Shown: positions 1 through 64,000 of the stretch, in pieces | How positions within the stretch are numbered: position 1 is the stretch's first letter | How the letters are laid out: each line of letters begins with the position of its first letter | Origin: Holophagales bacterium | Lineage (GTDB): Bacteria > Acidobacteriota > Thermoanaerobaculia > Multivoradales > Multivoraceae | DNA: 64,000 bases | NCBI GenBank assembly: GCA_009836625.1 | Contig: VXVC01000012.1 | Coordinates: forward strand, 608,847 to 672,846 | Reading direction: 5' to 3' | The notes under the pieces: generated by a model | Told to the model about the DNA's origin: nothing | The model's input: only the letters and a program-made list of their open reading frames with translations | The model's database searches: none | Translations under genes and position numbers: made by a program

Positions 1-20
1 AACGTGAGTTCGAGTGTCAT
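1..20 (-). CDS. 5' end of a gene running off the left edge
   Basis: An ATG on the minus strand at 18-20 lies about nine bases downstream of a purine-rich AGAGAGGA element, just after the stop codon of the ferredoxin gene. Only six codons (MTLELT) are inside the window, so no function can be assigned. Its position directly downstream of a P450-type 2Fe-2S ferredoxin makes an electron-accepting partner or an unrelated co-transcribed gene possible, but this is inference from position only. Confidence 0.4.
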
Positions 21-48
21 GGCGTGATTCCTCTCTTTGGGGGCGGCT

Positions 49-372
49 CTACTCCGCCTGTTCGGCGGGCAGGTGGACGACCAGGCCGTCCAGTTCCTCG
101 GTCACTCGGATTTGGCAGCTCAGGCGGCTCGTGGGTCGCACGTCGATGCCGTACTCGAGCGTGAACTCCTCCTCGTCGTGGCGGGGGCCGACCGCCTCGA
201 CCCAGGCCTCGTCGATGTAGACGTGGCAGGTGCTGCAGGAGCAGTTGCCGCCGCAGGCCGCGACGATGCCGTCGACGTTGTTGTCGACCGCGCACTCCAT
301 GACGGAGTCCCCGATCGGCGCCTCGACCACGCGCGAGCCGCCGTCCTGGTCGATGTAGGTGATCTTCGGCAT
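49..372 (-). CDS. 2Fe-2S ferredoxin, adrenodoxin/P450-redoxin type
   Basis: This 107-residue protein is a small soluble electron carrier. Three cluster ligands form the C-x5-C-x2-C pattern in CGGNCSCSTC near residues 40-50, and the fourth lies in LSCQIRV near residue 87. The HVYIDEAW and DVRPTSRLSCQI segments are typical of vertebrate-type and bacterial P450-linked ferredoxins. The ATG at 372 was chosen because a GAGGGGGCGGG element precedes it and the family begins at MPKITYI; an upstream in-frame ATG adds ten atypical residues. An extra Cys lies inside the first loop. No reductase or P450 is visible in the window, so the redox partner is unknown. Confidence 0.9.
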   Translation of the reverse strand: MPKITYIDQDGGSRVVEAPIGDSVMECAVDNNVDGIVAACGGNCSCSTCHVYIDEAWVEAVGPRHDEEEFTLEYGIDVRPTSRLSCQIRVTEELDGLVVHLPAEQAE

Positions 373-457
373 CTTGCCCGCCCCCTCGTCGCCATGGGGC
401 ACTGCCGGCCGCCCGGTCGGGCCGACGGACGGGGAGTCTATTCGACCGGCCGGCCGG

Positions 458-1903
458 TCAGTCCACGAACCGCTCGGCGATCCAGCTTCCGATCAGACCG
501 AGAACTTCCGGCGCCATCGTCTCTTCGATCTGCGCGTACTCGGCGGGGGAACCGGTGCGCGCGGTCTGGAACAGGTGGTTCATGTCGGCAAAGCGGCGAA
601 TCGTGACGTCCTGGTTGCCGGACGCGGCGAGCGCAGCCTCCATGGCGGACTGATTCTGATTGGCGTCGACCTGGGTGTCCTTGCCGCCGAACAGGGCCAG
701 TGTCGGCACCGCGAGTCCTCCCAGGGCAGGCCGCGGGTCGTAACGGATGAAGAACCGGAACCAGGGACTGAGGTTCGACTCGACCGCGGCGGACACGGCG
801 GTTTCCAGGGCCTCGCCGCTCAGTTGCGCCGTCTCGGGCGATGCGGCCAGTTGCTCGACGACGACCTCCCGCAGGGCGGCTTCCGCCTCCTGTGGCGGCA
901 TCCCGGAGCCGATGATCTCGAGCGCCCTATCCTGAAGCGCAGCCAGTTCCTCGATCATCTGCGCTGGGGCGCCGTTCGCCGCCGCGATTCGCCGGAGCTG
1001 CTGGCGCAACAGATCGCCGCCGGGCACTCCCGGCCCTGCCAGTAGCACGGCGTACGCGATCGTGCCCGGCTCGACCCGGTTGAGTGCCAGCGGAGCGACG
1101 AGACCGCCTTCGGAGATGCCGATCAGGCCGACCCGTTCCGGGTGGATCCGGTCGTGGCCGCGCAGGAAACGCACGCCGGTCAGAACATCGTTCGCCTTGT
1201 CCCTGGACGTCGATTGCCACGTGCTGCCGGTGGAACCGCCGACGCCGCGATCGTCGACGCGAAGCACCGCGATGCCGAGCCGGGTCAGATGGTCTGCGAG
1301 CACGAGGAAGGGCTTGTGGCCGGCGAGTTCGAGATCGCGGTTCAGGGCGCCGCTGCCGGAGATCAGGAGCGCTGCCGGGACCTTGCCCTCGCCGGGCGGC
1401 AGGGTCAGCGTGCCGGCGATCTTCACGTCGCCGTTCGTGTACTCGACTTCCTCGGCGTCGTAGGGGAAGGGCGGCTTCGGTTCCTGCGGACGCGAGGGCG
1501 CTTCGACTTCGACGGCGTCGCGGCCAAGCTTGAACGGGAGCCGGGCCGGCCCCTGGCGGAACTCGCCCGTGATTTCACCGCCGGAAAGCGTGCCCTCGAA
1601 AGTCGGTTCGCCGGGGACCCCGTTGATCGTGAAGCGGACGCTCTCGCTCTCCACGGCGACGTCGCTGAGCGGCAGGTCGACAGCACCCTGAGCCGGGATG
1701 TCGATCGTGCCCGACCAGGCGCCGTCGGTCTCGGCCAGGTCGACCATGACGACTAGCGGCCCCGTGGGCGCCTCGATCGAACCTTCCCAGTGACCGGAGG
1801 CCTCAGCCGTCTGGGCGGTAAGCGGCGTCACGACAGCAAGCGCTGACGCGATGGCGACAGGCAAGGCTGTCTCTACGATCCGGGGAATGCGGACTGTGAC
1901 CAT
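458..1903 (-). CDS. Secreted alpha/beta hydrolase (serine esterase/peptidase type)
   Basis: The protein is 481 residues. It opens with a signal peptide (MVTVRIPRI..., a hydrophobic stretch, then a TAQTAEA cleavage region). A beta-rich N-terminal domain of about 120 residues follows, resembling those that precede hydrolase domains in many secreted acidobacterial enzymes. The C-terminal alpha/beta hydrolase domain shows the nucleophile elbow GISEGG, an acid candidate in FGGKDTQVD and a catalytic His in MNHLFQ. The ATG at 1903 has a strong GAAAGGAGC ribosome site; the reading frame extends further upstream but without one. The substrate cannot be told from sequence; a carboxylester or a short peptide is plausible. 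Confidence 0.85.
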   Translation of the reverse strand: MVTVRIPRIVETALPVAIASALAVVTPLTAQTAEASGHWEGSIEAPTGPLVVMVDLAETDGAWSGTIDIPAQGAVDLPLSDVAVESESVRFTINGVPGEPTFEGTLSGGEITGEFRQGPARLPFKLGRDAVEVEAPSRPQEPKPPFPYDAEEVEYTNGDVKIAGTLTLPPGEGKVPAALLISGSGALNRDLELAGHKPFLVLADHLTRLGIAVLRVDDRGVGGSTGSTWQSTSRDKANDVLTGVRFLRGHDRIHPERVGLIGISEGGLVAPLALNRVEPGTIAYAVLLAGPGVPGGDLLRQQLRRIAAANGAPAQMIEELAALQDRALEIIGSGMPPQEAEAALREVVVEQLAASPETAQLSGEALETAVSAAVESNLSPWFRFFIRYDPRPALGGLAVPTLALFGGKDTQVDANQNQSAMEAALAASGNQDVTIRRFADMNHLFQTARTGSPAEYAQIEETMAPEVLGLIGSWIAERFVD

Positions 1904-1973
1904 GGGGACGCTCCTTTCGGTTCCCGGAATCGTAGACGCTCTCCGAGCACTTCGGGTTGCCGTTTCTGACGTG

Positions 1974-3251
1974 CTAGCGCGACTCTTCGATCCGATACAG
2001 GTGCCTGCCGGTACGGATGAAGAAGGCACCGTCGGCTACCGCGATCGAGGCAAGGGTCGAGCCGTCGAGTTCGTTGCGGGCCAACTGCTCGAACCTGGGG
2101 CCGGGCGCGATGACGGTCGTGCCGCCCTCTTCGTTCTGAAAGTAGATCCTGCCGCCGGCATGGATCGGCGAGGCCGAGTGGTTGCCGCCGAGCCGGTGCT
2201 GCCAGCGAATCTCGCCCGTGAGAGCATCGATGCAGGTGGCGACTCCGGTGTCGGTCACCGTGAAGAGTTCGTCGCCGACGAGGATCGGCGACACGGTGAG
2301 CGGAGCGCCCCGGCGGAGCCGCCAGGCGACCTCCGATTCCGTGACGTCGCCTTTGCCGGTCGGTCGCACGGCAAGCAGGACCGGCTCGTTGAAGCCGGTC
2401 GAGAGGTAGACGAGCCCGTGACCGTAGACCGGTCGGGAGACGTTGGAGAAGCCGCCGGGGTACTCGACTCGCCAGATCTCGTTGCCGGTCGCGGGCTCGT
2501 GCGCGGAGGCGCGGAAGGCGCTCACATTGACGATCTGCTCCGTGTTCGCGAGTTCGATCGCGAGCGGCGTGGAGTAGGCCTGCGAGATCGGCGCCGGCCG
2601 CACGGACCGCCAACGCTCCTCACCGGTTTCGGCGTCCACGGCGACCAGGAAGGCGGTGTCGTAGCCGTCGATGCTCACGATCAGCAAACCCTCGTGAAGG
2701 ATGGGCGAACCGCCGTTGCCGTGCTGTGACGTGTAGGGGAAACGAGTTCGCCAGAGAACTTCGCCGGCCGACTCGCCACCCGTGGCAACTGCCGCGGTGC
2801 CCTGGGCACCGAAGTGGACGAAGACGCGCTCGTCGCCCGGGTCGATCACCGGCGTCGGCGAAGCGAAGCTGTTCTTCTGGTTGAGGAGGGTCGTGTCGGA
2901 GATGGCGAGGACCTCGACGTCCATCGCCACGCCGCCGCTGCTGGTGTCGTAGGCGAGCAACCGCAGCGACGTTCCGGTTTCGCGGTCGGTGACTGCGGTC
3001 GTCAGCCAGACCAGGCCGCCGCCGATCACCGGCGACGACCATCCGCGACCGGGGACCGCCGTCTTCCAGGCGATGTTCTCCGTCTCACTCCAGGCGAGCG
3101 GGACCGACGCGTCCGGCGCGTGCCCCTGTCCGGTCGGACCCCGGAACTGCGGCCATTCGCCGGCGTGGGCGGCAGCAGCCACGGACAGGGCCAGCGCCGC
3201 GCCCAGGGCTGCCCGCACGCTCAGCGAGGTTCTTCCGCCAGCGCCCTGCAT
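1974..3251 (-). CDS. Secreted PQQ-like beta-propeller protein
   Basis: This 425-residue protein has an N-terminal signal peptide (VRAALGAALALSVAAAAHA) followed by EWPQFRGPTGQG, the usual first strand of outer-membrane-associated PQQ-like propellers. Repeated blades carry the W-x-T and ALTGEIRW, DAETGEERW type signatures of the PQQ/BamB-like repeat. No catalytic Asp context or vicinal Cys pair of a true quinoprotein dehydrogenase is evident, so it may be a structural or binding propeller. The proposed ATG at 3251 lies inside the end of the upstream glycosylase gene (about 30 bases overlap); a GTG about 12 codons further in is an alternative start. Confidence 0.8.
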   Translation of the reverse strand: MQGAGGRTSLSVRAALGAALALSVAAAAHAGEWPQFRGPTGQGHAPDASVPLAWSETENIAWKTAVPGRGWSSPVIGGGLVWLTTAVTDRETGTSLRLLAYDTSSGGVAMDVEVLAISDTTLLNQKNSFASPTPVIDPGDERVFVHFGAQGTAAVATGGESAGEVLWRTRFPYTSQHGNGGSPILHEGLLIVSIDGYDTAFLVAVDAETGEERWRSVRPAPISQAYSTPLAIELANTEQIVNVSAFRASAHEPATGNEIWRVEYPGGFSNVSRPVYGHGLVYLSTGFNEPVLLAVRPTGKGDVTESEVAWRLRRGAPLTVSPILVGDELFTVTDTGVATCIDALTGEIRWQHRLGGNHSASPIHAGGRIYFQNEEGGTTVIAPGPRFEQLARNELDGSTLASIAVADGAFFIRTGRHLYRIEESR

Positions 3252-3811
3252 TCCTTCCACCGAAAGCACCTCGTCGTGTGGTCGTTGACCATGCCCACAG
3301 CCTGCATGAAGGCGTAGCAGATCGTCGGACCGACGAAGCGGAAGCCGCGCGCCTTGAGCGCCTTGCTCATGGCCTCGGAGGCCGGGGTCGAGGCGGGAAT
3401 CTCCTCGAGCCGCTGCCAGTCGTTGACGACGGGCGCCCCGGCGCTGAAATCCCACAGGAAAGCCTGGGGATCCACGCCCGCCTCCCACAGGTCCAGCCAC
3501 GCCTGTGCGTTGCCGACCGCTGCCCGTACCTTGAGGCGGTTGCGCACGATTCCCGGATCCTGCAGGAGCGATGCGACCTTCTGCTCGTCGTAGCGCGCGA
3601 CGCGTTCCGGATCAAATCCGTCGAACGCGCGCCGGTACGCCTCGCGCTTCTTGAGGATCGTGTACCAGCTCAGACCCGCCTGAGCGCCCTCGAGCACGAG
3701 CATCTCGAAGAGCTTCCGGTCGTCGCGGACCGGAACGCCCCATTCCTCGTCGTGGTAGACGAGGTAGAGAGGATCCTCGTTGACCCACCCGCAGCGTGTC
3801 CGCTCCGACAC
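3221..3811 (-). CDS. tag: DNA-3-methyladenine glycosylase I
   Basis: The 196-residue protein matches the HhH-type glycosylase Tag, which excises 3-methyladenine from alkylated DNA in the cytoplasm. The zinc-binding residues are visible: Cys in RCGW (residue 7), His in YHDEEWG (residue 20), and His and Cys in NDHTTRCFRW near the end. The substrate-pocket segment DEEWGVPVRDDRKLFE and the GLSWYTILKKRE motif are conserved. The GTG start overlaps the stop codon of the upstream VWFA gene (TAGTG), so translation is probably coupled. Pairing of a cytoplasmic repair enzyme with a secreted protein gene probably reflects operon compaction rather than a shared function. Confidence 0.93.
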   Translation of the reverse strand: MSERTRCGWVNEDPLYLVYHDEEWGVPVRDDRKLFEMLVLEGAQAGLSWYTILKKREAYRRAFDGFDPERVARYDEQKVASLLQDPGIVRNRLKVRAAVGNAQAWLDLWEAGVDPQAFLWDFSAGAPVVNDWQRLEEIPASTPASEAMSKALKARGFRFVGPTICYAFMQAVGMVNDHTTRCFRWKECRALAEEPR

Positions 3812-6468
3812 TACGGGTAGTAGCCGCGAATCGTCCGCGCCCTGGCGCCTCGCTGGTCGACGACGACCTCCACCCGCCGGAAGGCATCGGAGGGCGCGGT
3901 GCTCGAGGACTGGTAGGCGAGGAAGTACTTCGAGCGCAACTCGAGGCCGATCTGATCGTAGACGGCGGCGAGTTCGCTGGTGTTCTCCACGAAGAAGGCG
4001 CGGCCGCCGGTCTCCAGCGCCAACTGCTCCAGCACCTTCTTCGGGCTCTCCTTCGCCTTCTTCGGCAGCGCCAGCCCGATCGCGTAGATGGCGGCCTCCG
4101 AGCGGCGGGCGTACTCCAGCGCGTCGTCGAGGTCGTAGCGGCTGTGTTCGTCGACGCCGTCGGAGAGCAGCAGCACGGCGCGCTGGCCGGGCAGTCCGTT
4201 CAGGTGGTACAGCGTGAAGATGAGGCTGTCGTAGAGCGCCGTGCCGCGTTCGGCGCGGAGCCCCATCAGGCCCTTCGCGAACTCGATCCGGTCGCGGGTG
4301 AAGGGCGATGCGAGGTGCGGCCGGTCGTTGAACGTGACGATGGAGAGTTCGTCGCGCTCGGTGATCACCTGCTGGAAGAAGTCTGCGGCCGCCTTGACGG
4401 ATTCCGCGAGCCGTTCCTCCATCGAGGCCGAGACATCGAGCAGGATGGTGCCCACGAGCGGCGTGTCGTCGACGCGCTCGAAGCGCAGGATCTCCTGGGC
4501 CACGCCGTCCTCCAGCACCTGAAAGGCGTTCTGGCCCAGGTCGAGCAGCGGCCGCCGGTCGCGGTCGTCGACCGTCGTGTAGAGCTCGACGAAGTCGACC
4601 TGGACTTCTTCGAGGGTCGCCGGTCCGTTGATGATCGCCGTGTCCTCGACGAAGGCCGCCGGCCCTTCGGCGTCGAGCAGCTTGCCCACGATCCGGATGA
4701 TTGTGAGTTCCCGTCCGTCTGGAAGCTCGACCGGGACGGTGAAGGGCTCCTCGTAGAGCGTCGCCACCTGGTCGGCGTTGCGGAAGACCTGGAGTTCCTC
4801 CAGGCTGCGGCCTTCGGGGACTGTCACCTGCGCGCGCAGGCGAACGCTGTTGCTGTACTGGTTGCCGGGAATCGGCTCGATGATCCGGACGTCGAAACGG
4901 TGCGGCGAGCCGTTGATGAGAAAGGAATCGCTGGCGATCTGGTTGCCTTCGAGGTCCAAGGCGATCGCGCGCAGCATCTGGCTGCGGGGGAGCTCGCCCA
5001 GTCGGACGTCGACGCTGTAGGGCGCCCGCTTGGTCGTGAACAGGTCCTTGTCGTCCAGGGTGAAGCGGACCTTGTCGACCGGGCCGGTGACCGCCGTGTC
5101 GAAGCGCAGGTAGCCGGACACGAGTTCGCCGCCCGGCGGGATGATCCGGATCGTCGGCTCGCCGGAGGCCAGCGAACGGTTCGCTTCGGCGAAGATCGGT
5201 TCCAGGTCGGCCTCCGTCCAGCCCGCGGCCGCTTCGACCCTCGGCACCTCGAGCGGTTCGGCGTGACGCCAGACCGCGTCCCCGTTCAGGTCGTCGACGC
5301 GCAGGATCAGTTTGTAGTCGCCGGGCCGCAGGTAGCGCTGGGCGACGAGGGGCATGGCCGGCTGCGTTTCGCGTGACGCCTCGTCGCCTTCGACCGGGAA
5401 CTCGAAGCGGTAGCGGAAACTCTCGAACAGGCGGTCGGCGCCGGTGTCCGCGTCCGCCCGCAGGACCTCTCCGATCAGCTCGAAGGCGTAGGAGCGGGCG
5501 CCGGCGAGGTCGGCGAGGGCGGCGCCTTCCGGCTCGACCTGAACCAGGGTCTGGACCACGGTCCGGCTCTCCTTGCGGCCGGGAAAGGAGACGTCGAGCG
5601 CGGCGGCCAGTTCCGGCGCGCCCGAGGGCAGGTCGGTCGAGTAGGACTCGAACGTGCGCAGCCACTCGTCGGACGGCGCTTCGATTGGTTCCAGTTTCTC
5701 GCCGATCATCCGCTCGTAGAAGAAGCCGAGCATGCCGCCCCAGTCGTTCAGGATCTGGATGATCTGGAGGGCGTAGCCGAGTTCCTCCTCCTTGCAGCCG
5801 GCGCCGAGGTCCTCCCTGCGGAGACCGCCGATTCCAGCTCCCGGCAGGTCGAGCCGGCCGCCCGGCTGGAGGGCCGAGATGCTGAGTTCCTCGCTCGGGT
5901 ACCACGCCCGCCAGGGGCCGACGCCAAGCCGCCGGTAGAAGATGACCGCGTATTGGTCGTGCCGGAGCCGGCGGGAGAAGATCGAGCCCATTACCTGGCT
6001 CAAGTCCTCGAAACCGTAGAACCAGGCCTCGATGCTCGTCGCCGAGCGCCTGGGGCAGATCTCCACGTGGACGCCGGGCGGCCCGTTCAGCAGGTAGTAG
6101 CGCGCCCGCTCGTCGTCCGTGTTCTCGAACAACTGGCGGACCATGGCCAGTCGCTCGCTCCAGTGCTCCCGGAACTCGTTGCGCGCCGTGTCCGGGTAGG
6201 GATCCCGCGCTTTCCAGAACTCGGCGATGAAGGCGTCCCGCTGGTAGTCCTGGGACAGGCAGAGGAAGGAGTGGATCTCCTCGTCGCTGAGCAGCAGGGC
6301 GACTTCCTCGGTCCATTGCCGGTGCTGGGACGGCAGGCTCTCGACCGCGGGCTGGCGGCCGTCCTGGCAGGGCGGCCGCTTCTTCTTGGCCGCCGATGCC
6401 GTGCCGCCGGCGAGGAGCAGCGCGGCGGCGGCGATGAGGAAGGCTCGGATGAGGACGCGGCTGCGCAC
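3811..6468 (-). CDS. Secreted GWxTD-type and VWFA-domain protein
   Basis: The 885-residue protein has an N-terminal signal peptide (VRSRVLIRAF then an Ala/Leu run ending GTASA). Residues about 35-160 resemble the acidobacterial GWxTD region, with FWKARDPYPDTARNEF and RARYYLLNGPPG. A middle region of Ig-like strands follows. The C-terminal half holds an acidobacterial VWFA-related domain with a complete MIDAS-type site, LLDVSASMEER, and a later LLLSDGVDEHSR. It differs from the tandem VWFA proteins at 35.6-48.6 kb in its N-terminus and its C-terminal tail (YFLAYQSS). The GTG at 6468 is chosen because the signal peptide begins there; no strong ribosome site is seen. The role is unknown; such domains usually bind protein ligands through a metal ion. 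Confidence 0.82.
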   Translation of the reverse strand: MRSRVLIRAFLIAAAALLLAGGTASAAKKKRPPCQDGRQPAVESLPSQHRQWTEEVALLLSDEEIHSFLCLSQDYQRDAFIAEFWKARDPYPDTARNEFREHWSERLAMVRQLFENTDDERARYYLLNGPPGVHVEICPRRSATSIEAWFYGFEDLSQVMGSIFSRRLRHDQYAVIFYRRLGVGPWRAWYPSEELSISALQPGGRLDLPGAGIGGLRREDLGAGCKEEELGYALQIIQILNDWGGMLGFFYERMIGEKLEPIEAPSDEWLRTFESYSTDLPSGAPELAAALDVSFPGRKESRTVVQTLVQVEPEGAALADLAGARSYAFELIGEVLRADADTGADRLFESFRYRFEFPVEGDEASRETQPAMPLVAQRYLRPGDYKLILRVDDLNGDAVWRHAEPLEVPRVEAAAGWTEADLEPIFAEANRSLASGEPTIRIIPPGGELVSGYLRFDTAVTGPVDKVRFTLDDKDLFTTKRAPYSVDVRLGELPRSQMLRAIALDLEGNQIASDSFLINGSPHRFDVRIIEPIPGNQYSNSVRLRAQVTVPEGRSLEELQVFRNADQVATLYEEPFTVPVELPDGRELTIIRIVGKLLDAEGPAAFVEDTAIINGPATLEEVQVDFVELYTTVDDRDRRPLLDLGQNAFQVLEDGVAQEILRFERVDDTPLVGTILLDVSASMEERLAESVKAAADFFQQVITERDELSIVTFNDRPHLASPFTRDRIEFAKGLMGLRAERGTALYDSLIFTLYHLNGLPGQRAVLLLSDGVDEHSRYDLDDALEYARRSEAAIYAIGLALPKKAKESPKKVLEQLALETGGRAFFVENTSELAAVYDQIGLELRSKYFLAYQSSSTAPSDAFRRVEVVVDQRGARARTIRGYYP

Positions 6469-6512
6469 GGTGGTTCGCCCCGGGGCAGGGCGTCCTAGTC
6501 TATGCCTCCCTT

Positions 6513-8072
6513 TCAGGGCCGGTAGGTGAACGCCTGCCGGCCGACCGGCACCGACTCCGCGACCAGGTTGGCCCAGCGGCAGAGAATCGGCCGGGTGTCG
6601 CGCGGGTCGATGATCTCCTCGATCTCGAAGTACTCCGCCGACCGGAACGGGGAACGGACGCGGTTCAGGCGCTCCCTGATCCGGTCCAGGTGAGCGTCGT
6701 AGTCCTCGGCTTCGGCGAGTTCGGCCTTGTAGGCGACCTCGATGCCGCCCTCGATCGGCAGCGAGCCCCAGTCGCCGGACGGCCACGCATAGCGGAAGTG
6801 GTGGCTTCCCGGCTTGTGGTTGGCGCCGCCGGCGACGCCGAACGCCTTGCGGATGACGACGCAGCAGAACGGCGTCGTGCACTGGCCCAGCGCCGCGAGG
6901 ACCTGGGAACCGAAGCGGATCGTCGCGGTGTGCTCGGACTCGCGGCCGATCAGGAAACCCGGGCAGTCCTCCAGGTGGAGCAGGGGCAGGTGGAAGGTCG
7001 AAGCGAGGTCGATCAATCGGGACAGCTTGCGGCAGGAGTCGGCGTCCCAGCCGCCACCGTAGACATTCACGTCCTCGGCGAAGATCGCGATCGGCCAGCC
7101 GTCCAGGCGCGCCAGTCCGGTGATGATGGACCGCCCCCAGTCGCGGCCGATCTCGAAGAAGGAGCCGCGGTCCACGATCCGCCCGAGAAGCTCGCGCATC
7201 CGGTAGGTGCGCTTCGGGTCGCGCGGCACGAAGTCGAGCAGTTCCGGATCGCGGCGCTCCGGGTCGTCGGCGCGCTCCGACTCGGGAAGCCGCGGCGGCA
7301 GTTGATCGACGTTGGTCGGCAAGTAGGAGAGGAAGCGGCGGGCGCGGTCGAACGCCTCGGCCTCAGTGTCCACCGCATCGTCGATCGCTCCGTTTGCGGT
7401 GTGGATGCGGGCGTGTCCGAGTTCTTCTTTCGGCACCACGCCGCCACCCGCCCATTCGACCAGGGCCGGGCCGGCGATCATCATCTGGGCCGTGTCGCGG
7501 ACGATGACCGAGTAGTGGGCGGTGCATACCCGGGCGGCGCCGATCCCGGCGACGGAACCGAGCGCCAGGGACACGGATGGGGCGACCGCCAGGTGCTGCA
7601 CGACGACTTCCCAGCTTCGAAGTTCCGGTATGTAGGTGCGGCCCGCCATCTCGATCGTCTTGACCGAGCCGCCGCCCCCCATGCCGTCGACCAGGCGCAC
7701 GTGCGGGAGCTTCATCTCGAGCGCCAGGCCTTCCGACCGCGTCCGCTTGGCGGGAATCGAAGCGTCCGCAGAGCCACCGCGCACCGTGAAATCGTCGCCC
7801 GAAACGACTGCGGGCCGACCGTCGATCTCGCCGACTCCGAAGACGAAGTTCGAGGGCCGGAAGGACACGAGTTCGCCGTCCTCCGCGTACTCGGCGCGGC
7901 CGGCGATCTCACCGATCTCGTGGAAGCTGCCGGCGTCGATCATCGCGTCGATGCGCTCGCGGACGGTCAGCTTGCCGAAATGGTGCTGGCGCTCGACCTT
8001 GTCCGGGCCTCCCATCTTCCGCGCCAGTTCACGGCGGCGCCTCAGTTCATCGATCTCGGGCCGCCAGCTCAC
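6513..8072 (-). CDS. Acyl-CoA carboxylase, carboxyltransferase (beta) subunit
   Basis: This 519-residue protein has the two crotonase-like halves of the propionyl/methylcrotonyl/acetyl-CoA carboxylase beta subunit. This subunit moves carboxyl groups from carboxybiotin to an acyl-CoA. Visible landmarks are GKLTVRERIDAMIDAGSF near residue 32, GSVAGIGAARVC in the first half, and GVAGGANHKPGSHHFRYAWPSGDWG in the second. The start is GTG at 8072, ten bases after the lpxD stop. The biotin carboxylase/carrier partner is not in the window. Propionyl-CoA, acetyl-CoA and geranyl/methylcrotonyl-CoA substrates cannot be separated by eye. Confidence 0.88.
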   Translation of the reverse strand: MSWRPEIDELRRRRELARKMGGPDKVERQHHFGKLTVRERIDAMIDAGSFHEIGEIAGRAEYAEDGELVSFRPSNFVFGVGEIDGRPAVVSGDDFTVRGGSADASIPAKRTRSEGLALEMKLPHVRLVDGMGGGGSVKTIEMAGRTYIPELRSWEVVVQHLAVAPSVSLALGSVAGIGAARVCTAHYSVIVRDTAQMMIAGPALVEWAGGGVVPKEELGHARIHTANGAIDDAVDTEAEAFDRARRFLSYLPTNVDQLPPRLPESERADDPERRDPELLDFVPRDPKRTYRMRELLGRIVDRGSFFEIGRDWGRSIITGLARLDGWPIAIFAEDVNVYGGGWDADSCRKLSRLIDLASTFHLPLLHLEDCPGFLIGRESEHTATIRFGSQVLAALGQCTTPFCCVVIRKAFGVAGGANHKPGSHHFRYAWPSGDWGSLPIEGGIEVAYKAELAEAEDYDAHLDRIRERLNRVRSPFRSAEYFEIEEIIDPRDTRPILCRWANLVAESVPVGRQAFTYRP

Positions 8073-8082
8073 TTCGTCGTCC

Positions 8083-9132
8083 TCACTCCGTTTCGCTCCC
8101 GCGTTCCATACGCCGCAGCAGGGCGCGCAGGTCGCGCTCCATCTGCGGCAGACGGTTCAACACCGCCTCGATGCGCAACTGCCGCGCCTTCGGCCGGGCC
8201 GGATCGCCGTACAGGACCGCGCCGGCCGGTACGTCGCGGTAGCTGATCGTGTTGCCGCCGAGCATTGCCCCGTCGCCGACCGTAACGCCGTCGGCGGCGC
8301 CGGCGCCCCCGGCCAGGACGACGCCGTCGCCGAGCCTGGCGCCGCCCGCCGTCTTGGCCAGGGGCAGGATCAGGCAGTGCTCGCCGACGAGCGTGTTGTG
8401 GGCGATGTGGACCAGGTCGCCTAGTTTGGAGCCCCGGCCGATCACCGTAGCGTCGAGGGCGGCCCGGTCGATCGTGACCTGGGAGCCGATCTCCACGTCG
8501 TCCCCGATCGCCACGGTGCCGACCTGGGGGATCTTGAGGTGGCGTCCCTCCCGCTGCAGGTAGCCGTAGCCGTCGCAGCCGATCACCGTGCCGCCGTGAA
8601 CGACGACCCGGTCGCCGACCGTCACGTCCTCCATGACGACAACGTTGGGAAACAGGACGCAGTCGCTGCCGACACGGCTCCGTGGTCCGACGCAGGCGTT
8701 CGCGTGGAGCACGGTGCGGTCGCCGATCGCGGCGTCGTCCCGCACCGTGACGCCGGCGCCGATCGAGACATCGGCGCCGAGGGAGACGCTCTCGGCCACG
8801 ACGGCCGACGGATGCACGCCCGCACTCTCCCGCCGGCGTTCCCGATCGATGTGCTGAAGCACGACGACGAAGGCGGCGAAGGGATCGTCGACGACGATCT
8901 GGTGGGCGGCCAGGCGGGTCGTCGCTGCCGGCACGACGAGCGCGCCGGCCCGGGTGTTCGTGGCCTTCAGTGTCCGTTCGTCCTTGGCGAAGGACAGTTG
9001 GTCCGGGCCGGCCTGCTCCAGGGAAGCGACCGAGTGGCACAGGAACCCGCCGTCGCCGTGCAGTTCGGAACCGACGCCCGCGTCGGCGAGCAGGGCGCGC
9101 ACCTCGTCGAGCGTCTTCTCCAGTCGTGGCAT
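8083..9132 (-). CDS. lpxD: UDP-3-O-acylglucosamine N-acyltransferase
   Basis: The 349-residue protein matches LpxD, which adds the N-linked hydroxyacyl chain in lipid A synthesis. An N-terminal uridine-binding domain (about residues 1-100) is followed by a left-handed beta helix of hexapeptide repeats (about 105-300) and a short helical tail. The catalytic His lies in the conserved IAHN segment near residue 245, and DGYGY near residue 187 fits the substrate pocket. The gene implies a lipid-A-bearing outer membrane. Unlike typical lpxD-fabZ-lpxA-lpxB clusters, it stands alone here, ahead of a carboxyltransferase gene. Confidence 0.92.
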   Translation of the reverse strand: MPRLEKTLDEVRALLADAGVGSELHGDGGFLCHSVASLEQAGPDQLSFAKDERTLKATNTRAGALVVPAATTRLAAHQIVVDDPFAAFVVVLQHIDRERRRESAGVHPSAVVAESVSLGADVSIGAGVTVRDDAAIGDRTVLHANACVGPRSRVGSDCVLFPNVVVMEDVTVGDRVVVHGGTVIGCDGYGYLQREGRHLKIPQVGTVAIGDDVEIGSQVTIDRAALDATVIGRGSKLGDLVHIAHNTLVGEHCLILPLAKTAGGARLGDGVVLAGGAGAADGVTVGDGAMLGGNTISYRDVPAGAVLYGDPARPKARQLRIEAVLNRLPQMERDLRALLRRMERGSETE

Positions 9133-9157
9133 GAGGACGCCCGGACGAAGCTCCGGT

Positions 9158-10156
9158 TCAGGGATCGAGGCGATAGACGCGGCGCGCCGTGTCGCGGAAG
9201 AGTGCCGCCTTCTCGTCGTCCGAGAAGTCCGCCACGATGCGCTGGAAGGAGTTCCAGAGGAGCGTGTAGGCGCCCCCGGCGCGGTCGACAGGGAAGTTCG
9301 ACTCGAACATGCAGCGGTCGACGCCGAAGCGGTCGATGCAATGTAGGTAGTAAGGGCGGTGGGCTTTCGCCGTCTCGGCCGAGGACGGCGGCGCGTCCTG
9401 CTTGTGCCAGCCGAAGCCGCAGATCTTCATCGGCAGGCCGCCGAGCTTGACGACGACGTTCTCGCAGCGCGCCAGGTCGGTGATCGACTTGCGCCAGGCT
9501 GCTTCCACCTCCCGGCGCCGGCCCCGGTACGGCCCGATGCCAAGGGGCCCGCCGACGTGATCGAGGATGATCCGCGTGTCCGGGAAGGCATGGGCCAGGT
9601 CGGTCAGTTCATCGATCTGCGGGTGGTAGAGCCAGGCGTCGAAACTCAGGTCGAGTGGCCCGAGGCAGGCGAATCCGCTCCGGAAGTCCGAGCGCAGCAG
9701 CATGCTCGGCGGCGGTTTGGAGTGGGACACCCGGATGTCCGGGCTGGGGTCGTACGCGGCGGAATGGCGGATGCCGCGGAAGCGGCCGCCGCCGGCCTCG
9801 ATGTGGGCTTCGAGAACCGCCTTGGCGCCATCGCCCAGGAGCATGTTCGCGTGGCTAACGATGCCGGCGATCGAAGCGCCCGCGCCGTCGCTTCGTTTGG
9901 CGACTTCCAGCACGAACTCCGTTTCGCCGACGACCCGCATCTCTTCGGGGCCTTCCTCCCGGTAACCGGAAGCGCACTCGACGAAAACGGTCGAGGTCAC
10001 GTTGTGGCCGGCCCCGGTGTCGCCGTGGAGTTCCGCCAGCATGTACCGCGATTCCGGGTAGTCCCAGAGATGGTGGTGGGGGTCGCAGATCTCCTGATCC
10101 GGGTCGATCGGCTCTTCCCGCGTCCGGGCCAGCCAGGCGGCTTCCTGTTCGTTCAT
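9158..10156 (-). CDS. Amidohydrolase-family metal-dependent hydrolase (TIM barrel)
   Basis: The 332-residue protein belongs to the amidohydrolase 2 group (COG3618-like, related to lactonases such as 2-pyrone-4,6-dicarboxylate lactonase). The metal-binding motif DPHHHLWD is at residues 25-32, the barrel His occurs in ILDHVGGPLG, and the C-terminal Asp lies in FESNFPVDR. The ATG at 10156 was preferred over an in-frame ATG 48 bases upstream because TAGGAG precedes it by about nine bases. A lactone or related cyclic ester substrate is likely, but the exact one is not evident. Confidence 0.86.
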   Translation of the reverse strand: MNEQEAAWLARTREEPIDPDQEICDPHHHLWDYPESRYMLAELHGDTGAGHNVTSTVFVECASGYREEGPEEMRVVGETEFVLEVAKRSDGAGASIAGIVSHANMLLGDGAKAVLEAHIEAGGGRFRGIRHSAAYDPSPDIRVSHSKPPPSMLLRSDFRSGFACLGPLDLSFDAWLYHPQIDELTDLAHAFPDTRIILDHVGGPLGIGPYRGRRREVEAAWRKSITDLARCENVVVKLGGLPMKICGFGWHKQDAPPSSAETAKAHRPYYLHCIDRFGVDRCMFESNFPVDRAGGAYTLLWNSFQRIVADFSDDEKAALFRDTARRVYRLDP

Positions 10157-10220
10157 GCGTGTGACTCCTACATTCACGAAGACGGGAGGTGTTCCATGGG
10201 CCATCCAGCGGTGGCGGGTG

Positions 10221-10985
10221 TCAGGAGTTGTCCTTGCGGGTCCTGATCTCGCCGAAGACCTCGGCGTTCGTGGCGCCGGCCATGCCGAGCTGCGCGCGGA
10301 TGCCCGCGTCGTCGGGTCGCAGGAAGGGGTTGGTCCGCTTCTCGACCCCCAGGTTCGAGGGCACGGTGGGCTTGCCGTCCCGCCGCAACTCCTCGATCTC
10401 CGCGACCCGTTCCATCAACTCCTCGTTGTCGGGATCGACGGTGACGGCAAAGTGGGCGTTGGAGAGGGTGTACTCGTGGCCGCAGTGGACGATCGCGTCG
10501 TCGGGCAGGGCGCGCAGCTTGGCGAGCGACTCCCACATCTGTTCCATCGTGCCCTCGAACACCCGGCCGCAGCCCAGGGCGAACAGGGTGTCGGCGCAGA
10601 AGAGCGCTCGGTCGTCCTCGAACCAGTAGGTGATGTGCCCCGTCGTGTGACCGGGCGTGTCGAACACCTGGGCCTCGGCTTCGCCGAGCTGGAAGCGATC
10701 GCCCTCGCGCACCAGCAGGTCGAGCCCCGGAATGCGGTGCTGGTCGGCGGCTGGGCCGACCACCTGGCAGCCGTACTTCTCCTTCAGTGCGGGCACCGCG
10801 GCGATGTGGTCCATGTGGTGGTGCGTGATGACGATCCAGTCGATGCCGAAACCGCTGGCGGAAAGCGCTGCCTCGATCGGATCCGTCTCTGGCGGATCGA
10901 CGACTGCCGTCTTGCCGCTCCCCGTGTCGTGCAGCACGTAGGAGTAGTTGTCGCTCAGGACGGGGATCGTCTGGATCTCGAGCAT
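10221..10985 (-). CDS. gloB: Hydroxyacylglutathione hydrolase (glyoxalase II)
   Basis: This 254-residue metallo-beta-lactamase-fold protein carries the dinuclear metal motif THHHMDH at residues 54-60, then DTPGHTTGH, FCADTLFALGCGRVFEG and HCGHEYTLSN. The order and spacing of these motifs are those of glyoxalase II, which hydrolyses S-D-lactoylglutathione to lactate and glutathione in the cytoplasm. The C-terminal substrate-binding region with TNPFLR is also typical. No glyoxalase I gene is in the window. Length matches the family. Confidence 0.94.
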   Translation of the reverse strand: MLEIQTIPVLSDNYSYVLHDTGSGKTAVVDPPETDPIEAALSASGFGIDWIVITHHHMDHIAAVPALKEKYGCQVVGPAADQHRIPGLDLLVREGDRFQLGEAEAQVFDTPGHTTGHITYWFEDDRALFCADTLFALGCGRVFEGTMEQMWESLAKLRALPDDAIVHCGHEYTLSNAHFAVTVDPDNEELMERVAEIEELRRDGKPTVPSNLGVEKRTNPFLRPDDAGIRAQLGMAGATNAEVFGEIRTRKDNS

Positions 10986-11002
10986 GCGTTTCTCCGGCGG
11001 AC

Positions 11003-11509
11003 TCAGCCGCAGTCCAGGCTGTTGGAGCGCACGTACGCGATCACCTTCCAGATCGTGTCTTCGGGGATCTTCCCCTCGAAGGGGAGCATCTCCGTGTTCG
11101 GCACGCCCTCGTTGATCACGCGGTACAGGTCGGCGTCCGTGTCGCCGTGGTCCCAGTCGCAGTCGAAGAGGTTCGGGGCGTCCTTGGTGACGCCCGGTGT
11201 CGTCGAATGGCAGTAGCCGGTGCAGACGGCGCGGAACATGCGCCGTCCGGCGGTGATCGCGGCGGGGTCCTCGAGGTACGCGGCGACGGGCGATGAAGCG
11301 GCTTCCGGTTCGGCGGCTGCGGCCGCGACGTCTGGCGCGGCCGGCGGCTCCACCGCGGCGGCGGGCTCTGCCGCCGCCGCTGTCGCCGTCGTGGCGTCAA
11401 CGGCGGCCTGCGCGCCGGGTTCCTCGGGCGCCGGCCCGCCGCCGGTGGCGCAGGCCGCCAGCAGCACCGGCAGGGCCAGACCGATCAACGAGGAGTAGCG
11501 AGCTTGCAC
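11003..11509 (-). CDS. c-type cytochrome lipoprotein, probable electron acceptor of the PQQ alcohol dehydrogenase
   Basis: The 168-residue protein starts with a lipoprotein signal peptide (LPVLLAAC, lipid Cys20). An Ala/Pro/Glu-rich linker of about 55 residues precedes a small cytochrome domain. The haem site is CTGYCH at residues 96-101, with three residues between the cysteines instead of two. Met141 in NTEMLPFEG is a likely axial ligand, and two extra cysteines (FDCDW and the C-terminal LDCG) could form a disulfide. It is the last gene of a three-gene unit after a PQQ dehydrogenase and a periplasmic binding protein, the place of xoxG. The GTG at 11509 lacks a good ribosome site; GAGGAG sits further upstream at 11562-11567, so the true start is uncertain. 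Confidence 0.8.
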   Translation of the reverse strand: MQARYSSLIGLALPVLLAACATGGGPAPEEPGAQAAVDATTATAAAAEPAAAVEPPAAPDVAAAAAEPEAASSPVAAYLEDPAAITAGRRMFRAVCTGYCHSTTPGVTKDAPNLFDCDWDHGDTDADLYRVINEGVPNTEMLPFEGKIPEDTIWKVIAYVRSNSLDCG

Positions 11510-11572
11510 GGCAGGCGGTTCGTTGGTGTTGGGCGGTTCGCTCGTGGTGGTCAGGGCGTTGCTCCTCGACGG

Positions 11573-12406
11573 TCAGGGCCCGCCGATGCCCAGCGCGCGG
11601 ATCGCTTCCGGCGAGGACACGGTGGGGAACGGTTCGATGCGGAAGATGCCATAACGCGCGGCCAGGCGCGCGAGAGTGCCGTCGCGGCGGAGGTCTTCGA
11701 GCACGCGCGCGACATCGTCACCAAGCGCGTCGCCGGCGCGCACCGCGGCGTGTTCGTTGAAGCGGAGTCCTGGAGGCGGCTCGAAGGCGTTCACGGGGTC
11801 CTTTCCCAGGCTGGCCAGGGCCGGGCCGAAGATCAGCGCCGCGGCGGCCCGGCCGTCGTCCACGGCGCCGACGACATCGGCCGCGCTTGGTTGCGAGGTC
11901 CAGTCCAGCCCTGCCGCCTGGGCGGCGAAGTGGGCGAGCGACTGCAGCCGCACTGCTACCTTGCGGTTCGCCACCGCTGCCGGCAGGCCGGCCCAGTCGA
12001 GGTTCTCGGCGGTCGGCATGTAGATCTCGAAGGCGGCCGCGTAGTAGGGCGGGCTGAGATCGGCCGCTCCGGCCAGTCGCCCGAGCGCGAGCCGGCCGGG
12101 TACGGAGGGTACGAGATCGCACTCGCCGTCGAGCAACTCGTCGAACGGCAGATCCGTGTCGTCTATCTCGGAGTAGGGCGGAGCCTTCGGCCGCCAGACC
12201 GGAACGAAGTCGCGGCCGAGGCGCTCCGCGGCTTCCCGGAACAGATCGTGGTCGAAGCCCGTACCTTCCGTGCGGTGGGCGCGCGGCAAGTCGTCCTCGA
12301 GCAGGCAGACCCGTAACTCCTCGGCCTGCGCGGGGGCGACCGCCAGGAAGAGGACGAGCGCTCCGGCCGCGGGTATCGGCCGCGTAGCTGCCGACACCAC
12401 AGTCAT
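11573..12406 (-). CDS. Periplasmic solute-binding-like protein, XoxJ-like
   Basis: The 277-residue secreted protein has a signal peptide ending near APAQAEE and then the fold of family 3 solute-binding proteins: EELRVCLLEDDLP, GFDHDLFREAAERLGRDF and SPPYYAAAFEIYMP. Such proteins adjoin PQQ methanol/ethanol dehydrogenases as MxaJ/XoxJ, where they are thought to help activate the enzyme rather than serve a transporter. Its ATG overlaps the stop of the dehydrogenase gene by one base (TGATG), so translation is coupled. No ABC permease genes are adjacent, which supports the XoxJ-like role. Substrate specificity cannot be read from the sequence. Confidence 0.8.
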   Translation of the reverse strand: MTVVSAATRPIPAAGALVLFLAVAPAQAEELRVCLLEDDLPRAHRTEGTGFDHDLFREAAERLGRDFVPVWRPKAPPYSEIDDTDLPFDELLDGECDLVPSVPGRLALGRLAGAADLSPPYYAAAFEIYMPTAENLDWAGLPAAVANRKVAVRLQSLAHFAAQAAGLDWTSQPSAADVVGAVDDGRAAAALIFGPALASLGKDPVNAFEPPPGLRFNEHAAVRAGDALGDDVARVLEDLRRDGTLARLAARYGIFRIEPFPTVSSPEAIRALGIGGP

Positions 12407-14166
12407 CACGAATCGAGTTCAAAGACGAGCAGCATGCTGCCTTCGGGCAGCGAGGGCGCGGTGCCGACCGCGGTCTGGACCACGCCGCCGCCGCCGGAAC
12501 CGACTGCCATGAAGGTCCGGCCCTCGTACTGGTACGCGATCGGGTGGCTGCGGATGCCGGAGCCGGTCTGGTAGCGCCAGACTTCTTCACCGGTCTCGGC
12601 GTCGAAGCCGAGAAGGTGGCCGGAGGCGTTGCCGGTGACGACCAGGCCGCCCGCGGTGCTGAGCACGCCCGCGAGCATCGGCACCGGGTCGCGGTAGCTC
12701 CACCTCGTCTCGCCGGTGCTGACGTCGATGGCCGACAGGTGCCCGTACGACTTCCCTTCGGCGGTGTCGGTCGGGATCGGCTCGCCGCCGAAGAACGGGA
12801 TGCCCTCGACGAAGACGACGACGCCCTTGCGGAACATCATGCAGCTCTCGATCGTCGGCACGTAGGCGAGGCCGGTCTCCGGACTGTAGGCGCCGGCGTA
12901 GGCGGCGTTGTTGCCACCGGCGAGACCGGGGCAGACGCGCTGGGTCGGTTCGTCCGCCGGCTTCATCACCGGGTCGACGACCGGCCGGCCGTCCTCGTCC
13001 AGCGTCGCCCAGTTCAACTGGTGGACGTACTGGCTGGCGTGCAGGAAGCCGCCGTCGCGGCGGTCGAGAACGTAGAAGTAGCCGTTCCGGTTCGCCTGGA
13101 CCAGGGCGGGAACGGTCTGCTCGTTGACCTGGACGTCGACCAGCCAGACCTCGGAGTTACCGTCGTAGTCCCAGACGTCGTGGGGCGTGAACTGGAAGTA
13201 CCACTTGCGCTCGCCCGTCTTGATGTCGACGGCCAGCACGCTGTCGCTATAGAGGTTGTCGCCGAGGCGGGTGTCGCCGTTCCAGTCGGGGGAGGGGTTG
13301 CCGGTGGTCCAGAACAGCGTCTGGGTCGCCGGATCGTAACTGCCGGTTGCCCAGGTGGCGGCGCCCCCGGTCTTGTACGACTCGCCCAACCAGGTCTCGA
13401 CACCGGGCTCGCCAGTGTCCGGCACGGTGTAGTGGCGCCAGAGCAACTCGCCGGTCTCCAGGTCGTAGCCGTCGAAGAAACCGCGGACACCGTACTCGCC
13501 GCCGCCGATGCCGATGACCACGACGCCCTCGGCGATGAGTGGCGCGGAGGTGATCGAGAAGCCCCTGGCGTACGGGATCACCTCGGTGTCCCAGGCGAGC
13601 TCGCCCGTCTTGCGGTCGAAGGCGAGCAGGCGGGCATCGAGGGTGCCCATGACGACGAGATCCCCGCCGATGCCGACGCCGCGGTTCACCGGCCCGCAGC
13701 AGATGCGCAGATCGGAGGGGTTCTGGTGGTCGTAGCGCCAGAGCAGCGTGCCGTCGGCGGCGTCGTAGGCGAGCAGACGGTTCATCGAAGACGTCAGGTA
13801 GAGCACGCCGTCGTAGACCACGGGTGAGGACTCGAGCTGACTCGGAACGCCGGTCTGGGCGACCCAGGCGACGCGGAGGTCGGAGACGCTGTCAGGCGTC
13901 AGCTCGGTGATCGGCGAGTGTCGCCAGCTCGCGTAGTTGCCGCCGTAGTGGAGCCAGGACTCGCGCGTCGGCGCCGCCTCGAGCAGCGACTGGTCGACCG
14001 GGCCCGCGCCGTCTCCGACGGCCGCCGCCGCCGGCCAGTGGTGCTGGGGCCCTTCGGTGGCGCCCCCCTTCTGGGCTGCGACCGGAAGAGCCAGAAACAG
14101 CAGAGCGAGAGCACCGGTCGTGACCTGGAGAACCGGCTTCCTGGCGGCGTGACGGATGGCTGGCAT
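12406..14166 (-). CDS. PQQ-dependent alcohol dehydrogenase, probably lanthanide-dependent
   Basis: This 586-residue periplasmic quinoprotein has a signal peptide (residues 1-31), then an eight-bladed W-motif propeller. The vicinal disulfide pair is C156-C157 in RICCGPVNRG, a hallmark of the methanol/ethanol dehydrogenase group. Predicted metal ligands are E224 (GGGEYGVRG), N290 (TTGNPSPDW), the catalytic D333 and D335 in VWDYDG. The second Asp, two residues after the catalytic one, is what separates lanthanide-type XoxF/ExaF enzymes from calcium-type MxaF/ExaA. There is no fused cytochrome domain; the separate cytochrome and XoxJ-like genes follow. The ATG at 14166 has an AGGAG site. The alcohol substrate is not determined by sequence. 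Confidence 0.88.
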   Translation of the reverse strand: MPAIRHAARKPVLQVTTGALALLFLALPVAAQKGGATEGPQHHWPAAAAVGDGAGPVDQSLLEAAPTRESWLHYGGNYASWRHSPITELTPDSVSDLRVAWVAQTGVPSQLESSPVVYDGVLYLTSSMNRLLAYDAADGTLLWRYDHQNPSDLRICCGPVNRGVGIGGDLVVMGTLDARLLAFDRKTGELAWDTEVIPYARGFSITSAPLIAEGVVVIGIGGGEYGVRGFFDGYDLETGELLWRHYTVPDTGEPGVETWLGESYKTGGAATWATGSYDPATQTLFWTTGNPSPDWNGDTRLGDNLYSDSVLAVDIKTGERKWYFQFTPHDVWDYDGNSEVWLVDVQVNEQTVPALVQANRNGYFYVLDRRDGGFLHASQYVHQLNWATLDEDGRPVVDPVMKPADEPTQRVCPGLAGGNNAAYAGAYSPETGLAYVPTIESCMMFRKGVVVFVEGIPFFGGEPIPTDTAEGKSYGHLSAIDVSTGETRWSYRDPVPMLAGVLSTAGGLVVTGNASGHLLGFDAETGEEVWRYQTGSGIRSHPIAYQYEGRTFMAVGSGGGGVVQTAVGTAPSLPEGSMLLVFELDS

Positions 14167-14300
14167 GGACAATCTCCTGAGACGTTCCAGGCGTCGCGAG
14201 GAGCGCCTGGAGAAGCTGTTCGTGCGGGCGGCGAATGATACCGTGCGGCCCGTTTCGTGTGCTTGAGAAGACCCGCGCACCCAGTGAGGAGAAGCCCGAG

Positions 14301-15416
14301 ATGACGGACGACGACAGCGGCACGCAGTCACTCTATGGCCGGCTCGACCCGGAACAGGTCGGCGCCTTCGCTCTGAAGGTGTGGCAGTTCAAGCAGGGCG
14401 AGCTCGTCTCCCTGATGATTCACCTCGGCGACCGGCTGGGCATCTATCGCACCCTTCAGGGCCTGGGTCCGGTGAGCCCGGCGGAACTGGCCGAAGCCAG
14501 CGGGCTGAAGGAGCGCTGGTTGCGCGAGTGGCTGCACGGCCAGGCGGCCGCCGGACTGCTCGACTACCACGGAGTCGAGAACGGCGGCGAGCCGCGCTTC
14601 GAGCTCAACGGCGTCGCCGCGGCGGTGCTCGCGGACGAGGAGAACTCCGTGGCCTTCGCCGCCGGCGCCTTCGGCTATCCGCCCGACCACGACGTGATCG
14701 ACGGTACTGCGGAGGCGTTCAGGACCGGAATCGGCCTGTCCTACCAGCAGCTCGGGCCCTGCGCCGCGCATCGCACCGAGCGCATGCTCGGCCCCTGGAC
14801 CCGGCAGGCGCTGGTGCCGCGGATCGTGCCCGCGCTCGACGGCGTCGAGGATCGGCTGCGGGCCGGAATCGACGTCATCGACGTCGGCTGTGGCGGCGGC
14901 GTGGCGCTCCTGTCCCTGGCCCGGGCCTTCCCGGAGTCGCGTTTCACCGGGTACGACCCGTCCGCGCACGCGATCGACATCGCCCGTGAGCGCACCCGGG
15001 AAGCAGGCGTCGCGAACGTCGACTGGCAGATCGCTCCCGGCGAGGACCTGCCGCGGGAGCCGAGCTTCGACCTGGTCGTGACCTTCGACTGCATCCACGA
15101 CATGACGCGACCGGACCTCGTCATCAAGGCCATCCGCGGCGCCATCCGGGACGACGGCACCTGGTTGATCAAGGACATCCGCAGCAGCCCGCGGTTCGAG
15201 GACAACATGCGCAATCCGGTGCTTGCGCTCCTCTACGGGTTCTCGGTTTCGGCCTGCATGTCGTCGGCCCTGTCCGAGCCGGACGGCATGGGCCTGGGAA
15301 CGCTGGGTTTCAACCCGGTCGTGGCGGAGCGGATGGTGCGGGAAGCCGGCTTCACCCGCTTCCGGATGCACGACTTCGACGACCCGGCGAACCTGTACTA
15401 CGAAGTCCGACCCTGA
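14301..15416 (+). CDS. Class I SAM-dependent methyltransferase
   Basis: The 371-residue protein has an N-terminal winged-helix-like region (SPAELAEASGLKERWLREWL near residues 59-78), as in dimeric O-methyltransferases. A Rossmann SAM-binding domain follows, with motif I VIDVGCGGG at residues 192-200, the acidic post-motif GYDPS, and FDLVVTFDCIHDM further on. The ATG at 14301 is preceded by GTGAGGAGAAG; the reading frame is open upstream but lacks a ribosome site. It is divergent from the PQQ dehydrogenase gene, and the 134 bases between them should hold both promoters. The acceptor substrate is unknown. Confidence 0.85.
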   Translation: MTDDDSGTQSLYGRLDPEQVGAFALKVWQFKQGELVSLMIHLGDRLGIYRTLQGLGPVSPAELAEASGLKERWLREWLHGQAAAGLLDYHGVENGGEPRFELNGVAAAVLADEENSVAFAAGAFGYPPDHDVIDGTAEAFRTGIGLSYQQLGPCAAHRTERMLGPWTRQALVPRIVPALDGVEDRLRAGIDVIDVGCGGGVALLSLARAFPESRFTGYDPSAHAIDIARERTREAGVANVDWQIAPGEDLPREPSFDLVVTFDCIHDMTRPDLVIKAIRGAIRDDGTWLIKDIRSSPRFEDNMRNPVLALLYGFSVSACMSSALSEPDGMGLGTLGFNPVVAERMVREAGFTRFRMHDFDDPANLYYEVRP

Positions 15417-15423
15417 CCGCCGG

Positions 15424-17499
15424 CTATTGCCAGCGCAGGTCGACGCGGTCGATCGCCAAGCCGTTCGCCGGCATGGCGTTGCCGCGTGGGACCTCGAGGA
15501 CGAGTTGAGCGCCTGCCGGCCACGGCGCCGGCGCCACCGCCCGGGTCTGCCAGTCGTCATCGCTACCTGCGGCGAAGGTCAGGCGACCGAGTTCCTGGCC
15601 GCCGGCACGAGCGACAAGGGTCACGGGCGCCGCACGGTTCCGGATCACCCGGAGAACGACGGCGATCTCCACCCGGTCGCCACCCGGGATCACGGCCGCT
15701 TCGGCGCGGCTCCCTTCCGGAAGCACCCACGCTTCGGGATAGCGCGTGCGGTCAAGCGTCCAGCGCTCCGGTTCCTGGTTTCCCCCGGTACGATGCACCG
15801 CCGCGCTTTCGATCTCCAGGCGTCGCGTAGGCAGGGAATCCGCGAGCACCGGCAGGGCAGCCAGGAACAGGAGCGGGAGGCCGGCGCAGGCCGCCGCCAC
15901 GCTCCTCCGGCGCACTCGCGGCGCAAGGATGGCCACGGCGACCGCGAGCACAGGCAGGAGCCACGTCGCTGTCCGGGCCCGGGTGGCCGACGGCAGCAGG
16001 CGGGCCAGGTCGAGACCGGTCCGCGCCTCCAGGTGATGAAGGAAGTGGTGACGCCCGTCGGCCAGGTTGTAGGTCCATCCCGGTTCCACGACGAACAGGA
16101 CCGTCAAGGCGCCCGAGAGAAGCGCCAACACCAGGGCGAGGGCGACGATGCCGGCCGCGGGCGAGCGGACCGCTGAACCCTCGGCGCCCTGGCGTCCGAG
16201 GTCGGGCCTCCGCTCGAACAGGGGCACCAGGAGCAGGGCGAGGAACGGAAGAACGACGAGGCCGTAGCGGAACGGTGGCGACCAACCGCCGTACCACTCG
16301 CGGCGGGAGGCGACCAGGAGCAGCGTGGGGCCGGCGATCAGCGCAACCTCGAACAGGAGTCGCCGGTTCCGCCTGAAACTGGCCACGGCGCCGGGGAACA
16401 GAAGCAGCCAGATCGGCGCGCAGGCGATCAGTCCGTAGGCGAGGTCGAAGAACAGCCCGTTGAGTCCGAGCGCGAGCTTCGAGGCCGGTTCCCGGTAGAC
16501 CTCGAGTTCGTTCCAGGAGTGCATGCCAAGCACGGTGCCGAACACGGCGCGGTTCGACCACAGGACGAGGAGAGCGGACGGTACGCCGACGGCCGCCAGC
16601 ACCAGGAGTCCGCGGCGGCGGCGGGCCGGGGCGAGCCGCAGCACGAGGATCAGCGCGAGCGCGACGCTGATCAGGGCCAGCCGGAGCTTGATCGCGGGAA
16701 GGAGCGCCAGCGACAGGGCGAGGAGAGCCCACATCCTCCATTCGGCACCTTCCGTTTCGGTCGTCGGGCTCTCCTTGCCGCCGGTGAGACGGTCGATCCA
16801 CCGGAACGCGGCCACAGCGAGGACGACGGCGGCGACTTCCGCCCAGATCTGCTGGCTGTAGATCAGAAACGGTGCGGCGAAACTGAAGATTGCGTAGGCG
16901 GCGAGGCGCGCGCGAGCGTCCTGGCTGAACGCGGTGAGATCGAGCAGCAGCCAGGCGCCCAGGGCGGCCAGTGCTGCGAGGACGACCATCGCGCCCGCCC
17001 GGCCGCCAAGGCGGTACGCGGGGGCCATGACCGCCTGCAGTACGGCGCCATGGCGCGAGCGGATGGTGCCGTCGTCGGTCTCGGGATCGCCGGGCTGCGG
17101 TTCGATCGCGCGCGGCATGAACGCAAGCGAGTCCTGATTCCGGTAGTTGTTCGCGACATCGAGGTCGAAGTCGTACGCGATGCTATGGGTCGTGAGGAGA
17201 AACCAGGGTTCATCGCCGTCGGGGGCGCGCTCGTGGATCGACCAGGGGATCAGGGCCAGGTAGAGGCCGAAGGGAAGCAGCAGGAAAACGAGCGGGGGCC
17301 GACCGGCGCCGGCCGCGCGTTCAAGCAGAGGCTCGAGGGCCAGAACCCGGCAGGTGACATAGAGCAGGCCCGCGGCCACCGCTCCCGCCATCGCGGCGGG
17401 TTGCCAGGCGGCGACGCCCACGAGTGGCGAGGCGAGCGTGATCGCCCCGAGAACGACGGCCGCCCCCAGCGCCCAGGCATCGATTCCGCGGCGGACCAT
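15424..17499 (-). CDS. Polytopic membrane protein, possible GT-C glycosyltransferase
   Basis: The 691-residue protein has about a dozen hydrophobic segments and a soluble C-terminal domain of about 150 residues that looks beta-rich (carbohydrate-binding-like). The first large loop holds the acidic sequence HERAPDGDEPWFLLTT, reminiscent of the catalytic Asp-Glu region of GT-C (PMT/ArnT-like) enzymes, which use lipid-linked sugars. It is not a confident family match. Its stop lies seven bases from the convergent methyltransferase stop. The 5' flank carries an unusual nested inverted repeat (17501-17564). Confidence 0.6.
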   Translation of the reverse strand: MVRRGIDAWALGAAVVLGAITLASPLVGVAAWQPAAMAGAVAAGLLYVTCRVLALEPLLERAAGAGRPPLVFLLLPFGLYLALIPWSIHERAPDGDEPWFLLTTHSIAYDFDLDVANNYRNQDSLAFMPRAIEPQPGDPETDDGTIRSRHGAVLQAVMAPAYRLGGRAGAMVVLAALAALGAWLLLDLTAFSQDARARLAAYAIFSFAAPFLIYSQQIWAEVAAVVLAVAAFRWIDRLTGGKESPTTETEGAEWRMWALLALSLALLPAIKLRLALISVALALILVLRLAPARRRRGLLVLAAVGVPSALLVLWSNRAVFGTVLGMHSWNELEVYREPASKLALGLNGLFFDLAYGLIACAPIWLLLFPGAVASFRRNRRLLFEVALIAGPTLLLVASRREWYGGWSPPFRYGLVVLPFLALLLVPLFERRPDLGRQGAEGSAVRSPAAGIVALALVLALLSGALTVLFVVEPGWTYNLADGRHHFLHHLEARTGLDLARLLPSATRARTATWLLPVLAVAVAILAPRVRRRSVAAACAGLPLLFLAALPVLADSLPTRRLEIESAAVHRTGGNQEPERWTLDRTRYPEAWVLPEGSRAEAAVIPGGDRVEIAVVLRVIRNRAAPVTLVARAGGQELGRLTFAAGSDDDWQTRAVAPAPWPAGAQLVLEVPRGNAMPANGLAIDRVDLRWQ

Positions 17500-17500
17500 C

Positions 17501-17564
17501 TCCGCCGCATTCTAGGAGCTTGCGCCGCGAAACGCGGCGCAGCAAGTTCGCGGCGGAAGCTCCT
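17501..17564. repeat. Nested inverted repeats between two minus-strand genes
   Basis: An inner perfect palindrome has 8-base arms (17522-17529 and 17533-17540) around AAA. Outer arms AGGAGCTT (17514-17521) and AAGCTCCT (17557-17564) enclose it, and TCCGCCGC near 17501 has a complement ending near 17557, offering an alternative pairing. The arrangement allows mutually exclusive or branched RNA structures. There is no U-tract, so a simple terminator is not indicated. It may be a 5' leader structure of the membrane protein gene or a REP-like element. Confidence 0.6.
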
Positions 17565-17637
17565 GGGAGCGGACGGGATGGGCCGAAACACGGCGCTTGC
17601 GACGGGTTTCGGGGCGCTAGCGGCGGCCGCCCCTGCT

Positions 17638-19902
17638 TTACTGGCCGCCGTTCAGCGCCTGAAGCACTCTCGGCGGCGTCATCGGCAGCTCCGTCGGCCG
17701 CGCACCGCAGGCGTCGGCGATGGCGTTGGCCACGGCGGCCGCCGTGGGGACGACCGGGGGCTCTCCGACGCCGCGGGCGCCGAAGGGCCCGTGGTCGGAC
17801 GGCACCTCGACCAGGACCGTTTCGAGCTCGGTCGGACTCTGGGCGGAGTGGGGCAGGGCGTAGTCGTTCAGGGTTGCCGTCAGGAGCTGACCGTCCTCGC
17901 TGTACGCCATCTCCTCGTAGAGCGCCCAGCCGATGCCCTGCAGGGCGCCGCCCATCATCTGGCCCTCGACCGCGGCCGGATTGATTGCCCGGCCGCAGTC
18001 CTGGATGACGACGACCCGGTCGACGTCGACCCGTCCGGTTTCCCGGTCCACCCGCACCTCCGCGAGTTGGGCGCAGAAGCCCGGCGCCTGGCTGGTCTGG
18101 GCGTGCCGGCCGTGACCGAAGACCGGCGCCTGCCGGCCGCCGAACCGCATCGTCCGCTGGGCGATCTTCTTGAGTGGAATCGCCTTGTCGGGCGAGCCCT
18201 TCACCTGCACGGCGCCGTCGACGATCTCGAGGTCCTCGGGATCCGCCTCGAAGGTCTGCGCGGCGAGTTCCAGCGTCTGCTGGCGCGCCTCGCGGGCCGC
18301 CTGAATGACCGGCGGGCCGACCGTGTAGATCGTCTTGCTGCCACCCGAAGCCCCGGCGTACGGCCCCGACGACGTGTCGCCCGTGGCGATCGTGACCTTG
18401 TCCGGGTCAAGGCCGAATGCTTCGGCCGCCATGAGCGCCATGCTCGTGTTCGTGCCGTTGATGTCGGCCGTGCTGATGTGGACCTTGAGCGTGCCGTCGG
18501 TCTGCAACGCGCAGGCGGCGGAGGCCGGCTCCGTGCCGCCGGGCCAGGCGCCGAGCGCGATGCCGACGCCCCGTCCCTCGGCCCGCGCCTGCTCGCGGTT
18601 CTGCCAGGCCGGGTGATCGCGGAGAGCTTCCAGGACCTGCCGCTGGCCCATCCCGGCCCAGGGCATTCCGGACGCCATCGGGGTGCCCTTCTCCGAGGCG
18701 TTCTGCAGCCGGAACTCGACCGGGTCGAGGTCGAGTTCGCGAGCGAGCTGGTCGAGGACCGTCTCGACGACGAATGCCGCCTGGGGAGCGAGCGGCGCGC
18801 GATAGGCGCCGACCGACGGCTTGTTCGTCGTGACCTCGAAGCCGCCGACCGCCTGGTTCGGGGTCTGGTAGGAGCTCCCCAGCAGGGTCCCGGCAAGGGC
18901 GGTCATCGAGGAGGGGAAACAGCCGCAGTCGATCGCCAGGTCGGCCTCGAGCGCGGTGAGCTCTCCGCTCCGCTTCGCTCCAGCCCGAATCGTGATCCGG
19001 GTCGAAGGCGCCGGAGTCGCCGCCAGCATCTCCTCGGTCCGGGTCATCACCAGGCGGACGGGGCGCTGGTGCTGGACCGCGGCGAGTGCGAGGAGGGGCT
19101 CGTACAGGACGAATTTGGCGCCGAAACCGCCGCCGACCGGAGTGCCGATGACCCTCACCTGGTCCTGCGGCATGCCGAGCACGCCGGCGATCGCGTCCCG
19201 GATGAAGAACGGCGCCTGGGTCGAGCAGTAGACGGTCATTCCGTTCCCCATCGGATCCGGGTCGATCAGGGAGGCGTGGGGCTCGATGTAGGACTGGTGG
19301 ACGGACGCGGTGCGGAAGACCCGTTCGACGACCGCGTCCGCCTCGGCGTAGCCGCGCTCGAGATCGCCGCGCTCGAAGCGCATCCTGTTCGTCACGTTGG
19401 GCGACGAGGCGACCGCCTCTTCGCCCTCCGATACGTCGCCGGCTCCGTGCGCTGCCGCCTCCTCCGACTGTCCCGGGAGACCGTCAGGCCAGACCGCCTG
19501 GGCGTCGGGCGCCTCCGCCTGCTCGATCGTCACGATGGCATCGAGCGGCTGGTAGTCGACCGCGACGGCATCCGCGGCGTCCGCGGCCACCGCCTCGTTC
19601 TCGGCGAGAACGAGCGCGACCGGGTGGCCGACGAAGATCGCCCGCTCGCGCGCCAGAAGGAGGGTCGCCCGGTTACTCGGCGGCAGCGCCGGAAGGTCGG
19701 CGGCGGTGATGACCGCGGCCACCCCCGGCATCGCCTCGGCGGCGGCGGTGTCGATGCTCAGCACTTCGGCGTGGGCATGGGGGCTCGTGACCAGGCGGGC
19801 ATGGAGGAGCCCGGGCCGGTCGAGGTCGCCGCAAAAACGGAGCGAGCCCTTGACCTTGGGCGCGCCCTCGAGGAGCTTGGTGGGGGTGCCGATCGCTGTC
19901 AT
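17638..19902 (-). CDS. Xanthine dehydrogenase/aldehyde oxidase family molybdopterin-binding subunit
   Basis: The 754-residue protein is a large (molybdenum) subunit of the xanthine oxidase family. Landmarks are the N-terminal domain GAPKVKGSLRFCGDLDRPG, the cofactor loop GTPVGGGFGAKF near residue 250, the substrate-pocket segment AYRAPLAPQAAF, and the catalytic Glu in RGVGEPPVVPTAAA near the C-terminus. The FAD and 2Fe-2S subunits that normally accompany it are absent on both sides, so it is an orphan here. The substrate (purine, aldehyde, nicotinate-like ring or CO) is unresolved; the carbon-monoxide-type Cys loop was not seen. Confidence 0.9.
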   Translation of the reverse strand: MTAIGTPTKLLEGAPKVKGSLRFCGDLDRPGLLHARLVTSPHAHAEVLSIDTAAAEAMPGVAAVITAADLPALPPSNRATLLLARERAIFVGHPVALVLAENEAVAADAADAVAVDYQPLDAIVTIEQAEAPDAQAVWPDGLPGQSEEAAAHGAGDVSEGEEAVASSPNVTNRMRFERGDLERGYAEADAVVERVFRTASVHQSYIEPHASLIDPDPMGNGMTVYCSTQAPFFIRDAIAGVLGMPQDQVRVIGTPVGGGFGAKFVLYEPLLALAAVQHQRPVRLVMTRTEEMLAATPAPSTRITIRAGAKRSGELTALEADLAIDCGCFPSSMTALAGTLLGSSYQTPNQAVGGFEVTTNKPSVGAYRAPLAPQAAFVVETVLDQLARELDLDPVEFRLQNASEKGTPMASGMPWAGMGQRQVLEALRDHPAWQNREQARAEGRGVGIALGAWPGGTEPASAACALQTDGTLKVHISTADINGTNTSMALMAAEAFGLDPDKVTIATGDTSSGPYAGASGGSKTIYTVGPPVIQAAREARQQTLELAAQTFEADPEDLEIVDGAVQVKGSPDKAIPLKKIAQRTMRFGGRQAPVFGHGRHAQTSQAPGFCAQLAEVRVDRETGRVDVDRVVVIQDCGRAINPAAVEGQMMGGALQGIGWALYEEMAYSEDGQLLTATLNDYALPHSAQSPTELETVLVEVPSDHGPFGARGVGEPPVVPTAAAVANAIADACGARPTELPMTPPRVLQALNGGQ

Positions 19903-20008
19903 CTGCTGTCTCCGCCTGTGGGGAAGGTGAGTCGGGGACCAGTATTGGAGTGAGCGATTGTTACGGAACTGGGCCCCGAGGGGAAGGGGCGGGCACCGAG
20001 AAAGAGAA

Positions 20009-20039
20009 GAGCCCCGAGGGCTGACGCGCCTCGGGGCTC
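20009..20039 (-). terminator. Probable intrinsic terminator of the minus-strand small transcript
   Basis: Arms at 20009-20019 and 20029-20039 form an 11-bp GC-rich stem with a nine-base loop. Read on the minus strand it is followed by the pyrimidine-rich run TCTTCTCTTTCTC, which fits a moderately U-rich terminator. It lies about 110 bases after the stop of the 14-codon frame and about 360 bases after the RNase E/G stop. Confidence 0.6.
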
Positions 20040-20149
20040 CGGTGACGCTCTTGGACCGCGGTCTGCGCGGCTCGGCTGAGCGTGTTTGGGCCGATGGGAT
20101 GGCGTGGGATTGTTCCCGGAGGAGATGTCCTACGCCTGGTAGGGGTTTC

Positions 20150-20194
20150 CTAGGGAGCCGCCACCTCCATCAAGCCGCATCTGCAGTACTCCAC
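20150..20194 (-). CDS. Putative 14-codon peptide gene with extended Shine-Dalgarno
   Basis: A GTG at 20192-20194 opens a frame reading MEYCRCGLMEVAAP and ending at TAG. Seven bases upstream ends AAAGGAGG, part of AAAGGAGGTGGTCT, which can pair along nearly its whole length with the 16S rRNA tail (5'-GGATCACCTCCTTT-3'), with one G-U pair. A ribosome site this strong before such a short frame is unlikely to be accidental. The Cys-Arg-Cys motif could suggest metal or cysteine sensing, a leader peptide, or a secreted or modified peptide; none is shown. No modification enzyme is adjacent. It is neither PqqA-like nor recognisable to me as any known family. Confidence 0.5.
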   Translation of the reverse strand: MEYCRCGLMEVAAP

Positions 20195-20210
20195 TAGACC
20201 ACCTCCTTTC
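20195..20210 (-). promoter_or_regulatory. Extended Shine-Dalgarno of the small gene
   Basis: The minus strand reads GAAAGGAGGTGGTCTA directly before GTG. The match to the anti-Shine-Dalgarno runs from AAAGGAGGTG through GTC (one wobble), much longer than the GGAG-type sites before other genes in this window. Confidence 0.65.
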
Positions 20211-20344
20211 CGGGCTAATCCACTAATCGGCGGGTCCCACCCCGCCCGGCCTCGGGATCGCCCCGACTGACCCCGGGACCGCCGCTACGCCTCGTGACGC
20301 CGCGGAACGACATGGCCCCGATGCTGCTCGATTCTTGAGGCGGT

Positions 20345-20350
20345 TGTCAA
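20345..20350 (-). promoter_or_regulatory. Possible -35 hexamer of the small transcript
   Basis: The minus strand reads TTGACA here, a perfect sigma-70-type -35 hexamer. At 17 bases the -10 position reads GCAGCA, a poor match, so the promoter is uncertain. It lies about 50 bases beyond the RNase E/G stop and about 150 bases before the small frame. Confidence 0.3.
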
Positions 20351-20398
20351 ACCCCCTTGTTTTCAGCAGCTTAGGACGGACTGCCGCGCTCGAACCGC

Positions 20399-22375
20399 TC
20401 AGGTGGTGCCTGTTTCGGCCGGCTGCGGCTTGTCGCCTCCGCCCCCTTCAGGGGCTTTCGACCGTCTCGGTCGCCGGCGTCGTCGCCGGCGTCTGCTGGG
20501 GCGCGTCGCGCCGTTGCCGCTCGACGCCGCATCGGCCTTGTCGCCCTGGCCGCGCTCGTCGACGTCGGGAGAATCGATGCCGGGTACCTTGATCGCATCG
20601 GTACCCGCGCCGTCCTCGGTGGATCCAGCGCCGTTGCCGCCCGTAGCCGCGCCCTCCGCCGCGGATGCCTTTTCCTTCGGCCTGGCCTTCGCCTTCGCCT
20701 TGCGAGCGGCCTTCGACCGGCGTCTCCGTCCGCCTCTGCGCCGGCGCTTCTTCGGCGCTCCTTCCTGCGCGGCCTCTTCGGCCGCGGTGGGTTCGTCTTC
20801 CGGTTCCTCGTCCGTGTCGCCGATCGACGGAGTCGCCAGCATCTCCTGCTCCAGCTTCTTCTCTTGCGCCTCTTCCCGCTCGCGTTTCTTGACGTCGGCC
20901 AAGTCGCGGGCAAGCCAGCTGATCTCCGGCTCCTGGCCGTGAAGATGAGGCTGTCCCGAGATCTCGATCTCGAGTTCGAACTCCTGCCCCAGCTTGACCA
21001 GCGCCTCGCGATGCCGGTTCTGGAGGAAGTCGGCGAGTTCCGGCTGCATCGCGATACGTACGCCCCTCATGTAGCCGGCGGCGCCGTGGGACTCGATGTT
21101 GCGCAGCAGACGCAGCGCGATCAGGTCCGGACTGGCGACCCGGCCCGTGCCTCCGCAGCTCGCACAGTCCCCATGGGTGCGCATCTGCAAGGCCTGGTGG
21201 ATGCGTTGGCGGTTGATCTCGAGCAGGCCGTTGGCGCTGATTCGGCTGACCGTGAAGCGGGCCTTGTCCGGCTTCATCGCGTCCTTCATTGCCTTCTCGA
21301 CCTTGCGGCGGTTGCGCGGACTGCGCATGTCGATGAAGTCAACGACGATCAGGCCGCCGATGTCGCGGAGCCGGAGCTGCCGGCCGACTTCCGCGGCGGC
21401 CTCGACGTTCGTGCCAACCGCGGTTTCCTCCTGGCTCGCTCCCCTCTTGGAGCGTCCCGAGTTCACGTCGATGGCAGTCAGGGCCTCGGTGGGATCGATC
21501 ACGATGGAGCCGCCCGAAGGCAGATCGGCTCTGCGCTCGAAGATGTTCTGGATCTGGGGCTCGAGGTCGTACACTGAGAACAGCGGTCTGCGCCCCGTGT
21601 AACGATTGAGGACCGTCTTGCTGCGCGGCATGAAGGCCCGCATGTACTGCTCGGCACGGCCGTGGGCGGTGTCCTCGTCCACCAGGACTTCCTGGATCGA
21701 ACTGTCGAGATAGTCGCGCAGTCCCTGCAGGACGATGTCCTGGTCGCTGTAGAGGAGTCTGGTCCCCTTGGAATCGCGGGCGTCGCGGGAGATGCGCTTC
21801 CATAGCCGGAGCAGGGCGTTCATGTCGCGGTTGAGCGCCGTCTTGGTCTGCCCGAGGGCGTTCGTGCGGACGATGACGCCGCCGCCGTCGGGGACCGGCA
21901 GCGATTCGGCCATCGCCTTCAGCTTCAGGCGAACCTCCTCCGTGTCGACTTTCCGGGAAACGCCGCAGGTCTTGTCGAACGGCGAGAGCACGAGGTAGCG
22001 CCCGGCCAGACTGAGGTTCGTGGTCAGGGCCGCGCCCTTGTTGCCTTCCGGCTCGCGGGTCACCTGCACCACGATGGGCCGGCCGCGGACGAGCACCTCC
22101 TCGATCTTCGGCCGCTTGGACTTCGGGGCCGCCTGGTAGTAGGCGTCCGGCACGACGTCCTGGATTGCAAGAAAGCCGTGCTTCGGAGCGCCGTAGTCGA
22201 TGAAGGCGGCGTTCAGGCTCGGCTCAATGTTCGCGATCTTGCCGTAGTAGATGTTCCCGCGGGTCAGCCCCCGCTCGGCGATGTCGACCTTCAGGTCTTC
22301 GAGCACCGAGTCGTTGGCGATGGCGATGCGGAGTTCGGTGGAACTCCGCGCGTTGATGAGCATTCTTCGGGTCAC
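20399..22375 (-). CDS. Ribonuclease E/G family endoribonuclease
   Basis: The 658-residue protein has an S1 RNA-binding domain near the N-terminus (GNIYYGKIANIEPSLNAAFIDYG). The catalytic core includes the metal-ligand segments TAIDVNSGR and LIVVDFIDM. The Zn-link motif CASCGGTGR is where RNase E/G subunits tetramerise. The last 150 residues are disordered and very Arg/Lys-rich (KKRRRRGGRRRRSK), like the RNA-binding tail of RNase E. It cleaves single-stranded RNA 5' of AU-rich sites in mRNA decay and rRNA/tRNA processing. The GTG at 22375 follows CCGGAG by seven bases. A perfect hairpin (22389-22406) sits just upstream and may be part of a 5'-UTR autoregulatory structure. Confidence 0.92.
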   Translation of the reverse strand: MTRRMLINARSSTELRIAIANDSVLEDLKVDIAERGLTRGNIYYGKIANIEPSLNAAFIDYGAPKHGFLAIQDVVPDAYYQAAPKSKRPKIEEVLVRGRPIVVQVTREPEGNKGAALTTNLSLAGRYLVLSPFDKTCGVSRKVDTEEVRLKLKAMAESLPVPDGGGVIVRTNALGQTKTALNRDMNALLRLWKRISRDARDSKGTRLLYSDQDIVLQGLRDYLDSSIQEVLVDEDTAHGRAEQYMRAFMPRSKTVLNRYTGRRPLFSVYDLEPQIQNIFERRADLPSGGSIVIDPTEALTAIDVNSGRSKRGASQEETAVGTNVEAAAEVGRQLRLRDIGGLIVVDFIDMRSPRNRRKVEKAMKDAMKPDKARFTVSRISANGLLEINRQRIHQALQMRTHGDCASCGGTGRVASPDLIALRLLRNIESHGAAGYMRGVRIAMQPELADFLQNRHREALVKLGQEFELEIEISGQPHLHGQEPEISWLARDLADVKKREREEAQEKKLEQEMLATPSIGDTDEEPEDEPTAAEEAAQEGAPKKRRRRGGRRRRSKAARKAKAKARPKEKASAAEGAATGGNGAGSTEDGAGTDAIKVPGIDSPDVDERGQGDKADAASSGNGATRPSRRRRRRRRPRRSKAPEGGGGDKPQPAETGTT

Positions 22376-22785
22376 AAAGTCTCCGGGGGACGGCGGATGC
22401 GCCGTCGGTTGAATCGGTGGGGACGATTCCGGCCGCGGGGGCGCCAGGGCGCGGCGCGACTCCCCGAGGGGAGCCTGCGGGCCGGCAGATCTCGGTTCGC
22501 AGCAGATGGGACTGCGCGACCGGGCGCTCGGGCCGGGTCGTCGTCGGAGGCGGCGGGTGTAGCCTAGAGTTCACCACGGGCTGTTGGAGCGGCCCTCGGG
22601 CGACGCGAGTCGTCTCACGCGAGTTTCCTCAGAGTGGACGAACTGTCAGAAGGAGAAAGGCTGAAGCCAAGCGCTGACTCGTACGATCGAGTTGCGCGAC
22701 GCAAGCCTGTGGAGGCCAGAGCCGCCGCCGTGGCTAAGGATAGCAGTTTCCGGCACTTGGGGCTTCGAACCGAGCCCGGCCGCCG
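22376..22785. other. 410-base divergent intergenic region
   Basis: This region separates divergent RNase E/G and hflX. The only clear structure is a 7-bp hairpin, GACGGCG-GATG-CGCCGTC, at 22389-22406, 14 bases before the RNase E/G start codon. No credible coding frame, tRNA or strong promoter consensus was found. The length would allow long 5' leaders on one or both genes. Confidence 0.5.
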
Positions 22786-24483
22786 ATGAGACCGATCCAC
22801 GGCGATGTCCGCGGCTTGCGAGCCGCGCAGCGAGGAGCGCTCGAACGCACCTACCGGCGGAAGGTGAGCCCGGACCAGGTTGTCTCGACGGAGCTGGCGC
22901 GTCACCTGTGCACGCTCTCACGGGAGATCGGCCGGCAGGTAGGCGTGCTGCTGACCCGCGACGGCGCGGTCAGCAAGGTCATCGTCGGCGACGCGCGTCA
23001 GCTCGAGATTCCCGACATCGGCCGCCTGCGCGGCGGTCCCGGACGCTTTCGGCGACTGCGCCTGGTGCATACGCACCTGCGGGGCGAGGGGCTCTCGACC
23101 GACGACCTGAACGACCTTGCGCTGCTCCGGCTCGACCTGGTCGCCGTGGTGCAGGCCGAGGCGGACGGCTCCGCCGGCGCGATCGAGGTTGCGTACCTGG
23201 CGCCCTCGGCGGCGGGTGCGACGGCGCCGGAGGCCGCGGGCGACGATGGAGCAGGGGCCGAGGCACCGTTCCTGCGCGTCGAGGCGCCCCAGGTCTACGA
23301 GCTGGACCTGGACTTCGCGGCCACCATCCGCGAAGTCGAGCGCGAGTTCGGCCGCTATCGCGGCGGCCGCGAAGCGACGAAGGAACGGGCGCTGGTGATC
23401 GGCGTGAGGCCGGAGGACGACCATTTCGCCGAGACGGTCGAGCTGGTCCGTTCTGCCGGCGTCGAGGTGGCGGGGAGGCTCAGGCAGCGCCGCTCGCGGG
23501 TGCATCCGAGGACAGTCGTCGGGAGGGGCAAGCTGACCGACATCGTGCTGCAGAGCATGCGCGCGGGCGCCGAGGTGGCGATCTTCGACATCGACCTGAA
23601 GCCGGCCCAGGCCAGGGCCTTCGAGGACGCTACCGGCCTCAAGGCGATCGACCGCACGCAGCTCATCCTGGACGTGTTCGCGCAGCGAGCGCGTTCCCGC
23701 GACGGCAAGCTCCAGGTCGAGCTGGCGCAGTTGCGCTATTCGCTGCCGCGGCTGACCGAGAAGGACGCGGGCCTGTCGCGACTGGCGGGCGGCATCGGTG
23801 GCCGAGGTCCCGGCGAGACGGTCCTCGAGGTGGGACGGCGGCGGATCCGCGACCGGATCCGCAACCTGGAGCGGCAGGTCGAGAAGCTGTCCAGGCAACG
23901 CGACGTGGCCCGCAGCCGCCGGCGCGACCGCCGGGTGCCCGTCCTCTCGCTGATCGGCTACACGAACGCGGGCAAGAGCACGCTGCTCAATGCGCTGACG
24001 CGGAGCGAGGTCGAGACGGCCGGCAAGCTGTTCGTCACCCTCGACCCGACGAGTCGGCGAATCCGTTTCCCGCGTGAGGGCGAAGTCGTCATCACTGACA
24101 CGGTCGGCTTCATCGCGGAGCTGCCGCCCGATCTCGTGCGGGCGTTCCGCGCCACGCTGGAGGAACTCGGGGACGCGGACCTGCTGCTCCACGTCGTTGA
24201 CGCCGCTGATGCGGGTTGGCGGGCAAAGGTGGAGGCGGTGGAGCGGCTGATCGAGGAGCTGTCGCTCAACTCGAAGCCCCTCCTCGTCGTGCTGAACAAG
24301 TGCGACCTGGTGACGGAGGAGCACGCGGGACGGATGGCCGGCCAGCTCGAGGCGGTGGCGGTCAGCGCGCGCACCCGGGCCGGTTTCGGTCGGCTCATCG
24401 ATCGTGCCGAGGAGGCGATGGGGCGGGCCGCGCCGCTCCTGCCCGGGGGCCGGTTGGGGCGCGGAGCGGCAGCCGCACGCTGA
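22786..24483 (+). CDS. hflX: GTPase HflX with N-terminal extension
   Basis: The 565-residue protein is an HflX-type ribosome-associated GTPase, which splits stalled or hibernating ribosomes after stress. Its N-terminal extension of about 190 residues ([28 protein letters not shown]) is the form seen in several non-enterobacterial phyla. The HflX domain follows with [11 protein letters not shown] and [18 protein letters not shown]. The G domain from about residue 385 has GYTNAGKS (G1), DTVGF (G3) and NKCD (G4). The ATG at 22786 fits the family N-terminus though no ribosome site is evident. Three small genes follow closely, probably in one operon. Confidence 0.95.
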
Positions 24484-24499
24484 TACGCTCAAGCACGCC

Positions 24500-25018
24500 A
24501 TGAAGTGCTGTCCCGGGCTTCAGAGGATCGGATGGGGAGCGCTCGCGGTGCTCCTCCTGGCCGGCATGGCGACGCTGCTTGCGCATTCCCTCGCGTCGCC
24601 GGCGACTGCCTCCGATTCGCCGCTGGGCCGCCCCGACTTCGAGGGCTGGTACGAAGGGGCCGCAGGGCTGGCCGAGGCGCTCGAGGTCCAGCAGCGCGAC
24701 CGGCTGCCGCTGTTCCTGTACATCTACACCGACTGGTGTCCCTACTGTCGCCAGTTCGAGCGTGAGCTGCTGACCGACGATGAGGTCGACGGCTACCTGG
24801 ACGCGGTGCTGGCGGTGCGGATGAACCCCGAGTCCGGGGGCCAGGAGAGCCAGTTGGCCCGGAGATTCGGCGTGCGCGGCTATCCGACCCTGGTCATGTA
24901 CAGCGCCGACGGCGAGACCGCCTCGTACGTGGAACGGATGGAGATGGTTGACGGTGAACCCCGCCTGATGAGCGGCAGGGCCTTCCTGCGCGTGCTGGAC
25001 GAGGCGGCCAACCGGTAG
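24500..25018 (+). CDS. Membrane-anchored or secreted thioredoxin-fold protein
   Basis: This 172-residue protein has an N-terminal hydrophobic segment (ALAVLLLAGMATLLAHSLA) that serves as signal or anchor. A thioredoxin fold follows with the redox motif WCPYC (Cys80 and Cys83) and the cis-Pro loop RGYPTLVMY. The YTDWCPYCRQFERELL context resembles DsbD-gamma/thioredoxin_7-like proteins that act on periplasmic disulfides. It starts 16 bases after hflX and ends 12 bases before a DCC-family gene, so two thiol proteins lie side by side. Confidence 0.86.
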   Translation: MKCCPGLQRIGWGALAVLLLAGMATLLAHSLASPATASDSPLGRPDFEGWYEGAAGLAEALEVQQRDRLPLFLYIYTDWCPYCRQFERELLTDDEVDGYLDAVLAVRMNPESGGQESQLARRFGVRGYPTLVMYSADGETASYVERMEMVDGEPRLMSGRAFLRVLDEAANR

Positions 25019-25030
25019 GCCGGTCACCGG

Positions 25031-25495
25031 ATGGACGAGCGCCGCGAACGCCGGCCGCCGGGGGCCATCGTCTACTACGACGGTGACTGCGCGCTCTGCA
25101 ACTGGTCGGTGGCCAGGTGTCTGTCCCGGGGCGTACCGCCCGGTGTCCGGTTCGCGCCCCAGGACGGTGAATCGTTCGAGCGGCTGACCGCTGCCCGGCC
25201 CGATCTGGCGGAGCTGGACAGCATGGTGCTGCAGATTCTGCCGGCGACGCACGCGGGAGCTGCTCCGAGTTCGCCCTTGCCGGGTGAGATCAAGGTTCGC
25301 AGCGAGGCCGTGCTCTGGTTGGCGGCGCGGTTGGATGGCCCGGAGCGCTGGCTCGCCCTGCTGTCGCGGGTGGTGCCAAGGACCGTTCTGGACTGGGGCT
25401 ACCGGTTGTTGGCGCGAAACCGCCGGCGGGTTGGCAGCCGGCTGGCCGAATGTCCCGTGCCGACGCCGGAGCAGCGGCGCTACTTCCTGGCGTGA
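25031..25495 (+). CDS. DCC-family thiol-disulfide oxidoreductase-like protein (DUF393)
   Basis: The 154-residue protein carries the family signature YDGDCALCN near residues 16-24, with the C-x2-C pair at residues 20 and 23. Later it has the conserved VRSEAVLWLAARL and the C-terminal YRLLARNRRR. Members are predicted thioredoxin-like oxidoreductases of unknown substrate, often near redox or membrane proteins. The last codons overlap the GTG of the phosphopantetheinyl transferase by four bases (GTGA). Confidence 0.88.
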   Translation: MDERRERRPPGAIVYYDGDCALCNWSVARCLSRGVPPGVRFAPQDGESFERLTAARPDLAELDSMVLQILPATHAGAAPSSPLPGEIKVRSEAVLWLAARLDGPERWLALLSRVVPRTVLDWGYRLLARNRRRVGSRLAECPVPTPEQRRYFLA

Positions 25496-26298
25496 GCACG
25501 GCCCGGGGAGTGCCCCCGAGCCTGGCGGACAGCCTTCCCCGCGACATCGCTGCCGCCGCGCACGAGATCGGCCCGCTGGAGGAGCTGATCGAAGAAGCTC
25601 GACGACTCGGCTTCAGCCTGCCTGGCACCCTCGAAAGCGCCATCGACAAGCGGCGCCGGGAGTACCTTGCCGGCCGGATTAGCGGCGGGTACGCGCTGAG
25701 GCAGCTACTCGGGCCCGACGCGTCGGAGGGCGAGATCGCCGGCGACGACGACGATGTCCCCCGGTGGCCGGAGGGTGTGGTCGGCTCTATCTCCCACGGC
25801 GCCGGCTTCGGTTTCGCCGCCGTTGCGGCGGCCGACCGGTACCGGGGGCTCGGCGTCGATGTGGAACGCGTCGTGTCCACAGAGCAGGCCGGGCGGCTCG
25901 GTGCGCGGGTGCTGAACGAGCGCGAGATGAGTCTCCGGCAGGGAAGCGCCGGCGTCGTGAGCGAGGCGGAGATGTTCACGCTCGTGTTCTCGGCCAAGGA
26001 GAGCGCGTACAAGGCCCTGTTTCCCCGCTACCGGCAGGTGCTCGGGTTCTCGGATGTCGAACTGGAGCGGCGGGAGGCGGGCGACGGCGACGCTGGCTGC
26101 GGCGAGCTGCGGCTTCGGACGAGGGTCGCGAGAGAGGGCGGGGCAGTCCGGCGCCTCGTCGGCTGGTACGCGTTGACGGGCGACCAGGCTGACGAGTCCA
26201 CCGGCGGCGCGTCGCGAGTGTGGGCCGTCGTCACGATTCCGTCCCGTGACGACCGCGGGCGGGCGTTCCCGGAGTTCTCTGCGCGAAGAGGTCCTTGA
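25492..26298 (+). CDS. 4'-phosphopantetheinyl transferase (EntD/Sfp superfamily)
   Basis: The 268-residue enzyme is expected to load phosphopantetheine from CoA onto carrier proteins. Conserved elements are RRREYLAGR, GSISHGAGFGFAAVA, LGVDVERV (metal-binding Asp) and FSAKESAYKALFP with the Lys-Glu-Ser/Lys motif. The order is that of EntD-like enzymes, which mostly serve secondary metabolism. No carrier protein, NRPS or PKS gene is in the window, so its target is elsewhere. The GTG at 25492 gives a four-base overlap with the upstream gene; an in-frame ATG 42 bases upstream would add atypical residues. The stop codon lies inside the -35 element of the next gene. Confidence 0.9.
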   Translation: MSTARGVPPSLADSLPRDIAAAAHEIGPLEELIEEARRLGFSLPGTLESAIDKRRREYLAGRISGGYALRQLLGPDASEGEIAGDDDDVPRWPEGVVGSISHGAGFGFAAVAAADRYRGLGVDVERVVSTEQAGRLGARVLNEREMSLRQGSAGVVSEAEMFTLVFSAKESAYKALFPRYRQVLGFSDVELERREAGDGDAGCGELRLRTRVAREGGAVRRLVGWYALTGDQADESTGGASRVWAVVTIPSRDDRGRAFPEFSARRGP

Positions 26299-26324
26299 CA
26301 GGCGTCAAATGACCGTCGTATCGT
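26295..26324 (+). promoter_or_regulatory. Promoter of the toxin-antitoxin pair, apparently leaderless
   Basis: TTGACA at 26295-26300 and TATCGT at 26319-26324 are separated by 18 bases. The ATG of the antitoxin begins seven bases after the -10, so transcription should start at or one base before the A of the start codon. No Shine-Dalgarno is present, consistent with a leaderless mRNA. The GTC/GAC-rich sequence between and after the hexamers has repeated CAAATGAC/GAATGAC units that could be an autorepression site. Confidence 0.6.
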
Positions 26325-26330
26325 CGTCGA

Positions 26331-26816
26331 ATGACGAGAGGCGATGCCGCTGCCGTACTTGCGGGCTACGCGAACCGGGCCGAGTTGCCGACGACCGAGG
26401 CTGCCCGTCTGGGGGATCTGCTCGGGATCGAGGATGCCGCCGTCCTGAGTGACCTTGAACTCGCGCGCCGAGTCGGCGGCGGCCTGCATCCCGACGCGGC
26501 GACCGTGCTGATGGAGATTCTCGGCCGTGCGAACGTCGTCGGACCCGTGATCCCCGAGGCGACGCTGCGACGGGCTCGCAACGAGGCCAAGCCGCTGTCG
26601 AGAGAGATGAGCGAGCGGCTCTACGAGCTCAGCCGCATCGTCGAGGCCCTCAGCCGCTCGTACAAGGGGGACCGGGAGGGAATCATGGCCTACCTCACGG
26701 CACGCCATCCTCTCCTGGAAGGCCGGAGAGCGCTCGACGTCGCGTGCTCCAGCTCCGCCGGCGCGCGCCATGTGCTCGAACTGATTCACCGCGCCCAGGA
26801 CGGCATTCCCGTGTGA
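26331..26816 (+). CDS. Antitoxin of the Xre/MbcA/ParS toxin-binding family
   Basis: The 161-residue protein lies directly upstream of a RES-domain toxin. The C-terminal region has the toxin-binding signature SREMSERLYELSRIVEALSR, a small domain of about 50 residues (LTARHPLLEGRRALDVACSS), and a helical end (GARHVLELIHRAQDGIPV). The N-terminal half is less conserved and probably provides the DNA-binding helices. Such antitoxins block RES toxins by covering the active site and repress their own operon. Start chosen at the ATG seven bases after a good promoter -10. Confidence 0.88.
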   Translation: MTRGDAAAVLAGYANRAELPTTEAARLGDLLGIEDAAVLSDLELARRVGGGLHPDAATVLMEILGRANVVGPVIPEATLRRARNEAKPLSREMSERLYELSRIVEALSRSYKGDREGIMAYLTARHPLLEGRRALDVACSSSAGARHVLELIHRAQDGIPV

Positions 26817-27298
26817 CCGCGAGGCTTCTCGCGTCGCCGATGCGGGTGTATCGCATCGGCGACGCCGACGGGAAGTTCCCTGTGTGGAGCGCGGAAGGGG
26901 CGCGCCGCTACAACGGCCGATGGCATGAGTACGGCGCCGAGGTGATCCACGCCTCCCGGAACTACTCGACGGCGATGCTGGAGACACTGGTCAACTGGCC
27001 GTCGCCCGTACCCTCGAACCAGCACTTCGTCGAAGCGGTCATTCCCGCCGGAACGAGCTACGAGGTCGTCACGGCCGATGTTCTTCCCGGTTGGGAACGG
27101 CCGAACCTGGCGGCTTCGCAGCGCTTCGGCGGGGACTGGTATCTGGAACGCCGCAGCGTGCTGCTCTTCGTGCCGTCGGTAGTCGCGCGCCCGGAGAGTA
27201 ACGTCCTCATCAACACCCGCCATCCGGACTACGAGGGCCTGGGAATCGAGGTCGGTCTGGAGACGCCCGTGTGGTGGGATCAGCGGCTGTTCGCCTGA
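26813..27298 (+). CDS. RES-domain toxin (NAD-degrading type)
   Basis: The 161-residue protein shows the family's Arg-Glu-Ser pattern: Arg in YNGRWHEYG, Glu in AMLETLVNW and Ser in RRSVLLFVPS. It begins with MRVYRIGDADGKF, a typical RES start. Characterised members (such as MbcT) deplete NAD by phosphorolysis or hydrolysis, arresting growth. The GTG at 26813 overlaps the antitoxin stop by four bases; an ATG at 26840 is a possible alternative start but has no ribosome site. The catalytic residues appear intact. Confidence 0.88.
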   Translation: MTARLLASPMRVYRIGDADGKFPVWSAEGARRYNGRWHEYGAEVIHASRNYSTAMLETLVNWPSPVPSNQHFVEAVIPAGTSYEVVTADVLPGWERPNLAASQRFGGDWYLERRSVLLFVPSVVARPESNVLINTRHPDYEGLGIEVGLETPVWWDQRLFA

Positions 27299-27381
27299 TC
27301 GCTGCGACTGAACGTGACGCGCACCGCTGCTACGATCCGCGCTTCCGCGAACGACGACTGGATTGAATGAGGAGTCCAACG

Positions 27382-29358
27382 ATGGCGCGTCACGCCCTTT
27401 TGGCCCTCGTTCTCGCCGGGACTTCCGTGGCTCTCGGTCAGCCGCCGGCGGATACCGATTGGTCCGTCGTGACCGGTAACGACGCGAGTCAGCGGTACGC
27501 GCCGCTGGGGCAGATCGATCGGGACAACTTCGGAGAGCTCGAAGTCGCCTGGCGATGGTCGTCGCCGGACAACGAGTTGATGACCGGGGATGGCGAAACG
27601 ACGAGGCGGCGCATGGTGCCGCGGAATCACGAGGCGATTCCGATCAAGATCGGCGACCGGCTCTACGTCACGACCGGCTATGGGCAGATCGCGGCCATCG
27701 ACCTCGAGCGCGGGACGAGCCTCTGGACCTATGACCCACGGGCGTACGTTCACGGCCGGCCGACGAATCTCGGCTTCACGCACCGGGGCGCGGCGTACTG
27801 GAAGGACCCGGACCTGCCCGGCGAGGGCGGCCGGCTGGTGTGGGCGGGCGGCGATTCCTTCCTGCGCGCGGTGGACACGCTGAGCGGCGAACCCGTCGCC
27901 ACGTTCGGTGACGGCGGCGCCGTCGACCTCACCCTCGGCCTGCGCCGCGAGGTCTCGCGGCGGGTCTACAGCGTCAGTTCGCCTGTCACCCTGTGCCGCG
28001 ACGTCGCGATCGTCGGTTCTTCCATCTCGGACGGGCCGCGCGCGCCGGAAGCGGCGCCGGGCGACGTCCGCGGATTCGACGTGCGCAGCGGCGAGCAGCT
28101 CTGGACGTTCCATTCGATTCCGCAGCAGGGCGAACCCGGGCGCGATACCTGGGAGGGCGGTTCGTGGAAGTACAGCGGCAACACGAACGTCTGGACCCTG
28201 ATGAGCGCCGACCCGGAACTCGGCCTCGCCTACCTGCCGTTCGGCACGCCGACCAACGACTGGTACGGCGGACACCGCCTGGGCGACAATCTCTACGCCG
28301 AGTCGCTGGTCGCGGTCGACTGCGAAACCGGGGAGCGGCGCTGGCACTTCCAGACGGTTCACCACGGCCTGTGGGACTACGACCTGCCGACTCCGGCAAT
28401 CATCGGCGACATCGAGGTCGAGGGCCGCTCCATCCGGGCGGCGATGCAGCTCTCAAAGCAGGGCTTCCTCTACGTCTTCGACGCGGGCACCGGCGAACCG
28501 GTGTGGCCGATCCTGGAGCGCGAAGTGCCGCAGACCGGCATCGTCGGGGAACGGACATCGCCCACACAACCCTTCCCCACCAGGCCGCCGGCCTTCGAAC
28601 GCCAGGGCCTCGGTCCGGAGGATCTGATCGACTTCACGCCGGAACTCCGCGGCGAGGCGATGGCCATCCTCGGCCGTTACCAGTACGGGCCGATCTTCAC
28701 GCCGCCCACGGAGCGCGGCACGTTTCTGATGCCCGGCTACGGCGGCGGCGCGAGCTGGCCCGGCGGCGCCTTCGACCCGGAGACCGGCATGCTCTACGTG
28801 CCGTCCTTCACCTGGCCCGTCGTGAACACGCTGCGCAAGCCCGACGCGAACCGCTCGTCCTTCGACTACGTCGGCCGCATCACCAGCGATGTCCGGGGCC
28901 CGCGCGATCTGCCGCTGGTCAAGCCGCCCTACTCCCGGATCACCGCCTACGACATGAACCGTGGCGGGATCGCCTGGACCGTGCCCCTGGGCTACGGCCC
29001 GCGCCGGCATCCGGCGCTCGCCGGGCTCGACCTGCCTGCCCTCGGCTCGGGCGCCCGCGGCCACGTCGTGGCGACGAAGACGCTGCTGTTCGTGACCTCC
29101 GGCCGGTCGCTCGCCTTTCGCGGAGTCGACCGCGAGGCGACCGCCGAGGGCGCCGGACGCGACGACTGGCGGATCGAGACGCCGGCATTGCGCGCGTTCG
29201 ACAAGGCGACCGGCGAACTCGTCGGCGAGATCGAGTTGCCCGCTCACACCGACGGCAGCCCCATCACCTTCCTGCATCGAGGCCGGCAGTACCTCGTGTT
29301 CGCCCTCGGCGGCCGCGGCGCGGCCTTCGAGCTGATCGCCTACCGGCTACCCATCTAG
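27382..29358 (+). CDS. PQQ-dependent dehydrogenase, glucose-dehydrogenase-like group
   Basis: The 658-residue secreted protein has a short signal peptide (ALLALVLAGTSVALG) and a quinoprotein propeller (DWSVVTGNDASQRYAPLGQI, HRLGDNLYAESLVAVD). The probable catalytic Asp is in HHGLWDYDLPTP, as in membrane glucose dehydrogenase relatives. Unlike the enzyme at 12.4 kb it lacks the vicinal Cys pair. The ATG at 27382 follows AGGAG by about eight bases; an ATG 15 bases upstream overlaps that site and is less likely. It ends nine bases before a CocE-type hydrolase, so the two are probably co-transcribed. The substrate is a sugar or alcohol, not resolved. Confidence 0.85.
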   Translation: MARHALLALVLAGTSVALGQPPADTDWSVVTGNDASQRYAPLGQIDRDNFGELEVAWRWSSPDNELMTGDGETTRRRMVPRNHEAIPIKIGDRLYVTTGYGQIAAIDLERGTSLWTYDPRAYVHGRPTNLGFTHRGAAYWKDPDLPGEGGRLVWAGGDSFLRAVDTLSGEPVATFGDGGAVDLTLGLRREVSRRVYSVSSPVTLCRDVAIVGSSISDGPRAPEAAPGDVRGFDVRSGEQLWTFHSIPQQGEPGRDTWEGGSWKYSGNTNVWTLMSADPELGLAYLPFGTPTNDWYGGHRLGDNLYAESLVAVDCETGERRWHFQTVHHGLWDYDLPTPAIIGDIEVEGRSIRAAMQLSKQGFLYVFDAGTGEPVWPILEREVPQTGIVGERTSPTQPFPTRPPAFERQGLGPEDLIDFTPELRGEAMAILGRYQYGPIFTPPTERGTFLMPGYGGGASWPGGAFDPETGMLYVPSFTWPVVNTLRKPDANRSSFDYVGRITSDVRGPRDLPLVKPPYSRITAYDMNRGGIAWTVPLGYGPRRHPALAGLDLPALGSGARGHVVATKTLLFVTSGRSLAFRGVDREATAEGAGRDDWRIETPALRAFDKATGELVGEIELPAHTDGSPITFLHRGRQYLVFALGGRGAAFELIAYRLPI

Positions 29359-29367
29359 GAGTACCCC

Positions 29368-31293
29368 ATGAAACCGAAGACTGGATTCCTGACGCTCTGC
29401 TCCGTCCCGCTGCTGGCAACAGCCCTCGCCTGCGCGCCCGCCGGCGGCGACCTTCCGGCCGCCGGCGAGCACGCCGGCTTCGGGGCCTACACGCGGGAAG
29501 CGACCTATGACGGCGCCAACCGCCACTCCGTCTACGTGCCGATGCCCGACGGCGTGCGCGTCTCGGTCGACTACTTCATCCCGACAAGCGAAGGTGTCGA
29601 GGCGTCGGAGCCGCTGCCCACGATCCTCCACTACACCCGCTACACCCGGGCCTTCCAGATCGAGGACGAGGACGGCAACACGAGGATCTTCGCCCAGGCC
29701 GAGCAGGATCCGGTGCTGCAACACATGCTCCACCGGGGCTACACGGTCGCCGTCGCCGACGCCAGGGGCACCGGCGCCTCCTTCGGCGTCCACAACGGCG
29801 CTTTCTCGGTCGAGGAGACCGCCGACTCGTACCACATCATCGAGTGGATCGCCGCGCAGCCGTGGAGTGACGGCAACGTCGGCATGCAGGGCCGCTCGTA
29901 CCCGGGCATGACCCAGTACCAGGCCGCCACGCAGAGGCCGGCGGCGCTCAAGGCGATCTTCGCCGAGATGGCCGGGCCAACCCCCTACGACTTCGTCTTC
30001 CGGGGCGGCACGTACAAGAACGAGTTCATCGGCACCTGGGGCGCCGGCACGAAGGCGGCGGATCTCTCGACCCGGGCCGCGCCGGTCGACGACGACCCGG
30101 ACGGCTCGCTGCGCGACGCCGCGGTGGCGGAGCACGCCGGCAACCTGTGGGCGCACGAGATGCTGGCGGAAGCGGGCCCCGGCCTCCGCAACTGGAAGCT
30201 CGACATCGAGGACGGCAACCACGTGTCCTGGGACACGATCGGTACGAGCGACGACTGGACCGCGATCGATACGACCGGCATCGCGATCTACCACCTCGCC
30301 GGCTGGCTCGACATCTACGCCACCCAGCAGCCGATGGCCTTCGCCAACCTCCCGAACGCGTTGCAGAAGATGATGATCGGCCCCTGGATCCACAGCGGCG
30401 GCTACGGCGGCGACGTCCACAACGCCGAGTTCCTGCGCTGGTACGACCACTGGCTCAAGGGAATCGACAACGGCGTGATGGACGAAGCCCCGGTCCACTA
30501 CTACGTCATGGAAGGCAGCCACACCCTCCCGGACGACCCGCAAGTCGCGCTGAGCCTCGACGAGGAGCGGGCCGAAGACCCCGCGACCTGGACCGCGGCC
30601 GATACGTGGCCCCCGGCAGGCCTCTCGAACCGGCGCTTCGCGCTCGCCGGCGAGGGCACACTGAGCGCCGGTTCAGGCGGGGGCGCCGGCCGGGACGAGT
30701 ACACGGTCGACTACTCCTCCTCCGTCGGCTCCTTCTCCCGCTGGATGAACGGCCACGGCGCGAGCCGCCAGGACCGGCAAGGTACGACCTTCTTCGACGA
30801 GCGCTCTGCCGAGAACGCCAGGGCCCTTACTTACACTACCGGGCCGATGGCCGAAGCAATGACCATCGTCGGCCACCCCGTCGTCCATCTGTCCGTCACT
30901 TCGACCCACGACGACGGCGACTTCTTCGTCTACCTGGAGGAGGTCGACGCCGACGACCGCTCTCACTACGTCACCGAGGGCGCGCTGCGCGCTTCCTACC
31001 GAGCCGTCGGCGACGCGCCCTGGGACGACCTCGGTCTGCCCTTCCATCGCGGCCACGCCGAGGATCTCCAACCCCTGCCGGACGAACCCGTCGAACTCGC
31101 GATCGACCTGATGGCAACAGCAGTCACGATCGACGAGGGGCACCGCCTGCGGCTGACGATCGCCGGCGCCGACGCGGCCAACCACGCGCTCTACCCGGAT
31201 CCGGAGGGCGTTGACGCGCCGACCGTGACGATCCACCGGGGCGGCGACGACGGTTCCTGGCTGGACGTGCCCGTGGCGCCGCCAGCCCCGTAG
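29368..31293 (+). CDS. CocE/NonD family hydrolase, lipoprotein
   Basis: The 641-residue protein is a member of the X-Pro dipeptidyl-peptidase/cocaine esterase family (peptidase S15). It has a lipoprotein-type signal (LLATALAC), an alpha/beta hydrolase domain with ADARGTGAS and the nucleophile motif GRSYPGM, and the family's C-terminal jelly-roll region (residues about 460-635). Family members act as acyl esterases, amidases or peptidases. The ATG follows TAGGAGTACCCC. The location suggests a periplasmic or outer-membrane-anchored enzyme acting with the upstream PQQ dehydrogenase, but no shared pathway is evident. Confidence 0.88.
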   Translation: MKPKTGFLTLCSVPLLATALACAPAGGDLPAAGEHAGFGAYTREATYDGANRHSVYVPMPDGVRVSVDYFIPTSEGVEASEPLPTILHYTRYTRAFQIEDEDGNTRIFAQAEQDPVLQHMLHRGYTVAVADARGTGASFGVHNGAFSVEETADSYHIIEWIAAQPWSDGNVGMQGRSYPGMTQYQAATQRPAALKAIFAEMAGPTPYDFVFRGGTYKNEFIGTWGAGTKAADLSTRAAPVDDDPDGSLRDAAVAEHAGNLWAHEMLAEAGPGLRNWKLDIEDGNHVSWDTIGTSDDWTAIDTTGIAIYHLAGWLDIYATQQPMAFANLPNALQKMMIGPWIHSGGYGGDVHNAEFLRWYDHWLKGIDNGVMDEAPVHYYVMEGSHTLPDDPQVALSLDEERAEDPATWTAADTWPPAGLSNRRFALAGEGTLSAGSGGGAGRDEYTVDYSSSVGSFSRWMNGHGASRQDRQGTTFFDERSAENARALTYTTGPMAEAMTIVGHPVVHLSVTSTHDDGDFFVYLEEVDADDRSHYVTEGALRASYRAVGDAPWDDLGLPFHRGHAEDLQPLPDEPVELAIDLMATAVTIDEGHRLRLTIAGADAANHALYPDPEGVDAPTVTIHRGGDDGSWLDVPVAPPAP

Positions 31294-31334
31294 TGAACTT
31301 GTGAAGAACTTGAACAACTGGGAGTAAGCAAGAG

Positions 31335-32369
31335 ATGAAGTACGTACCGTTAGGCAAGTCGGGTCTCTACGTCTCGCAGCTTGCGTTGGGGGCAATGACG
31401 TTTGACCGGCACGATGGCATGTTCGGCAAGATGCTCGGCGGCACGGGCCAGGAGCTCGCCACACGCATGGTTGATTGCGCGATCGATGCCGGGGTGAACA
31501 TCTTCGACACGGCAAACATCTACGGCATGGGTGAGTCTGAAGTCATGCTCGGCAAGGCACTCGGTACTCGTCGCGGCGACGTCATCGTGGCGACCAAGTA
31601 CAACAACCCAATGGGAACCGGCCCCAACTCGATGGGCGCAGGGCGGATATCGGCGATACGGGAGTGCGAGAACAGTTTGCGTCGCCTTGGTACCGACTGG
31701 ATCGATCTCTATCAGGTACACAGTTTTGACTACACAACTCCACTTGAAGAAACGCTCCGGTCACTTGACGCGCTGGTGCAGCAAGGCAAGGTGCGCTACA
31801 TCGGTTTGTCGAACTATGCCGGCTGGCAGATAGCGAAGGCCGACGGCATCTCCCAACGGCTTGGTCTCGAACGGTTCTGCTCAGTGCAGGCGTACTATTC
31901 GCTTGTCGGTAGAGAGTTGGAAAGGGAGATCGTTCCAGCCGCCTTGGATTTGGGTCTCGGCATTCTCGTATGGAGCCCGCTGGCGAGCGGATTCCTGAGC
32001 GGCAAGTACTCTCGCGATACGGCCGCCGAAGGTCGGCGAGCCGCGGTCAGTCTGCCACCCGTCAATGAGGAACGGGGTTATGACATTGTGGAAGTGGTTA
32101 GGGAGATTGCCGAGGCGAAAGCAGCTTCCGTAGCGCAGGTAGCTCTAGCCTGGATGTTGCACAAGCAGGGCATTTCAAGCGCGATAGTCGGGGCTCGCAA
32201 TGAAAAGCAGCTAGCCGAGAATCTCGGTGCAGCTGACGTGGAACTATCAACGGCTGACATGGAGAAACTCGACGACGTAAGCGCGCTTGCGCCTGAGTAT
32301 CCAGGCTGGACCCCAGGGCTCAGTAAACGGGGTCAGGATATGGCTAGCAGGCTTGCGGATTTAGGTTAG
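31335..32369 (+). CDS. Aldo/keto reductase, atypical base composition
   Basis: The 344-residue NAD(P)H-dependent reductase has the voltage-gated potassium-channel-beta-like AKR signature: FDTANIYGMGESEVMLGKAL, IVATKYNN, RLGTDWIDLYQVHSFD and the GLSNYAGWQ motif. Catalytic residues are Asp, Tyr (IYG), Lys (TKY) and His (VHS). Compared with its neighbours it uses many AT-ending codons and has visibly lower GC from about 31,290 to 32,370. The gene and its flanks thus look recently acquired. The ATG is preceded by GGGAG. The natural carbonyl substrate is unknown. Confidence 0.9.
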   Translation: MKYVPLGKSGLYVSQLALGAMTFDRHDGMFGKMLGGTGQELATRMVDCAIDAGVNIFDTANIYGMGESEVMLGKALGTRRGDVIVATKYNNPMGTGPNSMGAGRISAIRECENSLRRLGTDWIDLYQVHSFDYTTPLEETLRSLDALVQQGKVRYIGLSNYAGWQIAKADGISQRLGLERFCSVQAYYSLVGRELEREIVPAALDLGLGILVWSPLASGFLSGKYSRDTAAEGRRAAVSLPPVNEERGYDIVEVVREIAEAKAASVAQVALAWMLHKQGISSAIVGARNEKQLAENLGAADVELSTADMEKLDDVSALAPEYPGWTPGLSKRGQDMASRLADLG

Positions 32370-32396
32370 CTGCTCGCTTGCCGACGCCGCGCGCGG

Positions 32397-34499
32397 TCAG
32401 CCGCTGAGACGGCCGCCGGCGGCCGCCGTCTCCCGCAGCAGCGGCGCGGCCTGCCACTGCTCGGCGTCGAAGCGGACGGCGTAGTCGTCGAGGACGTCGA
32501 CAATGCGGTCGAGGCCGAACTCGTCGGCCCAGAACATGGGGCCGCCGCGGTAGACCGGCCAGCCGTAGCCGTTGATCCAGATGACGTCGATGTCGCTGGC
32601 GCGCAGCGCGATGCCCTCCTCGAGGATCTTCGCTCCCTCGTTGACGGAGGAGAGCAGGCAACGGTTCAGGATCTCCTCGTCGCCGATCTCGCGCTGCTCG
32701 ATGCCCAGCCGGCCCGCCAGGGCGCGGGCGAGGTCCATGACTTCCGGGTCGGGCGCGGCGGCTCGCGTCGTCGTGTCGTAGACGTAGTAGCCGCGGCCCG
32801 TCTTCTGGCCGCGGCGGTCGCGCTCGCAGAGCATCTCGCGCAAGGTGCTGGAGGAGGATGTCTCCGCGCTCCAGCCGACGTCCAGACCGGCCAGGTCGCT
32901 CATGCGGAAGGGACCCATCGGCATGCCGAAGTCGTAGAGCACCCGGTCGATGTCCCAGGGCAGCGCGCCCTCGAGGACCAGACGATCGGCTTGCAGGCGA
33001 CGCTGGAACAGCATGCGGTTGCCGACGAAGCCGTGGCAGACGCCGACCAGGGCCGGCACCTTGCCGATGGCGCGGGAGATCGACATCGCCGTGGCGATCG
33101 CGTCGGGCGCGGACTTCTCGCCCCGTACGACCTCGACCAGCTTCATGATGTTCGCCGGGCTGAAGAAGTGCATGCCGACGACGTCCTCCGGCCGGCCGGT
33201 GACGCCGCCGATCTCGTTCACGTCCAGGTAGGAGGTGTTCGTGGCCAGTAGCGCGCCGGGCCTGGCTATCCGGTCGAGCTGGCCGAAGACACGCTTCTTC
33301 AGCTCCATGTCCTCGAACACCGCTTCGACCACGAGATCGCACTCGGCGAGCGCGTCCTGGTCGGTGCCGCCGTCGAGCAGCGCCATCCGCTCCTCGACCT
33401 GATCGGCCGTGAAGCGTCCTCGCGCGGCGCTGCGCTCGTAGTTGCTACGCACCGTGGCCAGGCCGCGGTCGAGAGCGTCGCGGTTCTGCTCGATGAGCGA
33501 GACGGGGAACCCGGCGTTGGCGAAGGCCATCGAGATGCCGCCGCCCATCGTGCCGGCGCCGAGCACGCCGACGCGGCGAATGTCGCGGACCGGTGTGTCG
33601 GCGGGGACGTCGGGGATCTTGCGCGCGGCACGCTCGGCGAAGAAGTAGTAGCGCTGGGCGCGAGACTGCGGGTCGGCATGGAGCGTCCGCGACAGCTCCG
33701 CCTCGCGGGCGAGCCCCTCGTCGAAAGGCAGCGCGGCCGCTGCCTCGACGCACTGAATGCAGATTTCGGGGGCGTTGAAGCCCCGGGTTCTGCGTGCGAT
33801 CCGGCGCCGGAACTCGTCGAAGATCCCCGGGTTCTCCCGGACGACGGCGCGGTGACTCTCGATGTCCCGGACCCGTGGCAGGCCGCGACCCTCGGCGACG
33901 GCGCGGAGGGCGAAGCGGAACGCGCCGGCTTCGAGGCCGCCTTCCCCTTCGCTGCCCGCCACTGCGTCGATCAGCCCCAGGTCGAGCGCCTCCGCGGCGG
34001 TGATGTGCTCGCCGCTCGTGATCATCTCGAGCGCCCGCGGCACGCCGACCAGGCGGGGCAGTCGCTGGGTGCCGCCGCCGCCCGGCAGGATGCCGAGCTT
34101 GACTTCGGGCAGGCCCAGGCGCGCGTTCCGGTCGGCGACCCGGAAGTGGCACGCCATCGCCATCTCGAGCCCGCCGCCCAGCGCGGTGCCGTGGATCGCC
34201 GCGACGAACGGCTTGGGCGACTTCTCGATCATTCGCCGGACCTCGTTCGTGTCCGGAGGCAGGCGCGGCTTGCCGAACTCGCGGATGTCGGCGCCGGCGA
34301 TGAACGTGCGGCCGCGGCAGACCAGGACGGCCGCCTGCATCTCGGAGTCGTCGGCTACTGCTGGCACGGCGGCCGCGAGCCCCTCGCGTACGTGCTGGCT
34401 CAGCGCGTTGACCGGGGGGTTGTCGATCCAGATCGCGCCGACGACTCCGAGTCCCGGCTCCTCGTGACGTTCGACCGCTACGGATTGGCTCAACTGCAT
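32397..34499 (-). CDS. Bifunctional enoyl-CoA hydratase / 3-hydroxyacyl-CoA dehydrogenase
   Basis: The 700-residue protein fuses an N-terminal crotonase domain (IAGADIREF, GTALGGGLEMAMACHFRVA, LGLPEVKLGILPGGGGTQ) with a 3-hydroxyacyl-CoA dehydrogenase. The latter has the NAD-binding motif VGVLGAGTMGGGI, MHFFSPANIMKLVE and the duplicated C-terminal domain. This is the FadB/FadJ multifunctional enzyme of fatty-acid beta-oxidation. It hydrates trans-2-enoyl-CoA and then oxidises the 3-hydroxyacyl-CoA. The thiolase partner is not in the window. The ATG at 34499 fits the family start. Confidence 0.93.
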   Translation of the reverse strand: MQLSQSVAVERHEEPGLGVVGAIWIDNPPVNALSQHVREGLAAAVPAVADDSEMQAAVLVCRGRTFIAGADIREFGKPRLPPDTNEVRRMIEKSPKPFVAAIHGTALGGGLEMAMACHFRVADRNARLGLPEVKLGILPGGGGTQRLPRLVGVPRALEMITSGEHITAAEALDLGLIDAVAGSEGEGGLEAGAFRFALRAVAEGRGLPRVRDIESHRAVVRENPGIFDEFRRRIARRTRGFNAPEICIQCVEAAAALPFDEGLAREAELSRTLHADPQSRAQRYYFFAERAARKIPDVPADTPVRDIRRVGVLGAGTMGGGISMAFANAGFPVSLIEQNRDALDRGLATVRSNYERSAARGRFTADQVEERMALLDGGTDQDALAECDLVVEAVFEDMELKKRVFGQLDRIARPGALLATNTSYLDVNEIGGVTGRPEDVVGMHFFSPANIMKLVEVVRGEKSAPDAIATAMSISRAIGKVPALVGVCHGFVGNRMLFQRRLQADRLVLEGALPWDIDRVLYDFGMPMGPFRMSDLAGLDVGWSAETSSSSTLREMLCERDRRGQKTGRGYYVYDTTTRAAAPDPEVMDLARALAGRLGIEQREIGDEEILNRCLLSSVNEGAKILEEGIALRASDIDVIWINGYGWPVYRGGPMFWADEFGLDRIVDVLDDYAVRFDAEQWQAAPLLRETAAAGGRLSG

Positions 34500-34583
34500 C
34501 GCTCGTTCTCCATGGGGACAGGCGCGGGGAGGATACCCGGCGGCTCGTATACTCCTGTCTCAGCCGATCCAGGAGATAGAACG

Positions 34584-35594
34584 ATGCCGAGATGCTGTCC
34601 GGGCCGTGTTCTGATGCCGACGTTCCTGCTCTTGCTCCTCGTCGCGGGAGCGGCTTTGGCCGAGGAGTGGACTGCTCCGCGCACGGCCGACGGCCACCCC
34701 GACTTCCAGGGCATCTGGGCCAACAACAGCGCGACGCCGCTCGAGCGGCCCAAGTCCTTCGGCGAGAAGGCGACCCTCACCGACGAAGAGCTCGCCGACC
34801 TCAAGCGCCGGCTCGAGGAGATCCGGGAGGGTTCCCAGGCCGGCGACCTGCTGGGCGACTACCTGATCCAGCGGGTGCTGGAGGATCCCGAGTTCCGCGG
34901 TTTCGACCAGGTGACCGGCAACTACAACTCGTTCTGGCTCGTCGACCGGGAACTCGACAACCGCACGTCACTCGTGGTGGACCCGCCGGACGGCCGCATT
35001 CCGGCCCTGACTGAGCGGGCGATGGAACGGATGCGGGCCGCGGTGGCTTACGGCGACGAGGTGCCCGCCGGCCCCGAGGACATGCCGGTCGCAGTCCGCT
35101 GCATCAGCTACGGCGTGCCGAACACCCTGGCCGGCTACAACAGCTACTTCCAGTTCTTCCAGACGGCGGACCACGTCGCGATCCTCCAGGAGCTGATCCA
35201 CGACGTGAGGATCATCCCGCTCGGAGAACCGGCGCCGCTGCCCGACGACCTGCGACTCTGGCACGGCAACTCCCGGGGCTGGTTCGAGGGTGACTCGCTA
35301 GTGGTCGAGACGACGCACTATTCCGAGGCCGGCAGCTCCCGGGGCCGGGCGACGGACAGTCTCAGGGTGGTCGAGCGCTTCACGCGCACCGGTCCCGAGA
35401 CGATCGAGTGGGAGATCACCTACGAGGACGAGGCGACCTGGGTGCGTCCCTGGACGATGATGATCCGGCTCGCCCGCACCGAGGATCCGATCTTCGAGTA
35501 CGCCTGCCACGAGGGGAACTACGGTTTGACGAACATCCTGTCGGGCGCCCGCGCTCAGGAGCGGGAAGCGGCGGCAACTGGCGGCGGTCAGTAG
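34584..35594 (+). CDS. Secreted protein of unknown function, YACHEGNY family (paralog 1)
   Basis: The 336-residue protein has a signal peptide (MPTFLLLLLVAGAALAEEW) and a globular domain seen again at 55.6 kb. Shared landmarks are DGHPDFQGIWANN, SLVVDPPDGRIPALT, FQTADHVAILQELIHDVRIIPL, RGWFEGDSLVVETTHY, ERFTRTGPETIEWE and the C-terminal FEYACHEGNYGL. These motifs are familiar from many hypothetical proteins in acidobacterial genomes, but I know of no assigned function. The conserved His and Cys in the final motif could be catalytic or metal-binding. The ATG has an AGGAGA site seven bases upstream. Confidence 0.82.
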   Translation: MPRCCPGRVLMPTFLLLLLVAGAALAEEWTAPRTADGHPDFQGIWANNSATPLERPKSFGEKATLTDEELADLKRRLEEIREGSQAGDLLGDYLIQRVLEDPEFRGFDQVTGNYNSFWLVDRELDNRTSLVVDPPDGRIPALTERAMERMRAAVAYGDEVPAGPEDMPVAVRCISYGVPNTLAGYNSYFQFFQTADHVAILQELIHDVRIIPLGEPAPLPDDLRLWHGNSRGWFEGDSLVVETTHYSEAGSSRGRATDSLRVVERFTRTGPETIEWEITYEDEATWVRPWTMMIRLARTEDPIFEYACHEGNYGLTNILSGARAQEREAAATGGGQ

Positions 35595-35625
35595 GACCGA
35601 CTCCGCGCCGTCGGCGAGCGCTTGG

Positions 35626-37215
35626 CTACTCGATCGCCTCGAGCGGGACCGCGCTCGCGAGTTTGAGATCTCGGCTCGTCACGCGGACCTCGCGCTCGAT
35701 CGCCGCGTCCTGAGCGTGGTCGGTGTAGTAGGTCAGGACGTGCTGGTGCCGCAAGTCCTCCTGGATCTGGTCGAAGACCTTCTGGAACCGCTCGGTGATG
35801 GGTGGGCCACCTGTCAGGAGTTCTACGGTGAAGACCCGTCCGCCTGTCCGCTGACTGATTCGCTTGAGACGGTTGCGGGCTCGGCGTTGTGCAAGCGTGG
35901 TGCTCGATCGGAAGTGTGTGCGACCCGCGGAGTCCCTGACCCTGGTCGTTCTGGTGGACCGATCCAGTTGGATGAAGTAGATCGGAATGCCGCGGCGCTC
36001 GGCCAGCGCGGCTGACTGGTTTCGCTCCGACCGGCTGTGTTCGTCGACGCCGTCGGTCACGACGACCAGCGCCCGGCGGCCCGGCTCGCTCCGATACTGG
36101 AGTAGGGAGAAGAGGATGCCGTCGTTCAGTGCCGTGCCCAACCTGGGCACGAGTGATCGAACCCGGCTCAGGAGGAGGCGTTTGTACTCGGTCAACTCGC
36201 AGGCCAGACGAACCGTGCCGGCGAAGTCGACAACGAAGGCCCTGTCTCCCGTTGACAGGGCAGACTCCAGGAACCCGGATGACACCTCTCTCAGCTGGTG
36301 CCAGATCGGTCTGACGCTGTTCGATGTGTCGATGGCAAGGCCAAGAACCAGGGGTACGTCGTAAGCGGTGTGCAGGGCCACCGCGGGCCGCCTTCGGCCG
36401 TTCTCACGGATCTCGAAGTCCTCGGGAGAGAGTCCGCTCACGGGGTTGCCCTCGTTGTCCGTTACCAGCAACTGGAACTGGACCAGTTCGACGTCGATCT
36501 CGCTCTGGTAGTCGGCGCCCTCGATGAGTTGAGCGTCTTCCGACTCGCGACCGTTGGCGAGCGTCGCCACAACGCGGACGAAGTCGTCTCTGGACGCGTA
36601 CTCCATCAGGGCATCGACCGGGATCGTGCGGGGATCGCCCGGCGCCGCGTCTGCCCCGAAGCGGGACACGGTCTCGACCAGGCGCTCGCCGCGAAGGAAC
36701 GCGACCTGTTCGAGTTTCTCGGACCGTGGCAGCGAGACGTCCACCTCGATCCGCACTGCGTCGTACCCGGACTGCTGCAGGCGGCGCATCGCCTTGATGC
36801 GGACGCCGAATGGTAGGTCCGGTTCGTTGAGGATCATCCGGCCAGTGCCGAGGAGCTCGCCCAGCGCGTCGTAGCCGCGGACTTCGAGGGTCTGTTTCCG
36901 GGGCGGTCGGGCCAGTTCGACGTGGCCTGTGAACGGCTTCTTCCTGACCCTCCTCTTCAGCTCGCCGTCGAGAAGGAAGTCGAGCGCCGTGATCTGCGGA
37001 TGGATGATCAGGGTCTGGATCTCGACCCTGCCGCTGAACGGCTGAAGGTAACCGCGGGTGGGCGGCACGATGTGGATCATCTTCCGCTCCGCGCCCCTCC
37101 GAAAGTCGGGGCTCGCGTCCTGGGCGATGGCCGGCGCCTTCCAGAAGACCGCCGGCGCCGGCGCGAGCACCGCTGCGAGTGCCAGGGCGGTGCGGAAGGG
37201 AGCCGATGGCCGCAC
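35626..37215 (-). CDS. VWFA-domain secreted protein, array member 6 (shortened)
   Basis: The 529-residue protein is the last and shortest of the array. After a signal peptide it goes almost directly into the Ig-like central region (MIHIVPPTRGYLQPFSGRVEIQT, then LEVRGYDALGE). It therefore lacks the N-terminal WxRNxxxSEDP-containing domain of about 150 residues found in its paralogs. The VWFA domain is intact, with the metal site AIDTSNSVRPIW and VVTDGVDEHSR. The C-terminus DLRHQHVLTYYTDH matches the others. The start is GTG at 37215, 15 bases after the preceding gene. It may be a functional short form or an old truncation. Confidence 0.85.
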   Translation of the reverse strand: MRPSAPFRTALALAAVLAPAPAVFWKAPAIAQDASPDFRRGAERKMIHIVPPTRGYLQPFSGRVEIQTLIIHPQITALDFLLDGELKRRVRKKPFTGHVELARPPRKQTLEVRGYDALGELLGTGRMILNEPDLPFGVRIKAMRRLQQSGYDAVRIEVDVSLPRSEKLEQVAFLRGERLVETVSRFGADAAPGDPRTIPVDALMEYASRDDFVRVVATLANGRESEDAQLIEGADYQSEIDVELVQFQLLVTDNEGNPVSGLSPEDFEIRENGRRRPAVALHTAYDVPLVLGLAIDTSNSVRPIWHQLREVSSGFLESALSTGDRAFVVDFAGTVRLACELTEYKRLLLSRVRSLVPRLGTALNDGILFSLLQYRSEPGRRALVVVTDGVDEHSRSERNQSAALAERRGIPIYFIQLDRSTRTTRVRDSAGRTHFRSSTTLAQRRARNRLKRISQRTGGRVFTVELLTGGPPITERFQKVFDQIQEDLRHQHVLTYYTDHAQDAAIEREVRVTSRDLKLASAVPLEAIE

Positions 37216-37230
37216 GCGCTCGCCGCCGTC

Positions 37231-39315
37231 CTAGTCGATTCCCGGCAGCGGGACCGCGCTCAGCAGCCTGAGTCCGCGCCGGGTCACCCTGATCTCCGGT
37301 TCGATGGGGGCGCCCGGCGGGCGATCACTGTAGTAGGTGAGCACGTGCTGATGCCGGAGGTCCTCCTCGATCTGATCGAACACCTGCTCGATTCGCTCGA
37401 CCCACGGCGGATCGTCGCTGAGGAGTGGAATCGCAAAGACACGCCCGCCAGTCTGCTTGCTGATCCACCTGAGCCGTCGGCGTGACTCTTGCTGTTGTCT
37501 TGTCGTGCTGGTCCAGATACCGAAAGGGTCATTGGGCTTGAACGTGTCGTCGGATTGGTCCAGTTCGATGAAGTAGATCGGTAGGCCCAGGCGCTCGGCG
37601 AAGTCGGCGGACTGTCCCGGTCGCGTGCGGCTGCGGGTGTCGACGCCGTCCGTGATCACGACGAGGGCGCGGCGGCCTGGTTCGTGACCGTACTGCAGGA
37701 GCGAGAACAGGAGCCCGTCGTTCACGGCGGTGCCGCCCCACGGGGTCAGTCGACCCAGCGCGCGGGAGAGAAGCCCTCTGTCTTCGGTCAACGGCTGGAG
37801 GAGCCTCACCGCGTCGTCGAAGTCCACGATGAAGGCACGGTCTCCCGGCGTCAGGGCGGTCTCCAGGAAGCTCGCGGCAATGGAGTGCAACTCTCGCCAG
37901 ATCGGTAGCACGCTGTCCGAGGAGTCGACTGCCAGACCCAGGACCAACGGGACGTCGTGGGCGGTATGGAGACCTTCCACCGGGCGTGGTTGGCCGTTCT
38001 CGCGGACCTCGAAGTCGCCGGGTGAGAGGCCGCTGACCGGATTGTCCCGGCGATCCGTCACCAGGATCTGGATCTGGATCAGTTGAACGTCGATTTCGCT
38101 CTGGTAGTCAGCGCCCTGGAGGAGTTGCGCGTCCTCCCGTTCGCGGCCATCGGCCAGACGTGCGCTGACGTGGACGAAATCGTTCGCGTCGATTTCAGCG
38201 ATCAGCGCCCCGACGCGGACCGTACCCCTGGTGTCGAGCGCCGCTTCTTCAGTGAAGTCATCCAGGCTGGAGACGAGTTCTTCGCCGCGATGGAACTCGA
38301 CCCGCTCCAGCGCGGCGCTCCTCGGCACCGAGACGGCCGCTTCGACCCGGACCTGGGCGTCCTCGCCGGAATCCTGGGGGCGGATCCGCGCTATCCGGAC
38401 GGAAAACGGCCTGTGGAGCCGGTTGAGGACGACCGCGTCGTTGCCTGCGTACTCCCCGCCGGGGCCCCAGGCTCGGACTTCGAGCGTCTGCTCACGGGGC
38501 GGCTCGGCCAGTTCGAGATCGGTCGCGAAGGGCGGCCTCCTCACAACCGCGGCGAGCTGCCCGTCGACGAGGAAATCGACCGCGGCGATCCGCGAGTCGA
38601 TGACCAGGGTCCGGATTCGGTGACTGCCGCTCAGCAACTCGCGGTAGCCGCTTCGCGGCGGCACGATACGGATGGCCGCCGCTTCGGCGAGGCGCTCCGG
38701 CCGGCGGATGTCGGGAGGATCGGGTCCAAGTACTCTCTCCGGACGGTCGTACACCGTACGGAACTTCACGCCTGCCGTTCGGTGGCCTCGAAACTCGACG
38801 ACTCGAACCAGTTGGTTGCCGTCGCGGTGGAGCGTCTCGACCCGCCGCCACTCCGCGTTCGAAGTTTCGATCGTAGGCGACTCCCTGAAGCCCACGATGC
38901 GGCCCTCGACGTTGTCGGGCCCATGATTCGTGCGCTTTTCGACGTCGAGCGGATAGGCACGGAGGATGCCCCGGTCGTCGCGGACCATGATCGCCTCGCC
39001 CTTGACCCGGATCAGGATCGTGTCGAACCGATCGGCGGCGTCCCGGGCCAATCTCCGCAGGAGCCGGGCGGCGTAGTTGTTCCCCGGGTACAGGCTGGCG
39101 GTCTTTTGAACCGGATCCTCGCTGAGTCCCTCGTTCCGCATCCAGGGGCCCAGCAGAGGGGTCAGCGAAACGTCGTCGTGCGTCGCCTCGCCGTACGGGG
39201 CGGCCTCGTCGCCGGCTGGTGCGGGCTGTGGCGACCAGGCGTGCACGGTCGGCAACCAGATTGCGAACGCGAGCGTGAGGTGACCCACTGCCCCTGCTTG
39301 AATCCGTTCCCGCAT
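37231..39315 (-). CDS. VWFA-domain secreted protein, array member 5
   Basis: The 694-residue protein has a signal peptide, an N-terminal domain with GPWMRNEGLSEDPVQK, a central Ig-like region (AIRIVPPRSGYRELLSG to LEVRAW), and a VWFA-related domain with the metal site AVDSSDSVLPIW and VVITDGVDTRSR. The tail is DLRHQHVLTYYSDRPPG and EPEIRVTRRGLRLLSAVPL. The ATG lies two bases after the stop of the preceding gene. Such domains bind protein ligands through a divalent metal, so a periplasmic or surface adhesive or scaffolding role is plausible but unproven. Confidence 0.86.
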   Translation of the reverse strand: MRERIQAGAVGHLTLAFAIWLPTVHAWSPQPAPAGDEAAPYGEATHDDVSLTPLLGPWMRNEGLSEDPVQKTASLYPGNNYAARLLRRLARDAADRFDTILIRVKGEAIMVRDDRGILRAYPLDVEKRTNHGPDNVEGRIVGFRESPTIETSNAEWRRVETLHRDGNQLVRVVEFRGHRTAGVKFRTVYDRPERVLGPDPPDIRRPERLAEAAAIRIVPPRSGYRELLSGSHRIRTLVIDSRIAAVDFLVDGQLAAVVRRPPFATDLELAEPPREQTLEVRAWGPGGEYAGNDAVVLNRLHRPFSVRIARIRPQDSGEDAQVRVEAAVSVPRSAALERVEFHRGEELVSSLDDFTEEAALDTRGTVRVGALIAEIDANDFVHVSARLADGREREDAQLLQGADYQSEIDVQLIQIQILVTDRRDNPVSGLSPGDFEVRENGQPRPVEGLHTAHDVPLVLGLAVDSSDSVLPIWRELHSIAASFLETALTPGDRAFIVDFDDAVRLLQPLTEDRGLLSRALGRLTPWGGTAVNDGLLFSLLQYGHEPGRRALVVITDGVDTRSRTRPGQSADFAERLGLPIYFIELDQSDDTFKPNDPFGIWTSTTRQQQESRRRLRWISKQTGGRVFAIPLLSDDPPWVERIEQVFDQIEEDLRHQHVLTYYSDRPPGAPIEPEIRVTRRGLRLLSAVPLPGID

Positions 39316-39317
39316 CG

Positions 39318-41345
39318 CTAGTCGATCCCCGGCAGCGGCACCGCGCTGCGCAGCTTCAACCCGCGCCGGGTGACCCGGATCTCCGGTTCGACCAGCGCCC
39401 CGGGAGGCTGGTCGGTGTAGTACGTCAGAACGTGCTGGCGGCGCAGATCCTCTTCGATCCGGGCGAAGACCTGCTCGATCGGCTCGCCCCACCAGCGCGT
39501 GTCGCCGTGGAGCTCCAGGTGGAAGAGACGGCCTCCCGTCGCTTCGGCGATGCGCTGGAGTCGCTCGCGGTTGCGGCGAAGAACAGCAACGCCGGGGTCC
39601 CCGGCGCGGGAGTTGTCGAGTTCGATGAAGTAAATCGGCAGACCCAGCCGCTCCGCGAACTCACTGGACTGCTCTGGGCGCGAACGGCTGTGTTGATCGG
39701 CGCCATCGGTGATCACGACCAGCGCCCGTCGACCCGGCTCGCCGCGGTACTGGAGGAGGGAGAAGAGGAGTCCATCGTTCAGGGCCGTGCCGCCCATCGG
39801 GATCAGGTAGTCGAGTCGGTCGGACAGCAGCGGTTCGTCTTCCGTCAGCGGCTGGACGAGGCGCACGGTGTGATCGAAGTCGACGAGGAAGGCCCGGTCC
39901 CCGGGCGTCACCGCGGTTTCCAGGAAGCTCCGCGCGATGAACTTAAGGCGACTCCAGGTGGGCAGCATGCTGTCCGACGAATCGACCGCGAGCCCCAGGA
40001 CGAGAGGCACGTCGTAGGCGGTGTGGAGGTCTACTGCAGGGCGGCTCCGGCCGTTCTCGCGTATCTCGAAGTCCCCGGGCGAGAGTCCGCTCACCGGATT
40101 GCCGTCGCGGTCGGTCACCAGCACCTGGAACTGGACAAGCTGGATGTCGATCTCGCTCTGGAACTCGGAGCCCTGGAGGAGTTGCGCGTCTTCACGCTCA
40201 CGGCCGTCGGTGAGCTTCGCGACGACGCGGATGAAGTCGTCGGGCAGGGCGCCGTCGACCAGCGCCTCGACCTGAATCGTGCGCGCGGCGCCTGCGGCTG
40301 CCTCTCGCCCAAAGTGACGCACAGCCTCGACGAGAAGGTTGCTCCGGTAGAACTCGACCCGCTCGAGCGTCGCGCCGCGGGGTAGCGAAAGCGAGGCAGC
40401 TACCCGGATCGCGGCGTTTCCGCCTACCGGAACGCTCCTTATGGCCGCGATGCGGGCGGCGAAAGGTCGGTCCACCTGGTTGAGGGGGAAATCGTCGCGG
40501 CCGAGGTACTCTCCGTTCCTGTCGTAAGCGACGACTCCGAGCTCCTGCTGGCGAGGTGGGTCGGCCAGACGGATGCGAGTCCTGAAGGGCCGTTTCCGGA
40601 CCCGTCTGATTCGTTCGCCGTCGAGAGAGAACTCGACTTCGACGATTCGCGGGTCGATGATCAGTGTCTGGATCTCGACGCGTCCGCTGAGTAGTTCGCC
40701 GTAACCGCGTTCGGGCGGCAGGATGCGGATGGCGGCCGGAGGGTCGGTCACCGGGGACTCCAGGTCGAGCGGTCCCGGCCTCTCGTAGACCGTGTCGACC
40801 TGGAACGGGGGCAGGCCGCGAGGTTCGAGGTCGGTCCACCGTACGAGCCACTCGCGCTCCCGGAAGAAGGTGTCGGTCTGACGTCCGTAGGGCTCGACGA
40901 TCTCGATCGTCAGTGTCTCGCCGGCTTCGAGAATGCGCCCCTTGACGCCACGACCGAGGTGGCGCCGCCTTCCGTTGTACGGGAGAACGCGCGTGCCGCC
41001 GCGGCCGTCGAGGAGCGCGACGTCGCGTTCGAGAGTGCGGATCATGAGCGTCTCGAAACTGTCGGCGACTCCTTGCGCGATCTCGCGCAGTCTTGACAGG
41101 TCCTGTTCCGACTCGAGGTCGAGACTCTCGACCTTGTGGACAGGGTGTTCGCTGAACGCGTCGTTTCTGATCCACGGTCCGAGGACGCTGGAGGAGCGGA
41201 GTTCCTCGCTGATGTCGAGGAAGCCGAACGTTTGATTGCCTGGGGGTTGTCCCGCGCTCGGTGCCGGCAGAAGACCCGTGAGGGCCAGTACCGACGCTGC
41301 CGCCAACCTCACGGGCCGCTCCCACCTTCGACCTGGGCTCATCAT
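39318..41345 (-). CDS. VWFA-domain secreted protein, array member 4
   Basis: The 675-residue protein has the same architecture as member 5: signal peptide, GPWIRNDAFSEHPVHK (His replacing the usual Asp), the Ig-like region AIRILPPERGYGELLSG, VWFA with AVDSSDSMLPTW and VVITDGADQHSR, and the tail DLRRQHVLTYYTDQPPG. It differs from member 5 mainly in the N-terminal domain, while the VWFA and tail regions are close to it. This suggests these two are the most recently diverged pair. Confidence 0.86.
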   Translation of the reverse strand: MMSPGRRWERPVRLAAASVLALTGLLPAPSAGQPPGNQTFGFLDISEELRSSSVLGPWIRNDAFSEHPVHKVESLDLESEQDLSRLREIAQGVADSFETLMIRTLERDVALLDGRGGTRVLPYNGRRRHLGRGVKGRILEAGETLTIEIVEPYGRQTDTFFREREWLVRWTDLEPRGLPPFQVDTVYERPGPLDLESPVTDPPAAIRILPPERGYGELLSGRVEIQTLIIDPRIVEVEFSLDGERIRRVRKRPFRTRIRLADPPRQQELGVVAYDRNGEYLGRDDFPLNQVDRPFAARIAAIRSVPVGGNAAIRVAASLSLPRGATLERVEFYRSNLLVEAVRHFGREAAAGAARTIQVEALVDGALPDDFIRVVAKLTDGREREDAQLLQGSEFQSEIDIQLVQFQVLVTDRDGNPVSGLSPGDFEIRENGRSRPAVDLHTAYDVPLVLGLAVDSSDSMLPTWSRLKFIARSFLETAVTPGDRAFLVDFDHTVRLVQPLTEDEPLLSDRLDYLIPMGGTALNDGLLFSLLQYRGEPGRRALVVITDGADQHSRSRPEQSSEFAERLGLPIYFIELDNSRAGDPGVAVLRRNRERLQRIAEATGGRLFHLELHGDTRWWGEPIEQVFARIEEDLRRQHVLTYYTDQPPGALVEPEIRVTRRGLKLRSAVPLPGID

Positions 41346-41364
41346 CGGCGAACTGCCGCCGTGG

Positions 41365-43656
41365 CTACTCGATCGTCTCGAGCGGCAACGCGCTTCGCAC
41401 CCGGAGGCCTCTTTGGGTCATCCGCACTTCCGGCTCCACGGCCGAGCCGAACGGACGCTCGCTGTAGTACGTCAGGACGTACTGGCGCCGCAACTCTTCC
41501 TCGATGTGGTCGAACACGCTGGCCATCTGGTCGATCGACTCGATCTGGAACAGGCGGCCGCCGGTCGGCCCGGTGATCAGCCGCATGCTGTTGCGGAGGT
41601 TCGCGTCGTCCATCGTCGTTGGGCCGAAGCCGAGGGAGCGCATGGCGACGACGTAGACGGGCACTCCCAACCGCTTTCCGAAATCGATCGCGCGGGTTGG
41701 GTCGGAGCGGCTGTTCGAGTCGAAGCCGTCGGTGACGACGACCAGGGCGCGCCGGCCTGGTGTCTCTCCGTACTGCAGGAGGGAGAACAGGATCGCGTCG
41801 TAGAGGGCGGTCTGGCCCTGAGGGAAGAGGCGTTCCAGGCCGCGCGCCAGCAGTGGTTTGCTGCCGGTGAGGGGCTGCACGAGGCGGAGCGTCGAGTCGA
41901 AGTCGACCAGAAAGGCCTGGTCGCGCCAGGTCAGGGCGCCGTTCAGGAAGGCCTCGGCGATCGCGTTCGTCCGGCGCCAGATCGGCTCCATGCTGCCCGA
42001 GGAGTCGATCGCCAGCCCCAGGGACAGGGGGATGTCGTTCGAGACGTAGAGATTCTCGACCTGGCGCCGCTGGCCGTTCTCGCGGACCTCGAAGTCCTCC
42101 GGCGTGAGATCGCCGACCGGGTTGCCGCTTCGGTCGACGACGAGTACCTGGAGCTGGACGAGCTGGACGTCGATCTCGGCCTGGAACCGGGCGCCCTGGA
42201 GCAGTTCGACATCTTCGAGTTCCCGGCCGTCTCCCAGGCGCGCCACGACCCGGACGAAGTCCTGGGGCGTGACGCCGGAGATCGGGACGTCGGCCGCCAC
42301 CGAGCGCACGCCGCTCGGCCCGGCCTCACCCTCGAAGTCATCGAACGACGCGACCAGCCGTTCCGTGCGGTAGAACTCGACGCGCTCCAGCGTCTCTGCG
42401 CGCGGCACGGAGATGCCGGCCTCCACGCGAACGATTGCCTGGCCGCCGGTATCGCCGGCAGTGATGCCGGCGATACGCACCGCGAATGGGGGATCTAGGC
42501 GGTTCAGAACGATCCTGTCGGTTCCCGCGTGGGCGCCCCGGGCGCTGGTCGCGCGAACCTCGATCGTCTGCTCGCGAGGCGGATCGGCGAGCCTGATCCG
42601 TGCCTCGAACGGCGGTGTGGTGACGCGGGCCGCCGGCTCGCCGTCGAGAAGGAACTCGACGACGGCGATCTGCGGGTCGATGGTGAGGGTCTGAATCACG
42701 ATCCGGCCGGTGAGCAACTCGCGGTAGCCGCGCTCGGGCGGCAGAATGCGGATCGTCGCCGGCCGCGCGCTCCGTGCGCTGTCCGCGCGCTCCGGCCGCC
42801 TCCCGCCGCGACCGCCCTCGACCGGCGGCAGGAAGTCCGCCTTGTTGAAGCCGTCCTCGTCCGGTTCGGCGGCAGCCTCGCTGGCGCGCCGCGTGGACGC
42901 CGGAACCGGGACCGCGGGCGCGTCGCCGGAGCGCTCGTAGACGGTGCGGAACGAGAGATCGGCGAAGCGTCCTCCCTGGAGGTCGGTTACGAGAACGAGC
43001 CGATCGCCCTCCAGGTAGAAGGTCTCGATCCGCTGGCGCCCCTGGGAGGCAGTCTCGACCTCGAGCGAGTCACCGAGAAGGCGGGCGCGGCTACGGCCGC
43101 CGAAGCCGTCGGCGATGTCGCGCCCGTCGAGATAGAGGATGCGGTCCTCGCGCTTCGCGTTGCGGATCAGAAGCTGGGGGTCGTCGATGCGGATCAGCAG
43201 GACGTCGAGCCGCTCGGCGAGTTCTCGCGCCATCTCGCGCATTCCCGACGGGCCGTCCTGTGTGGCGCCCGGCTGTCGGCCGGTGCGGCCGCCGCCGAAT
43301 CCGCCACGGCCTGAACCGCCCTGGCCGCCGCGGCCGAAGCCGCCGGTGCGTCCGCTGCCGGGGTTCGCGCCCGGCGACCGGCCCGGGCCTCCGCCGAAGG
43401 TCTGCCCGTAGGTCTCCTCGAGCTTTTCGATCGGGTCTTCGCTCAGCTTCTCGTCCCGGACCCAGATGCCCGGGATGGCGGCGACCGGGTCGTCGACCAC
43501 GGTGGCGACCGACGTGTGCTGTGGAGCGGCCTCCTGAGCGAGGGCCGGGGCTGTGGAGGGCGCGATGAGCAGGCCCAAGACGCTCGCTGTCAGCCACGTG
43601 CTTGCGGAGCGGAGGGAGCGAAGCCGGTTTCGCCCGTTTTCGTCGTTCCTCGTCAT
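41365..43656 (-). CDS. VWFA-domain secreted protein, array member 3, with Gly/Arg-rich insert
   Basis: At 763 residues this is the longest array member. After a signal peptide and GIWVRDEKLSEDPIEK it has a low-complexity Gly/Arg/Phe-rich stretch of about 45 residues (around residues 87-131) absent from its paralogs. An extra acidic linker lies near residue 260. The Ig-like region TIRILPPERGYRELLTG and the VWFA domain with AIDSSGSMEPIW (a canonical metal site) and VVTDGFDSNSR follow. The tail is ELRRQYVLTYYSERPFG. The start ATG at 43656 has AGAGGCGG upstream. Confidence 0.86.
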   Translation of the reverse strand: MTRNDENGRNRLRSLRSASTWLTASVLGLLIAPSTAPALAQEAAPQHTSVATVVDDPVAAIPGIWVRDEKLSEDPIEKLEETYGQTFGGGPGRSPGANPGSGRTGGFGRGGQGGSGRGGFGGGRTGRQPGATQDGPSGMREMARELAERLDVLLIRIDDPQLLIRNAKREDRILYLDGRDIADGFGGRSRARLLGDSLEVETASQGRQRIETFYLEGDRLVLVTDLQGGRFADLSFRTVYERSGDAPAVPVPASTRRASEAAAEPDEDGFNKADFLPPVEGGRGGRRPERADSARSARPATIRILPPERGYRELLTGRIVIQTLTIDPQIAVVEFLLDGEPAARVTTPPFEARIRLADPPREQTIEVRATSARGAHAGTDRIVLNRLDPPFAVRIAGITAGDTGGQAIVRVEAGISVPRAETLERVEFYRTERLVASFDDFEGEAGPSGVRSVAADVPISGVTPQDFVRVVARLGDGRELEDVELLQGARFQAEIDVQLVQLQVLVVDRSGNPVGDLTPEDFEVRENGQRRQVENLYVSNDIPLSLGLAIDSSGSMEPIWRRTNAIAEAFLNGALTWRDQAFLVDFDSTLRLVQPLTGSKPLLARGLERLFPQGQTALYDAILFSLLQYGETPGRRALVVVTDGFDSNSRSDPTRAIDFGKRLGVPVYVVAMRSLGFGPTTMDDANLRNSMRLITGPTGGRLFQIESIDQMASVFDHIEEELRRQYVLTYYSERPFGSAVEPEVRMTQRGLRVRSALPLETIE

Positions 43657-43719
43657 GTTGACCGCCTCTATGTCTTATGCAGGATACAGGCCAGCGGCTT
43701 GCGGTCCGCCAGGAGCTCG

Positions 43720-44472
43720 TTAGATCGCCAGAAAGTCCCGCACTCCCTTCAACACGCACACGGCCCCCAGCGCCAGGATCACCGGCCCGGTGACCCGCCG
43801 GAACTGACGGTCGTCGAACCGGTCGAGAAGGCGGGTTCCGATCCGCGCGCCGGCCACCGCGAGCGTCATGCCGCCTGCGATCAGCCAGGGGGAGAGCCGG
43901 TCGTCGGGCAGCTCCGGCAGGACCGTGCGGGACACCCAGACGTAGTAGCCGATCTTGAGCAGATGACCGACGGTCTGGGTGAACGCCTTGGTGGCGACGA
44001 TCGTGCGCCGGTCGACCTTCGTTTCGAGGTAGAACGCGTCGAGCAGGGGGCCGGACGCGCCGGCGAGAAGCTGCGCGCCGGTGACGGTCAGGCCGCAGAG
44101 CGCGGCCGTGCGCCGGTTGCGGACGTCGAGTCCCCGCAGAGCCGGCAGCAGCCGGGCAACCCAGGGGAAGCTGCCGACGACGATCAGGACCAGCGCCGGG
44201 TCGGGCACGAAGGCGATCGCCACGAACAGCAGCACGGCCAGCGATGCGCCGGCGCCGTACCACGGCAGCACGGACCACATCATGCGGTCGCGGAGGAAGA
44301 GGAATCTGGCGCCGTTCGATGTCGCCTGCACGGCGCCGTGCAGGATCATCGCTCCGGTGACCGGCAGGACGCTCGCCAGCACGGCCATCAGCATCAGACC
44401 GCCGGCCATGCCGAGCACGCCGGAGATGACGGCGGTCAGGAGAACGGTCGCGAGAATCGCTGCCGGGAGCAT
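43720..44472 (-). CDS. TauE/SafE-type permease inside the VWFA array
   Basis: The 250-residue integral membrane protein has about seven or eight hydrophobic helices, starting MLPAAILATVLLTAVISGVLGMAGG. It contains the two short Gly-rich motifs (SGVLGMAGGLML and a later internal repeat with GASGPLLDAF) of the sulfite exporter TauE/SafE family, predicted anion or organosulfur exporters. It sits between array members 2 and 3, with gaps of 52 and 63 bases, all on the same strand. The transported ion is not known from sequence. Confidence 0.82.
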   Translation of the reverse strand: MLPAAILATVLLTAVISGVLGMAGGLMLMAVLASVLPVTGAMILHGAVQATSNGARFLFLRDRMMWSVLPWYGAGASLAVLLFVAIAFVPDPALVLIVVGSFPWVARLLPALRGLDVRNRRTAALCGLTVTGAQLLAGASGPLLDAFYLETKVDRRTIVATKAFTQTVGHLLKIGYYVWVSRTVLPELPDDRLSPWLIAGGMTLAVAGARIGTRLLDRFDDRQFRRVTGPVILALGAVCVLKGVRDFLAI

Positions 44473-44524
44473 CCGGGAGAACTGGGCGGTGACTGGGTGC
44501 GACGCGCTCTGCCGCAGCGGCAGA

Positions 44525-46564
44525 CTAGTCGACCCTGTCGAGGGGCAGGACGCTCTTGACCGTGAGCCCGTCGCGCAACACCTGGACGCCTGGCTCGATC
44601 GCGGCGCCTACCGGGCGGTTGGAGTAGTAGGCCAGCACGTGCTGGCGACGGAGGTCCTCCCTGATCTGGTCGAACACCTGCCGAACCTCGTCGAGGAAGT
44701 CCGGAGGCGGGAGCTCCGGGTCGATCCCGAACAGACGTCCGCCGCTCTGTTGGGCCTGCTGCCGCATGCGAAGGACATGGTCACCGGATCGGGCGGTTCG
44801 CATGAGGGACGCGCCGGCGCTCTCTCCGTCCGGCGTGTGTCCGTTGACGAGGGCGATCCGATCCCTGCCGAGGTCGATGAAGTAGATCGGGATGCCCGTT
44901 CGCTCCGCGAAGCCCGCGGCCTGTTCCGGTTCGGATCGACTGTCGATGTCCATGCCGTCCGTTACGACGATCAGAGCCCGCCTTCCGGGTTCGTTCTCGT
45001 ACTGGACCAGGGAGAACAGGATGCCGTCGTTCAGGGCGGTGCCGCCGTTTGGTATCAGCCGTTCCAGACGGGCCTTCAGCGTCGGTGTACTACCGGTGAG
45101 AGGCTGAAGGAGCCGGATGCTCTCGTCGAAGTCGACCAGGAAGGCTCGATCCTCGGCTGCCAGCGAGGTTTCGAGGAACGTCCCTGCCACCGATCTGAGC
45201 TGGTTCCATACCGGCTTCATGCTGGCCGAGGAGTCGATCGCCATGCCCAGGAGGAGTGGTACTTCACCGGCCTGCTGGACTTCCTCCGCCGCCTTGGGTT
45301 CTCCGTCCTCGACGATCCGGAAGTCGGCCGCGGTCAGTCCGCCGACCGGCGCGCCCTCGGCCTCGACGACGAGGACCTGCAGGTGGACGAGTTGAACGTC
45401 GACCTCGCCCTTGAAGGTAACTCCCTCTAGAAGTTGGGCGTCCTCGAGTTCGCGGCCATCCACGAGACTTGCGGTGACGCGGACGTAGTCCTGCTGCGAC
45501 AGGTCAAGCGCCGGCAGGCTTCCCCTGACTCTCCTGAAGCCGCCTGTGGCGCCGTACCGCGCCAGGTCGTCCACGGTCTCGACCAACTGCTCGTTGCGGT
45601 AGAAGGCGACGCGTTCCAGTCCGGCGCCCCGTGGAACCGCGACACGGACGTCGACGTCAACGTAGGCGCCGTCGGGTTCGTGCGGGGTCACGGCGACGAT
45701 GCGGACCCCGAAGCGTGGGTCGATGCGATTCAGGACAATGCGGTCCTCGCCGACGAAGGCGCCGCGGATGCTGTAGGCGCGCACTTCGAGGGCCTGCTCT
45801 CGCGGCGGCTGGGCGAGGTTGAGCGGGGTGCGGAAGGGAGGCTTGCGGATCCGCCTTCGTCGCCGACCGTCCAGGAGGAACTCCACGCTGCCGATGGTCC
45901 GGTCGACGATCAGGGTCTCGACCTCCACGCGCCCCGTGAGCAGTTCGTGGTGGCCGCGCCGGGGAGGAACGATGCGTATCGCCGCGGGCCGGGCAAACCT
46001 GCTGGTGTCGTCGGCCGGAAGAGTCGCCATCGGAGGCGCGTCGCCACTGCGCTCGTAGACGGTGAGAAACCTCAGGTTGGGGAACCTCTCACTCTGGACC
46101 TCGATGACGCGGTGCAGTTGACCGGATTGCAGGTAGAAGGTCTCGATCAGGAGCCAGCCCGGTCTCGCCGTCTCGATCTCGAGAGTGCCCGGAAGGACAC
46201 TTGCGCGATGCCGGTTTCCGTACTGGTCGGCGACTGCTGAGCCATCTTCCGGCAGCTCAACGACCTCGTGCTCGGCGTTTCGGAGGCGAACCCGGCCGCC
46301 CTCGACGCTGATCCGCAGGCGGCCCATGCGCTCGGCCAGACTTGTCGACAGACCTGTCAGAGCGACGGACGCGCGCTCGGGGTCTCGCCAGAGGCTGGCC
46401 GTTTTCTGGACCGGGTCCTCGCTGACTTCCTCGTTTCGGATCCAACTGCCTTCGAGCGCGGCGATGGAGGCGTCGGTGGCTCCGAACGTCGGGGACGTGA
46501 GGCCGAGAAGGAACAGGACGGAGCTTGCCAGGTGCGGCGACGCGAACGTTGTGGCGGTGTTCAA
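44525..46564 (-). CDS. VWFA-domain secreted protein, array member 2
   Basis: The 679-residue protein has GSWIRNEEVSEDPVQK near its N-terminus, the Ig-like region AIRIVPPRRGHHELLTG, and a VWFA domain with AIDSSASMKPVW and VVTDGMDIDSR. A region between VWFA and tail (VNGHTPDGESAGASLMR) is specific to this member. The tail is DLRRQHVLAYYSNRPVG. The only start after an in-frame stop is TTG at 46564, seven bases after the stop of member 1, with AGAGG adjacent. The N-terminus is hydrophobic but lacks basic residues, so export by the usual signal is less certain. Confidence 0.82.
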   Translation of the reverse strand: MNTATTFASPHLASSVLFLLGLTSPTFGATDASIAALEGSWIRNEEVSEDPVQKTASLWRDPERASVALTGLSTSLAERMGRLRISVEGGRVRLRNAEHEVVELPEDGSAVADQYGNRHRASVLPGTLEIETARPGWLLIETFYLQSGQLHRVIEVQSERFPNLRFLTVYERSGDAPPMATLPADDTSRFARPAAIRIVPPRRGHHELLTGRVEVETLIVDRTIGSVEFLLDGRRRRRIRKPPFRTPLNLAQPPREQALEVRAYSIRGAFVGEDRIVLNRIDPRFGVRIVAVTPHEPDGAYVDVDVRVAVPRGAGLERVAFYRNEQLVETVDDLARYGATGGFRRVRGSLPALDLSQQDYVRVTASLVDGRELEDAQLLEGVTFKGEVDVQLVHLQVLVVEAEGAPVGGLTAADFRIVEDGEPKAAEEVQQAGEVPLLLGMAIDSSASMKPVWNQLRSVAGTFLETSLAAEDRAFLVDFDESIRLLQPLTGSTPTLKARLERLIPNGGTALNDGILFSLVQYENEPGRRALIVVTDGMDIDSRSEPEQAAGFAERTGIPIYFIDLGRDRIALVNGHTPDGESAGASLMRTARSGDHVLRMRQQAQQSGGRLFGIDPELPPPDFLDEVRQVFDQIREDLRRQHVLAYYSNRPVGAAIEPGVQVLRDGLTVKSVLPLDRVD

Positions 46565-46571
46565 CCTCTAC

Positions 46572-48575
46572 CTACTCGAGCCCCTGAAGCGGGAGGATGC
46601 TCCTTAGCGTAACGTCCCTTCTCAGGCTTCGGACCTCCGGCTCGACTGCCTCGCCCTGGGCGAGCTTGCTGTAGTAGGTCAGGACGTACTGGTGCCGGAG
46701 ATCTTCGTTGATCCGGTCGAACACTCGCTCCATCTCCGCGGCCACTTCGGACCGGGGCAGGCCCGGGTGGATTCGAAACAGCCGACCGCCGGTGCGCCGG
46801 GTGAGCTTCCGGACCAGGATGGGCGGTGGTGCGCTCCACCCCACGGCGATGAGGTAGATGGGGACGCCCATCCAATCGGCGAAGTCGCTGACCTGGGCCG
46901 CCTTCGAGCGGCTGTCCGCATCGTTGCCGTCGGTCACCACGACCAGAGCCCGGCGCCCCGGTTCGCGGCCGAAGTGGAGGAGCGAGAACAGCAGGCCGTC
47001 GTTCAGCGCCGTGCCGCCGCCCACCAGCAGGCGGTTGAGTCGGCCGCTGAGCAGGGGCTTGCTGTCGGTCAGCGGTTGCAGGAACCGGACGGTGTCGTCG
47101 AAGTCGACCAGGAACGCGCGATCGTCCGTGGCCAGGGCGGCTGCCATGAACATCCTGACGACCGTCTGCAGGCGTTGCCAGACCTTTGTCATGCTCCCCG
47201 AGGAGTCGATCGCGATCCCGAGCAGGAGAGGGACGTCGTTGGAGGCGTGCAGGTTCTCTACGGGGCGTCTTTCGCCGTTCTCGTGGATCTCGAAGTCCGC
47301 CGGCTGGAGATCACCCACGGGCTCGCCGTCACGGTCGACCGCCAGTATCTGGAGTTGGACCAGTTGCACGTCGACCTCGCCGCTGTACTCCGCTTCCTGG
47401 AGGAGTTCGGCATCTTCCCGTTCCCGGCCGTCCGCGAGTCTCGCCACCACTCTGATGAAGTCGCCGGGTTCGACATCCCCGACCGGCGCTTCGACACGGA
47501 TCGTTCGGGGCTCCCGCTGGATCTCCTTCCAGTCCGGGTCCTCGAAGGTCGCGAGCCGACGATCACTCAGGTAGAACTCGACGCGGGCCAGCGCCGCCGC
47601 GCGTGGCACCGAGACCCGGGCCGCGACACTGACGGCCGAAGCGCCTCCCGCCACGAGCGGACGGAGAGCCGCAATCTGAACCGCGAAGGGCGAGTGAAGC
47701 CGGTTCAGCACGATCCGGTCCGTGCCGACATGGGCTCTCCCGTCGCGGTAGCCGCGGACTTCGAGCGTCTCTTCGCGGGGCGGATGGCTGAGCCGGACGC
47801 GGGCCTTGAAGGGCCGCTTGCGGGCCTGGTTCACCAGCTTTCCGTCGAGCAGGAACTCGACCGTGTGGATGAGCGGATCGATGACGAGGGCCTGAACCTC
47901 GACCGGTCCGGAGAGGAACTCCCGATAGCTGCCGCGAGGCGGCACGATGCGGATCGCGGGCGGCTCGTCGGATCGGATGCGTTCGACGTCGACCGGGCCG
48001 GCAGGGGGTGGCCTGGCTTCCGCGTGGTCATAGACGGTGGTGAAGTTCAGGTCCGGAACCGTGAGGTTCCGCAGCTCGGTTACGTGCACCAGCCGGTCGC
48101 CCGATCTGTAGTACGTCTCGATCCACTGCCAGGCCAGATCCGTTCCCGAGGTGACGACTTCCAGTACGCCACCTCCGAAGTAGGCGGCGCTTGTCCGGTC
48201 GGCCGTGTAGCGGCGCGGCAAGCCGTCGACGGGGAGGTGGATGGACTCGCGTCTGGCGTTCTCGATCAGGATCCGGTCGCTTTCCGCCTGGATTCTCGCG
48301 CTGCGCCGCCGCTCGGAGAGCCTCTCGGCTACTTCCAGGGACGAGGCAGTTATACGGCTGCGTCCCCCGACGATCGCCGTCAGTTGGTCGATCGGGTCTT
48401 CGCTGAGTTCGTCGTTGCGAACCCAGGTGCCGTTCAGTGTGGCGATGGAGGCCGCATCGGAGTCAGTCCCGGCCGTGCCCTGAGCCGAGCCTGCCTGGGA
48501 GTGAACGGCCGCCTCGGGCGTCGTCCATACAGCGATTGCCAGCAGAGCTGCGCCTGGAGTTGTTTGCGGACGCAT
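46572..48575 (-). CDS. VWFA-domain secreted protein, array member 1
   Basis: The 667-residue protein is the first gene of the array. It starts with a short signal region (MRPQTTPGAALLAIAVW), then GTWVRNDELSEDPIDQ, the Ig-like region AIRIVPPRGSYREFLSG, the VWFA domain with AIDSSGSMTKVWQ and VVTDGNDADSR, and the tail DLRHQYVLTYYSKLAQG. The chosen ATG at 48575 is 34 bases from the divergent permease ATG. The reading frame is open further upstream, but only across the opposite-strand gene. Neither start has a convincing Shine-Dalgarno. Confidence 0.83.
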   Translation of the reverse strand: MRPQTTPGAALLAIAVWTTPEAAVHSQAGSAQGTAGTDSDAASIATLNGTWVRNDELSEDPIDQLTAIVGGRSRITASSLEVAERLSERRRSARIQAESDRILIENARRESIHLPVDGLPRRYTADRTSAAYFGGGVLEVVTSGTDLAWQWIETYYRSGDRLVHVTELRNLTVPDLNFTTVYDHAEARPPPAGPVDVERIRSDEPPAIRIVPPRGSYREFLSGPVEVQALVIDPLIHTVEFLLDGKLVNQARKRPFKARVRLSHPPREETLEVRGYRDGRAHVGTDRIVLNRLHSPFAVQIAALRPLVAGGASAVSVAARVSVPRAAALARVEFYLSDRRLATFEDPDWKEIQREPRTIRVEAPVGDVEPGDFIRVVARLADGREREDAELLQEAEYSGEVDVQLVQLQILAVDRDGEPVGDLQPADFEIHENGERRPVENLHASNDVPLLLGIAIDSSGSMTKVWQRLQTVVRMFMAAALATDDRAFLVDFDDTVRFLQPLTDSKPLLSGRLNRLLVGGGTALNDGLLFSLLHFGREPGRRALVVVTDGNDADSRSKAAQVSDFADWMGVPIYLIAVGWSAPPPILVRKLTRRTGGRLFRIHPGLPRSEVAAEMERVFDRINEDLRHQYVLTYYSKLAQGEAVEPEVRSLRRDVTLRSILPLQGLE

Positions 48576-48590
48576 CGGTGGCACCGGCCT

Positions 48591-48600
48591 GTATTCTCTG
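48591..48600. promoter_or_regulatory. Possible shared bidirectional -10 element
   Basis: The 34 bases between the divergent start codons contain TATTCT at 48592-48597. On the plus strand this is a -10-like hexamer, with its ATG 12 bases downstream. On the minus strand the same bases read AGAATA. Both transcripts would have leaders of about 5 to 15 bases, which agrees with the lack of ribosome sites. No strong -35 hexamer is seen on either strand. Confidence 0.35.
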
Positions 48601-48609
48601 ACACTTCCC

Positions 48610-49560
48610 ATGAAGACATACATCCTGCGTCGGTTGCTGGCAATGGTGCCGACGCTGTTCTTCGCCAGTCTGATCGTCTTCGTGTCGATGCGGGTGATCC
48701 CGGGCGACGTGATCGACCTGATGCTGGCGCAGAACGACGTCTCGACCAGCCTGGACCGGGAAACGCTGGAGGCGGCGATGGGTCTCGACCAGCCGATGCT
48801 CTCCCAGTACGTGCGCTGGGCGGGCAACGCGCTGAGCGGCGACCTGGGTCAGTCGCTCTGGCGCAGCACGCCCGTGCTGGAGCAGATTCTGGAACGGCTG
48901 CCGGTGACGTTCGAGCTGGGACTGCTGGCCCTGGTCATCGCGCTGTCCGTCGCCGTTCCGGTCGGCATCCTCTCGGCCACGCGTCAGGACTCGGCCGTCG
49001 ACTACGCGGCGCGCTCGTTCTCCCTCCTGATGCTGGCGATTCCCGGCTTCTGGCTCGGCACCCTGGTCATGGTGTTCCCGTCCGTGTGGTGGCGCTGGGC
49101 GCCGGAACTCGAGTACACGCCGTTCTTCGTCGATCCGATCGCGAACCTCACGCACCTCATCGTCCCGGCGATCCTGCTCGGCCTTTCCCTGTCCGCGGTG
49201 ACGATGCGGATGACCCGGACGATGATGCTGGAGGTGATGCGCCAGGACTACGTGCGCACCGCCCGCGCCAAGGGCCTGCGCGAGCGGGCGGTCGTCGTCC
49301 AGCACGCGCTCAAGAACGGATTGATCCCGGTCGTCACGCTGATCGGGCTGCAGGCGCCGCTGCTGATCGGCGGCGCCGTGGTGATGGAGCAGATCTTCGT
49401 CATTCCCGGCATGGGGCTGCTGCTGCTCGAAGGGGTCTACGAGCGGGACTATCCGGTGATCTCCGGCGTCTTCCTGGTCGTCGGCGTCGCGGTGCTGCTG
49501 ATCAACCTGCTGGTCGACCTGAGCTACGGCTGGCTCGACCCCAAGGTGCGCTACGGATGA
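48610..49560 (+). CDS. Peptide-type ABC transporter permease (DppB-like)
   Basis: The 316-residue permease has about six membrane helices. It begins MKTYILRRLLAMVPTLFFASLIVF, typical of DppB/OppB. The cytoplasmic EAA-type loop (DYVRTARAKGLRERAVVVQHALKNGLIPVVT) contacts the ATPase. It forms a heterodimer with the next gene's product in the inner membrane. The five genes from here to 54.2 kb make up a complete peptide/opine-type importer in the standard order. Confidence 0.93.
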   Translation: MKTYILRRLLAMVPTLFFASLIVFVSMRVIPGDVIDLMLAQNDVSTSLDRETLEAAMGLDQPMLSQYVRWAGNALSGDLGQSLWRSTPVLEQILERLPVTFELGLLALVIALSVAVPVGILSATRQDSAVDYAARSFSLLMLAIPGFWLGTLVMVFPSVWWRWAPELEYTPFFVDPIANLTHLIVPAILLGLSLSAVTMRMTRTMMLEVMRQDYVRTARAKGLRERAVVVQHALKNGLIPVVTLIGLQAPLLIGGAVVMEQIFVIPGMGLLLLEGVYERDYPVISGVFLVVGVAVLLINLLVDLSYGWLDPKVRYG

Positions 49561-49567
49561 GCATGTC

Positions 49568-50464
49568 GTGACCACCGTCGCCGCAGCCGCTCCGGACGCC
49601 ATGCCGGCACGCGACCAACCGCGCTGGTGGCGCTTCACGGTCCGCCTGTTCCGGACCAAGCCGCTGGGTGCGGCGGGCGCGGTGGTCTTCGCGATCTTCC
49701 TGTTTTCCGGCGTCTTCGCCGGCGTGCTCGCTCCCTACGGCATCAACGAGACCGACCTGGCCCATCGCCTCGAGCCGCCATCGCGCCAGTTCCTGCTCGG
49801 CACCGACCACCTGGGCCGTGACCTGTTCTCCAGGGTCCTGATGGGGGCCCGCCTGTCGATGATCGTGGGTTTCTGCGCGGCCGCCCTGGCGACCGTCGTG
49901 TCGATCCTGATCGGCGTGCTCTCCGGCTACCTCGGCGGCTGGTTCGACATGCTCAGCCAGCGCCTGGTCGACGCCTGGATGACCTTCCCCGACCTGGTGC
50001 TCCTGATCGTCATCGTGTCGGTGGTGGGACCGGGGATCACCCAGATCGTGATCATCCTGGGTCTGCTCTACGGCATCGCCGGCTCCCGCATCGTGCGCGG
50101 CGCGGTGACCTCGGTGCGCGAACACGTCTACACCCACGCCGCGCAGTCGGTCGGCGCCGGGACGTTCCACATTCTGCGCCGGCACATTCTGCCCAACGTG
50201 ATGCCGGTCGTCATCGTCCTGTTCACGACCCGCGTCGGCGCCGTCATCCTGTCGGAGGCGGCGCTTTCGTTTCTGGGCCTCGGCGTGCCGCCGCCGGCGC
50301 CGACGTGGGGCGGCATGCTCTCCGGCGACGGCCGCACCTACCTGTACCTTGGGCCGTGGCTGGCGCTTGCGCCCGGCATCTGCCTGACCGTCGTCGTCTA
50401 CGCGGCGAACGTCTTCGGCGATGCTTTGCGCGACCTGCTCGATCCACGGATGAGAGGAACCTGA
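49568..50464 (+). CDS. Peptide-type ABC transporter permease (DppC-like)
   Basis: The 298-residue permease has the DppC/OppC features: a cytoplasmic N-terminus (RFTVRLFRTKPLGAAGAVVF), LGTDHLGRDLFSRVLMGARLS, and the EAA loop AAQSVGAGTFHILRRHILPNVMPVVIV. The GTG start is seven bases after the preceding stop. It is the second membrane subunit of the importer. Confidence 0.93.
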   Translation: MTTVAAAAPDAMPARDQPRWWRFTVRLFRTKPLGAAGAVVFAIFLFSGVFAGVLAPYGINETDLAHRLEPPSRQFLLGTDHLGRDLFSRVLMGARLSMIVGFCAAALATVVSILIGVLSGYLGGWFDMLSQRLVDAWMTFPDLVLLIVIVSVVGPGITQIVIILGLLYGIAGSRIVRGAVTSVREHVYTHAAQSVGAGTFHILRRHILPNVMPVVIVLFTTRVGAVILSEAALSFLGLGVPPPAPTWGGMLSGDGRTYLYLGPWLALAPGICLTVVVYAANVFGDALRDLLDPRMRGT

Positions 50465-50468
50465 CGTC

Positions 50469-52232
50469 ATGCGAGAACGCCTTTCCCTGGTCGGTGCGGT
50501 GGCCCTCACCCTCTTCCTCGGCGCGTGCGGCGACGCGCCCCCCGCCCGTTCCCCGTCGCCGGTCGGCGGCACCGACATGGGAGCCGATCTCTCGTTTGAG
50601 CCCGGCCCGGCGCCGGTGGAGCCGCCCCGCTACGGCGGTGAACTGAACGTCGGCACGGTCTACGTCACCCTGTCGGCGCTGTCCTGGGACACGGCGGACT
50701 GGAACTGGAAGCAGAACCACGACACGGGCATGCTCTACGAGCAGCTGTTCGTCGCCGATCTCGAGCAGGCCGCGGTCCGGGGCGGTGATCAGCGCTTCGT
50801 CTCCGAGGCCTACCTGTCTCAGCAGACGATCCGCGGCGAAGTGGCCGCGAGCTGGGAATGGAAAGACCCGCTGACCCTGGTCATCAAGGTCCGGCGCGGC
50901 ATGATGTTCCCGGCCAAGCCCGGAGTGATGGGGGCGAGGGAGCTCGACGCCCACGACGTCGTGTTCAGTTTCGAGCGCCTGCGCGACAGCCCGAAGGCGA
51001 TTCCGACCTACTTCGACCACATCGACCGCGTCGTGGCCAGGGACGACCACACGGTCGTCTTCGAGTTCGGCGAGTTCAACGCCGAGTGGGACTACCGGTT
51101 CGGCTACGGCTACTTCTCGGGCATCGGGCCGCGGGAGCTCGCCGACGTCGACCCCAAGGACTGGCGAAACGTCACCGGTACGGGTCCGTTTTCGCTGGAG
51201 CGGTTCATCCCCGGCAACTCGCAGACCTACGCCCGCAGGCCGGACTACTGGGACCGGACCACGATCGGCGGCCAGACCTACGAGATCCCCTTCATCGACA
51301 AGCTCACTTACCGCACGATCAAGGACGAGGCGACCTACTTGACCGCCATTCGCACGGGCAAGCTGGACATCCTTGAGTACATCCGCTGGATCGCCGTCGA
51401 CCACCTGAAGAAGACGACCCCCGAGCTGCGCTGGTCGCGCTGGCTGTCGACGGGCGGCACCTTCATGGTCATGCGGGTCGACCAGGAGCCGTTCGACGAT
51501 GTGAGAGTGCGGCGGGCGATCAACCTCGCGGTGAACCAGCGTGAGATCGTCGAGCTGTTCTTCGGCGGCAACGCGGAGCTGTTCGCCTACCCTCAGCACC
51601 CCTCGTGGGAGGGGTACTTCGAGCCGCTCGAGGCGATGCCGCCGTCCGTGCAGGAACTGTTCGAGTACAAGCCCGAAAAGGCGCGCCGCCTGCTGGCCGA
51701 GGCGGGTTACCCCGACGGCTTCACCTTCAGGATGCAGGTGTCGGCCAACAACGCGATGCGGATGGAGCTGGCGCCGCTGCTCGCAAGCTACCTGGACCGC
51801 ATCGGCGTGACGATCGAGATCGAGGTCGTGGAGTACGCGGCCTACCTGTCAATGATGACCACCCGCACCCACGGTCCCGGCTACCTGATGGCCAGCGGCC
51901 ACGTGAACCCGACGACCACGCTCCGCAAGAACTTCGTTACCGGTCAGACCTGGAACCCGTCGATGTGGTCGGACCCGGAACTGGATCGTCGCATCCACGA
52001 GATGTTCCTGACCCGGGACGAGGCCGAGAGGCAGCGGATCGTCAAGCAGATCACGAAGGAGATGCTGGACGAGGCGCCCTACCTCTGGCTTCCGGTGCCT
52101 TACATCTACACGGCCTGGTGGCCGTGGGTGAAGAACTACGGCGGCGAGCTGCGGGCCGGGGCGGTGCGCCCCGGCCCGATCTACGCGCGGCTCTGGATCG
52201 ACCAGGAGATGAAGCGGGAGATGGGCTTCTGA
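50469..52232 (+). CDS. ABC transporter solute-binding lipoprotein, family 5
   Basis: The 587-residue lipoprotein ([10 protein letters not shown] lipobox) is a periplasmic family 5 binding protein (DppA/OppA-like). Visible elements are [75 protein letters not shown] and the long C-terminal lobe. Family members bind peptides, nickel complexes, sugars or opines; the ligand here is unknown. The start ATG is four bases after the permease stop. Confidence 0.92.
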
Positions 52233-52237
52233 GCGCC

Positions 52238-53230
52238 GTGGCGGAGCCGCTGCTGCGGGTCGAGGACCTCGACGTCGCCTTCCGCTCGGGCTTTGGTGAG
52301 CGGCCGCCGGTGCGCGCGGTGAACTCGGTCTCTTTCGAGGTCGCGGCCGGCGAGACGCTGGCGATCGTGGGGGAGAGCGGCTCCGGAAAGAGCGTCACCG
52401 CGCTCTCCATCCTGCGCCTGATCCCGGATCCGGGACGGATCGAGAAGGGGAGCATCCTGTTCGAGGGCCGCGACCTGCTGGCTCTCGATGAGGCCGGCAT
52501 CCGGGCGGTTCGGGGAAACCGGATCGCGATGATCTTCCAGGAGCCGATGTCCTCACTCAATCCCGTGCTCACGATCGGCGGCCAGGTTGCCGAGCCGTTG
52601 CGCCTGCACCGCAGGCTCAAACGGCGCGAGGCTCTCGAGCAGGCCGTGGACCTGCTCAGGTCGGTGGCGATTCCGGACGCGGAGAAGCGACTTGGCGACT
52701 ACCCGCACCAGTTCTCGGGCGGCATGCGCCAGCGAGTGATGATCGCGATGGCCCTGGCGTGCCACCCGCGCCTCCTGATCGCCGACGAACCGACCACGGC
52801 GCTCGACGTCACGGTTCAGGCGCAGATCCTCGAGTTGCTCAAGGAACGCACCCGGGAGACGGACTCGGCGCTCATCCTGATCACGCACGATCTCGGCGTG
52901 GTTGCCCGCTACGCCGACCGGGTGGCCGTGATGTACGGCGGCCGGATCGTCGAGAGCGGACCGGCCACGGCGCTCTACGCGGATCCGCGGCATCCCTACA
53001 CCCAGGGACTCCTGCGCTCGGTGCCCCGGCTCGAGGCCGACACCGGCGGCCGCCTCGAGTCGATCGAAGGCCAGCCGCCGGACCTGTCGGCGCTGCCCGC
53101 CGGCTGCGCCTTCGCGCCGCGCTGCCCTCACACTCATGAGCGCTGTCTGGGGGCGCCGCCGCCGCTCTTGGCGCACGGCACTGCCCGGGCGTGGGCCTGC
53201 TACGGAGCCGAAGAGGAGCCGGCGGCCTGA
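52238..53230 (+). CDS. Peptide-type ABC transporter ATPase (DppD-like)
   Basis: The 330-residue ATPase has Walker A GESGSGKS near residue 45, the signature [15 protein letters not shown], Walker [13 protein letters not shown] and the switch His in ILITHDLG. The C-terminal cysteine cluster ([15 protein letters not shown]) is typical of oligopeptide transporter ATPases and can bind an Fe-S cluster. The GTG start at 52238 follows the binding protein stop by five bases. Confidence 0.94.
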
Positions 53231-54249
53231 TGCTGCTGCGGGTCGAGGACCTGAAGGTCCACTTTCCGGTCATGGAGGGCGTGCTCATGCGACGACGCGT
53301 CGGCTCGGTCAAGGCGGTCGACGGGGTGTCGTTCGAACTCCGGCGCGGCGAGACGTTCGGCCTGGTGGGGGAGAGTGGCTGCGGGAAGTCGACGACCGCG
53401 CTCGCGATCCTCCGCATGCTCGAACCGACCGCCGGCCGGATCGTGTTCGGCGGTGAGGACGTGACCGCGTTCAGCCAGAAGCAGTTGCGAGGAGTCAGGC
53501 GGCGAATGCAGATGGTGTTTCAGGACCCATTCGGCTCGCTCAACCCGCGCATGCGGGTGGGAGAGATCGTTGGCGAGCCGCTCAAGGTCCACGGCCTGGC
53601 CGGCGACCGCCGGCGCTACCGCGCACGAGTGGCGGAGTTGCTCGACCTGGTGGGTCTGCTGCCGGCGATGGCGAACCGCTACCCGCACCAGTTTTCGGGC
53701 GGGCAGCGACAGCGCATCGGCATCGCCCGCGCCCTTGCGCTCGAGCCCGATCTGGTCATCTGTGACGAGGCGGTGTCGGCGCTCGATGTCTCGATCCAGG
53801 CGCAGGTGCTCAATCTCCTGATGGACCTGCAGGAGCAACTCGGCCTGACCTACCTGTTCATTGCCCACGACCTGTCGGTCGTGCGCCACATCAGCGACCG
53901 GATCGGGGTGATGTATCTGGGGAGGATCGTTGAGATCACGACGCGGGACGAACTGTTCGAGCGGCCCCGGCACCCGTACACGGAGGCGCTGCTCGCGTCC
54001 GTGCCGACGCCGGATCCCTTGATCGAGGCGGCGCGGCCCCATCGGCTGATCGCCGGTGAGGTGCCGAGTGTCCGCAAGCCGCCTCCGGGCTGCGCCTTCC
54101 ACCCGCGCTGCGCGAAGGTGCTCGACCACTGCGACCGGGTAGAGCCACCGCTCGAAGCGGTTGGCCCGGCGCGCGTCGCCTGTCACCTGTACGCCGATTC
54201 CTCGCCGCCCCCGGCGGCGCCGGTCAGGCCCGGGGAGCCGGCGACTTGA
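53230..54249 (+). CDS. Peptide-type ABC transporter ATPase (DppF-like)
   Basis: The 339-residue ATPase is the second of the pair, with Walker A GESGCGKS, a [17 protein letters not shown] signature, Walker [13 protein letters not shown] and the switch His [11 protein letters not shown]. The C-terminal [15 protein letters not shown] is again a Cys cluster. Its ATG overlaps the previous stop (TGATG). It completes the five-gene importer. Confidence 0.94.
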
Positions 54250-55571
54250 CCGCTTCGCCCGGAACTCGACGGAAGTTCTACGGCTGGCCGATGGTCGCCG
54301 TGGGTTTCGTGACCTACGGCCTCGGCATCGCTCCGGCGTACTACGGCCTGGGCATTTTCGCGTCGTCGTTGATCGCCGATCTGGAGCTGACCCGCCAGCA
54401 GATCGGCCAGATGTTCGGGGCGTTCACGTTCACGTACGGCCTGGTCAGTCCGGTCGCGGCGGCCGTCATCCGTCGCTGGGGCATCCGGGCCACGGTGACG
54501 GCGGGCGCCCTGTGCGGCGCCAGCGGCTTCTGGGTGGTGAGCGAAGCCACGAGCGCGACCGAGATCTACCTCGGCTACTCGCTCGTCGGCGGCATCGGGA
54601 TCGGCTTCTCGACGCTGCTGCCCGCCCAGGCGATGCCGGTCTTCTGGTTCCGCAGGTACCGGGCGCGGGCGACGGCGATCATCCTGTCGGGCGCCGGCGT
54701 GGTCGGCTTTCTGTGGCCGCCGGCGGCCGGGCTCGTGCTCGAGGCGTGGGACTGGCGCGTCGGCTGGCAAATCGTCGCCGGGATCTCCCTGCTCGTGGCG
54801 GCGATCGCCGTCCTCTTCATTCGGAACCGGCCGAGCGACATCGGCCAGCGTCGAGACGGACTGCCGCCGGACGACTCCGACCGTCCCGACCCGAACGGGA
54901 CGGGGCATGGGGTGGAGGCGCCGCTGGCCGGGAGCAGCGCCGAAGTGGCCGGCGTGTCGGCGCCGAAGGGCGCACTGATGTGGGCTCTGCGCACGCCCCA
55001 GTTCTGGATCGCCACCTTCGCGACGGCGGCGAACACGGTGCCGTGGCGGGTCGTGTCCGCCCACGGCGGCATTCACCTGGAAGACCTCGGCTTCACGACG
55101 CTCGCCGCATCGGCCATCCTGGGCGTACGGGTCGGCGCCAGCCTGTTCGGCCGGCTGACCGGCTCGCTGGGCGACTTCATGTCGCCGATGCGCGTGCTCG
55201 CGCTGGCCCTGCTGGTCAACGCGGTCGCGCTGTCGGTCTTCGTCTCGGCGGGCTCGGCGGCCGTGGCGTATCCCTGCGTCTTCGTGATCGGCGTTGCCTA
55301 CGGCACCGCCTACACGAGCGAAGTGGTCGTGTTCGGCCTGTTCTTCGGGCGGGCGGCGTTTGTTGGCACGACCGGCGTTCGGCTGTTCCTGATCGGCGTC
55401 ATCGGCGCTCTCGGGCCGGTCCTGGCAGGCGCCGCGGCGGATCGAACGGGTTCCTATGCCGGCACGCTCTGGGCCCTCGCCGCCCTGGCGGTCCTGGGTG
55501 CGGCGTCGATCTGGTTCTGCCGGCCACCGGACCGGTCCGTGCTGACGGGCGAGTCGAAGACGGAGCAGTAG
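54246..55571 (+). CDS. Major facilitator superfamily transporter
   Basis: The 441-residue protein has about 12 predicted membrane helices and the conserved MFS loop between helices 2 and 3. It starts with TTG at 54246, overlapping the last codons of the ATPase gene and preceded by GGGGAG. The [19 protein letters not shown] opening resembles the OxlT/monocarboxylate subgroup. The substrate is not assigned. A hydrophilic loop of about 50 residues ([15 protein letters not shown] region) separates the two halves. Confidence 0.87.
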
Positions 55572-55602
55572 ACTGCAAAGACACGGTAAGGAGGAGAGTC
55601 GC

Positions 55603-56601
55603 ATGGGCAAGCGGAAGGCGCCGATCGCAGCATTCGCCATCGTCGTGCTGGCTGGGACGCCCCTCGCCGCGCAGCAGGACGGGCCGGAACTGGAGCGCAC
55701 GCCCTGGGGCGCGCCCGACCTGCGCGGGATCTGGGACTTCCGGACGATCACGCCGCTCGAGCGGCCGGAGGAGCTCGGCGAGCAGGAGCGCTTCGGCAGC
55801 GCGGAGGCGGCGGCCGAGTTCGAGCAGCGGACGCTGGCGCGGCGGGACAAGGACCGCCGCACGTCCGACGGCCTTTCGGCCCAGGCCGATGTCGCGAACG
55901 CCTACAACCAGTTCTGGTGGGACTACGGCGACAAGCTGACCGAGGATCGGCGCACGTCGCTCATCGTCGATCCTCCCGACGGCCGGATTCCCGAGCTCAC
56001 GGACGCGGCGAAGCAACGAGTCACGGAACGCACCGCGGCGCGACGCCGGCCGGCGCACGGCCCCGAGGACCGCGGGGTCGCCGAACGGTGCATCCTCGGC
56101 TTCAACGCCGGACCGCCGATGAGCCCGAGCGCCTACAACAACAACGTCCAGATCTTTCAGACCGAGGATACGGTCGTGCTCCTGGTCGAAATGGTCCACG
56201 ACTCGCGGATCGTGCCTCTCGATGGGCGTCCGACGCTGCGGGAGGACGTGCGGCAATGGCGGGGCGACTCGCGGGGCCACTGGGAGGGCGAAACCCTGGT
56301 CGTCGTGACGACGAACTTCACTGGCGAGACCAGCTTCCGGGGGTCGGGCCCGAACATGCGGTTGACCGAGAGGTTCACCCGCGTGGGGGAGGACCGGCTC
56401 GTCTACGAGTACACGATCGACGACCCGGAGTCCTTCGAGCGTCCCTGGACGGCGGTCATTCCGATGAGCAGGAATCCGTTGCCCATGTTCGAGTACGCCT
56501 GCCACGAGGGGAACTACGGCATGTTGAACCTGCTCCGCGGCGCCCGGGCGGAGGACGCGGAAGCCGAGGCGGCCGCCAGGGCGGAGACGTCGGGCGGCTG
56601 A
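55603..56601 (+). CDS. Secreted protein of unknown function, YACHEGNY family (paralog 2)
   Basis: The 332-residue protein is homologous to the one at 34.6 kb. Signal peptide APIAAFAIVVLAGTPLAAQ, then APDLRGIWDFRTITPLERP, SLIVDPPDGRIPELT, QIFQTEDTVVLLVEMVHDSRIVPL, RGHWEGETLVVVTTNF, ERFTRVGEDRL and the final MFEYACHEGNYGM. A strong AAGGAGGAGAG site precedes the ATG. The two copies are about 20 kb apart with different neighbours, and are clearly diverged, so the duplication is old. Function unknown. Confidence 0.84.
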   Translation: MGKRKAPIAAFAIVVLAGTPLAAQQDGPELERTPWGAPDLRGIWDFRTITPLERPEELGEQERFGSAEAAAEFEQRTLARRDKDRRTSDGLSAQADVANAYNQFWWDYGDKLTEDRRTSLIVDPPDGRIPELTDAAKQRVTERTAARRRPAHGPEDRGVAERCILGFNAGPPMSPSAYNNNVQIFQTEDTVVLLVEMVHDSRIVPLDGRPTLREDVRQWRGDSRGHWEGETLVVVTTNFTGETSFRGSGPNMRLTERFTRVGEDRLVYEYTIDDPESFERPWTAVIPMSRNPLPMFEYACHEGNYGMLNLLRGARAEDAEAEAAARAETSGG

Positions 56602-56629
56602 CTCCGGTCGGCGATCCGCGCGCGTTACC

Positions 56630-57475
56630 TTGACGATCGCCACTGTCGGCCTGGTCCATCCGGGGGCGATGGGCGTCACCGTCGGCGCGGCGGTGCGCGA
56701 GCCGGTGCGGGTCGTGTGGGGGTCCGAGGGACGGAGCCGGGAGACCCGTGCCCGTGCCGCGGGTGCCGGTTTCGAGGATCTGGGCACGCTCGAAGCCGTG
56801 ACCGCCGCGGCCGACGCCGTGCTCTCGGTCTGCCCTCCCCACGGCGCCCTGACGCTTGCCGAGGCTGTCGCAGCGACCGGATTCGACGGCCTCTATCTCG
56901 ATGCGAACGCCGTATCGCCCGCCACGGCGCTCAGGATCGCGGAAGCCGCGGCGGCGGGCGGAGCGCGGTTCGTGGACGGCGGCATCGTCGGGCCGCCGGC
57001 GGTCCGGCCGGGGACCACGCGGCTCTACCTCTCGGGAGACGCCGCAGCGGAACTGGCGGCCCTGTTCGAGGACTCGGCCCTCGAGGCGATCGATCTCGAC
57101 GCGGATTTCGGCGCCGCTTCGGCGCTCAAGATGTGCTACGCCGGCTTCACCAAGGGCAGCGCGGCCTTGCTGCTTTCGCTACGGGCAGCCGCGAGCGCCT
57201 ACGGCGTAGAGGACGGTCTGCTCGGGGAATGGGCCAGATCGCAACCGGGTCTGGAGAAGAGGAGCGTGCGTGCCGCGGCCACGGCGGCTCCGAAGGCATG
57301 GCGCTTCGCCGGCGAGATGGAAGAGATCGCCTCGACCCTGGAGGCGGCGGGGCTGCCGGATGGGTTCCACCGGGCCGCGGCGGAGGCCTACGTGCGGCTC
57401 GCCGGATTCCGTGGCGAGGCGGAGGGCGTGACGGTCGAGGAGGTCGTCGCGGCCTTGCTCCACTCAGCCGAATGA
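56630..57475 (+). CDS. NAD(P)-dependent oxidoreductase, 6PGDH-like with DUF1932 domain
   Basis: The 281-residue protein starts with a Rossmann segment (IATVGLVHPGAMGVTVGAAV) and a long helical C-terminal domain (SALKMCYAGFTKGSAALLLSLRAAASAYGV), the pattern of beta-hydroxyacid dehydrogenase relatives with a DUF1932 C-terminus. Lys in LKMCYAG aligns with the catalytic Lys of the superfamily. It begins with TTG at 56630, 28 bases after the previous stop. The natural substrate is not known. Confidence 0.83.
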   Translation: MTIATVGLVHPGAMGVTVGAAVREPVRVVWGSEGRSRETRARAAGAGFEDLGTLEAVTAAADAVLSVCPPHGALTLAEAVAATGFDGLYLDANAVSPATALRIAEAAAAGGARFVDGGIVGPPAVRPGTTRLYLSGDAAAELAALFEDSALEAIDLDADFGAASALKMCYAGFTKGSAALLLSLRAAASAYGVEDGLLGEWARSQPGLEKRSVRAAATAAPKAWRFAGEMEEIASTLEAAGLPDGFHRAAAEAYVRLAGFRGEAEGVTVEEVVAALLHSAE

Positions 57476-57479
57476 AAAA

Positions 57480-57501
57480 GGGCGGCCCCGGAGGGCCGCC
57501 C
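57480..57501 (-). terminator. Intrinsic terminator of groESL
   Basis: A perfect 9-bp stem (57480-57488 with 57493-57501) and a four-base loop are followed, on the minus strand, by five U residues (57479 to 57475). It lies 28 bases beyond the groEL stop. It also lies just after the stop of the convergent oxidoreductase. Confidence 0.88.
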
Positions 57502-57528
57502 TGGGTGCATTGCCGGTAGCCGGCCTGG

Positions 57529-59476
<1,948 letters not shown>

Positions 59477-59541
59477 CAGCGATCTCCTCCTGTTGGGTTG
59501 GTGTCGGTGGATGTGGTCTTTGTGGCCGGGCGAAGGTGCTG

Positions 59542-59568
59542 TTAGCACTCGGCCCGGGCGAGTGCTAA
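59542..59568. promoter_or_regulatory. CIRCE operator (HrcA binding site)
   Basis: TTAGCACTC (59542-59550), a nine-base spacer and GAGTGCTAA (59560-59568) form a perfect CIRCE inverted repeat 65 bases upstream of groES. HrcA bound here represses groESL until heat or folding stress. No hrcA gene is in the window. Confidence 0.97.
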
Positions 59569-59703
59569 CAATAGAAAGATGGCGGCCCGCATGTCAACCG
59601 TCCAGGACATTCGCCGCGCGGCCGGCCCGCGGCGCAGGCGGTAGAGTCTGCCGGTCCCGCTGACGCGGTCTCCGGTGCAGGGGACCGGAAAGGAGACTCG
59701 CCT

Positions 59704-61542
59704 GTGATCTGGCCTCAACGAAGCAGTGCCCCTCGGGAAGGAAGAAGGGGCGGCGCCGCGGCGATGTGGATCGCTCTGCTCGGCCTGCTGGCGGCGGTGT
59801 TCGCCTGGCCGGCCGGCGGCGCGGCCCAGAGCGCGCCGACAGCGGCCGCCGTGCCGGTCGAGGAGTTCGAACTCGACAACGGCATGCGCTTCCTGCTCGT
59901 GAGCCGCCCGGAACTGACGACGGTGGCCGCGGCCTGGGTGGCCCACGTCGGTTCCGCCAACGAACGGCCGGGGATCACCGGCCTCGCCCACTTCTTCGAG
60001 CACATGATGTTCAAGGGCACGCACACGATCGGCACGAAGGACATCGAACGCGACCTCGAGATCATCGCGGAGCAGGAGGCGGTCCAGGAGCAGATCCGCG
60101 TCGAGCTGCGTGAGCAACGCCGCCGCTACCGCCTGGGCGAAATCGACGATCCGTACGATCCCGCCCACCGCACCGATGCCCTGAACGCACTGCGCGCGGA
60201 GTTCCAGCAGCTCGTGGAGGAGCAGCGTGAGCTGATGGTCAAGGACGAGCTGGACAAGGTCTACACGGACGGCGGCGGCACGAGCCTGAACGCCTTCACC
60301 AGCAACGACTTCACGGTCTACATCAACCAGTTGCCGGCGAACCGGCTGGAACTCTGGTTCTGGCTTGAGTCGGATCGCCTGCTGAATCCGGTGTTCCGCG
60401 AGTTCTACGCCGAGCGGGACGTCGTCTACGAGGAACGGCGCCTGCGCACCGAGTCGACGCCGACCGGACGCTACGACGAGCAGGCGGACGCCATGTTCTG
60501 GCAGTCCCACCCCTACAGTTGGCCGGTCATCGGCTGGGCGTCGGACCTGGAGGTGATCAGCAAGTCCCAGGCCGACGAGTTCTTCGCCACCTACTACGCG
60601 CCGAACAACCTGAGCGCCGTGCTGGTCGGCAACTTCGATTCCGCCGAAGTGCGGGAGCTGGCGGAGCGGTACTTCGGCCGCCTCGCGCGGGCCGAGCGGC
60701 CTGCGCCGGACGTCGTCACTCTCGAGGCCGAGCAACTGGCCGAGAAGCGGATGACGGCCGAGTGCGACTGCCAGCCCCAGCTCCAGGTGCGCTACCACGC
60801 GGTGCCGTTCGGCCACGACGACGGCTACGCGCTCGACGTCGCCGCGGGCGTGCTGAACGGCCGCACCGGGCGCCTCTACGAGCAGATCGTGGAGGGCGCC
60901 GAGATTGCGTCCAGCGCCAGCGCCTTCTACGAGGCGAGGAAGTACGCCGGCGTCTTCAACCTGCGCGCGGAGACGAAGGGCGCCGCGACGCCCGAGCAGC
61001 TCCTTGCCGCCTGGGACGGTATCGTCGCGGAGTTGATCGCCGAACCGGTGCCGGAGGACGAGCTGGCCAAGGTGAAGAACCGGGTGTCGGCCGACACCTA
61101 CCGGCAACTCCGGGATCCGTTCTTCCTGATGATCCAGTTGGCGATCATGGACGCGCTAGGCGACTGGCGCTACCTGAACACCGTCGCGGAGCGAACGAAC
61201 GAGGTCACGGCCGAGGACGTGCAGCGCGTGGCGGCAGAGTACTTCGAGCCTTCGAAGCGTCTGGTCAGCCTGTACTACCGCAAGGAGGGAACCGAAGCGA
61301 CGGAGACGCCGGCCGAACTCGAGGCCCTGCCGCCGGAGATGCGGACGGCTCTCATGTCGCAGGCCGAGGCGATCGCCCAGATCGAGGATCCGGCCCAACT
61401 GGAGATGGTCCTCCAGCAGATGGAGGCCCAGTCGGCCCAGGTGCCGGAAGAGATGCGCCCGGCGCTCGACTGGATGCGCGGCGTGATCGAGGGGCGGCTG
61501 GCCGAGCTGCAGGAACAGGCTGACGAGGGAGGTGAGCAGTGA
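59704..61542 (+). CDS. M16-family zinc metallopeptidase, catalytic subunit
   Basis: The 612-residue secreted protein has a signal peptide (residues about 21-42) and the inverted zinc motif HFFEH at residues 96-100. The second half resembles the M16 C-terminal clam-shell half (VSADTYRQLRDPFFLMIQ). A Lys/Glu-rich helical insert of about 55 residues follows the zinc site (LREQRRRYRLGEIDDPYD). The GTG start at 59704 follows GGAAAGGAG. It precedes a second M16 protein with a four-base overlap, forming a heterodimer pair of the kind seen in mitochondrial processing peptidase and bacterial homologs. Confidence 0.9.
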   Translation: MIWPQRSSAPREGRRGGAAAMWIALLGLLAAVFAWPAGGAAQSAPTAAAVPVEEFELDNGMRFLLVSRPELTTVAAAWVAHVGSANERPGITGLAHFFEHMMFKGTHTIGTKDIERDLEIIAEQEAVQEQIRVELREQRRRYRLGEIDDPYDPAHRTDALNALRAEFQQLVEEQRELMVKDELDKVYTDGGGTSLNAFTSNDFTVYINQLPANRLELWFWLESDRLLNPVFREFYAERDVVYEERRLRTESTPTGRYDEQADAMFWQSHPYSWPVIGWASDLEVISKSQADEFFATYYAPNNLSAVLVGNFDSAEVRELAERYFGRLARAERPAPDVVTLEAEQLAEKRMTAECDCQPQLQVRYHAVPFGHDDGYALDVAAGVLNGRTGRLYEQIVEGAEIASSASAFYEARKYAGVFNLRAETKGAATPEQLLAAWDGIVAELIAEPVPEDELAKVKNRVSADTYRQLRDPFFLMIQLAIMDALGDWRYLNTVAERTNEVTAEDVQRVAAEYFEPSKRLVSLYYRKEGTEATETPAELEALPPEMRTALMSQAEAIAQIEDPAQLEMVLQQMEAQSAQVPEEMRPALDWMRGVIEGRLAELQEQADEGGEQ

Positions 61543-63062
61543 GCGGACGCGTGCTTGTGAGATTTGCGATTCCCGTCGTTCTCTGCCTCGGCCTGGCGCC
61601 GTCGCTCGGCGCCCAGGGCAGCGCCGAGATCGTCGCGCACCCGAGTGAACTGACCTACGGTCCACTGGACTTCGAACTGCCGGACGCGGAGGGTTTTCGC
61701 CACGAGCTGGCGGGGGGCGTTCCCGCCTACCTGGTGCCGGACCGTTCGCTGCCGCTGGTCGACATCACGGTGCGGTTTCGCATCGGTTCCTGGCTGGAGC
61801 CGGTCGAGCAGACCGGGCTGGCGTCCCTCACCGGCGAACTGATGCGGACCGGCGGCGCCGGCGAACTGAAGGCGAGGGCCTTCGACGAGGCGGTCGAGGC
61901 GGCTGCCGGCAACTTTTCGGCGTTCATCGGGAGTACCAGCGCCGGGATGTCGATGAACTGCCTGTCGACGGTGCTCGACGAGTGCCTCGACCTGTTCTTC
62001 TCCATGCTCACCGAGCCCCGCTTCGACGGCGACCGGCTGGACCTGGCGAAGGAGAACGAGCTGGAGAGCCTCAAGCAGCGCAATGACGATCCGGTCGATG
62101 TCGCCGGCCGCGAAGGCCAGTGGTTGCTCTACGGGCGGGACCACGTGGATTCGCGGTTCGTCACCGCGGCGTCGCTGGACGCGGTAGCTCGCGATGACCT
62201 GGTGGCGTTTCACCGGCGCTACGTGCATCCCGGCCACATGGTGGTGGCGGCCGCTGGGGACTTCGACAGCGACGAACTCGCGGCAAAGCTCTCGGCACTG
62301 CTCGACCGCTTCGGGAAAGAGGGCCGCGACCAGGCGCCGTGGCCGCCCCAGGCGGCGGCGTACGAGCCCGCGCCCGGCGTCTACGTGGCGCAGCAGGAGA
62401 TTCCGCAGGGGCGCGTGCAGATCGGCCACCGCACCTTCCAGCGCGAGGACTGGGGCCATCCCGACCACTTCGCGCTGTCCATGATGGACGGGGTGCTCGG
62501 CAACGGCGGCTTCACCACGCGGCTGATGAAGAGGATCCGCTCGGACGAGGGGCTGGCCTACGGCGCCTACTCCAACTTCCGCATCGGCAGCTACTGGCCG
62601 AGCAACCTGAGCATCACCTTCCAGTCCAAGAGCGAGACGGTCGCCTTCGCGGCGAAGATCGCGCTGGAGGAGGTCGACCGGATGCGAACGGAATTGGTCC
62701 CGGAGGACGAACTCCAGACGGTCAAGGCGGCGGCCGTCGAGACCTTCCCGAGCAACTTCGAGTCGGCCGTGGCCATCGCTTCCATCTTCGCGCAGGACGA
62801 GTTTCTGGGCCGCCCCCACGACTACTGGCGGACCTACCGTGAGAACGTGGAGGCGGTGACGCCTGAGGACGTCAAACGCGTGGCCGAACTGCATCTGCTG
62901 CCCGGCAGGCTGGTCATGTTGATCGTCGGCGACTGGGAGGAGATCGAACCGGGCGACGCCGACGGCCGCGCCACGATGGCCGAGGTGGCGGAGAGGATCG
63001 GCGGCGGCGTGACCATGCTGCCGGAGCGGGACCCGGTGAGTCTGGAAACGGTGAGCCAGTGA
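61539..63062 (+). CDS. M16-family peptidase-like, non-catalytic partner
   Basis: The 507-residue secreted protein has the M16 fold (GLASLTGELMRTGGAGEL where the HxxEH motif should be) but lacks the zinc ligands, so it is probably inactive on its own. The later half has GGFTTRLMKRIRSDEGLAYGAYS, the Arg/Tyr segment that positions peptide substrates in the partner's active site. The GTG start overlaps the stop of the first subunit. Together they should form one peptide-degrading clam-shell in the periplasm. Confidence 0.88.
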   Translation: MSGRVLVRFAIPVVLCLGLAPSLGAQGSAEIVAHPSELTYGPLDFELPDAEGFRHELAGGVPAYLVPDRSLPLVDITVRFRIGSWLEPVEQTGLASLTGELMRTGGAGELKARAFDEAVEAAAGNFSAFIGSTSAGMSMNCLSTVLDECLDLFFSMLTEPRFDGDRLDLAKENELESLKQRNDDPVDVAGREGQWLLYGRDHVDSRFVTAASLDAVARDDLVAFHRRYVHPGHMVVAAAGDFDSDELAAKLSALLDRFGKEGRDQAPWPPQAAAYEPAPGVYVAQQEIPQGRVQIGHRTFQREDWGHPDHFALSMMDGVLGNGGFTTRLMKRIRSDEGLAYGAYSNFRIGSYWPSNLSITFQSKSETVAFAAKIALEEVDRMRTELVPEDELQTVKAAAVETFPSNFESAVAIASIFAQDEFLGRPHDYWRTYRENVEAVTPEDVKRVAELHLLPGRLVMLIVGDWEEIEPGDADGRATMAEVAERIGGGVTMLPERDPVSLETVSQ

Positions 63063-63096
63063 AGCCCGGCGCAGCGGCCGGGGCGGGCTGACCCCG

Positions 63097-64000
63097 ATGA
63101 TGGCCTCGCTCGACCGGTTCCTGGAAGTCGCCGTCGGCTACGCCTGGGGCATGCCCCTGGTCGTGCTCCTGATCGGCTCGGGCGCGTTCTTCTGCCTGTA
63201 CGCACGCCTGCGGCCGCTGCTCCACATGGGGCACGCCACCGCGGTGACCCTGGGCAAGTACGACTCGCCCGACGATCCGGGGCACATCAGCCATTTCCAG
63301 GCCCTGTCGACGGCGCTGGCGGCCACGATCGGGGTTGGCAACATCGGCGGTGTCGCGATCGCGGTCACCCAGGGCGGCGCCGGCGCGGTGTTCTGGATGT
63401 GGGTGGCGGCCGTCGTCGGCATGGGCACCAAGTTCTTCTCCTGCACGCTGTCCCAGATCTACCGCGGCCGGGACGAACGGGGCGCGCTCCTCGGCGGCAC
63501 GATGTACACGATCGAACTCGGTCTCGGGAAGAAGTTCAAGCCGCTGGCGATCATGTTCTGCACCTTCGGCCTGTTCGGTTGCCTGCCGATGTTCCAGAGC
63601 AACCAGGTGGCGGAACTCCTGAACGCCCAGTTCGGGCTCGATCCGATCCTGACCGGCGTGGGCTGCGTGGCCCTGGTCGCGCTGGTCGCCTTCGGCGGTG
63701 TCGAACGCATCGGAGCGGTGACGGGACGCTTCGTGCCCGTCATGTGCGTCCTGTACCTGGGCATGGCGCTCTGCGTCCTGTTCGTGCGCTCTGACGTCGC
63801 GGTGGAGGTGTTCGGCCGCATCTTCCGCGAAGCCTTCACCGGTACCGCCGCGGCGGGCGGCGCGATGGGTATCGGCTTTCAGCAGGCGATGATGATCGGT
63901 GTCCGCCGAGCCGCTTTCTCGAACGAGGCGGGGCTCGGCACGGCGCCGCTTGCGCACGGCGCGGCCAGGACGAACGAGCCCGTGCGCGAGGGTCTGGTGG
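63097..64000 (+). CDS. Alanine/glycine:sodium symporter (AGCS family), 5' part
   Basis: The first 301 codons are in the window; the gene runs off the right edge. The protein is polytopic, with the family's signature GNIGGVAIAVTQGGAGAVFWMWVAAVVGM and later SNEAGLGTAPLAHGAA. AGCS members import alanine or glycine with sodium. The ATG at 63097 (a second ATG follows immediately) is 34 bases after the preceding stop, with no clear ribosome site. Confidence 0.9.
   Translation, partial: MMASLDRFLEVAVGYAWGMPLVVLLIGSGAFFCLYARLRPLLHMGHATAVTLGKYDSPDDPGHISHFQALSTALAATIGVGNIGGVAIAVTQGGAGAVFWMWVAAVVGMGTKFFSCTLSQIYRGRDERGALLGGTMYTIELGLGKKFKPLAIMFCTFGLFGCLPMFQSNQVAELLNAQFGLDPILTGVGCVALVALVAFGGVERIGAVTGRFVPVMCVLYLGMALCVLFVRSDVAVEVFGRIFREAFTGTAAAGGAMGIGFQQAMMIGVRRAAFSNEAGLGTAPLAHGAARTNEPVREGLV

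Follow-up and report, generated by a model that had tools for sequence, protein, structure and literature searches.

A putative lanthanide-type quinoprotein alcohol dehydrogenase unit with a CX3CH lipoprotein cytochrome in an acidobacterium

Gene content and layout

Three minus-strand genes encoding a dehydrogenase, a binding protein and a cytochrome occupy positions 11003-14166 of the window, the whole 64,000-nucleotide stretch of Holophagales bacterium DNA that was analysed (Table 1). They lie where the initial annotation had placed them, and its assignment of the host to the acidobacteria is supported as well. The junction between the dehydrogenase and the binding protein reads TCGTGATGACT, and the one-base overlap described earlier holds if the binding protein starts at the alternative ATG at 12406, while the GTG start gives an overlap of four bases.

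Table 1. Features of the dehydrogenase unit, in window coordinates
Feature	Positions	Strand	Basis
PQQ-dependent alcohol dehydrogenase	12406..14166	-	586 aa from ATG; TIGR03075 match above cut-off
Vicinal cysteines C156-C157	13696..13701	-	Read from sequence; invariant in 15/15 relatives
Putative metal ligand E224 (MxaF E177)	13495..13497	-	Alignment; invariant in 15/15
Putative metal ligand N290 (MxaF N261)	13297..13299	-	Alignment; invariant in 15/15
D333-Y334-D335, D-x-D lanthanide motif (MxaF D303, A305)	13162..13170	-	Alignment; invariant in 15/15
Periplasmic binding protein, distant MxaJ/XoxJ relative	11573..12409	-	GTG start; overlaps dehydrogenase stop
Monohaem lipoprotein cytochrome c, Ala/Pro-rich linker	11003..11509	-	Cytochrome_CBB3 match
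Lipobox LAAC of cytochrome	11450..11461	-	Read from sequence
CTGYCH, CX3CH haem motif	11207..11224	-	23/23 loci
Met, presumed distal haem ligand (M70 of alignment A1)	11087..11089	-	Invariant in 15/15; role inferred

The cytochrome gene adjoins the dehydrogenase gene at 22 of 25 loci, in addition to the window locus and one further locus (L088). At L028-L030 and L088 the dehydrogenase-cytochrome pair stands without the binding protein, with a different order or strand in some cases, and this reduced pair is kept in Gammaproteobacteria and Gemmatimonadota. With no binding protein detected at these distant loci, the pair does not depend on it at every locus, which counts against the reading favoured below. 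Two neighbours were rejected as unit members. The glyoxalase II gene gloB (10221-10985), which might have pointed to an oxoaldehyde as product, is separated from the cytochrome by about 1.3-4 kb in the relatives where it is visible and was not seen within the stretch examined in the others, and the diverging methyltransferase gene (14304-15416) is kept as a neighbour in close relatives only.

The binding protein had been called XoxJ-like, and remote MxaJ/XoxJ homology is borne out by profile matches to the family 3 binding protein 5sv6 (E 1.5e-9), which we take to be MxaJ, and to XoxJ 6onp (E 1.3e-4), by an hhalign probability of 93% against MoxJ and by the position beside the dehydrogenase. 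The NCBIfam MoxJ equivalog cut-off was not reached (19.6 vs 258 bits), and the structure model (pLDDT 50) is too poor for use.

Metal-site residues and placement of the dehydrogenase

The dehydrogenase, whose N-terminus carries a hydrophobic, signal-like stretch, belongs to the methanol/ethanol PQQ dehydrogenases of TIGR03075 (536 bits, cut-off 480). The Cys pair and the four ligands proposed in the initial annotation were all recovered, and since E224, N290, D333 and D335 align with ligands of solved enzymes and are invariant in the aligned relatives, these residues are not a matter of chance; loci L031 and L034, with broken dehydrogenase frames, were excluded from the alignments. In a 32-row set, D-x-D is present in XoxF and PedH, and the second motif position is Ala in MxaF, Ser in ExaA and Thr in qhADH. 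The window enzyme carries the full E, N and D-x-D set of lanthanide-type PQQ alcohol dehydrogenases, aligned with the ligands of XoxF and PedH, in agreement with the lanthanide-type motif claimed at the outset. The equivalents of MxaF E55, C103-C104, R109, T159, W243, R331 and N394, presumably the PQQ-contacting residues, are also kept; the replacement of MxaF W476 by Leu is a point against a PQQ- and lanthanide-dependent enzyme.

The 43-residue spacing from N to D, which had been cited as equal to that of XoxF, is indeed that of XoxF2 (4MAE), but it was rejected as a lanthanide marker because the values overlap between Ca and lanthanide enzymes: two ExaA-like rows whose motif is the Ca-type D-x-S also have 43, and a value of 42 is shared by Ca-type MxaF with PedH, XoxF 6DAM and S. 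meliloti XoxF.

The closest solved enzyme is the lanthanide-dependent PedH, both by sequence (1e-111) and by fold, and the fold is PedH/XoxF-like; the structure model of the dehydrogenase, built without metal, has a pLDDT of 72.6. The tree for the phylogeny proposed earlier, which took in 10 clade members and four of the genome's 29 quinoproteins besides that of the window, set the dehydrogenase in a clade of its own. Placement with XoxF/MxaF was rejected by the AU test (p = 0.0045), and so was grouping with PedH, of the PedH/ExaF kind (ADH type 2b; p = 3.6e-8), in a tree that held no sequence labelled ExaF. By its D-x-D motif the enzyme is classed as a putative lanthanide-type dehydrogenase that is neither XoxF nor PedH.

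Cytochrome partner, PQQ supply and competing readings

The cytochrome matches Cytochrome_CBB3 (41 bits, cut-off 27), and a lipobox-like site occurs at 22 of 23 loci. The usual haem motif is CXXCH, as in XoxG/MxaG-type cytochromes; the window cytochrome has CTGYCH instead, with C25, C29 and H30 invariant in alignment A1, and scores only 29.6 bits against the cytochrome cL model TIGR03872 (cut-off 147.8). The cytochrome partner named in the initial annotation is present, but it is a predicted CX3CH lipoprotein and not a standard XoxG/MxaG.

No pqqC was detected in any of the 20 acidobacterial genomes carrying the unit, in a search with two positive controls, while the window's genome holds 29 quinoprotein genes. 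PqqE likewise had no match in that genome, the four candidates scoring best as AhbD-like, MoaA, HpnH and another radical SAM type. A PqqU search at 1e-10 came back empty for the window's genome and for 11 of 12 acidobacterial relatives; one weak match, at 23%, came from the relative G007. These missing synthesis genes and PqqU weigh against a PQQ-dependent unit. Scavenging of PQQ without synthesis is nevertheless described as common in the consulted part of PMC12124388, and given the lack of detected synthesis genes, scavenging is presumably the source of PQQ here too. The initial annotation mentioned neither the CX3CH motif nor the missing PQQ synthesis genes nor the 29 quinoprotein genes.

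D-x-D alone is no proof of lanthanide use. According to the excerpted text of PMC11996626, membrane glucose dehydrogenase also has this motif and is able to form complexes with Ca, Mg, Zn and Sr, so that a Ca-dependent or metal-promiscuous enzyme, in which the second Asp is tolerated and does not mark lanthanide use, could be envisaged; two other quinoproteins of the genome keep D-x-T or D-x-S, and Ca-type enzymes therefore exist in the organism. This is unlikely for the window enzyme, however, given the match of all four ligands and the vicinal Cys pair to XoxF and PedH, the invariance of these residues and PedH as the closest solved structure. The absence of pqqC and PqqE would also suit a quinoprotein that is "empty" or has a cofactor other than PQQ, and the enzyme does match TIGR04528 (acido-empty-quinoprotein) at 395 bits; that model's cut-off of 650 is missed while that of TIGR03075 is reached, and the retained PQQ contacts and Cys pair, together with the scavenging noted above, make such a protein very unlikely.

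A XoxF-type methanol dehydrogenase of a cryptic methylotroph would share the motif, the adjoining XoxJ-like gene and the cytochrome, but is highly improbable in view of the AU test against the XoxF/MxaF clade and the want of methylotrophy signs, as the initial annotation had noted nearby: Fae was not found in the window's genome (the control was found in 2), and MxaF position 540, Trp in methanol enzymes, is instead Val or Ile in the dehydrogenase of the unit. For the cytochrome, a single-thioether c-type protein or a non-haem relic, in which haem is not attached to the first Cys of CTGYCH, is unlikely. CXXCH being the usual motif and the genome having a single CcmF-type match, below its cut-off, would fit such a reading, but both Cys and the His are kept at 23/23 loci and at L088, both Cys also persist in two additional copies, CADFCH and CAEYCH, and homologues of ImcH and CymA are reported to carry CX3CH as a putative atypical haem motif in the part of PMC6295460 consulted.

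Proposed function and relation to known systems

From the gene set, the conserved residues, the separate clade, the cytochrome pairing and the missing pqqC, which can be read directly, we infer that the locus probably, though with considerable room for doubt, encodes a periplasmic lanthanide- and PQQ-dependent dehydrogenase unit for multicarbon alcohols that uses scavenged PQQ. The dehydrogenase would bind PQQ together with a metal, most likely a light lanthanide, that is held by E224, N290, D333 and D335, and its substrate would be a multicarbon alcohol or aldehyde and not methanol. The dedicated CX3CH cytochrome, tethered to the membrane, may take up the electrons of PQQH2 and hand them on to a terminal oxidase, and the MxaJ/XoxJ-like protein probably aids the loading of PQQ and metal.

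Three marine Acidobacteria and fifteen Pseudomonadales genomes are described as unusually rich in lanthanide-type dehydrogenases, with up to 70 per genome, in the portion of Voutsinos 2025 (PMC11996626) consulted. Since such marine and acidobacterial enzymes have been published, the dehydrogenase alone is another of a known sort; what goes beyond them is the conserved CX3CH lipoprotein cytochrome partner and the missing pqqC in unit-bearing acidobacterial genomes. It may tentatively be suggested that a lanthanide alcohol dehydrogenase lineage with its dedicated CX3CH lipoprotein cytochrome as acceptor forms a new quinoprotein electron-transfer system spanning three phyla, and that this system serves a whole acidobacterial genus which, without PQQ synthesis, depends on community-supplied PQQ. 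As a small, conserved set, the unit lends itself to testing rare-earth metal use in non-methylotrophs, its conserved monohaem CX3CH cytochrome is a natural probe of the tolerance of the haem-attachment machinery, and 29 quinoprotein genes alongside no detected PQQ synthesis genes make community cofactor exchange directly testable in this lineage.

Both CX3CH cytochromes and a loss of PQQ synthesis go unmentioned in the consulted portion of PMC11996626 on the marine dehydrogenase expansions. ImcH/CymA homologues (PMC6295460) share the atypical CX3CH motif, but are multihaem inner-membrane quinol oxidases, whereas the window cytochrome is a monohaem quinoprotein partner. The XoxF/XoxJ/XoxG systems of methylotrophs resemble the unit in that genes for a binding protein and a cytochrome adjoin that of a D-x-D dehydrogenase, and differ in clade, in Trp at position 540, in Fae, in the type of cytochrome and in a XoxJ from which the window binding protein is remote, far under the MoxJ model cut-off. 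PedH of Pseudomonas putida (6ZCV/6ZCW) differs in its E-to-N stretch (82 residues vs 66 in the window dehydrogenase), in clade and in the CX3CH motif of the window's partner cytochrome, but shares with the window enzyme the E/N/D/D ligands, the vicinal Cys pair and a position 540 without Trp.

Metal site and placement of the dehydrogenase

The PQQ alcohol dehydrogenase of the three-gene unit (586 residues counted from ATG) passed the TIGR03075 model with 536 bits against a cut-off of 480, and the vicinal Cys pair, located at C156-C157, was confirmed together with the predicted ligands E224, N290, D333 and D335. In MxaF numbering, E55, C103-C104, R109, T159, E177, W243, N261, D303, R331 and N394 are all retained in the alignment, while position 305, which is Ala in MxaF, Ser in ExaA and Thr in qhADH, is Asp as in XoxF and PedH, bearing out the proposed lanthanide-type motif. 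Neither the four metal ligands nor the Cys pair varies across a 15-row alignment of relatives. The 43-residue spacing from Asn to Asp, cited by the initial annotation as XoxF-like, is no marker since 42 or 43 residues occur in calcium and lanthanide enzymes alike. The stretch from Glu to Asn is short, 66 residues versus 77-87 in the reference rows (the 77 of 6DAM omits 11 residues dropped as X), and a short stretch (60-66) is common to two other quinoproteins of this genome, OWN_L055 and OWN_L054, and to the loci L035 and L066.

A 31-row tree placed the dehydrogenase in a clade of its own (10 rows, support 100/100), separate from XoxF/MxaF, ExaA/PedH and quinohaemoprotein ADH, with another quinoprotein of this genome and a Bryobacteraceae protein as nearest, long-branched neighbours. 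Exclusive grouping with XoxF/MxaF (AU test, p = 0.0045) or with the PedH group (p = 3.6e-8) was rejected; the initial annotation had named XoxF and PedH for comparison, and the exact row sets were chosen after tree inspection. The best PDB match of the AlphaFold model (pLDDT 72.6) is PedH. W476 of MxaF is replaced by Leu; at W540, where the MxaF and XoxF rows keep Trp, acidobacterial members of the clade carry Val or Ile. Because a search of the window's genome for Fae was negative, none of the five quinoproteins included in the tree from this genome belongs to the XoxF/MxaF clade, and the pocket is changed at 540, multicarbon alcohols would be the likely substrate class.

The window also encodes a 545-residue chaperonin, a molybdenum hydroxylase subunit and an apparent tandem array of six large proteins; in each of the six, a von Willebrand A domain lies within the C-terminal half.

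Coordinates of features in the window
Feature	Position	Strand
Three-gene unit (dehydrogenase, binding protein, cytochrome)	11003-14166	-
Molybdenum hydroxylase large subunit (xanthine/aldehyde oxidase type)	17638-19902	-
Second quinoprotein	27367-29358	+
Von Willebrand A array, whole	35626-48827	-
Array member	35626-37215	-
Array member	37231-39492	-
Array member	39318-41345	-
Array member	41365-43656	-
Array member	44525-46564	-
Array member	46572-48827	-
TCP-1/Cpn60 family chaperonin	57529-59166	-

Quinoprotein set and PQQ supply

The window's genome (4.32 Mb, completeness 98.75%) contains 29 near full-length quinoprotein matches (E < 1e-40), five of which exceed the TIGR03075 cut-off. D-x-D is present in 26 of the 29 in an alignment whose divergent rows may be misaligned; in the same alignment the whole E/N/D/D set is found only in the window dehydrogenase, L055 and L054, and the Cys pair only in the former two of these. 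The second quinoprotein inside the window (Pfam PQQ, 583 bits) has no Cys pair and adjoins an S15 peptidase gene.

No pqqC was found in 20 acidobacterial genomes carrying the unit, namely the window's own, 12 of 15 in one set and 7 of 9 in another, the other two being a repeat and a Gemmatimonadota genome likewise lacking a match. The same search succeeded in the positive controls, Marinobacterium and one of two gammaproteobacteria; draft assemblies make up most of the 20, but one locus, L023, sits in a 4.63 Mb record titled chromosome. Radical SAM matches in the window's genome were rejected as PqqE, and an E. coli PqqU query gave no match there at 1e-10; the searches covered pqqC, PqqE and PqqU. 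This lack agrees with a survey in which acidobacterial PqqU is confined to Vicinamibacteria and PQQ synthesis genes occur in only 23% of PqqU bacteria (PMC12124388).

Binding protein, cytochrome and distribution

The reported one-base overlap between the dehydrogenase stop and the binding protein holds with an ATG start and becomes four bases with GTG. Profile matches to 5sv6 (a family 3 solute-binding protein, which we take to be MxaJ), XoxJ (6onp) and Paracoccus MoxJ make the label XoxJ-like fair, although the protein falls far under the cut-off of the MoxJ model. Two papers assign XoxJ-type proteins a part in the loading of PQQ and metal (PMC12997753, PMC7391723).

The third gene does encode a cytochrome, but one without normal haem spacing: three residues separate the cysteines (C-[T/S/A]-G-Y-C-H) in 23 of 23 loci, and in 22 of these a lipobox-like site lies ahead of the haem domain. 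All 15 aligned cytochromes retain the two Cys, the His and one Met. A search of the genome for CcmF-type haem lyase returned one match, under its cut-off. Second CX3CH cytochromes were observed in two gammaproteobacterial genomes (CADFCH, L108:1498-1794; CAEYCH, L116:1504-1788) with no dehydrogenase found in the 3.3 kb stretch examined, and the family may have partners besides this dehydrogenase.

Scanning named genomes yielded 25 loci, 19 of them in MAGs titled Thermoanaerobaculia, Holophagales, Acidobacteria or similar, many presumably derived from marine sponges. Best-segment identity is 88-98% in 18 of these, including Candidatus Multivorans thiocomprendens (L018, 92%), and 65% in L026; the others fall in Bryobacteraceae (one MAG, 44%), Longimicrobiales (one locus, 59%), Gammaproteobacteria (two MAGs, 56-58%), Marinobacterium (40%) and, as a remote match, Myxococcales (26%). 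All three genes occur together at 20 of 23 loci (the window and L013-L034). The binding protein was undetected at L028 (a short contig), L029 and L030, where dehydrogenase and cytochrome are present, the latter on the opposite strand at L029 and upstream at L030. In a further acidobacterial family (genome G092, locus L088) dehydrogenase and cytochrome (CGGYCH) are directly adjacent, with no binding protein in the stretch examined. Linkage to gloB and the genes beyond is inconsistent among relatives. Split dehydrogenase frames in two draft assemblies (L031:5779-7736, L034:5785-7645) may reflect sequencing error or decay.

The unit is rare and patchy, as searches of the sampled groups with the cytochrome profile indicate. 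Among 297 acidobacterial genomes 65 matched (1e-8), the strong matches (>100 bits) coming from the window's genome, 10 further members of that genus and G092; CTGYCH is found in 11 of 11 genomes of the genus, C[TSA]GYCH in none of 18 weaker loci fetched, and CXXCH in the three of these read in frame. At 1e-15, 6 of 298 Gemmatimonadota genomes matched, with CX3CH only in the one already known, and samples of 194 and 369 gammaproteobacterial genomes gave two centre genomes only.

Comparison with known systems

The initial observation stands and its interpretation is right in outline, with clade, spacing argument and cytochrome corrected. Literature searches, reaching few subscription journals, found nothing under three Multivorans names, and the matches listed held neither a CX3CH-quinoprotein link nor, in titles and abstracts on lanthanides or PQQ in sponge symbionts, this unit. 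The dehydrogenase by itself is unsurprising because marine lanthanide-type PQQ dehydrogenases, with unusually large sets in some Acidobacteria, are already reported in one study (PMC11996626); others describe XoxF3, XoxJ and XoxG occurring together in soil Acidobacteria (PMC10875860) and include PQQ domains in the eukaryotic-like repeats that are enriched in sponge microbiomes (PMC9531527). The points deserving pursuit are the missing PQQ synthesis and the CX3CH partner, a motif noted as atypical in multihaem CymA/ImcH homologues (PMC6295460), whereas normal spacing is found both in Paracoccus MoxG (CSGCH) and in the cytochrome (CSLCH) adjoining the other D-x-D dehydrogenase of the window's genome that has a Cys pair.

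Follow-up and report, generated by a model that had tools for sequence, protein, structure and literature searches.

Exported VWFA proteins with predicted FABP-like heads in a conserved gene row of one genus of Acidobacteriota

A same-strand row of genes for exported VWFA proteins, here six with one TauE/SafE permease gene among them, lies between the same flanking genes in every locus of its genus that we read, and five of the six proteins carry a variable N-terminal head domain for which a FABP-like fold is predicted. The row was analyzed in a 64-kb window (64,000 nucleotides, referred to throughout as the window) on contig C10 of a 4.3-Mb genome that is 98.8% complete. Membership of the family TIGR03436, the tandem arrangement and the C-terminal tail proved to be ordinary features of these proteins, whereas three features are not: the predicted FABP-type head, a frame that stays constant across the genus while gene cassettes are exchanged within it, and the permease fixed beside a core gene. 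The row had been noticed before in a sequence-only reading, which was partly confirmed as an observation and partly supported in its interpretation.

Layout of the gene row and family membership

Read along the minus strand, the array consists of gene G (46,575-48,575), gene F (44,528-46,564, with a TTG start), the TauE/SafE permease gene (43,723-44,472, 250 aa), gene D (41,368-43,656), gene C (39,321-41,345), gene B (37,234-39,315) and gene A (35,629-37,215, with a GTG start). The start of G, the first gene of the row, was set at the ATG at 48,575 because the longer open reading frame overlaps the divergent ABC transporter gene. Recomputed gaps were 7, 52, 63, 19, 2 and 15 bases from G to A, which bore out the description of a same-strand gene row at 35,626-48,575 with gaps of 2-63 bases. 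The row had been read as five tandem VWFA paralogs around a permease; the permease stands, but the VWFA genes number six. Gene G encodes a signal-like N-terminus followed by the predicted FABP-like barrel, two Ig-like domains, a VWFA domain with an intact MIDAS and the tail, an architecture shared by F, C and B. In gene D, the core paralog, the lid region of the barrel carries a Gly-rich insertion. Gene A is a short paralog in which an Ig region directly follows the signal-like N-terminus and precedes the VWFA domain. The W-x-R-[ND]-x3-SE-x-P domain is found in five of the six array VWFA proteins, so that the domain order claimed for all of them holds for these five but not for A, which lacks the N-terminal WxRNxxxSEDP domain; head-less short forms of this kind recur in relatives, where they close the row or lie close to its 3' end. 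As had been read from the sequence, the DxSxS metal site is intact in all six array proteins, and the MIDAS ligands (DxSxS, T and D) are intact in 102 of the 103 aligned proteins; the remaining one is a truncated frame.

One side of the array is bordered by a fused enoyl-CoA hydratase/3-hydroxyacyl-CoA dehydrogenase gene (32,400-34,499, minus strand) and by a gene of an unnamed secreted-type family marked by the motif PDGHPDFQGIW, with no Pfam match (34,590-35,594, plus strand). A second window gene of the latter family (55,546-56,600) matches the barrel profile weakly (E 5e-4). On the other side lies a divergent operon for an oligopeptide-type ABC transporter (48,610-54,249, plus strand). No terminator-like sites were detected on the minus strand in the array gaps; no sigma-70-like promoters were found either, a search that is uninformative at this G+C content, and the 64-kb window contains no Rfam families or tRNA genes. 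The permease, the single copy in this genome, matches the TauE/SafE family (PF01925) with 45.8 bits against a cut-off of 32.6, but it differs from other family members in being genus-specific and placed beside gene D, its nearest relatives elsewhere in the order being about 33% identical.

All six array VWFA proteins score above the cut-off of TIGR03436 (acidobact_VWFA), with 122-152 bits versus 81.25. This genome holds 42 matches over that cut-off, and counts range from 32 to 43 in the genus members counted and from 18 to 30 in other families of the order. The array branch comprises seven genes of this genome, the six in the array and a lone copy at C12:403,284, and, of all VWFA proteins in the search, those of this branch were the only ones with the barrel head. 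The array proteins thus have the VWFA core and C-terminal tail of TIGR03436 but, in five cases, add a predicted N-terminal FABP-like barrel that lies outside the model.

Two features that the sequence-only reading had singled out turned out to be common to the family. The HVLTYY tail, taken then for a shared unnamed domain, aligns with the C-terminus of a GWxTD-VWFA protein encoded at 3.8 kb, which matches TIGR03436 up to model position 322 of 324, and the tail is therefore the known C-terminus of TIGR03436. Nor are tandem runs of TIGR03436 genes unusual; this genome has others, for example at 110-119 kb of C10. The protein at 3.8 kb (3,814-6,600, minus strand) combines GWxTD, Ig and VWFA domains and belongs to another branch, apart from the array proteins; its Ig and VWFA part is homologous to theirs (479 aligned positions, 29% identity), but a GWxTD domain stands at the N-terminus where they have the barrel. 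About nine related Ig-VWFA genes occur in the genome, some of them paired (C14:33-36 kb and C3:661-665 kb).

Predicted fold and relatives of the head domain

An AlphaFold2 model of the whole gene C product (pLDDT 81) placed the barrel at residues 56-188, the Ig region at 206-389 and the VWFA domain at 402-645. Because a fold search with the whole protein was swamped by VWFA matches, the head of gene C (40,764-41,204, minus strand) was folded alone, which yielded a model with a pLDDT of 93.3 in which one strand is followed by two helices and then by nine strands, as in the betaA-alphaI-alphaII-betaB to betaJ order of FABPs. The best 50 Foldseek matches of this model were FABP, CRBP, UnaG and their relatives, and a VIA comparison with FABP4 gave a Z score of 12.7 over 124 aligned residues, with an rmsd of 3.7 Å. 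A FABP-like fold is accordingly well supported as a prediction. The head had been described as an unnamed domain; it is indeed unnamed, in that Pfam and NCBIfam offered no credible name, but it has many stand-alone relatives and, by profile searches and AlphaFold2 modelling, a recognizable fold.

The stand-alone relatives are exported proteins that occur in the phylum. One is encoded in this genome, at C3:194,646-195,269, and has a long Gly-rich stretch; others were seen in genomes G007, G009 and G017. A profile was built from 18 acidobacterial relatives and searched against 177,635 PDB sequences, after removal of the Gly-rich stretch because profiles that contained it gave only low-complexity matches. 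Intracellular lipid-binding proteins (iLBPs: CRBP, CRABP and FABP) made up 60 of the 60 best matches listed, with a best E of 5.8e-4. In hhalign, the stand-alone family matched five iLBPs over the full length (96.7%, E 4.5e-10), FABP4 alone of the five having had its sequence confirmed letter for letter, and it matched the array heads with 99.3%. On the other hand, hhalign gave no match between the array heads and the iLBPs directly (0.2%), and no iLBP was found among the PDB sequences either with the array-head profile or with a single stand-alone sequence. As a direct sequence match is absent, the link of the array heads to iLBPs runs through their stand-alone relatives and the predicted fold, and on this route homology between the array heads and iLBPs is likely.

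The heads nevertheless differ from the animal iLBPs with which they were compared (FABP4, CRABP2 and CRBP1). They share with these the predicted strand order and the helix-turn-helix between betaA and betaB, and the stand-alone relatives, which match iLBPs by profile, keep the initial GTWxL and the last-strand R-x-Y. FABPs, however, have been characterized as animal proteins of the cytosol (PMC4933562), whereas the array heads are exported and fused to Ig and VWFA domains, and the lid region carries the Gly-rich insertion in gene D and in most stand-alone forms. The window heads read T-V-Y in the last strand, where the stand-alone proteins mostly read R-V-Y, like FABP4; as the Arg of the carboxylate-binding R-x-Y of FABPs is replaced by Thr, fatty-acid binding is not required of the window heads. 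To call the head a FABP thus fails on two features, the direct sequence profile and R-x-Y. The periplasmic protein VtrC of Vibrio has been described as a bacterial calycin whose barrel contains a binding chamber (eLife 2016, PMC4933562), but VtrC is an open eight-stranded barrel that is completed by VtrA and is described as a clade of its own, whereas the array head is predicted to have the ten-strand FABP-type order. A bacterial family with both the sequence profile and the predicted fold of FABPs bears on the origin of the FABP family, and the assignment allows a domain that is common in Acidobacteria, but unnamed, to be named by its structure. A literature search found no paper on TIGR03436, VWFA-related Acidobacteria, "Multivorans thiocomprendens" or bacterial FABP.

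Conservation of the site and history of the paralogs

The head profile matched strongly in all 21 genus members examined, with few and weaker matches outside the genus. In each of the 20 genus loci read, the array lies between the flanks described above, as far as the contigs reach, and contains two to eight VWFA genes. Gene D, beside the permease, was present in every locus, though interrupted in G020, and the permease was found in 19 of the 21 genomes, being absent from G015 and G019 and split over two frames in G008. As the domains are homologous over their length and 20 genomes share the locus, the array is not a product of chance. The common site and flanks, the fixed position of the permease and gene D, and the terminator-free gaps lend support to the earlier proposal of a coherent system. 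Scattered single genes of equal similarity were not encountered within the genus; sister genera have one unlinked array-type gene or none, and no array-type TauE/SafE permease.

The two best head-profile matches outside the genus are D-like genes in sister genera. Genomes G022 and G023 each have a single D-like gene with the Gly-rich insertion, and neither the permease nor the shared flanks were found beside it where the contigs allow a look. Given these single genes, we infer that a D-like single gene was the likely ancestor of the array.

The genus is of the Candidatus Multivorans type, and its members are probably sponge symbionts. Candidatus Multivorans is classified by NCBI in Acidobacteriota, Thermoanaerobaculia, Candidatus Multivoraceae, and a sponge habitat is suggested because names of metagenome-assembled genomes such as COS, RHO and SB fit the sponge metagenomes of PMC8163846, which come from Coscinoderma, Rhopaloeides and Ircinia.

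A tree of 103 array proteins grouped the genes by lineage and not by genome, with separate groups for G, F, D, C, B and A and at least four more. As these ten or more paralog lineages each span several species, most duplications must be old, and the orthologous groups across species rule out recent local duplication as the origin of the array. The proposal that the array was built by repeated duplication therefore holds for its past, while the tree and the identity comparisons indicate loss, decay and exchange between species as the present-day process. Broken copies exist: gene F of G007 (L101, 12,103-13,237) is split over two frames and is probably decaying.

Exchange was assessed against the background identity of a segment at 6,513-10,204 of the window. 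The median shortfall of the array genes was 5 points for D, 11 for C, 17 for A and 20 for G. A block of about 8 kb in G018 (L104, approximately 1,700-9,450) shows 97-100% identity to G014 for the most part, against a background of 86%; past a sharp junction near 9,450, G018 is about 72% identical to G014, whereas its match to the window genome improves from about 70% to 90%. Gene B of the window is 89-94% identical over most of its length to that of the distant species G006, its closest DNA relative (background 85%), but only 80-83% identical to that of G007 (background 96%), a pattern of exchange. Even gene D is not strictly vertical, its identity between G009 and G002 being 85% against a background of 97%. 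One contig of a metagenome-assembled genome may be an assembly chimera; array mosaics were seen in several independent assemblies. In other genomes, copies of the F type lie away from the array site (L120, L143 and L138), which indicates that cassettes also move elsewhere.

Possible roles of the array proteins

Between the window paralogs, pairwise identity was 20-40% in the head, 44-56% in the Ig region and 47-68% in the VWFA domain. Between species, dN/dS was 0.21-0.60 in the head, apart from one near-identical pair, and 0.03-0.31 in the VWFA domain, and it was higher in the head in nearly every comparison; values stayed below 1 throughout, which is compatible with relaxed constraint and with diversification alike. 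The interpretation that best suits a head this variable, mounted on a constant body whose metal site is intact, is a set of exchangeable binding modules that dock through the VWFA domain. We therefore tentatively favor, at a strength somewhat short of probable, an array of exported modular proteins with a putative binding role, made of variable FABP-type calycin heads, Ig spacers and a constant, MIDAS-intact VWFA body. In a full-length member, an FABP/iLBP-type calycin barrel would be held by two Ig-like spacers on the conserved VWFA domain. The heads would bind differing small hydrophobic or host- or neighbor-derived ligands, or protein surfaces, and the VWFA domain would dock to a single shared partner at the cell envelope or surface, through a contact that depends on metal ions. 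Gene D would be the constant member of ancestral type, and the others accessory heads that are kept, lost or swapped by recombination, a turnover to be expected if hosts or communities differ in the partner that is bound. The permease is probably a small-anion exporter working in the same physiological context, its link to the VWFA proteins being putative. The beta-oxidation gene beside the array is a weak hint at lipids. Against this reading, gene A and other short forms are head-less, the permease is missing in two genomes, and gene D departs from strictly vertical descent. A constant frame with exchangeable heads would be a candidate for how related symbionts tune their binding, in bacteria that are abundant and probably host-associated.

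Alternatively, the proteins could be surface adhesins, in which the VWFA MIDAS would bind host or neighbor matrix in the manner of an integrin I-domain or of the pilus tip Mfa5, with the barrel as a mere fold module and the diversity reflecting host attachment. In the fold search, the nearest matches of the VWFA model were I-domains, CMG2, BatB and Mfa5, which is an adhesive pilus tip, and both enrichment and lateral transfer of attachment genes have been reported for sponge symbionts (PMC8163846). However, function is not readable from VWFA-fold similarity alone, no sorting or anchoring signal was noticed in the array proteins, and a conserved VWFA domain under a highly variable head is the opposite of a variable adhesive VWFA, which makes adhesins unlikely. 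Less likely still is a general role in envelope assembly or stress, common to the roughly 42 TIGR03436 paralogs, with the array as one expansion among several and its diversity without a special binding role: the abundance of the family across the order (18-43 per genome) and the other tandem runs of this genome agree with it, but the restriction of the head to the array branch within the VWFA set searched, and a site, permease and gene D conserved genus-wide while accessory genes turn over, do not. Pressure from phages or competitors, with exposed variable proteins as receptors or decoys swapped to escape, would fit cassette turnover and interspecies exchange, but it is improbable, as known defense families are unmatched (no PADLOC model matched at the array, an absence from a library that excludes nothing) and the proteins would have to lie outside the cell.

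The preferred reading of exchangeable binding heads also has a bolder form, which is possible though rather doubtful. Here the head would be a true bacterial homolog of animal FABP/iLBPs, stand-alone in Acidobacteria and, in one probably sponge-associated genus, fused to VWFA and expanded into a cassette locus that recombines and whose exchangeable heads sense lipids or the host.

Tandem TIGR03436 genes were also observed away from the array. The second run on C10 (110,136-118,916) comprises about six TIGR03436 genes that lack the barrel, and further runs lie at C3:600-605 kb and C5:37-42 kb. At L145 (8,228-12,443), which is from an acidobacterium of greater distance, a longer Ig-VWFA gene adjoins a head-less Ig-VWFA gene, a pair that is possibly an older arrangement of the head-less form.
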